40,081 bases of DNA from Microcaldota archaeon (GTDB taxonomy: Archaea; Micrarchaeota; Micrarchaeia; Anstonellales; SKW190), in NCBI GenBank assembly GCA_026414265.1, contig JAOAJI010000010.1:1-40081 (forward strand), read 5' to 3'. The translations under genes were made by a program, and so were the position numbers. Below, one piece after another: positions 1-40,081 of this stretch (its first letter is position 1; every line of letters starts with the position of its first letter). The notes beneath the pieces were generated by a model. The model searched no databases and was not told where the DNA came from. It was given only the letters and a program-made list of their open reading frames with translations.

Positions 1-3000
1 ATTAGAGCCAAAATAGAAATAAAAGACAAGTGCGATAACGTAGGTTTTTCTGAACTAGTTTTTAATACTACTAATCTTACATGTGTGAATGATGCGTATT
101 CAACCAATGGCTGGAAGTGGAATTCTACTGTTGCAAATTTATGGTCAAATTTAAGTATAAATATAACTGATCAAGACGACATTTATTCTTATGTTTTTGG
201 ATTAGATAATGGTACAGGTACTTATACTTATGAATCTCCTGTTTACTTGTCACCTAATACAAAGCATCTGAATTTTTCTAAGGCTGTTAAATTAAACAAC
301 ATTGTTGGGAAATCTATAAAGTTTGTAATTATTGTTAATGATTCATGTAATCTGTCTAAATTATTTTCAGGAAACTTTGTCACAACTTCTTCTTGTTCTG
401 ATGTGACTGACTTTACTTCGTGGGTATTTAATAGCACTTATGCAGGTAAAGATACGTTATTCAATATAACGATGATTGATCAAGATAATCTTACTGGATA
501 TGAATTCTTTTTTGATAACGGTTCTAACAGTTTCATAAGTCTTGGTTACGTGCCATTATCCAATCTATCTTCTTATACAGTTACTGTTGTCAGAAACATT
601 AACTCGACAATTAATGCTAGAATAAGGGCTTACGTAACTGCTAACGATTCATGCGGTAATCTTGTCAATAGTTCAATTCTTGAATTTAATACAACTCAAC
701 AATGTGAAAACAATATGACCTTCAGTAATTGGTCAGTAAACACTACATACGCTGATACAGATGCTAATTTTTCGATATCAGTAAATGATTCTGATGGTAT
801 TAAATCATACATATTTTGGTTCGATAACGGTTTTGGGAGTTATACTGCTGATCCAGAAGTTAATTTATCATCAACACCTATTTCATTCAATTTCAGTATA
901 ATAAAACATTTAAACTCGAATGAAGGCTCTACTATAAGAGCGATATTAACAGTAAAAGATAACTGTTCCAATATATACAATTCCACAGAATTAATCTTTA
1001 ATACTACTTACAAGTGTCCTCTCATAATTACAAATTCTAAAAATTTAGTAACTAGTGTAATCTGTCCTACGACAGCAGTGATTATCAATAATAGTAATGT
1101 GGCGCTTAACTGTCTGAACAATTCGATTGAGTTTGGTTATGCAGGCCAAGGATACGGCATTCAAGCAGTAAACAAGTCAAATATTACTATAAGAAATTGT
1201 ATTGTATTAACAAGAAACAATGCTTCTTCTGTAGATGATATAGGGATAGATGTTTCTAATTCTTCTAACATTACCATTAATTCTACCAGAATTAACCTGA
1301 ATGGTACAATAATTAAAGGTATATCTGCTAACAATGTCTCTAATTTTAGATTACATAGTTCAAATTTGTCTGCAAATGTTACAACACCTGCTTTCGAGTT
1401 ATTAAATTCTTCTAACATAGTAATCTCTTCGAACTATTTAGACGGTGCAATTAATTTATCCAACGTTTCATTAATAAACATTTCAAACAACACAATTTTT
1501 AGTGTTTTTAGCACTGCATGGAGTGTCAGACTTGAATATTTTTTTATACTGTCAACTTTTTTGTTCGATAATAATAAGGTTTCTAGAAGGGGATTTGTTA
1601 TTTCGCCATGTTACAATTGTACCTTTTTGTTTAATGAAATTAATGAGACTTCTAGGCCTTTAAGAATAGATAATACTACTAATTTAAAGGTTGTTGGAAA
1701 CAAATTTCATGGCAAAAATCAGGGACTGTTATTATATAATGCAACAGGTTCGTTAGTAAACATTAGCGATAACTATGGACTGGCAATAAGTGGAGTACAT
1801 CCTGCAATATCAATAAATGATGCAAATAATCTTTACTTAGTAAATAACACAGGTAATTCACAATGTACTATTGCAGGAGTATTGTTATCTAATGTTAAGA
1901 ATTCAACTGTTGTTAGGCTGATTGGGATATCTCCAGAATCCGATACATGTGTCTATGAGGGCTATCCATATGAAACAGATTATGCAATCATATTATATAA
2001 TATTTATAATCTTACTTTAAACGATTCAATTAGCTATGGTGGTTTAAAAATAGACAGTTTTTCACCAGAGCAAAACAGTTCTTTCTTAGTTGCTCATAAC
2101 TTTACAAGTACTAACGTGTCAGGTAACAAGAAAGCGCTATTCATAAAAAGCCTTTATAATTCTTCATTCAATAATTTGACTCTTACAAATAATTTATCTC
2201 AAACGTTATTTATTTACACTGCTTCTAACATAACAATTTCAAATTCTACTATCATAAACTACGATGTTTACGAGGGTGATCCTCTAAGTCCGACTTACAT
2301 GAGAGCGCCTAGTAGAAATATAGTAATGCAGAACGTTTCAAACATTACTTTTAGAAACATTAGATTGAACAGGACATTTAATGGGTATGTTAGTCCCTCT
2401 GGTTGTAACAGTTTCTTCTTAACATGTCCTTATTTCATATCTTTTGAAAAAGTTGGTTTATCTAATATTACTCCTAATAGAATAATTTTTGATCAAGTTG
2501 AATTCAATCACTCTATCAACCAAATTCTTTTCACTGGTAATAATCTACATACTTCAGGTGACCACTATATTATAAACTCAACTACTTTTGTAAATAATTC
2601 ATTGCGATTTGATACGCAAAATAGAACAGATAACATAACAGCTCAGTGGTATATCAGAGTTAACGTAACTAATGAGTCTAACAATCCAGTTAATGGAGCA
2701 ACTGTTTCTTTGAAAAACAATCTGGGAATTACTGTATCTCTTGGAACAACAGACTCTACTGGCTTAACGCAGTGGTATCTCATTAATGATACCACATACA
2801 CTAATGAAGACATATTCCCAAACACTGTTATTAGATACAATCCTCAAAATTTAACAGTCTCAGCTCCAGGTTATTCAACTAACGTTTCCACTGTGATAAT
2901 TAATACTACCGGGACAATAAACGTAATTTTAAAGCGCCCAATCTCTTGTCCTTTCTCAGCCGTATTTACTAATCTGTCTCATAATTCAACTTATGCAGGT

Positions 3001-5361
3001 TCTTCTGTCAATTTCTCTGTTTCTGCTTACGATGAAGATAATATAACCTCATATCAGTTCTGTATAGCTAATGGTTCTGGAGTAGATTTTGTTTGTGATG
3101 GGTGGACAAGTGTTTCTAACTTAACAAACTTAAGTGCCTCTGTTATTAAATCAATTAATTCTACAACTGGTACTACCATAAGCTATTATTTCAGAGTCAG
3201 AGACATTTGTAATAACATTGTCACTTCAAGTATTCAATCTTTCGATACTACTTTATCATGTACAAATAATGCATCTTACGGAGATTGGTCATACAACAGT
3301 ACATATGCAGGCACAGATGTCAATTTCTCAATTCAAGTTAATGATTCTGACGTGATTAAAAAATACAGGTTTTCAATCGATAACGGAACAGGTCAATTCA
3401 TACATGACGCAATTCAGTCTTATAACTCTAATCAGCTTAATTTCTCAATAGTTAAAAGAATAAACTCGACAGTAAACTCACAAATCAGGTTCATGTTACA
3501 TACTTGGGACTCATGTGACATTTCATCTTTTAATGAAGGAACATTTATTACAACTTATCTCTGTAGTAATAGTCCAGTGTTTAGTAGTTGGGCATGGAAT
3601 TCGACTGTTAATGGTAGTGATGTGAACATAAGCATAAACGTGAGCGATTTGGATAATATAACGAGTTATCGATTATGGTTTGATAATGGTACAGGAGTGT
3701 ATGTAGCAGATAGTTGGGTTAGTAACAGTCCAGTTGATAATGATGTTAACTTTAGTATAGTTAGGAGGGTTAACAGCACATGTGGTTCTAGTATAAGGTT
3801 TATATTAGAGGTTAACGACAGTTGTGGTAACAGGGTTAACAGTTCAGTAGGAAGCTTTACGACTACTTGTGGAGGTCTGGAGGTAGGTAATTTAAGATGT
3901 ATACTTGGATTGGATCCAAGCTTACCTGGAGGAGAAGACGGTGAAGTTTGGTATTTAGAGCCTTTCTCATATCAAAAATATAATGGAACAAGTTCAATTT
4001 ACACACAGGTTGGTATTAATCCAAGCAAAAGAGGATACTTACAATTTAATACTTCTTATATCCCTTTGAATATGCATACAATAAAGAACCTATCACTATC
4101 TTTAGTTACAAACACTGTTGTTGGTTTACCTCTTTTGCACTTGTTTAATTTCTCCCAAAAGCCTTCATCATACGTAAGTTTTATGCATCTCTACAATGAT
4201 TCTGGTAATCATACCTACTATGGAAATGTTAGTTACCTAGAGCTTGCATATTACAATAATCCTATTTATTTAAATCAGACAGTTATAGACGAACTTTTAG
4301 GATTGTTGCCACAAGGCTGGTTTGCTTTAGGTATTACTAATACTAATCTTTCATCTAATTATGCTATTTATGGATTTAATTCTTCTGAATCAGGTTACTC
4401 TTGGTCACCGAGGCTTATTGTAGAATATAATACTACTAACAACAACTGCAATATCACATTGCCTGCGTGTAAGAATCCCTCTCTTTTTAGTGATTGGTTC
4501 TGGAATTCTACAGCAAATGGTAGCAGTGTGAATCTTTTAATCAATTTGAGTGACTTAGATGGCATAGATTCTTATGAACTATATTTGGATAACGGAACAG
4601 GAACTTACTTACTACGTGATAGCAAAAATGATATTTTACAAAACCAAATGATTATATCTTATGTATTTAACGTTAATAGGAGCTGCGGCTCTTGGATAAG
4701 ATTTAGATTAAAGGTCATGGATGATTGTGGGAATAGTACATGGAGTACTGAAGGGCAATTCCTTACAACTTGCTCAGGTAAAATTATTTGTGTTTCAAGT
4801 TTAGATACTAACATGAGCGTAGGTAATGATGGCCATGTTCATTCTAATGGTACTGCGTTCTTTTTTAATAACTTGTCAAGTAATCTGCGTGCAAACAGCT
4901 CTTATACTTCATATGGAGGGGATTCATCTGTCATATTTATGAAGTTTCCAACATATATTATATCAAATAGAATTGAAAATGTGTTAAGTGCGAATTTGAC
5001 TATCAATGTTACAGGTGCGACAAACTATCTCTCCTACTGTGAAATTAAGGACTTTAGTTCTGATCCTGATGTATCATCAAACATGTCTATCTACGATGAT
5101 GCGGTTAGTGGAGTTTCATATGGGATCTTCTCTACGTGTACTACACGAGGTTTAAAAGTGCTGAATTTAACACATCCAAACTTTGTCCATGACTTTAAGC
5201 GATATCATTTATTGAACGGATGGTTCGGGTTAGGTATAAAAATACCTTTTATGTCCCCAACAGCATCAACAACGAATGCTTTGTCAGTTAGTTCTGCAGA
5301 AGGCAATTACGTACCATCTTTGACAATAGCATATTACACTACAGATAATACATGCCCTTAA
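1..5361 (+). CDS. Giant modular surface protein, 5' end outside window
   Basis: The frame is open from base 1 and already encodes the tail of a repeat module, so the GTG at 85 is internal and the gene starts upstream. At least 1,786 residues are visible. Order, by nucleotides: end of a module (1-81); three modules (82-1014); a long run of short N/S/I-rich repeats typical of a right-handed parallel beta-helix, NosD/pectate-lyase type (1015 to about 2640); one carboxypeptidase-regulatory-like beta-sandwich (about 2643-2946); three modules (2947-3867); a DNRLRE-like domain (3868-4467); one module (4468-4770); a second DNRLRE-like domain to the stop. Each module starts with Cys, has NST-Y-A-G, D-D-I-SY and DNGTG motifs and a second Cys in NDSCGN, and ends in F-TT. 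N-x-S/T sequons are extremely dense. I see no C-terminal membrane anchor. Probably a secreted, N-glycosylated adhesin or surface-layer-associated protein; the function is inferred. Confidence 0.8.
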   Translation: MRAKIEIKDKCDNVGFSELVFNTTNLTCVNDAYSTNGWKWNSTVANLWSNLSINITDQDDIYSYVFGLDNGTGTYTYESPVYLSPNTKHLNFSKAVKLNNIVGKSIKFVIIVNDSCNLSKLFSGNFVTTSSCSDVTDFTSWVFNSTYAGKDTLFNITMIDQDNLTGYEFFFDNGSNSFISLGYVPLSNLSSYTVTVVRNINSTINARIRAYVTANDSCGNLVNSSILEFNTTQQCENNMTFSNWSVNTTYADTDANFSISVNDSDGIKSYIFWFDNGFGSYTADPEVNLSSTPISFNFSIIKHLNSNEGSTIRAILTVKDNCSNIYNSTELIFNTTYKCPLIITNSKNLVTSVICPTTAVIINNSNVALNCLNNSIEFGYAGQGYGIQAVNKSNITIRNCIVLTRNNASSVDDIGIDVSNSSNITINSTRINLNGTIIKGISANNVSNFRLHSSNLSANVTTPAFELLNSSNIVISSNYLDGAINLSNVSLINISNNTIFSVFSTAWSVRLEYFFILSTFLFDNNKVSRRGFVISPCYNCTFLFNEINETSRPLRIDNTTNLKVVGNKFHGKNQGLLLYNATGSLVNISDNYGLAISGVHPAISINDANNLYLVNNTGNSQCTIAGVLLSNVKNSTVVRLIGISPESDTCVYEGYPYETDYAIILYNIYNLTLNDSISYGGLKIDSFSPEQNSSFLVAHNFTSTNVSGNKKALFIKSLYNSSFNNLTLTNNLSQTLFIYTASNITISNSTIINYDVYEGDPLSPTYMRAPSRNIVMQNVSNITFRNIRLNRTFNGYVSPSGCNSFFLTCPYFISFEKVGLSNITPNRIIFDQVEFNHSINQILFTGNNLHTSGDHYIINSTTFVNNSLRFDTQNRTDNITAQWYIRVNVTNESNNPVNGATVSLKNNLGITVSLGTTDSTGLTQWYLINDTTYTNEDIFPNTVIRYNPQNLTVSAPGYSTNVSTVIINTTGTINVILKRPISCPFSAVFTNLSHNSTYAGSSVNFSVSAYDEDNITSYQFCIANGSGVDFVCDGWTSVSNLTNLSASVIKSINSTTGTTISYYFRVRDICNNIVTSSIQSFDTTLSCTNNASYGDWSYNSTYAGTDVNFSIQVNDSDVIKKYRFSIDNGTGQFIHDAIQSYNSNQLNFSIVKRINSTVNSQIRFMLHTWDSCDISSFNEGTFITTYLCSNSPVFSSWAWNSTVNGSDVNISINVSDLDNITSYRLWFDNGTGVYVADSWVSNSPVDNDVNFSIVRRVNSTCGSSIRFILEVNDSCGNRVNSSVGSFTTTCGGLEVGNLRCILGLDPSLPGGEDGEVWYLEPFSYQKYNGTSSIYTQVGINPSKRGYLQFNTSYIPLNMHTIKNLSLSLVTNTVVGLPLLHLFNFSQKPSSYVSFMHLYNDSGNHTYYGNVSYLELAYYNNPIYLNQTVIDELLGLLPQGWFALGITNTNLSSNYAIYGFNSSESGYSWSPRLIVEYNTTNNNCNITLPACKNPSLFSDWFWNSTANGSSVNLLINLSDLDGIDSYELYLDNGTGTYLLRDSKNDILQNQMIISYVFNVNRSCGSWIRFRLKVMDDCGNSTWSTEGQFLTTCSGKIICVSSLDTNMSVGNDGHVHSNGTAFFFNNLSSNLRANSSYTSYGGDSSVIFMKFPTYIISNRIENVLSANLTINVTGATNYLSYCEIKDFSSDPDVSSNMSIYDDAVSGVSYGIFSTCTTRGLKVLNLTHPNFVHDFKRYHLLNGWFGLGIKIPFMSPTASTTNALSVSSAEGNYVPSLTIAYYTTDNTCP
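82..1014 (+). repeat. Three Cys-paired Ig-like modules (units 1-3)
   Basis: Protein-level repeats starting at the Cys codons at 82, 394 and 703. Each is about 104 residues, with the pattern C, W-NST, N-SI-V-D-D-I-SY, DNGTG, V-N-x-INS, IR, NDSC and F-TT. They are probably beta-sandwich domains. One possible disulphide per module would join the first Cys to the NDSC Cys. Confidence 0.8.
1015..2640 (+). other. Beta-helix region inside the giant surface protein
   Basis: About 540 residues of short imperfect repeats rich in N, S, I, V and L (for example NSSNITI and NVSNITFRNI), with regularly spaced hydrophobic pairs and Asn ladders. This is the usual look of right-handed parallel beta-helix domains (NosD/PbH1/pectate-lyase-like), which often bind or cleave polysaccharide. 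No catalytic residues can be assigned by eye. Confidence 0.65.
2947..3867 (+). repeat. Three Cys-paired modules (units 4-6)
   Basis: Same module type as at 82-1014, starting at Cys codons 2947, 3259 and 3562. Unit 6 (3562-3867) is encoded with a very different serine codon choice from unit 5. By my count 17 of 20 serines are AGT/AGC in unit 6, against 1 of 14 in unit 5. Confidence 0.8.
4468..4770 (+). repeat. Cys-paired module (unit 7)
   Basis: One further module of about 101 residues between the two DNRLRE-like domains. It starts with CKNPS, has DNGTGTY in the middle and DDCGNST near the end, and closes with FLTTC. Confidence 0.75.
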
Positions 5362-5371
5362 AGTGATTTGA

Positions 5372-6454
5372 ATGGGATTTGCAATTATTTTAGGATTTCT
5401 TGCTATAATCTTAATATTAGTATCAATGGTTGGAGTTTACTATGTTGGAGTAGATTTCATCAAGGCAAAAGAGCTAGAGTCACAAAGAGAGAAGGTGTTG
5501 ATTGACGCATATTATATCCAGCACAACAGGATTAATATCACCAACATAACTGTTTTTCCCACTTTTTTATGTAGAAATTATACGATTCAAGTTAAGGCAT
5601 TGAACAGAGGTAGTGAAGTTATAGATAAATCAAAGCTCTTAATTTTTGAGAGGAATATGATAATTAACCACAATTTAAGTTCAGGTTGGAAGCCTTATGA
5701 AACAATAACTTTTAACATCACAGGTATAAATTCTTACGTTGGAGAACAAAGGTTAGTTAGAATAGTGACAGATTACGGTGGCATTGCAGTTAAGCACTAT
5801 AATTGTACAGGTAATTGTTCGTTCAACACAACTTTCAGTAACTGGCATTATAATTCAACAGGAGCAGGCACTAATATAAATTTCTCTATAAACGTATCTG
5901 ATAGTGACTATATCAAATCAATAATATTTGCTTTTGACAATGGTGTAGGTGAATATACAAACGATACTTACGTTGTATTTGAGAACAACCCTGCTCTTTA
6001 CGGTACAGGAATAGTCAATTATACTTTTTCAAAAGTAAAGCAAATCAATTCTACAGTAGGTTCATTTATAAGATTCAGGGTTTATGTTAATGATTCTTGT
6101 GGCAATCAAACAATTAAAGATGGTAATCTTACGACTTCTTATTATTGTGTACACTCAACTAACATTCCTACTTTTGATTATTCTGGTACCAACAGTAATA
6201 CATACGTAACATTGAATACAACAGTAACAGATAATGATTATATTTCAGGATTCCAGTTTTATTTGGACAACGGTACAGGCACATTTATAGAATATCCTTA
6301 CGAGCCGTTAAATCCGATGCAGTTAAATTACAACTATCAGAGAGTGATATTGACCAATCCAAATCAAGGTGTTCAGATAAGGTATTATTTAAAAGTTAAT
6401 GATTCATGCGGCAATATTGCAACAGGCAACATAAACGGATTTATCACAACTTGA
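5372..6454 (+). CDS. ArlF/FlaF-like membrane protein fused to two surface modules
   Basis: 360 residues. Residues 1-26 are a single hydrophobic helix (MGFAIILGFLAIILILVSM) followed by a charged heptad-like stretch (KAKELESQREKV). Then comes a small beta-sandwich with INITNITV, VKALNRGSEVID and RIVTDYGG. This order resembles the archaellum stator protein ArlF/FlaF, whose beta domain faces the S-layer. From Cys at 5816 there are two modules of the kind found in the giant protein just upstream (5816-6145 and 6146-6454). The ATG follows an AAGTGAT ribosome binding site and lies 10 bases after the giant gene's stop, so the two are probably one operon. Inference: a membrane-tethered partner that holds or docks the giant protein at the cell surface. 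No other archaellum genes are visible. The ArlF assignment rests on pattern recognition only. Confidence 0.65.
   Translation: MGFAIILGFLAIILILVSMVGVYYVGVDFIKAKELESQREKVLIDAYYIQHNRINITNITVFPTFLCRNYTIQVKALNRGSEVIDKSKLLIFERNMIINHNLSSGWKPYETITFNITGINSYVGEQRLVRIVTDYGGIAVKHYNCTGNCSFNTTFSNWHYNSTGAGTNINFSINVSDSDYIKSIIFAFDNGVGEYTNDTYVVFENNPALYGTGIVNYTFSKVKQINSTVGSFIRFRVYVNDSCGNQTIKDGNLTTSYYCVHSTNIPTFDYSGTNSNTYVTLNTTVTDNDYISGFQFYLDNGTGTFIEYPYEPLNPMQLNYNYQRVILTNPNQGVQIRYYLKVNDSCGNIATGNINGFITT
5816..6454 (+). repeat. Two Cys-paired modules in the ArlF-like protein
   Basis: Two modules beginning at Cys codons 5816 and 6146, with NDSCGN and DNG-G motifs, of the same type as the upstream giant protein. They end at the stop codon. 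Confidence 0.75.
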
Positions 6455-6469
6455 ATTCTTCGTATCACC

Positions 6470-6476
6470 TTTTTTT
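6470..6476 (+). terminator. T-run between convergent genes
   Basis: A run of seven T just after the stop of the ArlF-like gene, in the 46-base convergent gap before alaS. Archaeal termination commonly uses T-runs. No hairpin is evident. Confidence 0.3.
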
Positions 6477-6500
6477 ATGATCTGCCGAAAAGTATTAATT

Positions 6501-9131
6501 CTATATATGTTCGAAATAGGCTATTTTTCCTTTACCTTTTATTAGCGTAATATCTAGTTTTTTAGTTTTCAGTAATTGATGCAAAATAGATTCTGCTTTA
6601 TTATCTTTGTCTACTGCAAAATAGATTTTATTATTCGTTAGTATACACGTTACATCTTTTTTAATTAGTTTACCAGCTATTTTTTGCAAGAGTTCCTTAT
6701 CAAAATCTCGAAATTCAAAAACTGATTTATTATTTTCTTGTTCAATTTTTTGAGTCACGTAATCTAACAGTAATTCAATTTGCTTGTCTTTTTGTTTCCA
6801 TTCATTAAAGAACCTGTTGCATGTAATTGGCAATCTTTCATCTTCTACACTGAATACAGTCGCGCTTTCTTTTAGCAAAGCTTCTTGTTTTTGTGCAAAT
6901 TCCAAAGCAGCAATTCCGCAGGCAAAAACTATTCTTTCAAGGTTGTCTTGAACTGTTTCTCTTCTGATAATTTTAAAGAATCCAATCTCTCCTGTTGAAT
7001 TTACATGAGTTCCTCCACACGCTTCTACGTCAATTTCATCGATACTTTCAATTTTTACTATTCTTAGTTCTTTTCCTGGGATATAACCACCTTGATATAA
7101 TGTCATCCCGTATTTTTCTTCTGCTTCGTTTCTTTTCATTACTGTTTTGGTTACTTTAAGGTTTTGAACTATCCAGGTATTTACTAAATATTCAATTTTT
7201 TTGAGTTCTTCTTGTGTAATCTTTTTATAATGTGTAAGATCAAGATGTGCTTTATTTTCGTCTTTGTGTGCACCGTATTGCCACACGTGTTGACCTAAGA
7301 CCCTAACTGCTGCAGCATGCAATAGATGAGCTCCAGTGTGGTTTTTCATTATTCGTAGTCTTCTTTCTTTGTTTATTTTAACCAAAACATGTTGATTAAT
7401 TTTTAGTGTTCTTGCTTGTTCTTTGTTTTTAGCTACGTGATAGATAATCCCGTTTTCTTTTTTGGTGTCGATGATTTCAACGTCATTTATAAACCCAGTA
7501 TCTCCTACTTGTCCTCCGCCTTCAGGATAGAATGCACTTTTGTCAAGAATTATTAATTCGTTTTCAATTCCTATAACTGTTGCAGTGTGTTCGTACACAT
7601 CATCATAGCACATTTGAACAGTTTTAGGATAATCTTTTTGAAGTGTTCTTTTTGAAACTTCTTTGACTTCTTCTTTTTCCTTAATGATGCTATAGAAATT
7701 TTGAGGCACTTTTATATCTGAGATATTTAGTTTATTTGCCTCTTCTTGGACTATCTCAGCAGGAATCCCATAACTTTGATAAAGAACTTTGAGTTCTTCT
7801 ATTCCTATATTTTTTTTAGTTTTTAATATTTGAACCAATTTGTTTCTTCCTACTTCCTTGGTTTTATTAAATTTCTTTTTTTCTTCATAGATCAGGTCTG
7901 CAACAGTTTCATCTAAAAAAGTTAACGATGGAAACAGAGTTTTCAAGGTTTTGACGTGCTCTTTCATCAACTTATAGTAATCAATCTCTACTTGAAATTC
8001 GTGTTCGAAGCCAAAACAGCGTCTCAATAGCATTCTTAAGTTATATCCTCCTCCTGAATTAGAAGGTAACATCCCATCAGATACAGTAAACAACAACGTT
8101 TGCGTATGATCTGCTATTGCATAGCAGGCAAACAAAGGATCGAGCATTCTCCTTAAAACTTCTTCTTCAACGTTTAATTTTTTTGCAATACTTTTCTTAT
8201 CTAGTTGACTATTGTCTTCTTCTGCGTTAAACTTGCCAGTTAGTTTAGCGTATTCGAGAAATAGTTTTTCTTCAACGTTTAATTGAAATACGTTTTTGAG
8301 ATAATTTACGGCATATGGCATGACAAGTTCATAGCTGGTTGCTATGGGGTTAGTAATCCAGCATAGCCTGGCTAATCCTGCTCCCATGTCTATGACTTTG
8401 AGTTTTAGTGGCTCGTATGAATTATTGTCATTTAGTATTTTGAATTCTTGAAAGACGCAGTTGCCTAATTCCAAACCCCTGCAGAAATATTCTAAGCTAG
8501 GTCCAAAGTTACCGCCTCCGAGCCAGAAATCCTCTTTGAAAGTGATTTCCTCTAAAGGTAAGCCTAAAGCTTTAAGATAATTAATATCGTGATAAATTGC
8601 TTCTTCTTTCCAATAGAACAGACCAGTTTTTTCATTATTAAAAGCATGTTGGCCTATCATAACGAAATTGGTGTAGTGCCTACCTGTAACCCCTACATTA
8701 CTAATGTCTCCGAACCTTATGCTTGTTTGAGGTACTATCAATGGATTAGCAACTGGCTCTAATTCACCATTAACAACGTATGGCTGAAAATTACATATAC
8801 TTGCTATGTTGAAGTACAGATCATCTCGCCATCTCGCAACTGTTGGAAACGGCTTGATACTTGTATGTCCGTTATCTACGAAGTATTTTTCGATTAGTTT
8901 CCAAGTTTCAACGTAATCGAGTTTCTTTTTTGCTGGAGAATTACCAATGAATGTATATCCTGTGCACGAAGCGTCTTCGCAATATTCTCTTTCTTCAACC
9001 AGAGTCCAAAAAGGTCTTTTACATGATTTGCATTTTTTTCTTTTGAATCCGTGGTCAATTAACACATTTAATTTATAGTTTTTTTCCCAATCTCTTTGAA
9101 ACATTTCATACAAATATTCTTTTGTTAGCAT
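6501..9131 (-). CDS. alaS: Alanyl-tRNA synthetase, archaeal type
   Basis: 876 residues, the usual length for archaeal AlaRS. It charges tRNA-Ala and clears mischarged Ser and Gly. An N-terminal zinc-like site (C34, C37, C51, C56) is typical of archaeal forms. The class II catalytic core follows (DDLYFNIASICNFQP, then GGNFGPS and DMGAGLARLCW). The editing domain has the metal motif HTGAHLLH near residue 600 and CGGTH near residue 704. The start ATG at 9131 follows GTGAG at a good distance. The tRNA-Val(CAC) gene lies 29 bases upstream on the same strand, so both may share a transcript. Identification is secure. Confidence 0.97.
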   Translation of the reverse strand: MLTKEYLYEMFQRDWEKNYKLNVLIDHGFKRKKCKSCKRPFWTLVEEREYCEDASCTGYTFIGNSPAKKKLDYVETWKLIEKYFVDNGHTSIKPFPTVARWRDDLYFNIASICNFQPYVVNGELEPVANPLIVPQTSIRFGDISNVGVTGRHYTNFVMIGQHAFNNEKTGLFYWKEEAIYHDINYLKALGLPLEEITFKEDFWLGGGNFGPSLEYFCRGLELGNCVFQEFKILNDNNSYEPLKLKVIDMGAGLARLCWITNPIATSYELVMPYAVNYLKNVFQLNVEEKLFLEYAKLTGKFNAEEDNSQLDKKSIAKKLNVEEEVLRRMLDPLFACYAIADHTQTLLFTVSDGMLPSNSGGGYNLRMLLRRCFGFEHEFQVEIDYYKLMKEHVKTLKTLFPSLTFLDETVADLIYEEKKKFNKTKEVGRNKLVQILKTKKNIGIEELKVLYQSYGIPAEIVQEEANKLNISDIKVPQNFYSIIKEKEEVKEVSKRTLQKDYPKTVQMCYDDVYEHTATVIGIENELIILDKSAFYPEGGGQVGDTGFINDVEIIDTKKENGIIYHVAKNKEQARTLKINQHVLVKINKERRLRIMKNHTGAHLLHAAAVRVLGQHVWQYGAHKDENKAHLDLTHYKKITQEELKKIEYLVNTWIVQNLKVTKTVMKRNEAEEKYGMTLYQGGYIPGKELRIVKIESIDEIDVEACGGTHVNSTGEIGFFKIIRRETVQDNLERIVFACGIAALEFAQKQEALLKESATVFSVEDERLPITCNRFFNEWKQKDKQIELLLDYVTQKIEQENNKSVFEFRDFDKELLQKIAGKLIKKDVTCILTNNKIYFAVDKDNKAESILHQLLKTKKLDITLIKGKGKIAYFEHI

Positions 9132-9160
9132 AATCTCACTTTTAGCATTTTATGATTGTA

Positions 9161-9233
9161 TGGGCCCGCCAGGGATCGAACCTGGACTCTCCTGCGTGTG
9201 AGGCAGGCGTCTTAACCATTCGACTACGAGCCC
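9161..9233 (-). tRNA. tRNA-Val (anticodon CAC)
   Basis: On the minus strand a complete 73-base cloverleaf can be folded. The acceptor stem GGGCTCG/CGGGCCC has one G-U pair. The D arm is GUC/GAC. The anticodon stem is CCTGC/GCAGG with loop CTCACAC (anticodon CAC). The T arm is CCAGG/CCTGG with TTCGATC, and the discriminator is A. The 3' CCA is not encoded and there is no intron. It is nearly identical to tRNA-Val(UAC) at 26216. Confidence 0.97.
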
Positions 9234-9255
9234 ATCGCATAAAATGAATATTGAA

Positions 9256-9267
9256 CATATTAAAAAA
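9256..9267 (-). promoter_or_regulatory. Candidate TATA box for tRNA-Val/alaS
   Basis: TTTTTTAATATG on the minus strand, 23-34 bases upstream of the tRNA 5' end, is the expected position for an archaeal box A. It lies in the divergent spacer with the OB-fold gene. Confidence 0.4.
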
Positions 9268-9363
9268 ATGTGAGAAAAAGTTTAATACTAATATTGGTGA
9301 ACTAAAAGTTTTTAATAACAAACAAAGAAAATTCTTTGCAGCAATAAGAAATAGAGGCCTTGG

Positions 9364-10389
9364 ATGACTGAAAAAAATCCAAATGAAATTAATGAACTTC
9401 TTAGATTACTTGAGTCCAAGTTTGGTGAGCAAACAGAGATGATGATATCTCAACTTCTCAAGAAATTCAATTACTTAATTAGTAGAGAGATGGCAATAGA
9501 GCTGCTTGCAAAGGAGCACAATTTGATCCAATATGAAAAAGAGTTTAAGATAAAAGAAATATTAGAAAAGATGAGCAAAGGAGAGAAACTTAATTCAGTG
9601 ACTTTTTCTGCTAGATTGAAATACTTCATGCCAACAAAAATAGTAATGAAGAAAGGTAATGCCTTAAGAATAAGAGAAATTGTACTTGAGGATGAAGAAG
9701 AAAGACTTAAGCTAGTTTTCTGGAACGAAGCAATAAACGTTTTATCAAATTTTTCCATAGGCGATTTGATTAAGTTCAAAAACACGTATGTTTACAGCAA
9801 TTCTTTGACGTATGGGAAATCTTCTTCTTACTCCATTAAGGAAAAAGCCAAGTTGTATAACCCTGATGAAGACATACTTATTGAGAAAAACACCTATCTG
9901 CTTCAAGGTACTGTTGTTGAAATAGAACCTGAATACTATTATATGCGCAACGGTAAAGAAGAAAAAATGCGTTCTTTTAGGTTAGCTCTCGGTAATACTA
10001 TTAGCAGAGTAGTTGTTTGGGATGCGATATCACGTCTTGAAAAGATAATTGTTGGTGACATAATCAGAGTAGAGGGTGCTTATTACAAAAACTCAGAATT
10101 TCATGTGAATTCATTATCAAGATTAATAAAGCTCAAGGTTTTAGGAGAAGATGTTATAGTTGGTAGAATAGAAAAAATTTGGATGGAAAACAATCAGGTT
10201 TTTGTGAGAGTAGCAGAAAGAGACTTTATTATACAAAAAGAATTGCTAAACAAGTTTTTGAGTACAAAAGAAATCAAGCAAGATATAAGTCCAGATACTA
10301 TTATAGACTTGTCAAAGTTAAATCTGATAGGTAAAAAGGTTGCTTTCAAGCAAAACGATTCGATTGTCAAAGACGTTTATTTACTGTAG
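9364..10389 (+). CDS. RPA-like OB-fold single-strand DNA binding protein
   Basis: 341 residues. A helical N-terminus (about 1-60) resembles that of archaeal RPA-type proteins. At least two OB-fold segments follow (about 75-165 and 172-250), each with the typical strands. Examples are REIVLEDEEERLKLVFWNEA, then GDLIKFKN, and in the second copy FRLALGNTISRVVVWDA with GDIIRVEGAYYKN. The pattern 'V-W(D/N)xA ... GDxIxxxxxY' is characteristic of archaeal RPA OB folds binding single-stranded DNA in replication and repair. A third, weaker beta segment occupies 250-341. No zinc finger is seen. The gene stands alone, divergent from tRNA-Val/alaS. The start ATG has AGAGG about ten bases upstream. The exact subtype (RPA32/41-like) is not assigned. 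Confidence 0.75.
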   Translation: MTEKNPNEINELLRLLESKFGEQTEMMISQLLKKFNYLISREMAIELLAKEHNLIQYEKEFKIKEILEKMSKGEKLNSVTFSARLKYFMPTKIVMKKGNALRIREIVLEDEEERLKLVFWNEAINVLSNFSIGDLIKFKNTYVYSNSLTYGKSSSYSIKEKAKLYNPDEDILIEKNTYLLQGTVVEIEPEYYYMRNGKEEKMRSFRLALGNTISRVVVWDAISRLEKIIVGDIIRVEGAYYKNSEFHVNSLSRLIKLKVLGEDVIVGRIEKIWMENNQVFVRVAERDFIIQKELLNKFLSTKEIKQDISPDTIIDLSKLNLIGKKVAFKQNDSIVKDVYLL

Positions 10390-10417
10390 AGTTTGCAAGA
10401 ATAAGATAATAAAATTT

Positions 10418-10445
10418 AGCTATCTTGTTAAAGCTATCTTGTTAA
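10418..10445. repeat. 14-base perfect tandem repeat at the end of a CDS
   Basis: AGCTATCTTGTTAA occurs twice back to back (10418-10431 and 10432-10445). The second copy contains the stop codon of the minus-strand DsbA-like gene. It looks like a small recent tandem duplication. Confidence 0.85.
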
Positions 10446-11072
10446 TCTCTTATCTATTTCGTTTTTAATTGTACTTTTATCGTAGGTGGTAAGGACGAAT
10501 TGGTTATTAATTGCTAGTGAAGGAGTTCCAAGTAAACCTAAATTCTTTGACATAATTGTACTGTTGTAAAGAGAATCTAAATACTTTTTGCTGTTGACAC
10601 AGTCTGTAAGTTTTTTAGAGTCCATCCCTAATTTCTGAGCAACGTCTACAATCAATGATTGGCTTATTGCTTGATTGTTGTTCATTCTATTTTCAATTTG
10701 TTTAAACATTTCATAATGAAATTCTTTTTGTTTGTTTTGTTCTACGCTGCATCTTGCAGCCAAGGCAAAAGGAATAGAGTCTTTGTGTATTATAAAGTCA
10801 ACATAGTAAACAGCTATCTTTCCTTCTTTTGTATATTCTTCAAATAAATCTTTTGTTTCATTTGCAAATTTTGCACAATAAGGACATAAATAATCGCTGA
10901 AAACATATATCCTTACTTTCGCATCTTTATTACCTTCTAACAGATAGCCGTATTGTTGTAATTCAGTTTCATTGATCACTTTCATTTTATTTTGATTTGT
11001 GTTACCGCTACAACCAGATACAAATAAGACTATCAATAACATTAAAGTGAACATCGTTTGTGAAGAGTTCAT
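10434..11072 (-). CDS. DsbA-like thioredoxin-fold lipoprotein
   Basis: 212 residues from the ATG at 11072; a TTG nine bases further upstream is a weaker start. The N-terminus is a signal peptide ending in a lipobox-like VSGC (Cys21), so the protein is probably exported and lipid-anchored. The thioredoxin domain has the active site CPYC (C63, C66) after VFSDY, and a cis-Pro loop GTPS near residue 165. An inserted helical domain between them is typical of the DsbA/Thioredoxin_4 family, which forms or isomerises disulphides outside the membrane. Plausible clients are the Cys-paired surface modules at the start of the window, but that link is inference. It lies 54 bases downstream of the VTT gene on the same strand. 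Confidence 0.85.
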   Translation of the reverse strand: MNSSQTMFTLMLLIVLFVSGCSGNTNQNKMKVINETELQQYGYLLEGNKDAKVRIYVFSDYLCPYCAKFANETKDLFEEYTKEGKIAVYYVDFIIHKDSIPFALAARCSVEQNKQKEFHYEMFKQIENRMNNNQAISQSLIVDVAQKLGMDSKKLTDCVNSKKYLDSLYNSTIMSKNLGLLGTPSLAINNQFVLTTYDKSTIKNEIDKRLTR

Positions 11073-11125
11073 ACTTATCAATAGTTAAGATTGTAATAAA
11101 AACATTTAACATAATTAATGGATGC

Positions 11126-11680
11126 TTAGAATATCAATTTGACTACATCTGTAAGAATAATGAACCTAAGAATCTTTGCGATAAATACAATTACAAAGAA
11201 CTTTTTAAGATCGTATTTGTAATAGCCTGCAACGGTACCGATAAAGTCAAAAAAAGGGTTGGGTATAAATGCAAATACGAATAGAATAAATGAAAAATAT
11301 TTTTTTAATATCTCTTGCATGAAGCTAAAAGAAATTATATTGTTTTTTGATTTCTTTATGTTTACTATTATTTCTCTTGTAGAGTTACCAAAAACATATC
11401 CTGTAAGTTCCCCTAGTGTGCTACCTAGGGCTGCTGATAATGTTGCAATAAATTTATCTTGCGCATTAATAATAAGAAATAACAGTATTGCTGTTGCCGG
11501 TGCAGGTAAAAAGACTACTACAGAACTTAGAAATCCTACAACAAGTATTCCAAAGTAACCAAGAGCCTCAAATTCTTTTTCACCTTGTTTTTCTAGGTCA
11601 TAAGCTAAGAAACTAACTATTATTATTAAGATAATTAAGCCAAAATTTTTTACTAAATCTAATCTATTCTTATCTATCAT
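11126..11680 (-). CDS. VTT/DedA-like membrane protein
   Basis: 184 residues with about four to five hydrophobic segments. The pattern GYFGILVVGFLSS, then PAPATAILLF, GSTLGELTGY, and FIPNPFFDFIGTVAGYY followed by a terminal helix matches the VTT (formerly SNARE-associated/DedA) superfamily, including the P-x-(F/P)-D and AGY-Y signature with re-entrant helices. Family members are implicated in lipid scrambling or small-ion/peptide traffic; the substrate here is unknown. The ATG at 11680 is preceded by AT-rich promoter-like sequence in the gap 11681-11740. It probably shares a transcript with the DsbA-like gene behind it. Confidence 0.75.
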   Translation of the reverse strand: MIDKNRLDLVKNFGLIILIIIVSFLAYDLEKQGEKEFEALGYFGILVVGFLSSVVVFLPAPATAILLFLIINAQDKFIATLSAALGSTLGELTGYVFGNSTREIIVNIKKSKNNIISFSFMQEILKKYFSFILFVFAFIPNPFFDFIGTVAGYYKYDLKKFFVIVFIAKILRFIILTDVVKLIF

Positions 11681-11740
11681 ATATTAACACTACTTTTATC
11701 ACGTGGTTGATTAATTATTTATAATAAGAACAAGCAACCA

Positions 11741-12532
11741 TTAATTTTTTGCTGTAACATGATTTTTTAGCAAAGTAGGGTTTTTTAAAAAGGCTAGTTG
11801 TTCATGATTGTAAATTAAAGTTGCTAATATGTCCTTTTCTTTGCCAAAGCAATTTCTCACGAAATGCTTATTGTAGTCTTTAGCTTTAACTACAGAATAT
11901 TCTACATTTTCTTCGTAGTTATTATTTTTTATTATTCCATCTTTTGTTATGTAAAAGATTGCACCTTTTTTCTTAACAAAATCCGAATAGTCTGAGTTAA
12001 AATTACAGTACACGATATTAGACATTATTAACAAGTCTGTTTTTTTATTAACTGTTACATGGCCGTAATTAGGCATGATTACAACTATGTCTCCTTCATT
12101 GGCTTCTATTATCTTAACATCAGTTACTTTATTTGTTTCGTAATCCTTTCTTTGTAATACGTAAGTTGCGCTTCCGTAAATTACTTGATAAACTTCAGGA
12201 TAACTCAATCCATTAGTTGCAACAGGATGATAATGTCCAAGAGTCTTATTGTACTCTATTCCAATTTTTGCAAATGGTATGACAGTTATGTCGTATCTTA
12301 GCTCGTTTTTCTGGTAAATATCTCTATACATAAAGTAGGCCGTATTCATTGTTTCGTGGAGTTTATCGTATTCTAACAACACAGGCTCAAGCTGAGAGAA
12401 GTATCTAATGTCTGGTACAATCCTTTTACCTTCCAACGTGATTCCTATCAGGTTTATGTTTGCATCCAAAGGATTTTCTTGCCTCGCAAAGTTGTCAAAC
12501 AAAATCTGTGCAATTATTTTTTGTGTAAACAA
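11741..12532 (-). CDS. pgiA: Cupin-type glucose-6-phosphate isomerase
   Basis: Interconverts glucose-6-phosphate and fructose-6-phosphate. The cupin signature of archaeal PGI (PF06560) is clear: TLGHYHP, then YPEVYQVIYGSATYVLQ, and MPNYGHVTVN. The two His of GHYH, the Glu of YPE and the His of GHVT are the expected metal ligands. The protein is longer than the roughly 190 residues of classical cPGI, with N- and C-terminal extensions. Start choice: the frame stays open to a TTG at 12571, but GGTGA at 12542-12538 sits five bases before a TTG at 12532, which I prefer; GTG at 12541 is another option. It is last in the DUF655-ksgA-hypothetical-PGI cluster, and its product links to the FBP aldolase and FBPase encoded at 27887-29615. 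Confidence 0.88.
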   Translation of the reverse strand: MFTQKIIAQILFDNFARQENPLDANINLIGITLEGKRIVPDIRYFSQLEPVLLEYDKLHETMNTAYFMYRDIYQKNELRYDITVIPFAKIGIEYNKTLGHYHPVATNGLSYPEVYQVIYGSATYVLQRKDYETNKVTDVKIIEANEGDIVVIMPNYGHVTVNKKTDLLIMSNIVYCNFNSDYSDFVKKKGAIFYITKDGIIKNNNYEENVEYSVVKAKDYNKHFVRNCFGKEKDILATLIYNHEQLAFLKNPTLLKNHVTAKN

Positions 12533-12599
12533 TTTATTCACCCATTCAAATCTTCTAAATATAAATATCAAGATATAAGATATACGAAATAATTACTAA

Positions 12600-13007
12600 T
12601 TATTTTGGATCCAGGCTTTCGAGTTCAGGTTTTTTATTGTCAAATCCTTTTTGATCAGGAAATCTTTTAACTACTAATTTTTCTCTTTTGAGTTTTTCAA
12701 GAACCAATCTCAAATATAGTTGAAAATGCTGTAAATCTACATTGTATTGTGTTGAAAGTGCTTCTGTTTTTTCTATTAAGCTTAGTATGTCCATCATAAG
12801 TTTTGGTTCAAAATTTCCTGTATTGGTTGAATATTTAAGTCTCTCGGATAAGATAATTTTAGTTGCATTTAATTCTTTCTTTAGTTGCAGAAGTTGTTGT
12901 TCATCACTCTTGATTTTGAATTCTAATGCATTTCCTAAATCAATAATCTTTTCCCAAGATACGTTGTCTATATTGTTAATCAGTTCTTGAATGAACTCGT
13001 AACGCAT
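12600..13007 (-). CDS. Small helical protein of unknown function
   Basis: 135 residues from the ATG at 13007; a TTG three codons earlier is possible. It is almost entirely helical, with heptad-like stretches (EFKIKSDEQQLLQLKKELNATK and LYLRLVLEKLKREKLVVKRF) suggesting a coiled coil. There is no signal peptide or membrane segment. It lies between ksgA (50 bases upstream) and cupin PGI on the minus strand, so it is probably cotranscribed. I do not recognise the family. Confidence 0.7.
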   Translation of the reverse strand: MRYEFIQELINNIDNVSWEKIIDLGNALEFKIKSDEQQLLQLKKELNATKIILSERLKYSTNTGNFEPKLMMDILSLIEKTEALSTQYNVDLQHFQLYLRLVLEKLKREKLVVKRFPDQKGFDNKKPELESLDPK

Positions 13008-13057
13008 AAGTTTCAATCTAATACCAACTCTTAGATTAATAAACTTTACATTTACAA

Positions 13058-13852
13058 TTACAATTTATCTTTTTCTTTAAATTGTTTAAACGTTATGATT
13101 AATTTCGCAATGTTCATGTTAAAGACTCTTTCATCTTTGAATTCTAGCGTTTCTACGAATGATTTTGCAGACTCTTTGTCTTCAAACTTAAATTCTTTGT
13201 ATGAGTCGATAACAGAATTTCTTAGAGTTTTCTTTTTATGAGTAAACAGTATTCTGACAAAATTTTCAAACTCTACGTTTCTCTTGACATTCCTTTTTTC
13301 CAAAATTAAAAGCTGTGAATCTACTTTTGGCACAGGTGCAAAAGCAGTTCTATTTACTAGCATGCTTTTTTTGCATTCAAAATAATAATTAGTCATTATA
13401 TTCAGTCTAGAATAAATTCCGTATTCAAATTCGTCGACTATTCTTTCAACAAATTCTTTCTGTAGAAGCAAATAAGCTATTTTGAAATTAAAGTCCAGTA
13501 ACTTAAAAATGATATCAGAGCTTACGTGATACGGTACGTTACCGCATATTATGTCAAATTTGGTTTTCATTATTTCCGGTTCATTAAGTTCAAGAAAGTC
13601 GCAATTGATCACTATCACATCTCTGTTATTCCTAAATTTTTGTTCTAATGACCATGCTAAGTTTTTATCAATTTCAACGATTATTAATTTCTTAGGCCTT
13701 AGTTTAAGCAACTCTTCACTCAGATTTCCTAAACCACCACCAATCTCCATTACTACTTTATTTTTAGGATTGATTGTTTCTGCTTCCTTTTTTAATATGT
13801 TTTTATCCTTGAGGAAAACCTGAGACAAATGCTTTTCTTGCTTGAACAACAT
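13058..13852 (-). CDS. ksgA: 16S rRNA dimethyladenosine transferase KsgA/Dim1
   Basis: 264 residues. It uses S-adenosylmethionine to dimethylate two adjacent adenosines near the 3' end of 16S rRNA during small-subunit maturation. It has the N-terminal HLSQVFLKD motif (usually GQ-FL-D), SAM motif I (MEIGGGLGNLS, residues 35-45), the acidic end of strand 2 (VEID), CDFLEL, the catalytic NVPYH at 105-109 (usually NLPY), and FAPVPKVDS in the C-terminal region. It starts 25 bases after the DUF655 gene, the conserved archaeal order. Confidence 0.96.
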   Translation of the reverse strand: MLFKQEKHLSQVFLKDKNILKKEAETINPKNKVVMEIGGGLGNLSEELLKLRPKKLIIVEIDKNLAWSLEQKFRNNRDVIVINCDFLELNEPEIMKTKFDIICGNVPYHVSSDIIFKLLDFNFKIAYLLLQKEFVERIVDEFEYGIYSRLNIMTNYYFECKKSMLVNRTAFAPVPKVDSQLLILEKRNVKRNVEFENFVRILFTHKKKTLRNSVIDSYKEFKFEDKESAKSFVETLEFKDERVFNMNIAKLIITFKQFKEKDKL

Positions 13853-13877
13853 CTTATCTACTTCAAGTTAGTGATTT

Positions 13878-14468
13878 TTATCTTTTTTTATTGAAGTATG
13901 GGTTATAGTTGGGTGGTAGCTGATTTAACGGTTTTACAAAGAAGTGATACCTTTGGTTCTTGTCTGACAGCTCAGTAAGAACTCTGTGTGCTAGACAATT
14001 TATCGGATCTGGGAAATTTGGTAGTCTTGACTTTAAATCTTCTATGCTGTCAAATTTTCTATTTTCTCTTTCAGTAAGAAATTCTTCTAAGTGTTTTTTC
14101 CCTATTCCTGACAAAAGTTCAAGTTGATGCATTCTTATGTTCAAAGGTTTAGTATTATTGTAGAAGTTGATAACGTCTTCTTTCCTTTCATTTAGCACTA
14201 ATTTTATAGCACTCAGAAGCGAATCTTTAGCATTTGATGTTAAGTGTTCGTAATCTACTCTGCCTTTAATTTTTTCAACTTTATCTCTTTTTTGAACGTC
14301 TTTTCCAATATAAAGTTTCTCATATGGGTTAATGGTAACGTTCCTTTTTATGACTACCTCGAGCAAAGTGAACTCTTTTGTTCCCAACACATAGGCTATC
14401 GGTTGTTTTAGTCTGTCGTCGCTTTTTCCATGTGGGAGGTAGTCTAGCGCTATCCCGTAATCTTCCAT
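13878..14468 (-). CDS. DUF655 family protein
   Basis: 196 residues. It begins MEDYGIALDYLPHG, with AYVLGTKEFTLLEV, INPYEKLYIGKD and YEHLTSNAK, all typical of the archaeal DUF655 family (PF04919). A helix-hairpin-helix-like stretch follows (MHQLELLSGIGKKHLEEFL, about residues 108-127), suggesting nucleic-acid binding. DUF655 is commonly found immediately upstream of ksgA in archaea, as here, hinting at a role in ribosome or RNA metabolism that remains unproven. The start ATG follows AGGTG, and a TATA box lies at 14511-14522. Confidence 0.88.
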   Translation of the reverse strand: MEDYGIALDYLPHGKSDDRLKQPIAYVLGTKEFTLLEVVIKRNVTINPYEKLYIGKDVQKRDKVEKIKGRVDYEHLTSNAKDSLLSAIKLVLNERKEDVINFYNNTKPLNIRMHQLELLSGIGKKHLEEFLTERENRKFDSIEDLKSRLPNFPDPINCLAHRVLTELSDKNQRYHFFVKPLNQLPPNYNPYFNKKR

Positions 14469-14510
14469 ACATTACACCTAATAACAACTAACTCAACGGC
14501 ATTGCAGCAT

Positions 14511-14522
14511 TTTATATATAAA
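14511..14522 (-). promoter_or_regulatory. TATA box for the DUF655-ksgA cluster
   Basis: TTTATATATAAA, 43-54 bases upstream of the DUF655 ATG, leaves a short leader that includes the AGGTG ribosome binding site. The element is symmetric and could also serve the divergent epimerase gene. Confidence 0.5.
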
Positions 14523-14581
14523 TTATAATTATTGTAATTAAAAGCATTATGTCTAACGTTTCATATTTGCAAGTGTAAAAT

Positions 14582-15370
14582 ATGATTGTTGTAACTGGTG
14601 GAGCTGGTTTTATAGGTAGTCATTTGGTTGACTCTCTTATTTCTCTTGGAAATGACGTTACAATAATAGATAACCTAAGTAGTTCTTCAATGGAGTATGT
14701 CAACAAAAAAGCCAAGTTTATATTAATGGACATTAGAGACAAAAAATTGTCAGAAACTCTTATATCATGTGAAACTGTTTTTCATTTTGCTGCTGATCCT
14801 AATGTTAGAACCAGTGCAGAAAAAACAACACAAGTTTATGAAAATAATGTTTATGGTACTTTTAATTTACTTGAAGCCTGTAGAATAGCAGATGTTAAAA
14901 GAATTATTTTTGCTTCAACGTCTGCAGTTTATGGTTTACCAAAACAAATTCCGACTCCTGAAACGCATCCTCTTTACCCAGTGAGTAATTATGGAGCAAG
15001 TAAAGTTTTCGGAGAAGCTTATTGCTCTTCTTATTTTAATACTTATGGTTTAAGGTGTGCTGTTCTCAGATTGGCTAATATTATCGGTGAAAGAAGCACA
15101 CATGGTGTTATCTTTGATTTCTATAATAAGTTGAAAGCTAATAATAAGGTTTTAGAAATTCTTGGTAATGGAAAGCAGAGTAAATCATATCTGTATATAA
15201 AAGACTGCATAGGAGCAATACTTTGTATTTACAAGTTGAACTTTGATTATGAAGTTTTTAATATAGGTTCTGAGACGAAGATCGAAGTTAATGAAATTGC
15301 AAAGATAGTTTGTAATACTTTGAATGTTTCACCAAAATTTCATTACACTTCAAATTTACCAATAGGTTGA
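14582..15370 (+). CDS. NAD-dependent nucleotide-sugar epimerase, cut by TGA
   Basis: Extended short-chain dehydrogenase of the UDP-glucose 4-epimerase type. It has the NAD motif TGGAGFIGSHLVD at the N-terminus, DNLSS, FHFAADPNVR, the catalytic S-T plus YxxxK (TSAVYG, then YGASK), LRLANIIG, and SYLYIKDC. Such enzymes make UDP-galactose or related sugars for surface glycans. The frame stops at a TGA at 15368-15370, after 262 residues, directly after NLPIG. The same frame continues for 40 more codons with an excellent family C-terminus (see 15371-15493). The TGA stands exactly where family members have a conserved Trp (GW-GDV). So this is either a fresh nonsense mutation, a sequencing error, or read-through. 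The other genes I checked use TGG for Trp, and TGA ends other genes here, so a changed code is unlikely. Confidence 0.85.
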   Translation: MIVVTGGAGFIGSHLVDSLISLGNDVTIIDNLSSSSMEYVNKKAKFILMDIRDKKLSETLISCETVFHFAADPNVRTSAEKTTQVYENNVYGTFNLLEACRIADVKRIIFASTSAVYGLPKQIPTPETHPLYPVSNYGASKVFGEAYCSSYFNTYGLRCAVLRLANIIGERSTHGVIFDFYNKLKANNKVLEILGNGKQSKSYLYIKDCIGAILCIYKLNFDYEVFNIGSETKIEVNEIAKIVCNTLNVSPKFHYTSNLPIG

Positions 15371-15493
15371 AAAGGAGACGTAAGCGAAATGCTTTTCGAC
15401 GTATCAAAAATAAAGAGCCACGGTTGGAGTCCTAAGACAGAAATAAAAGATGCAATAATAAACTATGTTCATTGGTTAAAAAACAATTTTTGA
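15371..15493 (+). pseudogene. Severed C-terminus of the epimerase
   Basis: Same frame as the epimerase, read on after the TGA: KGDVSEMLFDVSKI, then SHGWSPKTEIKDAI and VHWLKNNF, and stop. This matches the C-terminus of the family (GDV-x3-LD-SK-x4-GW-PK). With it the protein would be 303 residues, normal for the family. It overlaps the convergent glycosyltransferase by 25 bases. Confidence 0.8.
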
Positions 15494-16218
15494 AATTTTT
15501 TTTCAAACAAACCTAAGAAAATTATTGTGCCATCTACCCATGCGTTTAGCTTCTCTTTTCCTTTTCTTTTATGAAATGTAATTTCATGTTCTCCGCATTT
15601 CAAATTATTTAAATGAGATTCGATTTTGATTTCTTGTGGAAAACACCAATCATTTCTCGTAATCTTAGGTTTGATTAGATGCCAACTATATTTATTGATC
15701 ATGTAAACCCCTGTTTGCGAGTCCTTAAATGGTGTACCAAATAAAACGTTCATAGTAAACGTTAATATCCAATTACCAATTTTGTTTCTTAAAGACATAG
15801 CATCTTTTTCCATTTTTTTAAATCTGTTTGTTGATAAAAAGTCTAGGTTGTTGTCTTCAAAGTATTTTAGTAATATTGGGAGGTCTTCTAGTTTATATGA
15901 ATGGTCTGCGTCACTAGCTATTAGGATATCACCTCTAGCACTATCGAAACCAGTTCTTATTGCAAGTCCGTATCCTTTTCTTTCTTCTATTATGACTCTT
16001 GCTCCAAGAGATTCTGCTATCTCTCTTGTTCTGTCTTTTGAATTGCCATCAACAACAATGACTTCATATTCATAATTCATGTTTTCTAGTTCTTCTTTGG
16101 GTATAGCTTTGATTGTTTCACCTATTCCTTCCTCTTCGTTTAAAGCAGGCAGTATCACAGAAACAAGTTTTTTTGTATTCATAGCTTTGTTTTTAGTTAT
16201 TGATGGTTCATCTTCCAT
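15469..16218 (-). CDS. Family 2 glycosyltransferase, dolichyl-phosphate sugar synthase-like
   Basis: 249 residues. GT-A fold with SVILPALNEEEGIGE, VVDGNSKDRT, the metal-binding DADHSY, and TGVYMINK. The layout resembles dolichol-phosphate mannose/glucose synthases and archaeal Agl enzymes that load a sugar onto a lipid carrier for N-glycosylation. There is no clear transmembrane segment, as in DPM1-like enzymes; a short hydrophobic patch lies near the end. The sequon-rich surface proteins in this window are natural indirect clients. It starts at ATG 16218, about 20-31 bases from a TATA-like element shared with the IPP isomerase gene, so the mRNA is probably leaderless. It ends with TGA and converges on the epimerase. 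Confidence 0.85.
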   Translation of the reverse strand: MEDEPSITKNKAMNTKKLVSVILPALNEEEGIGETIKAIPKEELENMNYEYEVIVVDGNSKDRTREIAESLGARVIIEERKGYGLAIRTGFDSARGDILIASDADHSYKLEDLPILLKYFEDNNLDFLSTNRFKKMEKDAMSLRNKIGNWILTFTMNVLFGTPFKDSQTGVYMINKYSWHLIKPKITRNDWCFPQEIKIESHLNNLKCGEHEITFHKRKGKEKLNAWVDGTIIFLGLFEKKFQKLFFNQ

Positions 16219-16237
16219 AAAAAAGTAAAAAGTGAAT

Positions 16238-16249
16238 CTTTATTTAATG
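16238..16249. promoter_or_regulatory. Shared divergent TATA region
   Basis: CTTTATTTAATG lies about 20-31 bases upstream of the glycosyltransferase ATG (minus) and 22-33 bases upstream of the isomerase ATG (plus). Both transcripts would be leaderless or nearly so. Confidence 0.4.
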
Positions 16250-16270
16250 CTTTTGAATTTAAACTATATC

Positions 16271-17344
16271 ATGGAAATAAAAAAGAGAAAAGACGCACAC
16301 ATTGATATAACTTTGAAAAACGAAGTAGATTATACTACACATGATTATTTTAACGATGTTATCTTTCTCCATAATTCTTTGCCTGAACTAAACCTCTCTG
16401 ACATCGATTTGACATGCAGTTTTTTTGGCAAAAAGGTGAAATCACCAATTATTGTAGGTTCGATGACAGGAGGTACTGAGTATTCTAAACAGATTAATCA
16501 AAAACTTGCTGAATTTGCTGAGAAAAACCAAATTCCTTTAGGCTTAGGCAGTATAAGACCTGTTTTGGAAAACAGCTCATTGCTGAGCACCTTTGATGTA
16601 AGCGATATAGCTCAAACGGTTCCAAAGTTTGCCAACATAGGTATGGCACAGTTGATTCCATCATCTAAAGGTTTTGATGAAAGATTGTCAAGTATATTAA
16701 GCATTTGTGATAAGTTACGTGTAGAAGGAATAGCGATACACTTGAATCCATTACAAGAGATAGTCCAACCTGAAGGAGATAACGAATTCAATGGATGTAT
16801 CGAAGGTATTAAAATTTTAAGAAAAACTACGCGTTTAAAATTAATTGTTAAAGAAACAGGTGCAGGAATTAATGAATTTATTGCACAAAAATTAGACGAT
16901 ATTAAAGTAGATTACATTGACGTTAACGGTTCATTGGGAACAAGTTGGAGCAAGGTAGAATACCTGAGAAAAGGCAGCAAAGTTGAGGGTTTTGATAATT
17001 GGGGGAACAACACATTATTTTTAATATCTACTGCAAAGAGGCGTTTGAAGTTTGCAAAATTGATTGCAGGCGGAGGCTTAAATGATGGTATTAAGTGTGC
17101 AAAATCTATTGCTCTTGGTGCTCAGCACTGTAGTATCGCAAAATTCTTTTTGAGAAGTATGTTTGCAGGTTCTTTACAACAAACATATGACCACATATTG
17201 GAGCAGATAAAAACTTGCATGCTTTTAACAGGTTCAAAAAATTTAACAGAATTGCAAAATGCAAAATTGATAATCACAGGTAAGCTTAAAGAAGAGCTTC
17301 AAGTATCTAAAATAGATGTTTCTGATTATTACTTTAGGCCTTAA
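16271..17344 (+). CDS. fni: Type 2 isopentenyl-diphosphate isomerase
   Basis: FMN- and NADPH-dependent isomerase that interconverts IPP and DMAPP, needed for archaeal isoprenoid lipids. 357 residues from the ATG at 16271, which gives the family's usual start, MEIKKRKDAHI; an upstream GTG at 16232 would add an unlikely hydrophobic tail. Motifs are GSMTGG (63-68), GLGSIRP (91-97, where most members have GSQR), IHLNPLQE with H157, N159, Q162 and E163 for catalysis and Mg binding, QPEGD, DVNGSLGTSW, and the C-terminal FMN phosphate site AGGGLNDG. It is followed 31 bases later by gltX. Confidence 0.95.
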   Translation: MEIKKRKDAHIDITLKNEVDYTTHDYFNDVIFLHNSLPELNLSDIDLTCSFFGKKVKSPIIVGSMTGGTEYSKQINQKLAEFAEKNQIPLGLGSIRPVLENSSLLSTFDVSDIAQTVPKFANIGMAQLIPSSKGFDERLSSILSICDKLRVEGIAIHLNPLQEIVQPEGDNEFNGCIEGIKILRKTTRLKLIVKETGAGINEFIAQKLDDIKVDYIDVNGSLGTSWSKVEYLRKGSKVEGFDNWGNNTLFLISTAKRRLKFAKLIAGGGLNDGIKCAKSIALGAQHCSIAKFFLRSMFAGSLQQTYDHILEQIKTCMLLTGSKNLTELQNAKLIITGKLKEELQVSKIDVSDYYFRP

Positions 17345-17375
17345 ACATTTACAAAAGTAAATTTGAGTGAGTTTG

Positions 17376-19151
17376 ATGCTTGATAACGAGACAGAGCAAA
17401 TAATCTTTAAACACGCGCTAAAGAATGCCAGTGACTATGGAAAAGCAAATCCAAAAGCAGTTTTGGGCAAAGTATTGGCAGAAAAGCCTGAGCTTAAGAC
17501 AAATGTAAAGGAACTAGAAAATAAAATTCTAGAGGTAGTCAACAAAGTCAATTCTTATGAGCAAGGCTTTATTCAGCAGGAACTGAAAAGATACTCTTTC
17601 TATCAAAAACCTAAAGAAGAAAGTTTAGAAGATAAGTTAAAGTTACCTTTTGCAGAACGATTTATCAGCCAAGGCTTTAAAATTACTACAAGGTTTCCAC
17701 CTGAACCTAACGGTTATTTGCACATAGGGCATGCAAAGGCTGCGTTTCTTGGTTTTGAATCTGCTAAAATCTACAAAGGCGATTTTGTAGTAAGGTTTGA
17801 CGACACTAATCCAGAAAAAGAGTCACAAGAATACGTAGATGCCATCCTTGAGGACTTAGAATGGTTGGGTATTAAATATAACAAACTTTTTTTTGCCAGT
17901 GACTATCTTGATTACATATACTCACAAATTAGAAAACTTTTCGAGCTAAAACTTGCTTATGTTTGTTCTTGTACTCAGGAACAAATAAAGACAAACAGAG
18001 AAAATAAACTAGAATGCAAATGCAGACTTAGAACGACTGAAGATAATCTTGACCTTTTTGATAAGATGTTATCAAATTATTTTTCGAAAGGCGAGTATTG
18101 TATAAGATTAGTAGGTAACATGAAAAGCGAAAACACTGCTATGCGTGATCCTATGTTAGCAAGAATCATATATCATGAACATTACAGGCAAAAAGACAAA
18201 CATATAGTTTGGCCTACTTATGATCTTGAAGCGCCTTTGATGGATACATTTAATAAAGTGACACATGCAATACGGTCTAAAGAATACGAGTTGAGAGACG
18301 AACCATACAAATATATCTTAAATGGACTTGGTCAATACTTGCCTGAAATCGTTTCTATATCTAGACTTGAAATTAACGGATATCCTATGAGCAAAAGAAT
18401 AATCAATTCTTTAATTAATTCCAAAATTGTGAGTTCATGGGATGATATTAGACTACCTACGATAAAGGCGATAAGGAAAAGAGGGATTCTTCCAGAAGCC
18501 ATAAAAAATGTAGTTTTATATTTTGGCTTCTCAAAGGTCGACAGTAAAATTAACATGCAAAGAATTTTGGACGAAAATAACAAAATTATTAACGATAAAG
18601 CAAAGCGGTTGTATTTCGTTAAGGACCCTGTAAAAGCAATAATTGAGAACTTATCAGAGGAAAAAAAATCAATAGACATTTCGCTACATCCAACTAATGC
18701 TGCTCTTGGCACAAGAAGAATAAACGTGACAAACGAAGTCTTTATTTCTTCAAGTGATGTGCATCTATTTGACAACAACAATGTTGTCAGATTGAAAGAA
18801 CTAGCAAATGTTCAATTGGTTGAAAAAATTTCTGAAAAAGAGATAGTTTTAAGAAGCATGAGCACAAAAGTAGATAGTTCCAAGATCAAAAAAATACAAT
18901 GGGTTTCTGCTTTGCCTGAAGAGTATCTTTTATGTAAAATAACAGAGCCAAAAGAACTCTTCTTTGATCAAGAAATGACGCAACTTAACAAAGAAAGTTT
19001 AGTTGTTCACCAAGGCTTTACGGAGAAGTATTCTAAGGAGTTATCTTTAAACGAAGTCATACAATTTGAAAGATTTGGTTTTTGTAAATTAGATAAAATA
19101 GTTGATGTATCAAATCAAATAGAGTTAACATTCATTTATTTAAGCCAGTAA
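17376..19151 (+). CDS. gltX: Glutamyl-tRNA synthetase, archaeal type
   Basis: 591 residues from the ATG at 17376, which has GAGTGA five bases ahead; a GTG at 17367 is less likely. It charges tRNA-Glu and, in most archaea, also tRNA-Gln for later amidation by GatDE. The N-terminal helical region (ALKNASDYGKANPKAVLGKV) is specific to archaeal GluRS. The class I catalytic domain has FPPEPNGYLHIGHAK (HIGH motif), VRFDDTNPEKE, and the KMSKS variant GYPMSKR. The C-terminal anticodon-binding beta-barrels are of the GlnRS-like kind. It converges on the Orc1/Cdc6 gene with only five bases between. Confidence 0.95.
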   Translation: MLDNETEQIIFKHALKNASDYGKANPKAVLGKVLAEKPELKTNVKELENKILEVVNKVNSYEQGFIQQELKRYSFYQKPKEESLEDKLKLPFAERFISQGFKITTRFPPEPNGYLHIGHAKAAFLGFESAKIYKGDFVVRFDDTNPEKESQEYVDAILEDLEWLGIKYNKLFFASDYLDYIYSQIRKLFELKLAYVCSCTQEQIKTNRENKLECKCRLRTTEDNLDLFDKMLSNYFSKGEYCIRLVGNMKSENTAMRDPMLARIIYHEHYRQKDKHIVWPTYDLEAPLMDTFNKVTHAIRSKEYELRDEPYKYILNGLGQYLPEIVSISRLEINGYPMSKRIINSLINSKIVSSWDDIRLPTIKAIRKRGILPEAIKNVVLYFGFSKVDSKINMQRILDENNKIINDKAKRLYFVKDPVKAIIENLSEEKKSIDISLHPTNAALGTRRINVTNEVFISSSDVHLFDNNNVVRLKELANVQLVEKISEKEIVLRSMSTKVDSSKIKKIQWVSALPEEYLLCKITEPKELFFDQEMTQLNKESLVVHQGFTEKYSKELSLNEVIQFERFGFCKLDKIVDVSNQIELTFIYLSQ

Positions 19152-19156
19152 AAAGA

Positions 19157-20221
19157 TTAAAGCATTTTTTCGTTTAGTTTAAACAGGCTCGAATTGCCTC
19201 TGTTTATTTTAATTTCTTCTTTAGTTAAAACACCTGTGTTTACAAGGTTTTCAAGCTTATTTCTCAAAGTTCTTTCGTTAATTTCATTGAGCTTCTTGTA
19301 TAGTTCGCCAGAAGTAATCTGCTTGTTCTCAGCTACTTTGATAGTTTCAATAATTTTTTTCTCTATTTCGTCAAAGTTGCGTTTTTTCAATTCAAATAGT
19401 TTTTCTTTTGCTTTGTAAACGTCTTCTATGCTGATCTTTTTCTTTTCTTCGTTCTCAGCTATTAGTGCTGCTTCGCGTAAGACAGCTAACCCAAGCCTTG
19501 CATCGCCTCTCTTCGACGCTATGGCTGCACATAATCCAATTACTTCATCATCAAAAGTATTAATGTGCAAAGCTATTTTCGCTCTTTCTTTGAGAATGTC
19601 TTTGAGCTGTTGAACAGTGTAAGATGAAAACTCTAAAAATTTAAGTGCCAAGCTACTTTTTATTCTTTGATCCAAATAATAAGGCAGTGATTCGTCGTTA
19701 GATATTAATATGACCATAACATGGCTCTTTTTCATCCTTGTTAAGTCATAAAGCAGAGAATCTTTTGCATATTTGGAGTAAATCATCCTGTCAGCTTCGT
19801 CTAATACAACTAAAATTTTTTTATTTTGATTAACTAAACAACTAGTTATCCTTTCATAAAGCTCATCAACAGCTATTCCTCTTCTCGGCATTACTAATTT
19901 AAGTTTGTCAGCTATTATGTTAAGGGCGCTCATTCTCGTATGGTTCTCCCAGCAGTTTATATAAACATGTTGTATGTTTATCTGTTCATCGTCTGCTTTT
20001 TGACATAGTTTTTTCGCTGTCAGTGTTTTTCCAACACCTGTGCTACCATATAAAAAATAGTTTTGAGAAAAATTGTAATTAACAAATGCTTTTATTCCTC
20101 CAGTAAGTTCTTTGATTTCGTTGTCTCTATAAAGTACTTCTTCTGGTATGTACTCATCATTTAATGCTTCAGGAAGCTTTATTATAGATTCACGTTGATA
20201 TGTCTTTACCATAGGCATCAT
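19157..20221 (-). CDS. cdc6: Orc1/Cdc6-type replication initiator ATPase
   Basis: 354 residues. AAA+ ATPase with Walker A GSTGVGKT (59-66), Walker B VVLDEAD (139-145), sensor 1 ISN (174-176) and sensor 2 GDAR (240-243, in the motif KRGDARLGLAVLREA), followed by a winged helix (about 290-354). The early motif VLYRDNEI matches the usual start of the Orc1/Cdc6 AAA+ domain. Such proteins recognise origins and load MCM. Two adjacent ATGs (20221, 20218) are possible starts. It lies ten bases after a winged-helix gene on the same strand, so the two are an operon. No origin boxes are recognisable nearby. Confidence 0.92.
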   Translation of the reverse strand: MMPMVKTYQRESIIKLPEALNDEYIPEEVLYRDNEIKELTGGIKAFVNYNFSQNYFLYGSTGVGKTLTAKKLCQKADDEQINIQHVYINCWENHTRMSALNIIADKLKLVMPRRGIAVDELYERITSCLVNQNKKILVVLDEADRMIYSKYAKDSLLYDLTRMKKSHVMVILISNDESLPYYLDQRIKSSLALKFLEFSSYTVQQLKDILKERAKIALHINTFDDEVIGLCAAIASKRGDARLGLAVLREAALIAENEEKKKISIEDVYKAKEKLFELKKRNFDEIEKKIIETIKVAENKQITSGELYKKLNEINERTLRNKLENLVNTGVLTKEEIKINRGNSSLFKLNEKML

Positions 20222-20231
20222 GTGTATGAAG

Positions 20232-20693
20232 CTATTTTACCAGCTTAAATTTTTTAATTGCCTTTTCAATGTTGATAAATGATTCTTCCAGTTCTTTTTG
20301 ATAATATTTCTTGAGCCTTTCTTCTACAGTATTGCCTAAATATGGATTCCCTAAATAGTAGTCTCTGTTCTTCTCATACAGAAATCCAGACTTTTTTAAC
20401 TGTGATATGTGATATCTGATAGCTTTTTCATTAGCTTGATTATCAAGTTCCTTAATTTTGGTAATCAGTTCATTAGATGTAAAAGAATTTTTTTCCAAGG
20501 ATAATGTTAATGCTGCTTCGACCATAGTTATGATGAGCTGTCTTGATTCTTTTTCTGAGATCAATCCAAGAGCAAGGCACAACCATCTGACAATCGATTT
20601 TTTTGTGATTAAGCCATCTTCGACAAAATTCATTTTCCTTAGTTTTAGTTCACTTATTATGTGTTGTGATTCTGGTATTAATCCCATAACCAT
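20232..20693 (-). CDS. Winged-helix protein in operon with Orc1/Cdc6
   Basis: 153 residues. A conserved opening (LKLRKMNFVEDGLITKKSIVRWLCLALGLISEKESR) is followed by a helix-turn-helix region with NELITKIKELD and NEKAIRYHISQLKKSGFLYEKNRDYYLGNPY, the recognition helix and wing of an ArsR/MarR-like fold. I recall similar small proteins in archaeal genomes, without an established function. It is immediately upstream of cdc6, so it may regulate that operon or assist initiation (inference). It is divergent from the unknown gene at 20722 across only 28 AT-rich bases. Confidence 0.75.
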   Translation of the reverse strand: MVMGLIPESQHIISELKLRKMNFVEDGLITKKSIVRWLCLALGLISEKESRQLIITMVEAALTLSLEKNSFTSNELITKIKELDNQANEKAIRYHISQLKKSGFLYEKNRDYYLGNPYLGNTVEERLKKYYQKELEESFINIEKAIKKFKLVK

Positions 20694-20721
20694 ATTAATT
20701 AAGCAAAATCTAATTTAAATT

Positions 20722-21411
20722 ATGAGTAGCTATGAAGGCTTTCAATCGTTAAACAAATCCTTTAGCATGCTTCAAAACTTAATTCATGAAGGCTTGGCTA
20801 ATGATACCGAAATACTACTAATCAACACAGACTTATCTAAATTAGATTCTTTGTTGTTGTATGAGGTAAAGATGTCCTTTGCCACTAAAACAAGGTATTT
20901 TCAGGAGATGAGAATAAACAATAATATAACAAACTACTCGTTTGACCATTTGAATAACAAGTGTATAGGATTTGACGAAAAAAACAATTGTTATATGTTT
21001 TATTCCTACTTTACTAAAAATGAAAAATTAAAAGAATTGGTTTTTGTTAGATTAGAGATTGAAATGTTAGGTATCAACTTTTTGAGTGATAAAAGTTTTG
21101 AGCTGTCTTATGATACTAAAGTCAATAATGTTCACATAAAATTCGCTTTTCGTCATTCTAAAATTGATAGATTTATATTGCCAATAACATCGATTGACGG
21201 TTTCACGTTGTTAAAGAATTATCAGCGTCAGTTCGGTAATTTAGAGCTGTTTGCGCCTTATGGATTTACTATATCCGTTGATCATTTTTCTATCCATCCA
21301 TACATTGTCAAAACAGTTCGTGATACTAGTGTGCCTAAACCAAGATATTCTGATATATTAAGACAGTACGATAATATCTTATTTGAGAAGATTAAGGCAA
21401 TTAGCTTCTAA
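20722..21411 (+). CDS. Unknown soluble protein divergent from the cdc6 operon
   Basis: 229 residues with no signal peptide, membrane segment or motif that I recognise. It is predicted mixed alpha/beta: an N-terminal helix (SLNKSFSMLQNLIHEGL), then many aromatic-rich strands (NNCYMFYSYFTKNEK, HIKFAFRHSKIDRFILP), ending in a helical tail (RYSDILRQYDNILFEKIKAI). The ATG has no ribosome binding site but lies in an AT-rich 28-base spacer shared with the winged-helix gene, so it is likely leaderless. Codon use and length suggest a real gene. Confidence 0.65.
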   Translation: MSSYEGFQSLNKSFSMLQNLIHEGLANDTEILLINTDLSKLDSLLLYEVKMSFATKTRYFQEMRINNNITNYSFDHLNNKCIGFDEKNNCYMFYSYFTKNEKLKELVFVRLEIEMLGINFLSDKSFELSYDTKVNNVHIKFAFRHSKIDRFILPITSIDGFTLLKNYQRQFGNLELFAPYGFTISVDHFSIHPYIVKTVRDTSVPKPRYSDILRQYDNILFEKIKAISF

Positions 21412-21428
21412 TTTAACAAGCAACTCCA

Positions 21429-22769
21429 TTAGTTCATAAAGTCGTTGAGAGACGAATATTTAGACTCATAAATTTTTTTTTCTATTACTACAGATGAAGT
21501 ACTATTACGAACTTTTTTTTCAGTGTCATTATTTCTAAGATCTTCATCATCTGATGGAATTATTTTAACTATTCCATAAACACCGTCGTATCCAGGTATG
21601 AGCTTAACAGTTCCTATTCTAGCAGAAATTATGTAGTCTGCTAACCTACTATTAAATCTATTTCTTAGCTCATTATAATCTACATTAATCAAGATATTTA
21701 TTTCGTTATTGTAAAAGTTAATCAAATCATTGTAGAGACTAGTTACTTTTTTCGAATTTTCATTTGTATTCAAATACTGTGCCAGTATTTGTTTTAAAGG
21801 GACTATCTTTCTAAAAGGTATGTGGTTTTTTCTTATGAATCCCAAAGGCCTAGTTTCTTCAGCCAGTTCTTCTACTCTATGTAATACTCCTATGGTCAGT
21901 TCTTTCCTGCATACAGGGCAAATATTTTTGAGTTTTTTTGATTCATCTGGTGATAATGAAACATTACAGTTTCTGTGGCCATCGTAGTGGTATTTACCTT
22001 CTTCAGGATAGAATTCAATTGTTTCTAACAACCTATTAGCTCCTTCTTGGTCTACATTTTCTAGGGCACATATAACGTTTTCATAAGTAAGTTCTTTAAC
22101 CTCTAATATGTTTGCTTCTCTTCCTATCTTTTCAGGCGAATGTGAATCGCTATTAGATATCAGATTGATGTTATCTAATTCTTTTATTCTCCAGTTCATT
22201 GCAGGATCACTAGATAATCCTGTTTCGACACATTTTATATATTTCATCATGTCTTTATAGCAGTCTTTGATAGAATCATATCCGCTGTTAGAACCATAAA
22301 CAGAAAACCACGGTGTCCATATGTGTGCAGGAAAAACGAAAGCTTTATGTGAAACGCTTTTTGCTATTTCTACTGTTTCATCTGCTCCCATAAAAAGTGT
22401 AGGTCTTCCGTCTGCGCTTAAATTGTTTTTTTTCCCCACTATGTCATTAAATTGCTCTAGCTCTTCTAAGGTTTTGAATGCTATACATTGGTGTATTTTT
22501 TTGCATTCGTTATTATCGAAGTAAACATTACTTACTTCTCCGCATAACAAGTATCTCATACCATTGACATTGTATAAACCTAAATGTTCGTCGTCTTTGC
22601 TGAACGCATTTTTTAACTCTTCAACATATTTTGGATGAGTTATATCTCCAGTTCCCATGAGTTGAATGCCTTTGGTTTTTGCGAATTCAGATAGTTCTAA
22701 AGGGTTCATCTTCGAACTAGTTGCCATGGAATACTTGGAATGGACATGTAGATCTGCAATTATTCTCAT
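21429..22769 (-). CDS. EndoQ-like PHP-domain DNA repair endonuclease
   Basis: 446 residues from the ATG at 22769. PHP phosphoesterase domain: IADLHVHSKYS at the N-terminus, GTGDITHP, AHIWTPWFSVYGS, ETGLSSDPAMNWR and NSDSHSPEKIGREAN. A C-terminal zinc-binding part has HRNCNVSLSPDE and ICPVCRKELTIGVLHRVEELA. This is the pattern of archaeal endonuclease Q, which nicks DNA 5' of deaminated bases (uracil, hypoxanthine) and abasic sites. A lysine/serine-rich tail follows the core. It stands alone, downstream of the surface-protein gene on the same strand. Confidence 0.88.
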   Translation of the reverse strand: MRIIADLHVHSKYSMATSSKMNPLELSEFAKTKGIQLMGTGDITHPKYVEELKNAFSKDDEHLGLYNVNGMRYLLCGEVSNVYFDNNECKKIHQCIAFKTLEELEQFNDIVGKKNNLSADGRPTLFMGADETVEIAKSVSHKAFVFPAHIWTPWFSVYGSNSGYDSIKDCYKDMMKYIKCVETGLSSDPAMNWRIKELDNINLISNSDSHSPEKIGREANILEVKELTYENVICALENVDQEGANRLLETIEFYPEEGKYHYDGHRNCNVSLSPDESKKLKNICPVCRKELTIGVLHRVEELAEETRPLGFIRKNHIPFRKIVPLKQILAQYLNTNENSKKVTSLYNDLINFYNNEINILINVDYNELRNRFNSRLADYIISARIGTVKLIPGYDGVYGIVKIIPSDDEDLRNNDTEKKVRNSTSSVVIEKKIYESKYSSLNDFMN

Positions 22770-22788
22770 CAAACTAACCTAATTAGAA

Positions 22789-22802
22789 ATCAAATATTTG
22801 AT
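22789..22802. promoter_or_regulatory. Perfect 14-bp palindrome upstream of the EndoQ-like gene
   Basis: ATCAAATATTTGAT, centred about 26 bases before the EndoQ ATG, where box A would lie. It could be the promoter itself or an operator over it. Confidence 0.35.
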
Positions 22803-22820
22803 TATTAATTTGATTATTAG
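22797..22820. repeat. 12-base tandem repeat at the end of the surface-protein gene
   Basis: TTTGATTATTAA followed directly by TTTGATTATTAG. The second copy contains the stop codon of the minus-strand surface-protein gene, and the first overlaps the palindrome at 22789. Confidence 0.7.
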
Positions 22821-24103
22821 TTTGTCTGTTCTTTAGCTTTACTTTTAGTATAGATAATATATATCGCAACAGCGAGTATTATTAAGCCTATGACGATGAA
22901 AATAATGTTTTGCTGGCTTTGTACAGGAACAGAGCCACTGCCTTTTTGAGATGATTGGTTCGTAGTAGTGTTGCTTGTTTCATTTGAATCTTGATTTTCA
23001 AAGTCAATTAGTTTAATGTTTCCACTTGCTGATGCCTGATTATCTTCTTTATCTTTAGCTATAATCCTATAACTGAAAAACTTAGATCCTTCAGGTATAC
23101 TTGCTATGCCAAGATAAATATCGTTTTCGGAGTGCAAGTACATGTTTATGCTGTCTTCTTTTTCTTCAGTTTCGTAAAACAATGTTAGTTCAGAGAGTCC
23201 TGAGGCATATTTTCCTTGGTCTTTAACTTTTGCAAACACTTTGACTTTAGATGAGTTCTTGTCATATTCAACCTTTGTATCTGAGATATTTGGCGCTTCT
23301 CTGTCAACAGGGATTATAATGTCTACCTCCGGTTGGAAAGTTATATGGACTTTTTTCTCATAATCTCCAACAATAACCTTAACCGCTGGATTGTTGTCAT
23401 CACCAAATACAAATTCTTTACCAGATTCAGGAACTATGATTTGTTTTCCATCGTATTCTATGATTCCTGCTATTTTATTTGCTTGAGAATCAACAATGTA
23501 TAGAGTTGCTTTCCTTTCGAATACTCTAAAGCTGTATCTTGCGTTTTGAACTACTTCGATTTTTTCTTCTTTCTTAAGATTCTTATAAAGGATAGTTATG
23601 GTTTGAGTACCTCTAGGAAGATAAAGCCTTGCTATACCATATGAATCAGTTTGGTATCTAATTCCGTTAAATTCAACAATAGCATTAGCAGGATTTCCTT
23701 TGTCGTCAATCAGATAAACAGATACCAAATACACTGGTAATTTTATAGTCTGAATGGAAATAGTCTTGTTAACGTCAAAGGTTTCTTTTTTTTGGGTATT
23801 CCCATATACCACAGTAACTGTATATTTAGTATCAACTTTATTTGGGTTGAATTCATTATTGTAGAGCGTGTAATTTGCTCTACCAAGGTTGTTTGTCACT
23901 AGTGCTTTTGACGTTATGTATCCGTCTATGGAATTTAACTGGTAAGTAAAATATACATACGCGTTTTCTATAGGAATGCTTTCCTCACTTAAAACTTGAA
24001 CTTCTACATTCTTTCTAAATTCTGAAAAATTAGTTCCAACAAAGAACATGTAAACTAAGAGAGACAGAGACAAAGAACAAAGCATACTTAAATTTTTATT
24101 CAT
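22817..24103 (-). CDS. Membrane-anchored surface protein with Ig-like domains
   Basis: 428 residues from the ATG at 24103 (GTGGT upstream). There is an N-terminal signal segment (about 8-25). Several beta-sandwich repeats follow: VEVQVLSEESIPIENAYVYF, then VSVYLIDDKGNPANAIVEFNG with DSYGIARLYLPRG, the carboxypeptidase-regulatory-like kind. A third unit is ATLYIVDSQANKIAGIIEY. Near residues 275-375 there is an Ig/cadherin-like unit (DREAPNISDTKVEY, YRIIAKDKEDNQASASG). A Ser/Thr/Asn/Gln-rich stalk with sequons leads to a C-terminal transmembrane helix (IIFIVIGLIILAVAIYIIYT) and a short basic tail. The ligand is unknown. A C/D box RNA lies just upstream on the same strand. Confidence 0.75.
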   Translation of the reverse strand: MNKNLSMLCSLSLSLLVYMFFVGTNFSEFRKNVEVQVLSEESIPIENAYVYFTYQLNSIDGYITSKALVTNNLGRANYTLYNNEFNPNKVDTKYTVTVVYGNTQKKETFDVNKTISIQTIKLPVYLVSVYLIDDKGNPANAIVEFNGIRYQTDSYGIARLYLPRGTQTITILYKNLKKEEKIEVVQNARYSFRVFERKATLYIVDSQANKIAGIIEYDGKQIIVPESGKEFVFGDDNNPAVKVIVGDYEKKVHITFQPEVDIIIPVDREAPNISDTKVEYDKNSSKVKVFAKVKDQGKYASGLSELTLFYETEEKEDSINMYLHSENDIYLGIASIPEGSKFFSYRIIAKDKEDNQASASGNIKLIDFENQDSNETSNTTTNQSSQKGSGSVPVQSQQNIIFIVIGLIILAVAIYIIYTKSKAKEQTN

Positions 24104-24119
24104 AAGAACCACTTTCAAA

Positions 24120-24183
24120 ATTATTCAGCGCTCCAGGGTTTCATCACTTATCAGTAAACCCGCATTTCATCATACAGAATAAT
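24120..24183 (-). ncRNA. C/D box sRNA with two 12-base guides
   Basis: On the minus strand, in order: C box ATGATGA (24173-24167), guide AATGCGGGTTTA, D' box CTGA (24154-24151), three bases, C' box GTGATGA (24147-24141), guide AACCCTGGAGCG, D box CTGA (24128-24125). Both guides are exactly 12 bases, the archaeal standard, and ATTAT/ATAAT flanks can close a terminal stem. Such RNAs direct 2'-O-methylation with fibrillarin, Nop5 and L7Ae. By the N-plus-five rule the methylated bases would be the C ending UAAAC and the C ending CGCUC in the targets. It is more GC-rich than its surroundings. Ends are approximate. Confidence 0.85.
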
Positions 24184-24271
24184 ATTGTAACGTATGGTTT
24201 ATTAAATTGTTATAAAAAATTAGAAATTAATAAAAGAATTGATTGTTGCATAAGACTTAGGTTGGTTAACC

Positions 24272-25672
24272 ATGGGCTCGGATTTTGAATTTAATCACAA
24301 AACTATCATGTTATATCTTCTAACCTTACTTTTAATAGGAATGGTCACCTATCTATACTTGAATTTGAACGAGAAGCAATTAGTTGCTACATTAATACTT
24401 TTTGCATTGGTTCTAGGTACTGTATTTTTCTGGGAAATTAGGTTATCTTTTGCACTTGTTGGTATCGCTATTTTAATAGCTTCTGGATTATTGAGTATTG
24501 AGAAATTTATAGAGTTTTCTTCTTTGAACATCATACTTTTTTTGGCAGGGATGATGATTTTTGTTGGTTATCTGGAAAAAGTAGCATTCTTCGAGTACTT
24601 AATAAGTAAACTTATTATTCTTATAGGAAAAGGCGGGATAAGGCTTTACGTTCTTTTAATGTTCATGGCTGCGTTTTTTGCTGCGATTGTTGACGAAGTC
24701 ACTTCCATCTTGTTTATGCTATCTATAGTTTTATTGATAACTTCAAAACTTCGTGTAAATCCTGTGCCTTTTGTGTTGATGATAGTTTTTGCAACTAACA
24801 TTGGAAGCTCAGCAACAGCCATAGGTAATCCAGTTGGTGTTATGATTGCTTTGAGTGCTAAACTAACTTTTTTAGATTTTCTTTATCATGCAACTATAGT
24901 TTCTTTGATCGTGCTAATAGCTACTATAATCACATGTTACTTGTTATTCAGGAAGGAGCTACAGGAGTTTTCAAACAATTACAGCACATTAAGGCCTGAA
25001 GATCTTGTTGATGTGCATCAATACGATAAAAGAATAGGTTATACTGCAATTTTTTTCGTAACAGTTTTCCTTTCTTTAGTCTTCCATTCACCAATAGAGA
25101 ACTTTCTTGGCTTGGAAAAAAATTCAATGTTGTTAGGTACTTCTCTTTTTGCTGCAGGTATAGTGTTGTTCATTGAAGGTAAAAACGCAAGAACGTTTGT
25201 TGAATCGAAAGTAGATTGGTGGACGTTATTATTTTTTATGCTTCTGTTCTCCTCAGTTGGTACTCTTGAAGAGTCTGGTGTTATGGAACTAGTTTCTAGC
25301 AAATTTGTCAGTATTTTTGGTACCTCAAAAGAACTTGCCATGAGCGGAATAATGCTAATTTCAGGGTTCTTAACAGCTGTATTGGACAATGTACTAGCAG
25401 TTGCTGTCTTTATACCTCTAGTTAAAGAGTTGTTGGAAACTCCTGTTGGCTCAAACTATTTGTGGTGGTCTTTATTGTTTGGATCTACGTTGTTTGGTAA
25501 TCTAACTATTATTGGCAGTACTGCTAACATAATAGCAATAGGTTTAATGGAAAAAAGAGGCTATAAGAAAATTACTTTTATGGAGTGGTTTAGGTATGGT
25601 TTACCTGTTGTTGTAGTTTCAGTTTCTCTTGCATTCTTACTTATTTATCTGCAGTACTTATATGGCTGGTAG
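24272..25672 (+). CDS. Ion transporter of the ArsB/NhaD/CitM superfamily
   Basis: 466 residues with about 11-12 transmembrane helices in two halves. The first half carries FFAAIVDEVTSILFML and NIGSSATAIGNPVGVMIA. The second mirrors it with GFLTAVLDNVLAVAVFIPL and NLTIIGSTANIIAIG. These paired acidic and G-x-x-N/G-N-P motifs are typical of the ArsB/NhaD/CitM ion transporter superfamily. The substrate (Na+/H+, arsenite or a carboxylate) cannot be told from sequence by eye. The two acidic intramembrane motifs favour a cation/proton antiporter such as NhaD (inference). It is followed 27 bases later by an ATP-cone gene. Confidence 0.85.
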   Translation: MGSDFEFNHKTIMLYLLTLLLIGMVTYLYLNLNEKQLVATLILFALVLGTVFFWEIRLSFALVGIAILIASGLLSIEKFIEFSSLNIILFLAGMMIFVGYLEKVAFFEYLISKLIILIGKGGIRLYVLLMFMAAFFAAIVDEVTSILFMLSIVLLITSKLRVNPVPFVLMIVFATNIGSSATAIGNPVGVMIALSAKLTFLDFLYHATIVSLIVLIATIITCYLLFRKELQEFSNNYSTLRPEDLVDVHQYDKRIGYTAIFFVTVFLSLVFHSPIENFLGLEKNSMLLGTSLFAAGIVLFIEGKNARTFVESKVDWWTLLFFMLLFSSVGTLEESGVMELVSSKFVSIFGTSKELAMSGIMLISGFLTAVLDNVLAVAVFIPLVKELLETPVGSNYLWWSLLFGSTLFGNLTIIGSTANIIAIGLMEKRGYKKITFMEWFRYGLPVVVVSVSLAFLLIYLQYLYGW

Positions 25673-25699
25673 ATAAAATTTAATTAAGGTGATGGTTAA

Positions 25700-26170
25700 A
25701 TGCACAGATTAAAAGTTGAGGTTATAAAAAAGGACGGAACTCGAGAAAAGTTCTCTAGAGCTAAACTTGTCAGGGGAATGATAAGAGCAGGTTTGCAAAA
25801 GCACATAGCAGAAGAGATTGCTGATAAAGTTCAGCTCAAGTTAACAGATAAATCAGAGATCTCTTCGAGTTGGATAAGACAAGAAGTAATATCTTTGATA
25901 AGAGAAATAGACACTAAACTTGCTGAAGAATTTGCCATGTTCCAAAAGTCTATAAGGAATCTTGCAAAAAATGAGCAATACATAGAAACGAAACTAAGGT
26001 TATTAGTTGGTTCTGCTGGAGAAGTAAAAAGTGTTTATGGCGGTTTTCACATAATCGTAAATGACCCAGATGAATTTGACTTTTATGGAGTTTTTCTTGA
26101 GCTTCTTCGTTATAGTCAGTCAATACAAATAGAAGCTGACAATGATAAATTAAAAATTGTTTCAAAATAA
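25700..26170 (+). CDS. Small ATP-cone domain protein
   Basis: 156 residues. Residues 1-95 form an ATP-cone: VEVIKKDGTREKFSRAKLVRGMIRAGL, then a helical core with SSWIRQEVISLIREID and a closing helix, as in ribonucleotide reductases and NrdR. There is no NrdR zinc ribbon and no reductase domain. The C-terminal 50 residues (VYGGFHIIVNDPDEFDFYGVFLELL) are a separate small segment I do not recognise. It may act as a stand-alone nucleotide sensor (inference). The ATG has a strong GGTGATGGTTAA leader. tRNA-Val(UAC) follows 45 bases later. Confidence 0.8.
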   Translation: MHRLKVEVIKKDGTREKFSRAKLVRGMIRAGLQKHIAEEIADKVQLKLTDKSEISSSWIRQEVISLIREIDTKLAEEFAMFQKSIRNLAKNEQYIETKLRLLVGSAGEVKSVYGGFHIIVNDPDEFDFYGVFLELLRYSQSIQIEADNDKLKIVSK

Positions 26171-26215
26171 ATAACTTAACTTATCATTTCTTTTACGTAA
26201 TTAACTACCTGACGA

Positions 26216-26288
26216 GGGCCCGTGGTCTAATGGCTAAGACGCCTGCCTTACACGCAGGAGAGCCCAGGTTCGATTCCTGGCGGGCCCA
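26216..26288 (+). tRNA. tRNA-Val (anticodon UAC)
   Basis: A complete 73-base cloverleaf. The acceptor is GGGCCCG/CGGGCCC. The D arm is GUC/GAC with UAAUGGCUAA in the loop. The anticodon stem is CCTGC/GCAGG with loop CTTACAC (anticodon UAC). The T arm is CCAGG/CCTGG, and the discriminator is A. CCA is not encoded and there is no intron. No clear TATA box is seen just upstream, so it may be read from the ATP-cone transcript. Confidence 0.97.
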
Positions 26289-26349
26289 TGAGCTTCTAAT
26301 CAAAAATTATACTCAACATTCCGACATTTTTTATGGATTTACATTTTAC

Positions 26350-26673
26350 TTATGTAATATAGTATACTTGAGCGTGAGGTACGTCTTTTTTTTCGCCATA
26401 AAAAATTACATTTTCTTCTTTAAGAATCTGGATTTTTATCAGAAAATCTATGCTGTTTTTTCCAAAGGCGTTAATTGAATATATCTTTTTACCATAGATC
26501 TCTCTTTGAAATTCCTCAAAGGAATTGATCAGTATCCCTTGATAGAAGCCCTTATGTAAACTCATATCAATAAAGAAATTTTCTCTGACTCTAATTTTTT
26601 TGTCCACGAGCTCTTTGTCGCACATGGACATAATTAATCCATATCTACTAGAATGAAATTTTAACCAAATCAT
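26350..26673 (-). CDS. DUF424 family protein
   Basis: 107 residues from the ATG at 26673, with GTGG before it; a GTG three codons earlier is possible. IWLKFHSSRYGLIMSMCDKELVDKK at the start, SINAFGKNSIDFLIKIQILKEENV in the middle and PHAQVYYI at the end match the archaeal DUF424 family (PF04242). That family is widespread in archaea with no firmly established function, and is often near translation genes. It is the last gene of the minus-strand FBP aldolase cluster and converges on tRNA-Val. Confidence 0.8.
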   Translation of the reverse strand: MIWLKFHSSRYGLIMSMCDKELVDKKIRVRENFFIDMSLHKGFYQGILINSFEEFQREIYGKKIYSINAFGKNSIDFLIKIQILKEENVIFYGEKKDVPHAQVYYIT

Positions 26674-26683
26674 AAGTGCCACT

Positions 26684-27205
26684 TTAGCTAAAAAAACCTG
26701 TTATTATGCCTTCTTCAATGACGTAGGTCTTATCATGCAATTCTATCGGAAAATTGATTAAATAAACATAACCTTGGCCAGTTATGCCATCGCAATTATT
26801 CCCTTCTATATTAATCAGCATTTTCAATTTATCATTTCCACTTATATAAGGCGAATATTGACTTTTATGAACTTTTTTGTCTAGGTAATAAGTTTCAACG
26901 CCTATAACTTTGCAAATCTCTCTGTTTCGCATCACCTTAACCGATATCTTTTCTTCGTTATCATACAACTCTACTCTTACAGGTAATTCATCTGCTGATT
27001 TAAATTCTATTTCAATAGTAGTATTTTTTTGTATAGTGTATGCATTCCAGTTTGTTATCTCAATCCTGCTGAACCCTTTTGCTTTAGGTACACTTACTTT
27101 ATCTCCATAGCTTGGATTTTTTGATGCTAATAACAATAATGCAATAGCTATAGCTAAAATAAAAATCGCTAGGATTAGATATACAACAGTGTCTTTAAAA
27201 TTCAT
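26684..27205 (-). CDS. Membrane-anchored protein of unknown function
   Basis: 173 residues. One N-terminal transmembrane helix (about 8-27, VVYLILAIFILAIAIALLLL) is followed by a beta-rich outer domain with RIEITNWNAYTIQKNTTIEIEF, PVRVELYDNEEK and two Cys (CKVIG, NNCDG). Its ATG lies inside the end of rnhB (11-base overlap), so translation is probably coupled. The family is not recognised. The topology (in-anchor, out-domain) is inferred from the N-terminal charge and helix. Confidence 0.7.
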   Translation of the reverse strand: MNFKDTVVYLILAIFILAIAIALLLLASKNPSYGDKVSVPKAKGFSRIEITNWNAYTIQKNTTIEIEFKSADELPVRVELYDNEEKISVKVMRNREICKVIGVETYYLDKKVHKSQYSPYISGNDKLKMLINIEGNNCDGITGQGYVYLINFPIELHDKTYVIEEGIITGFFS

Positions 27206-27845
27206 CTAATCTCCTTTGACTGAGGTGTTTGATTGTTTGCCATTTCTTCCTGACATTTCCGTTGAATCTTTCTATACCATACTTTTTCAAAGCCAAGATA
27301 GTTTTTTTGTCACTTGGATAACCAGAACCAAAATCTATCTTTAATTTTTTCTTTATTTTATTTATTTCTAGATCTCTTGTAACCTTTGCAATTATCGAAG
27401 CTAAAGAAACAATCTTGTAATTTCTGTCAGCTTTGTGTTCTAACGAAATTTTTGTATCTACTATTTTGCTTAACTCTGTACAAATTAAATCATTATTTTT
27501 GAACGGCGAATCAATAATAATTTCTTTTATGTGCCTTTTATTAAATTTGTTTTTTGTAGTAATCAATAAGTTTTTGATTGCTTTTAATTCCAAAGTATTT
27601 ATATTATTCTTATCTATCTCTTCAGGTAAAATTTTTTGAATTTTGTAAAAAATTTTGTTTTTGTATTCTTTCGCTATTTCAATTCTTGACTTCTTGCTTA
27701 ATACTTTTGAATCTTTTATTCTGTCATCTTTTTCTACGATATCCAATAATGATTTATCTACAACCGCGATGCAAACTACCAAAGGGCCTATTACACATCC
27801 CTTGCCTGCCTCATCAATTCCACAAACGTAGAAATCTTTGTCCAT
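27195..27845 (-). CDS. rnhB: Ribonuclease HII
   Basis: 216 residues from the ATG at 27845; a TTG three codons upstream is weaker. It cuts RNA in RNA-DNA hybrids, including single ribonucleotides left in DNA. Active-site acids appear in GIDEAGKG (D11, E12), IIIDSP (D112) and KADRNYKIVSLASIIAKVTRD (D140), the normal archaeal RNase HII set. The C-terminus (GSGYPSDKKT, WQTIKHL) also fits. It is third in the FBP aldolase cluster and overlaps the next gene. Confidence 0.95.
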   Translation of the reverse strand: MDKDFYVCGIDEAGKGCVIGPLVVCIAVVDKSLLDIVEKDDRIKDSKVLSKKSRIEIAKEYKNKIFYKIQKILPEEIDKNNINTLELKAIKNLLITTKNKFNKRHIKEIIIDSPFKNNDLICTELSKIVDTKISLEHKADRNYKIVSLASIIAKVTRDLEINKIKKKLKIDFGSGYPSDKKTILALKKYGIERFNGNVRKKWQTIKHLSQRRLDEF

Positions 27846-27886
27846 GGGTTTCAATGATTTTATGTTTCTAATATTAATATCCTTTT

Positions 27887-28795
27887 TTATTTTAGAACAT
27901 TTTCTAATTCGTCTATTATAGATTTGTTTCCTATGTAGAAAGGTGTTTTAGCATAAACAGTATCTGCTTCTATTTCTAATATGTCGATTCTACCGTTACT
28001 TCCTTTTCCTTTTGCATTTGATATTATCATGCTCATTGGAATGGCTTCAAAAAATAACCTCAATTTGCCTTCTGGTTTACCTATCATTGCAGGATAGGCA
28101 AATAATCCTCCGTAGTGGAGCACTTGCGAAAAGTCGCCAACTAATGCACCACAATATCTTAGTTTGAGTTTTTTTTCCTTAGCTAGTTTTTTTACAAAAG
28201 CGTAAAATTTCGGTTCATAAGAAGTTATATTTCCACCAATACCAAAAACTTCTCCTGGCTCTGGAAGTATCAGCTCGTCCTTAACAAGCCTGAACTCTTC
28301 TTTTGGTTTCCACGTTTTTACAAATTCTGATGTTTTGCCTTTAATCGCTATTACTAAGGTAGTAATAGGTCCATACAATGCATACATGGAAAACAAAGCG
28401 TATTTACCCTTACATGGTAATTCCTTATCGTAGACACTTACTATAGTCCCAAAAGGGTTATTAGAGATGATGTTAGATGACCCGTCTAAAGGGTCTAATG
28501 TCATGTAAAATTTTCCATCTTCATTTAACAGCACAGGTTCGTCCTCTTCTTCAGAGTAAAGTATCTTTACAAGTTCCGTGTTTCTCATGTTTTCAATGAA
28601 ATATGTATTTGACCAACTGTCTAATTCTTTAGTACTCTCACCAAATTTGTTTTCTTTCAGTGCTTTTGTGTCAAGCTTGTCAGGAAATGCGTAAGATATG
28701 TTAACAATACAATCGTGTAATGAATACAAAATCTTTTTGACATCCTTATCTGGATGAATCCCTTCTATGAACTCTTTGAAGGTTTGGCCGAGCAC
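27887..28795 (-). CDS. fbp: Class I fructose-1,6-bisphosphatase
   Basis: 302 residues. It removes the 1-phosphate from fructose-1,6-bisphosphate in gluconeogenesis. The metal-binding SEEEDE (81-86) and DPLDGSSNI (101-109) are diagnostic. Further on are YCGALVGDFSQVLHYGG and KLRLFFEAIPMSMI, the latter matching the usual K-R-LYE-P substrate region. This is the bacterial/eukaryal class I enzyme, rather than the bifunctional class V FBP aldolase/phosphatase common in archaea. It starts at GTG 28795 with GGTGA six bases upstream, and lies 31 bases behind the aldolase gene. Confidence 0.92.
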   Translation of the reverse strand: MLGQTFKEFIEGIHPDKDVKKILYSLHDCIVNISYAFPDKLDTKALKENKFGESTKELDSWSNTYFIENMRNTELVKILYSEEEDEPVLLNEDGKFYMTLDPLDGSSNIISNNPFGTIVSVYDKELPCKGKYALFSMYALYGPITTLVIAIKGKTSEFVKTWKPKEEFRLVKDELILPEPGEVFGIGGNITSYEPKFYAFVKKLAKEKKLKLRYCGALVGDFSQVLHYGGLFAYPAMIGKPEGKLRLFFEAIPMSMIISNAKGKGSNGRIDILEIEADTVYAKTPFYIGNKSIIDELENVLK

Positions 28796-28826
28796 TAGAA
28801 ATCACCACAAAACTAAAAAGAATAAA

Positions 28827-29615
28827 TTAGTCTTCTTCTGGCCATACGATCTTTCTTAATCTTTTTATGAATGGCATTGGATCGTCTCTTTGCCAAACGT
28901 TCCTTCCTATCGCAAACCCACAAGCTCCAGCGTCCATGATGTCTTTGGCCATGGCAAAGAATTCTTCATCTGATTTTGTAGATCCACCTGCTGAAATCAC
29001 TCTTGTTTTCTGTGCATACTTGACGACTTCTTTAAAAGTTTCTTTTGAACCAGTGTAGTTTACTTTTACTACGTCAGCACCTAATTCAAGCGCAACTCTT
29101 GCGGCATAACCAACATATTTAAGAGTTTTTTCTTCTTCTTTCGGCATGGTTCCTCTAGGATAAGCCCAAATTATCGTTGGAATTCCATAATCTCTTGCTT
29201 CTGCTTCTATCAAAGAAAAATCGTGGAACATTTGAGCTTCATATTGCGAACCTACATAAATAGTATAACCTATAGCATCTGCTCCTAGTGCAACTGCGTC
29301 CTTAACTGTTGCCAAAGGTGCAGAATAGGCTTCTTCCCTTGGTAAAATGTCCGTTTTACCATTGAGTTTCAATATCAACGGTACTTTACCTGAATAGTTT
29401 TCCCAGTATTTTAACGCTACTCCTTTTTGCAATATCATTCCAGTGAAATTGCCTTTAACAGCCCATTGTATAACCCAGTCTGGGTCTATGTTTTTGTCAT
29501 TGAAGTCTTTAGGTCCGTGTTCGATTCCTTGGTCCATGGCAAGTAACAAAAACTTGCCGTTTTTCGAAATCCTGTTCAATCTACCCAATTTTCCTATAGC
29601 ATAGCCATATCCCAT
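28827..29615 (-). CDS. fba: Archaeal class I fructose-bisphosphate aldolase
   Basis: 262 residues from the ATG at 29615, set by GGTG just upstream; the longer GTG start would overlap that site. It splits or forms fructose-1,6-bisphosphate. It has the DhnA-family motifs LLAMDQGIEHGP (25-36), LKLNGKTDI, WAYPRGT, the Schiff-base Lys184 in VVKVNYTG, SAGGSTKSDEE and GFAIGRNVWQR. It heads a minus-strand cluster with fbp, rnhB, a membrane protein and DUF424. Its TATA box is probably TTTATAAA at 29651-29658. Confidence 0.95.
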   Translation of the reverse strand: MGYGYAIGKLGRLNRISKNGKFLLLAMDQGIEHGPKDFNDKNIDPDWVIQWAVKGNFTGMILQKGVALKYWENYSGKVPLILKLNGKTDILPREEAYSAPLATVKDAVALGADAIGYTIYVGSQYEAQMFHDFSLIEAEARDYGIPTIIWAYPRGTMPKEEEKTLKYVGYAARVALELGADVVKVNYTGSKETFKEVVKYAQKTRVISAGGSTKSDEEFFAMAKDIMDAGACGFAIGRNVWQRDDPMPFIKRLRKIVWPEED

Positions 29616-29650
29616 ACGCGACACCTATGTCTATAGATAGTAGAAAACAA

Positions 29651-29658
29651 TTTATAAA
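29651..29658 (-). promoter_or_regulatory. TATA box for the FBP aldolase cluster
   Basis: TTTATAAA lies 36-43 bases from the aldolase ATG, leaving a leader with the GGTG site. It is symmetric, so it might also fire toward the plus-strand gene at 29754, but that would leave a leader of roughly 70 bases. Confidence 0.45.
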
Positions 29659-29753
29659 CGATTTTTATACTACTCTTTTTCATTCGAAAGAACAAAGAAA
29701 AGATGTGATTTAGTCTAACATAAAGAAAAAAGACTGATATAGGTGAAATATAG

Positions 29754-30830
29754 ATGATAGAAGTAGAGCTTATGGAAGAGAGAGAGGTAAATGAATTAGT
29801 TATGGCTGTTCAGGATGCGATGATGAAGAGACTACAAAGCTCATTGAAGAATCTAGATTTAAAAGATGTACGAAGGTATGATGTCGGAGGACGCTGCTTA
29901 AACTTACCAATTAGCAACAGTACTAATCAATTGCATGTGCCTATAACTAAGGACATGTATGATCGTTATGTAGCAAGAATGAATGAAATTCGTCAAGGCA
30001 TTAAAAGAGGTATCCAAATAGTAAGACCAATTAATTTTCTTCCACCTTATAGTAATATACTTAATAATTTACTTAGCATCCCAGAAAATCACTTAATAAA
30101 CAGTTTTTTTAAAGTTGTCCAGGATCAAAGTGGTAACAATCAATATTACTTAACATTAACTTTTACCGATTTGGGAATAAGAAAATCTGATTTCTTCATG
30201 CGATTAAGTAATGATTCAGCAGCTTTTTTGGCCTTGTTAGGGGTTAGATATGATGACTTTATGAAATACGGACCGTGCATAACTGTGAGTGCAGCCTCTA
30301 CACAATATAGAAACATCAGAAGAGAAGTTGCTAGAATGTTATTTGACGCAAGAAGAAGGCCAGAATATTACAATTTAGATAACAATCTTTTTGGTACAGT
30401 TGAGGCATTTGACAAAATCAGACCTGCTAAGGCAGAAGAGGTTGCTGGTACGCTTTCGAGTTTACATAACTTAGCATTGGCTAACTTAAATCGACAACAT
30501 ATGTCTTATTATTTAAGGGATAACTATGCGCGTTTGCTATTAGAGGAAATGGCAGCAAGAGCCAGATATTTTACAAGGCTCATGAGAAGACAGAATGCCT
30601 CCCAAGAAGAGAAAAAAATGGCTTCAAATGCATTGGATGAGTTGGCAAGTGACTACAATCTACTCGCTTCTATTTTTTCTAGAAATAGGAATTTCCATAA
30701 TGATCCTTCATATAAAAGAATAAGAGAAAGATACCTTGACTCTCTAGGCAATCCTATTAATCGACCACAAGGCATGCAGAGCCATCTGCCTCAGTCAACA
30801 GTTAGGAGTAATAACAAAATAGTTACTTAG
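29754..30830 (+). CDS. Unknown protein, tandem paralog 1 (RRPEY-NNLFG family)
   Basis: 358 residues with no signal peptide or membrane helix, so probably cytoplasmic. Shared with the next gene are, in order: a helical N-terminus; V-GGR-L with LHVPITKDMY; FTDLGIRKSDFFMRLSND plus a hydrophobic LALLGV; RNIRREVARMLFDARRRPEYYNLDNNLFG; LLLEEMAARARYF; and a C-terminal YLDSLGNPINRPQGM. The many Arg and the helical C-terminal half would suit nucleic-acid or protein binding, but I do not recognise the family and assign no function. The ATG follows GGTGA; the leader region is long. The sigma-factor gene lies just beyond paralog 2. Confidence 0.8.
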   Translation: MIEVELMEEREVNELVMAVQDAMMKRLQSSLKNLDLKDVRRYDVGGRCLNLPISNSTNQLHVPITKDMYDRYVARMNEIRQGIKRGIQIVRPINFLPPYSNILNNLLSIPENHLINSFFKVVQDQSGNNQYYLTLTFTDLGIRKSDFFMRLSNDSAAFLALLGVRYDDFMKYGPCITVSAASTQYRNIRREVARMLFDARRRPEYYNLDNNLFGTVEAFDKIRPAKAEEVAGTLSSLHNLALANLNRQHMSYYLRDNYARLLLEEMAARARYFTRLMRRQNASQEEKKMASNALDELASDYNLLASIFSRNRNFHNDPSYKRIRERYLDSLGNPINRPQGMQSHLPQSTVRSNNKIVT

Positions 30831-30882
30831 GTTTGCTATTTATTCTAAGATTTTTTAATCTGAAAATTAAGGAATAGAGTGT

Positions 30883-30916
30883 TTTATTGTTTTATCAATA
30901 AATTTACTCAAGTAAA
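30883..30916. repeat. Two adjacent inverted repeats between the paralogs
   Basis: TTTATTG (30883-30889) pairs with CAATAAA (30896-30902) around six bases. Directly after, TTTACT (30903-30908) faces AGTAAA (30911-30916). They lie in the 158-base gap between the two paralogs, upstream of the second paralog's TATA box. They could be a terminator for the first gene or operator sites for the second. Confidence 0.35.
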
Positions 30917-30949
30917 CACATAACTAGATATTGAAGGTGAAGGCATAAA

Positions 30950-30959
30950 CTTTATAAAG
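30950..30959 (+). promoter_or_regulatory. TATA box for paralog 2
   Basis: CTTTATAAAG, 30-39 bases before the ATG at 30989, with GGTGATAAT directly before the start codon. This is a conventional archaeal arrangement. Confidence 0.5.
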
Positions 30960-30988
30960 ATCAAATTAAAAGTATAATTGGTGATAAT

Positions 30989-32017
30989 ATGCCATCAAAT
31001 GAGTTTTCAAAGAGACTTTATCAGGAAGTTAATGATCACATTGTAAAGGCTTTCAGAGACTTTCAAAGTTTGACTGAGCAAGACTTAAAAGTAAGTGATA
31101 CTGCTGGAAGGCGTGCTCTGGTAATAGGAAACAAAGATGAGAAAACAAAGACCATATATATACCATTGACCCAAAGTATGTATCACGAGATTACACAAAG
31201 ACTTTCTCAGCTCCCTGATTTCGATCATCCATATGTATATCCAGCTCCAGGTTCAGGGTATATCCCTTCTGATGAACCATCTTTGAGAGATAGGTTAACG
31301 AGTATGATAATCACAGACAAAGCAGGGAATCGTTTCTTGCGATTAGATGTTACTGATGTTGGTGCCATAGGTCAAAGTTTTTTTGTTAGGTTTGACGAAG
31401 ATTCGAAAAAGCTTCTTGCCATACTTGGCTTTGCAAGGTTTCAGAAGTCACAATACTATTACATTAAAGCTGATGAAGAGCACTTCACTTCTCTAAGAAG
31501 AAGAGTAGCAGGGAAATTAGTTGAATTAAAAAGGAGGCCAGAATATTTCAATATCGACAATAACCTCTTTGGTTCAGCTACTGCCCAAGGTTTGAGACCT
31601 CCAACACCAGAATCCCTAGTGGCGGGTGATCTCACTAAATTTCATCATGACGCCAAGAATGCTTTGGATAAGCTTGGCTTGCAGCATCTCAGGAGAGACA
31701 GCATTGCCAGAATACTTCTTGCAGAAATGGCAGCAAGAGCCAGATATTTTAGTAATCCTAATGTACCAAATAGGCAATATGCTTTAGAAGTAATAAAAAA
31801 TGATTATCTTGAACTTCAGAGAATATTCAGCCAATATAGTGAATATACTATGGGAGTAAGACAAAGTTTTGCTTCTGATCGTCGATACTTGGCTATCAAA
31901 AATAAGTACTTAGATCAAAACGGGAACCCTATTAATAGGCCTGAAGGTATGAGTCAGGGGTTGATCGCTCAAAGGATTCAGGAATCACCAAATCAGAGAG
32001 TTCAGAGATTAGCTTAG
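30989..32017 (+). CDS. Unknown protein, tandem paralog 2 (RRPEY-NNLFG family)
   Basis: 342 residues, clearly homologous to the preceding gene over its whole length. Shared features are GRRALVIGN plus IYIPLTQSMY, VTDVGAIGQSFFVRFDED, LLAILGF, LRRRVAGKLVELKRRPEYFNIDNNLFG, ILLAEMAARARYF, and YLDQNGNPINRPEGM. A stretch of 28 identical bases spans the EMAARARYF codons of both genes, which suggests recent duplication or gene conversion. It is soluble, with no motif of known function. The start has GGTGA four bases upstream. The stop codon overlaps the convergent sigma-factor stop (32014-32017). Confidence 0.8.
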   Translation: MPSNEFSKRLYQEVNDHIVKAFRDFQSLTEQDLKVSDTAGRRALVIGNKDEKTKTIYIPLTQSMYHEITQRLSQLPDFDHPYVYPAPGSGYIPSDEPSLRDRLTSMIITDKAGNRFLRLDVTDVGAIGQSFFVRFDEDSKKLLAILGFARFQKSQYYYIKADEEHFTSLRRRVAGKLVELKRRPEYFNIDNNLFGSATAQGLRPPTPESLVAGDLTKFHHDAKNALDKLGLQHLRRDSIARILLAEMAARARYFSNPNVPNRQYALEVIKNDYLELQRIFSQYSEYTMGVRQSFASDRRYLAIKNKYLDQNGNPINRPEGMSQGLIAQRIQESPNQRVQRLA

Positions 32018-32871
32018 AGGATATCGTGAAGATCATTAGCCCTGGCAATATTTCTTAATTGATTTAGTCCTTGTTTAAGAATTTGTTCTACTCTTTGTCT
32101 TGATATATTTAATAAAGAAGCGATTTCTTGATATGTATACTTTTTTTCTTCTTCGTTCAGGCCGAAATACAATCTTATTATCAATGCTTGTTTGGGATTT
32201 TCTTTTTCAAGAATCTCAATCAATTTTATAACATACTCAACAGTTAAATTTTTCATAACTATCCTTTCAACGTTTTGGCTTTCATCAGGAAGTAAGTTGT
32301 CTACTATTCGCATATCATCATCTGTTGAATTCGAAATTACTGAATCAAATATGGAATAAGCCTTTTGAATTCTTTCTGCCCTTAAAAGTGCTTCCACTTC
32401 TCTTTCTGACAAGCCACTTTCTTTTACAAGGTTTTCAGTCGATTCATCTAAATTGTTCATTTTTAATTTATTCTCTGCTGCACAAAACTTTTCACGCGAA
32501 TTCTGTGCAAGACCTATATTAAGTTTTTTTTCGTCAATTTCTCTTTTGAATGCTTTTTTCATGGCTTCAACAAAATAGGTAGAGAAACTTAATCCTTTTG
32601 TTACATCAAAATTTTTTACACAACGTTCTAACACTAAATAGGCAACAGAGTATAGGTCCTCATAACTAAGAATGCTCCCTCTTAAACTCTGTTGTGATAT
32701 AACTGTTGATATTAATTTGTAATTCAAGTTGTATAGCTCTTCCATCAATTGTTTTCTTTCATTTTCATCAACTAATACAGTGTTGCTCTTTAATCTAACA
32801 AGTAATTCATAATTAGCCTGTCTATAGCTTTTTTTTGAATTGTTAGAAAGTTTTTTTTGTGTGTTGGGCAT
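32014..32871 (-). CDS. Sigma-70 family RNA polymerase sigma factor
   Basis: 285 residues with all sigma domains except 1.1. Region 2 (about 45-115) contains SYEDLYSVAYLVLERCVKNFD, the polymerase-binding part, and KGLSFSTYFVEAMKKAFKREI, the -10 recognition/melting part. The Trp pair of housekeeping sigmas is absent there, as in FliA/SigB-like alternative sigmas. Region 3 (about 135-195) ends in DNLLPDESQNVE. Region 4 (about 210-275) has LIIRLYFGLNEEEKKYTYQEIASLL then ISRQRVEQILKQGLNQLR, the -35-binding helix-turn-helix. Archaea normally use TBP/TFB, so this is exceptional. Complete sigma factors have been reported in single-cell genomes of DPANN-type archaea. The start ATG lies 16-29 bases from a palindromic TATA-like site, so the mRNA is probably leaderless. 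The gene converges on paralog 2 and diverges from pyrG. Confidence 0.93.
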   Translation of the reverse strand: MPNTQKKLSNNSKKSYRQANYELLVRLKSNTVLVDENERKQLMEELYNLNYKLISTVISQQSLRGSILSYEDLYSVAYLVLERCVKNFDVTKGLSFSTYFVEAMKKAFKREIDEKKLNIGLAQNSREKFCAAENKLKMNNLDESTENLVKESGLSEREVEALLRAERIQKAYSIFDSVISNSTDDDMRIVDNLLPDESQNVERIVMKNLTVEYVIKLIEILEKENPKQALIIRLYFGLNEEEKKYTYQEIASLLNISRQRVEQILKQGLNQLRNIARANDLHDIL

Positions 32872-32886
32872 AAGTGATAATTTATG

Positions 32887-32900
32887 TATAAACGTTTATA
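32887..32900. promoter_or_regulatory. Perfect palindrome over the sigma-gene promoter
   Basis: TATAAACGTTTATA, 16-29 bases upstream of the sigma-factor ATG. It contains TTTATA on both strands, so it may be box A and an operator at once. Confidence 0.5.
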
Positions 32901-32914
32901 ATGTTTGCTATGTA

Positions 32915-32928
32915 ATGATTATAATCAT
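32915..32928. promoter_or_regulatory. Perfect palindrome over the pyrG promoter
   Basis: ATGATTATAATCAT, 20-33 bases upstream of the pyrG ATG, at the position expected for box A of a leaderless transcript. Its centre is 28 bases from that of the palindrome at 32887. Confidence 0.5.
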
Positions 32929-32947
32929 ATACTTCTTCCTAAAATAT

Positions 32948-34528
32948 ATGCCAAGATACATTGTAATAGTAGGCTCTATAATGTCTGGTTTAGGTAAAGG
33001 CGTTGTAACTGCTTCAATCTCGAAATTAATAAGCTCATTAGGATACAAAGTTTTACCGATTAAATTTGACGGCTATCTAAACGTAGACTGCGGTACTATG
33101 AACCCTTTTAGACACGGAGAGGTGTTTGTTCTTGAAGATGGTACAGAGTGTGACATGGATTTTGGAACTTATGAAAGATATTTAAATATTTCATTGAAAG
33201 GGGATTGCTCTATAACAGGAGGTAAAATCTTCCAAAAAGTGATTACAAAAGAAAGAAAAGGCGAATACCTAGGAAACGACGTACAATTCGTTCCTCATGT
33301 TACTAGGGAAATCCAAGAATGGATCAAGAATCTCGCAGAATCAGAAAAAGCAGATGTAGTAGTCATTGAAGTTGGTGGAACTGTAGGAGACATAGAAAAT
33401 GGTTACTTCTTAGAAGCTATGAGACAACTCTCGCTTAAAGAAAAAACTGTTTTTGTTCAACTTACTTTTGTTCCTGAAATTAACGGCGAACAAAAAACTA
33501 AACCAACACAGCATGCCAATAGACTTATAAATTCCCTTGGAATAAATCCCTCTATAATATTATGTAGGTCCTCAAAGCCATTAGAAAGGGACGCAAGACA
33601 AAAAATATCTTTGTTTTGCAACGTTGATGACGAAGACATATTCGACGATTATGACTTACAAACAATCTATGAACTCCCTATAGTACTACAAAAACAGAGT
33701 TTCATTGAAAGGATAGCTCAAAAACTTGACTTGAGGAAAACAGATGCAAATCTTGATAACTGGAAAAAATTGGTTGAAAGAATCAAGAATCCTGTTAAAA
33801 CTGTTAACATCGCAATGGTCGGGAAGTACACTAAGATCAAAGACGCTTATGTCAGCATTTTTGAAGCTTTTAACCATGTTTTGGCACACACTGGAATAAA
33901 GACTAACCTCAAAATGATTGAGAGTACTGACATCGAAGAAGGTAAAATCGATGTAAATACTTTAAAAAACTTTGAAGGTATTTTAGTACCTGGTGGCTTC
34001 GGTAAAAGAGGCATCGAAGGTAAAATCAAAGCCATTCAGTTTGCCAGAGAGAACAAAATTCCTTATCTTGGTTTGTGCCTGGGCCTGCAATTAATGGTCG
34101 TGGAATATGCAAGAAACGTGTGTAACCTCGAAGACGCTAACAGCACTGAATTTGACAAAGATACTAAACATCCTGTTATCTGTTTATTACCTGAGCAAAG
34201 AGACATCATTTACAAAGGCGGTACGATGCGATTAGGTAATTATGAATGTCTGATCAAGAAGGATACGATTGCATATTCTGCTTACCAGTCAGAAAAAATC
34301 GTTGAAAGGCACAGGCACAGATACGAGGTCAATCCTGAGTACGTGAAACTTCTTGAAGAGAAAGGATTAGTAATTTCCGGAACATCATTCAACAACAAAA
34401 TCGTTGAAATAGTCGAATGGAAAAATCAGTTCGGAATAGCAACACAAGCCCATCCAGAGCTTTCTTCAAAGCTCGAAAAACCTAATCCTTTATTTATGAT
34501 TTTTGTCAAAGAAGCTGCGAAAAAGTAA
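32948..34528 (+). CDS. pyrG: CTP synthase
   Basis: 526 residues from the ATG at 32948 (MPRYIVIVGSIMSGLGKG); an earlier start at 32840 would run back across the promoter and the sigma gene's start and is rejected. It makes CTP from UTP, ATP and glutamine. The amidoligase domain has GLGKGVVTASISKL, GTMNPFRHGEVFVLEDG, EVGGTVGDIENGYFLEA and the KTKPTQH substrate loop. The class I glutamine amidotransferase domain has VPGGFGKRG, the nucleophile region LGLCLGLQLM, and AHPE near the end. It is divergent from the sigma-factor gene. Confidence 0.97.
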   Translation: MPRYIVIVGSIMSGLGKGVVTASISKLISSLGYKVLPIKFDGYLNVDCGTMNPFRHGEVFVLEDGTECDMDFGTYERYLNISLKGDCSITGGKIFQKVITKERKGEYLGNDVQFVPHVTREIQEWIKNLAESEKADVVVIEVGGTVGDIENGYFLEAMRQLSLKEKTVFVQLTFVPEINGEQKTKPTQHANRLINSLGINPSIILCRSSKPLERDARQKISLFCNVDDEDIFDDYDLQTIYELPIVLQKQSFIERIAQKLDLRKTDANLDNWKKLVERIKNPVKTVNIAMVGKYTKIKDAYVSIFEAFNHVLAHTGIKTNLKMIESTDIEEGKIDVNTLKNFEGILVPGGFGKRGIEGKIKAIQFARENKIPYLGLCLGLQLMVVEYARNVCNLEDANSTEFDKDTKHPVICLLPEQRDIIYKGGTMRLGNYECLIKKDTIAYSAYQSEKIVERHRHRYEVNPEYVKLLEEKGLVISGTSFNNKIVEIVEWKNQFGIATQAHPELSSKLEKPNPLFMIFVKEAAKK

Positions 34529-34570
34529 AATTTTAAAAAGTTAAAGACGACATTCTTTTTGTGATCTTTT

Positions 34571-36772
34571 ATGGTTGAAGCACAAGCGCCTCCTATTTCT
34601 TCTTCAGGTAACAGAAGAACTCAAGTACCTGATAGCCACCAAAATGAATTATCTTTAGACAGTGTTATTTCATTGATCGAAAAAATTAAAGGTAGTCTTG
34701 GGCGACCAGAGAATCTAAGTGGAATTAAGAAGAATGCTTGGCAAGTACTAAACATGTTGAGCAACATTCTCAATAATAAAAATAATAAAGATACTATTAA
34801 TGGACTAGGTAACAACAAGCAGCCGTTCTTAAATGTTATGGTTCACACCGTAGCGAGAGTAGTGGCAGTACTTGAACTTTCTGGAGTTCAAATGAATTTA
34901 GATTCTATTTCAGTGCCTAATAATTTTAAAAATGCTGTAACAAGGAATAGAAGCTTACTTTCTCCAGGGCTTAATCAAGGAAGTGAAGATAAGGCAGGCA
35001 ACAATAATTTTGATGGTTTTCTAGAATTATTTAGAATTGAGAATAGATTAAAGCAGCTCGAAAACACGCTAGATTATGCAAGAAATAACCCTAAATCAGC
35101 GAGAAAGGTGATTATGGATTATGTCTATTTTTCGTCAGTAGTTCCACGAATAAGTGCATCAGTTAGGGTTGGAGCAACCCCTAGCAACCAACAACCTCAA
35201 CCTGGAGGTATTTCAGATGGAGCGCAAACGGATAGCTCTCGTCGTCCAGCAACCGTTACACGTGAATCACAAGTGGTGTTAAACGGCGGTATTATCAAAG
35301 TAAATGATAATGATGACATAACAAAAATTGCTCAACTCATTTCTACATCAAACGTGTCTTTTGTCGGTTATCATAGAACAAATAATGGAGAAATGTTGAT
35401 AATACAACAGAATAATAGAAACATAGGGATAGAATTTAAGTCATTAGGCCCTTCGGTGGTTGATCTAATTTACAAACTTCTTGAGACAGTAGAACAAATT
35501 TTGAGGTCATCCAACGATAAAAACAATCCAAACCAACAGATAAGTGGTGCCTTTACTTCTGATTTAATGCTAACATTATCTCTTAATGCTCATCATCTGA
35601 TAAGGAACACATTAGACTTTATTGAAAAATTAGGAAATAGTTGTATAAAAGATTATTCAAGGTCTAATATAAAGCAAAGAGTTGATACACTGAGGAATAC
35701 ATTACAATCGTTATTGAATCAATCAACAACCCCAGTACGAAACCAGCGAGATAGTGATAGGTCACAAGTACCTACATTACTCACTCAGAGAGTGAGTGAA
35801 GTTCTAAATCAAAACCAAGAGCTCAGAATTTCGTTTACATTAAAAAAAGATAATCATCGTCATGTGATTACTCTCATCGCCAGGAAAAGTCAAAATGGGA
35901 GTTACGAATTAAGTATTAGTTTGCCTCCTGGATTGGAAATTAATCAAAACAGTTTAAAACAAAAATTAGGAGAGTTACAAAATATGATAAATAATCCTCC
36001 AGATAGAGTACAAGGACTAACAGTACAAAAACTAGCAGAAAATTTCCACAAAATTTTATCAGATTTAGCTTCACAAGAAATAAATACTTATTTACCTGAT
36101 CTTACAAGAATGGATGCTAATGATTTACGCAACAGTAATACACCGCAGTTTTTCGTGAATTTTGAAATTAATCCTCAAAGCTCAAGAGATCGTTCTTCTA
36201 GTCGACCATCTTCTTCTGGCTTTTCAGTTGAATCAGGATATGCTGTTCAGGTTGTAAGTATAGCAGACCTAACATTTAGACAGAATCAATCAAACAATCA
36301 ACAGGTAATTATACCTTTCAAATCACTTTTGGATAAACCTAGTGGTGAGGCTAAGATAACTATTTCTTTGGAATTTCCCATAAATGATAACAATGTAATT
36401 CCTATAGATCTAACTATCACTAAAGATCAACTAGGTAAGTTGACAGTTTCTATAAGTTGTTCTAAAAGACGTTTATCATATGAGGAAATAAATCAAATCC
36501 GTGATAGTCTATCAAGAATAACTGATCAAGAAGGTAACTTCTTATTTAAAATAGAAGCTTATCAGTTGATATTAAATACTGAGTCAGTTAAAATTCAAAA
36601 TCTTACTAATCAACAAATTCATCAAAGATTTACATCTTATAACGATTTCCTTAATCCCTCAAATATAAAATACGAAGAAACAACACATACAGCCTCGTGG
36701 AGAGTAATGGAGCAAAACAATCCTCCTAATCTGATCCCAAATCAACAAGTAACAAAGAGCCAGAATAGTTAG
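34571..36772 (+). CDS. Large Asn/Gln/Ser-rich protein of unknown function (array gene 1)
   Basis: 733 residues with no signal peptide or transmembrane helix. A polar disordered N-terminus containing RRTQVP leads into a helical domain (SLDSVISLIEKIKG, then NAWQVLNMLSNIL), a plan shared with the next two genes. Folded alpha/beta segments alternate with low-complexity linkers (NNKNNKD, SRDRSSSRPSSSG). Two segments look like an internal duplication: about 415-500 (LRISFTLKKDNHRHVITL, GSYELSISLPPGL) and 590-680 (KITISLEFPINDNNVIP, GKLTVSISCSKRRL). The C-terminus is KSQNS. The ATG follows GTGATCTTTT, 42 bases after pyrG. Family not recognised. Confidence 0.78.
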   Translation: MVEAQAPPISSSGNRRTQVPDSHQNELSLDSVISLIEKIKGSLGRPENLSGIKKNAWQVLNMLSNILNNKNNKDTINGLGNNKQPFLNVMVHTVARVVAVLELSGVQMNLDSISVPNNFKNAVTRNRSLLSPGLNQGSEDKAGNNNFDGFLELFRIENRLKQLENTLDYARNNPKSARKVIMDYVYFSSVVPRISASVRVGATPSNQQPQPGGISDGAQTDSSRRPATVTRESQVVLNGGIIKVNDNDDITKIAQLISTSNVSFVGYHRTNNGEMLIIQQNNRNIGIEFKSLGPSVVDLIYKLLETVEQILRSSNDKNNPNQQISGAFTSDLMLTLSLNAHHLIRNTLDFIEKLGNSCIKDYSRSNIKQRVDTLRNTLQSLLNQSTTPVRNQRDSDRSQVPTLLTQRVSEVLNQNQELRISFTLKKDNHRHVITLIARKSQNGSYELSISLPPGLEINQNSLKQKLGELQNMINNPPDRVQGLTVQKLAENFHKILSDLASQEINTYLPDLTRMDANDLRNSNTPQFFVNFEINPQSSRDRSSSRPSSSGFSVESGYAVQVVSIADLTFRQNQSNNQQVIIPFKSLLDKPSGEAKITISLEFPINDNNVIPIDLTITKDQLGKLTVSISCSKRRLSYEEINQIRDSLSRITDQEGNFLFKIEAYQLILNTESVKIQNLTNQQIHQRFTSYNDFLNPSNIKYEETTHTASWRVMEQNNPPNLIPNQQVTKSQNS

Positions 36773-36825
36773 GATGTAATGTAATTAGGCCTCACAAATT
36801 TAATCGTTAATGTGAAAATGAATAT

Positions 36826-39675
36826 ATGCCTGAAAGATTTTCAGACACTCACACAACCTCAAAAAGACGAAGAGAGTTATCTACTGTTCCTAGACCAGTT
36901 GAGCAGTCAAGCCAGGCATTTCAACAAATATTATCACTAATTAATGAATTACTTAAAAGCTCCAGTGAACTTGTAAAGCAAAGAGCTACGCATGCACTGG
37001 CTATATTGGAGTACATGAAAAACGAATTAAGATTGAACAACGAGGTTCTTGAAAACATAGCTAAGTTTATAAAAGCAGTTTCTGGGAAATACAGCATAAG
37101 AAGAGACGACTTTGACAGCATCTATTTAATGGCTTCAGCAGTAGTTTACTTGTTCAACGATGTAAGGGTGCTAAAATTTAGAAACGTTAGAGATGATAGT
37201 TTAAATTCCCAAATCGCAGATTTTTTTACCGGATTATTTAGTGGCAGAAACTTCAACAGAGCTGTCGTTTATGCTAGGAAAATAGGATTATCTATATCTG
37301 CTTACGAGAGTATGATAACATCAGAAGTCGATAGAATTTCTTCAGAAATTGTGTCAATAACACAAAACAGAGACAGATTAAGGAGCCTATCGTCTCAGCT
37401 GATTTCAAGTATTAGAGGAGAATCTGATGTTACTTTTGGACAAACTATTTTATTTAATCTTGTGAGTGCTGTTGATCGTTCTTTGATAACTAATTCAAAC
37501 AACATAGACAATAGACAACTGTCTTTTTTTAGGAGAGATTACGGTGATTCAAACGCAATAGTTCAAGTTTCACTAGCGTCTTTTCAAGTTAATTCGATTT
37601 CATTAACTAACACCAGGACTTTTAGGGCTGTAAAGGAATTGGATAAACAAGTAGAAAAGATTTATCAAGAATTGAGCAAATTAGCCAAGCCTATACAGGA
37701 CTTGATTTATCAAATTTTATCTGAATTTTACAAAAAGATGTTCAATTCAGAGTTCAAAGCTGATTCAGAGCAATCAAAAAAATCTTTATTACGTGAAATT
37801 TTGTTTGTGTCTGTATTCGATCAGAGATACAGAGGTTTCTCTAGGTTCCTCGATTATATCAACTCTGAATTAAGCTCTGACAGTGTATCTTTCGTGCCTG
37901 AACTGAACAACTCTCCGAGGAATTCCTATTGGAGATTTAATGTACATGAGTCAGAAGATGATAGAATTACTAGATTAGTTTTTGGTCATCGATCGTTTGT
38001 TTCAAGCGGTATAAATCAACAATTAGGTATATTAGGCTCTGCAATAGTCGCTTTAGGAAAACGGATTCAGGATGAATTAGCTCAAAAGCTTCAGGAATTA
38101 TCAGCTAAGAGACAAGAAGTAATTAGAAAGATTAACGAAGATACGACAATGTCTGATGAAACAAAGAAAACTGCTTTGACAAATTTGGAGCAGATAACAG
38201 AGCTATCATATACTGTAATACGTTCTAGAATCTCTTCGATGATAGATAGGGCGTTTAATTTAAGCATAGATGATCAAGGTAATTTACAGGTAAACTCTGA
38301 TCTTAGTCGGTTCATGCAAAGAGTTTTCGATACTTCTGATTTGCCATTAAGTTTACTATTTTCTAAGAAACCTGATGAAATTTTGGCTATTCTTAGTAAT
38401 GGCCAAAGGTTCAGAAACTTCATTGGAAACTTTTCTGTAAATGGTTCAATTACGTACTCAGGAGCATTACCATCAGCTTTAGCACAGCAAGTAGATCCAA
38501 GTAATCATCGTGTAGTCTATGAACAAAAAGTTTCTGAAGTTAAGCCTGATGTTTCCTTAAATGACAGAGAAATAATTTTGAATCAAGTACCTGTCTCATC
38601 TCAAAAAATTGGCCCAAGGAACGAGCCTTACTATTGGTTTGAGTACGGTAGAAGTCTAGATCCTGATAAAATAGGAAATATATTTGGGTATTGTTCTTAT
38701 GTAGAAGGAAAACCTTTACCAGGAATATTAATCAGAATCAATAACGACGATTATTTAATTTCAATTCAAAAAAACCAAAATACAGACAATAACGACTATC
38801 CATATGAATTATTAATATATAAAAATGGTGAATTGATTAGAGATATAACTTATAAAATTCCAAAGTCTTTGATTTACAATAAAGTGACAAATTCGTATGA
38901 GATAGACATGCCAACTCTAACAAAAATTTTGAGTATGGTATTAGGTCATGGTAATTTCCAATTAATGGCTCAAGCTGCAAAGGAATACCTTTCGTTTAGA
39001 ATTAAGAAAGATGAGTTGACCAAAGGCGTGCCTTTGTTCATAGCTGAAGATTCAACAGTTTATTGTTTTTTGCGCTTAGATGAATCAACAAAAGAAATGG
39101 TTTTATATGACAGAAATTCTCCAAGCAGAGTGATCAAGTTGAGAGCTGATTCGTCCAGTATAAAGGATTCTTCAGGTAATGATTTGATTGATATAACAAT
39201 TCATAGAAGCGAACTAGAGAGAAATAGAGTCAGTGAAATCGTTAATATATCGTCCAAAGAAGTCAGTCCTGGTTTATCATCCATTCATATTCGAGGTTAT
39301 TCATCTCAAGCACAGATCAACTTAGAATTGGTTGATGTATCTCAGCATAGATTGAATTTGGAAATTTACAGAAAAGCAGACAATAAATACTACGTAAAAT
39401 TAAACAACCAAGAAATAGAAATAACAGAAGCAGTAAAACTATCTCAAGACCAATCTAGTATAGAGCTAGATTTACAAAAAATTATTGAAATAATTAAGAA
39501 AAATATCAATGAGACAATGTTTAATTTAGAGCAATTCGCGTCTGTAGTCATATTACATCAAGACACTAGAGTTGAAAAAAACTATTCAGAAGTACAAAAA
39601 ACAACAAAAGAAGTTCAAATTCAACCTATTTTTATCACTAAGAACATGCTTAATCCTTCAGGTCAAAATAGTTAG
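36826..39675 (+). CDS. Large soluble protein of unknown function (array gene 2)
   Basis: 949 residues with no signal peptide or membrane helix. A polar N-terminal tail with RRRELSTVP leads into the same helical plan (QILSLINELLK, then QRATHALAILEYMKN and IAKFIKAV). A long helical middle follows, with a likely coiled coil (about 405-465, LGKRIQDELAQKLQELSAKR). The C-terminal third is made of beta-rich units such as GILIRINNDDYLISIQKN and INLELVDVSQHRLNLEIYRK, each followed by a helix. The protein ends GQNS, echoing SQNS in the gene before. The ATG lies 53 bases after the previous stop, with GTGA about ten bases upstream. Function unknown. Confidence 0.78.
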   Translation: MPERFSDTHTTSKRRRELSTVPRPVEQSSQAFQQILSLINELLKSSSELVKQRATHALAILEYMKNELRLNNEVLENIAKFIKAVSGKYSIRRDDFDSIYLMASAVVYLFNDVRVLKFRNVRDDSLNSQIADFFTGLFSGRNFNRAVVYARKIGLSISAYESMITSEVDRISSEIVSITQNRDRLRSLSSQLISSIRGESDVTFGQTILFNLVSAVDRSLITNSNNIDNRQLSFFRRDYGDSNAIVQVSLASFQVNSISLTNTRTFRAVKELDKQVEKIYQELSKLAKPIQDLIYQILSEFYKKMFNSEFKADSEQSKKSLLREILFVSVFDQRYRGFSRFLDYINSELSSDSVSFVPELNNSPRNSYWRFNVHESEDDRITRLVFGHRSFVSSGINQQLGILGSAIVALGKRIQDELAQKLQELSAKRQEVIRKINEDTTMSDETKKTALTNLEQITELSYTVIRSRISSMIDRAFNLSIDDQGNLQVNSDLSRFMQRVFDTSDLPLSLLFSKKPDEILAILSNGQRFRNFIGNFSVNGSITYSGALPSALAQQVDPSNHRVVYEQKVSEVKPDVSLNDREIILNQVPVSSQKIGPRNEPYYWFEYGRSLDPDKIGNIFGYCSYVEGKPLPGILIRINNDDYLISIQKNQNTDNNDYPYELLIYKNGELIRDITYKIPKSLIYNKVTNSYEIDMPTLTKILSMVLGHGNFQLMAQAAKEYLSFRIKKDELTKGVPLFIAEDSTVYCFLRLDESTKEMVLYDRNSPSRVIKLRADSSSIKDSSGNDLIDITIHRSELERNRVSEIVNISSKEVSPGLSSIHIRGYSSQAQINLELVDVSQHRLNLEIYRKADNKYYVKLNNQEIEITEAVKLSQDQSSIELDLQKIIEIIKKNINETMFNLEQFASVVILHQDTRVEKNYSEVQKTTKEVQIQPIFITKNMLNPSGQNS

Positions 39676-39683
39676 TGATCCAA

Positions 39684-39697
39684 AAATTTATAAATTT
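39684..39697 (+). promoter_or_regulatory. TATA box of array gene 3
   Basis: AAATTTATAAATTT, itself a perfect palindrome, lies 35-48 bases upstream of the ATG at 39732. GAGGTG follows at ribosome-binding-site distance, so this array member has its own promoter. Confidence 0.5.
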
Positions 39698-39731
39698 CAA
39701 ATCAGTTAGCTTAGTGAATAGAGGTGTTTTT

Positions 39732-40081
39732 ATGGGCAGTCAAGAACCTGTTGTTGTAAATCCTCCTACTCAAGAGTCTCATAAGGCTACGCGTCCAAGT
39801 GCTGGAACTTCTGTGCCTCAGCCAGTGAGGAATCAAACACCACAAAGAAGACAGGTTCCTCAGCTGACAGTTCCACAAGGTAGAAGTAGAATAGATTCTT
39901 TACAGGAAGTGAGATATTTGCTCCAAAGTTATAGAAATGCTTATCGACACAGCCATGTAGTTCAACAAAGAGTTGACCTGGCTTTGCAAATATTACAGTG
40001 GATACAAAACAATTTTGATGAACAAACGAAGAGAAATTTCCTATCATTTTTGAGGGAAACATATGGAGATGGAAAAATAAG
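39732..40081 (+). CDS. Partial gene of the same array (array gene 3), runs off the window
   Basis: 116 codons are visible and the frame is open at the window end. The start ATG has GAGGTG upstream. A disordered Pro/Gln-rich tail (about 1-50, with QRRQVPQ) leads into a helical region (SLQEVRYLLQSYRN, then QQRVDLALQILQWIQNN and FLSFLRETYG). Its order and spacing match the N-termini of the two preceding genes. Probably a third paralog; its full size is unknown. Confidence 0.7.
   Translation, partial: MGSQEPVVVNPPTQESHKATRPSAGTSVPQPVRNQTPQRRQVPQLTVPQGRSRIDSLQEVRYLLQSYRNAYRHSHVVQQRVDLALQILQWIQNNFDEQTKRNFLSFLRETYGDGKI

Follow-up and report, generated by a model that had tools for sequence, protein, structure and literature searches.

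The locus analysed here raises the question of what a bacterial-type sigma factor does in an archaeal chromosome. The accepted view is that archaeal transcription begins by means of TBP and TFB alone. A chromosomal archaeal sigma gene makes directly testable whether sigma can direct archaeal RNA polymerase (RNAP), and that question bears on the divergence of the two initiation systems. The window, i.e. the whole stretch of DNA that was analysed (40,081 nucleotides), is an entire 40-kb contig (C11) of a Micrarchaeota draft genome (1.18 Mb, 117 contigs, 90.7% complete, 3.3% estimated contamination). The features discussed below are collected in Table 1.

Table 1 Features of the sigma locus in the window and of the sigma locus in the related genus g7.
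Sequence	Positions	Strand	Feature	Basis
Window	32014..32871	-	Sigma-70 family protein, whole gene, 285 aa	Pfam, NCBIfam, PDB, PHROGs, fold search
Window	32644..32724	-	Region 2.1-2.2, residues 50-76; D72 at E. coli D403 position	Alignment with RpoD/FliA/RpoH
Window	32554..32586	-	Region 2.3-2.4, residues 96-106, FSTYFVEAMKK	Alignment
Window	32278..32322	-	Region 3.2 'finger', residues 184-198, DDDMRIVDNLLPDES	Alignment with SigA/RpoD
Window	32053..32106	-	Region 4.2 recognition helix, residues 256-273	Sigma70_r4 over cut-off; alignment
Window	32887..32900	.	Perfect 14-bp palindrome TATAAACGTTTATA	Sequence; putative TATA box of sigma
Window	32915..32928	.	Perfect 14-bp palindrome ATGATTATAATCAT	Sequence; putative TATA box of CTP synthase
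Window	32948..34528	+	CTP synthase, divergent from sigma	Pfam CTP_synth_N and GATase
Window	30989..32017	+	Convergent neighbour without assigned function, 342 aa	Stop overlaps sigma stop; no family match
G025, L056 (G025:C13)	1856-9149		Seven tandem sigma-like genes between DUF498 gene and aconitase X	
G034, L049 (G034:C22)	36-4000		One sigma gene between; two beyond DUF498 gene	
G061, L058 (G061:C21)	192-3753		One sigma gene between; 716-aa form beyond	
G006, L211 (G006:C21)	1730-4708		993-aa protein: sigma module and about eight region-4 repeats	
G028, L212 (G028:C30)	4278-9088		594-aa and 1031-aa forms	

The sigma open reading frame begins with ATG. A profile search with its product gave significant Pfam matches to Sigma70_r4 (46.9 bits, E = 2e-12, residues 225-274, cut-off 24.1) and Sigma70_r2 (25.9 bits, E = 8.7e-6, residues 61-113, cut-off 24). 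Sigma70_r3 had no match at region 3, its weak match falling in region 4; region 3 is optional in the sigma-70 family, and ECF sigma factors are without it. The sequence-only reading had described regions 2, 3 and 4 as all recognisable, which holds for regions 2 and 4 by profile and for region 3.2 by alignment, but not for Sigma70_r3 in its own place. In NCBIfam, the sigma-70 superfamily model TIGR02937 scored 69.5 bits against a cut-off of 42.9, while the cut-offs of the RpoD model TIGR02393 (62 bits against 354), the FliA/WhiG model (54 against 189.6) and the SigB/F/G model (59 against 234) were not reached. The model for MzaA of the MZA defence system was likewise not reached (52.6 bits against 800); a defence role was rejected, as this is a generic sigma-domain match only. 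A cyanobacterial SigA in the PDB matched residues 40-279 (E = 4.9e-14), and PHROG 351, a sigma factor family, matched with E = 5.5e-29. In an AlphaFold model with a mean pLDDT of 66, computed from an alignment of seven rows, the helices follow the order of a sigma factor; the leading Foldseek hits of this model are sigma subunits from RNAP complexes (best E = 2.6e-7, probability 1.0). Global TM-scores were low (0.2-0.3), probably because the relative placement of the domains is not predicted in the model. Regions 2, 3.2 and 4 are secure, and region 3.0 is a putative assignment from alignment and predicted helices. The full-length alignment with SigA/RpoD, together with Pfam regions 2 and 4, bears out the earlier description of a complete bacterial-type sigma factor.

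Individual residues were compared in an alignment with E. coli RpoD, FliA and RpoH, Nostoc SigA and a Priestia plasmid sigma factor, the meaning of the RpoD positions for core binding, melting and -10/-35 contacts being what we take to be established. D72, the conserved core-binding Asp, is invariant in this alignment and nearly invariant among 18 sigma proteins. Also kept are FSTY at residues 96-99 (F427-Y430 of E. coli RpoD) and two of the three -35 contacts, with R258 and Q263 at the R584 and Q589 positions and Q259 replacing E585. The Trp pair of region 2.3 is missing, as the sequence-only reading had noted: E. coli W433/W434 correspond to E102/A103. Further replacements (E. coli residue first) are Q437 to K106, T440 to K109, Q406 to S75, E407 to V76 and N409 to Y78; together with the Trp pair, most of the other core-contact residues are thereby lost.

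The same genome encodes TBP, TFB, one archaeal Rpo1 N-part and Rpo2, and holds only one Sigma70_r2 match, so that sigma is a single-copy gene. In the archaeal Rpo1, the beta-prime positions R275, E295 and A302 are occupied by I, L and H, and R278 is kept; compared with the bacterial flap tip, the flap segment GKVSPPRFLEEINVFGVVEEKERESS is shortened. Adaptation of the polymerase was sought in the clamp and flap sequences, and none was seen: the clamp does not differ between sigma-bearing and sigma-free genomes of the phylum, and clamp and flap are plainly archaeal. Docking of sigma on this RNAP is therefore putative.

The 76-bp intergenic region between sigma and the CTP synthase gene contains both 14-bp palindromes (Table 1), and two perfect palindromes in this stretch have a chance probability of about 0.003. 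Within them, TTATAAAC occupies about -30 to -23 relative to the sigma ATG in the sigma direction, and ATTATAATC lies at a similar distance from the CTP synthase start in the direction of that gene. Both are probably TATA boxes of near-leaderless transcripts, and the sigma gene is thus probably transcribed by TBP/TFB. Operators were considered as an explanation of the palindromes and set aside, since TATA boxes account more simply for their spacing from the start codons. A survey of other window genes for a TATA-like pattern was suggestive only. Elsewhere in the genome (L156, G000:C50, 533-3014), the TFB gene is divergent from genes for a 171-aa protein and an ATPase resembling KaiC/FlaH by eye; TATAAACGTTTGTA, one mismatch from the sigma palindrome, lies between them.

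We favour the view that the window protein plays a minor part as an alternative initiation factor and has an altered interface, and hold it with middling confidence, ahead of a non-initiating regulator, an element-borne gene and an artefact. The gene is chromosomal, single-copy and of bacterial type; it would not be a recent acquisition, and would itself be transcribed by the normal TBP/TFB machinery. Its product may serve as a minor promoter-specificity factor. Region 2 would then dock on Rpo1 at its clamp coiled coil, the region 3.2 finger would reach into the RNAP cleft in the manner of the TFB reader, and an upstream element would be recognised by region 4. RNAP would in this way be brought to a few promoters through a modified docking interface, not the bacterial one.

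Several observations argue for alternative initiation: the complete architecture from region 2 to region 4; the retention of D72, FSTY, the finger and, among the three -35 contacts, R258 and Q263; the finger itself, which is hard to explain without entry into the RNAP cleft; the retention of beta-prime R278 in Rpo1; and the presence of TBP, TFB and an archaeal RNAP in the genome, with codon use in sigma equal to that of its neighbours. A maintained role is further suggested by the recurrence of sigma genes in 37 of the 301 genomes of the phylum, and by one orthologue pair that is 60% identical between two species. Against alternative initiation stand the changed beta-prime positions 275, 295 and 302, the shortened flap tip and a clamp that is the same with or without sigma; the replacement in sigma of Q406, E407, N409, W433, W434, Q437 and T440; the lack of an identified promoter set, anti-sigma factor or regulon; and the conversion of a related sigma clade into multi-HTH proteins. 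The sequence-only reading had taken the missing Trp pair to indicate an alternative sigma that melts only strong or special promoters. Such a melting specificity is conjectural, and the canonical archaeal clamp and flap and the multi-HTH relatives make a role other than initiation a serious rival.

These relatives belong to genus g7, of the same order as the window genome, in which a Trp-less sigma clade sits at a DUF498 (Mth938-like) gene and aconitase X (Table 1). Two g7 species have proteins of about 1000 aa in which a single sigma module is combined with about eight region-4 repeats in tandem. At this locus, the flanking genes are mostly 65-87% identical between species and the sigma proteins 24-33%, the syntenic pair from G034 and G061 being about 31-33% identical; another sigma gene, outside the locus, is 60% identical between these two genomes. 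Judged from these comparisons, the locus looks like a site of rapid diversification of sigma-like DNA-binding proteins. We found no earlier report of it in the open-access literature.

It is possible, rather than probable, that the window protein is a sigma-derived DNA-binding regulator that no longer initiates, with region 4 binding operators and region 2 at most blocking or recruiting RNAP. The unadapted archaeal clamp and flap, the loss of most core-contact and melting residues, the extra region-4 repeats in the related genus and the divergence of its syntenic sigma proteins between well-conserved flanks are all in keeping with such a regulator. The window protein itself fits it less well: it has retained the finger of region 3.2, its region 2 still scores over the Pfam threshold, it is without extra HTH repeats, and it is only weakly tied to the multi-HTH clade. 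A broader proposal, which we offer as speculative and rather unlikely, is that Micrarchaeota hold an old archaeal sigma branch with a new RNAP interface, forming a second system of initiation or interference beside TBP/TFB. In g7 this branch would have turned into a hypervariable locus of tandem sigma genes and giant poly-sigma-4 proteins, and the window gene would be a conservative single-copy member. The tabulation of residues kept and lost on sigma and RNAP, together with the syntenic, fast-evolving sigma locus, provides material for testing whether sigma can direct archaeal RNAP.

Sigma70_r2 matches in the phylum lie partly on long contigs. The sequence-only reading had held that complete sigma factors are known from only a few DPANN genomes; this understated their spread, given their number in this phylum and the sigma-70 genes published for many DPANN genomes in 2021 (PMC8204110). 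Among the sigma genes of the 301 genomes, no close relative of the window gene was present, the best being 31% identical over about 254 residues and from the same order. Several bacterial SigA proteins outscore every archaeal relative, and the relatives in phages and on bacterial plasmids share 24-28% identity. In one tree, the window protein grouped with the Trp-less sigma clade of Micrarchaeota family f7 (support 96/60); in a second, it fell between that clade and bacterial proteins, and a grouping with SigA was not rejected (p-AU 0.145). Its branch is long, and the tie to the Trp-less Micrarchaeota clade is weak. Elsewhere in the phylum, the genes L042 (G294:C4, 148-2157) and L038 (G100:C39, 1090-3057) encode long proteins in which the sigma part is accompanied by long additional regions. 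L004 (G053:C147, 70-1761), judged by eye, encodes a DEAD-type-helicase-like protein with a C-terminal stretch that resembles sigma region 4.

The patchy distribution, with a close relative absent from the phylum, the presence of phage sigma factors among the matches and several large flanking proteins without any family match would suit a viral or mobile-element gene whose product redirects host RNAP and which lies in the chromosome by chance. We regard this as improbable: PHROGs gave no viral hallmark gene in ten window proteins, the unassigned neighbours of sigma included; no relative of sigma was detected in viral or genome contigs at the sensitivity used; and housekeeping genes of matching composition lie nearby.

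The surroundings are archaeal, as had been claimed from the sequence: the contig carries archaeal-type genes for AlaRS, an RPA-like protein, dimethyladenosine transferase, DUF655, GluRS, Cdc6/Orc, FBPase and a DeoC/FBP-type aldolase. The CTP synthase, searched with a query beginning at 32954, two codons past its start at 32948, has its closest matches in two 'Candidatus Micrarchaeota' MAGs (57-58% identity), followed by an unclassified archaeon (53%); identity to bacteria over its length is at most 49%. The genome is placed in Micrarchaeota on this ground. Neither in G+C content nor in codon use does the sigma gene stand apart from its neighbours. The convergent 342-aa neighbour, which has no Pfam or PHROG family match and a poor predicted structure, shares a 4-bp stop codon overlap with sigma; the earlier suggestion that these stops tie the two genes together is sound as regards contiguity, but convergent genes do not imply an operon. 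Contamination of an archaeal contig with a bacterial sigma gene is very unlikely, in agreement with the sequence-only reading. An artefact in which a bacterial fragment was fused to an archaeal contig is scarcely credible, for all that the genome is a draft in 117 contigs with some estimated contamination, as sigma lies at 32 kb of the 40-kb contig with archaeal-type genes on both sides, the CTP synthase is nearest to Micrarchaeota, G+C and codon use are uniform, the bacterial and phage proteins searched never exceed about 28% identity, and other members of the phylum carry sigma genes on contigs of up to 268 kb. The window gene is thus confirmed as encoding a sigma-70 protein native to a Micrarchaeota chromosome.

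Other parts of the window hold further proteins of interest. At 85-6454, proteins of 1758 aa and 360 aa, whose only matches, to CarboxypepD_reg and bacterial Ig domains, are weak, are probably surface proteins. At 21429-24118 lie adjacent genes for 447-aa and 433-aa proteins without family match, and the 44-bp gap between them contains a perfect 16-bp palindrome, AATCAAATATTTGATT (22788-22803). Downstream of the CTP synthase gene (34571-39675), 733-aa and 949-aa proteins gave no significant Pfam, PHROG or PADLOC match.

Complete sigma factors were reportedly seen in archaeal single-cell genomes by Rinke et al., Nature, 2013. Castelle et al. 2021 (PMC8204110) described sigma-70 genes (fam00359) in DPANN genomes, most prevalent in Woesearchaeota. 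That study excluded mis-binning, saw no anti-sigma factors and did not settle the role. Sigma genes are therefore already reported in DPANN archaea, and the window gene is not categorically new. Like fam00359 (PMC8204110), it is a sigma-70 gene on a DPANN genome that also encodes TBP and TFB; in a comparison by description, it differs in coming from Micrarchaeota, whereas that family is mainly from Woesearchaeota. The best full-length alignment is with RpoD/SigA (group 1/2), regions 2-4 following in order and the finger and -35 helix being kept; identity is 25-28%, however, region 1.1 and the Trp pair are missing, and core and -10 contacts are altered. With group 3 (FliA, SigB/F/G, RpoH), the window protein shares size and loss of the Trp pair, which FliA also lacks, but it scores lower to FliA, SigB/F/G and RpoH than to SigA/RpoD. 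Archaeal TFB inserts a reader loop into the RNAP cleft. The window protein has neither the zinc ribbon nor the cyclin fold of TFB, and the genome has its own TFB, yet by analogy sigma may do a comparable job on the archaeal RNAP.
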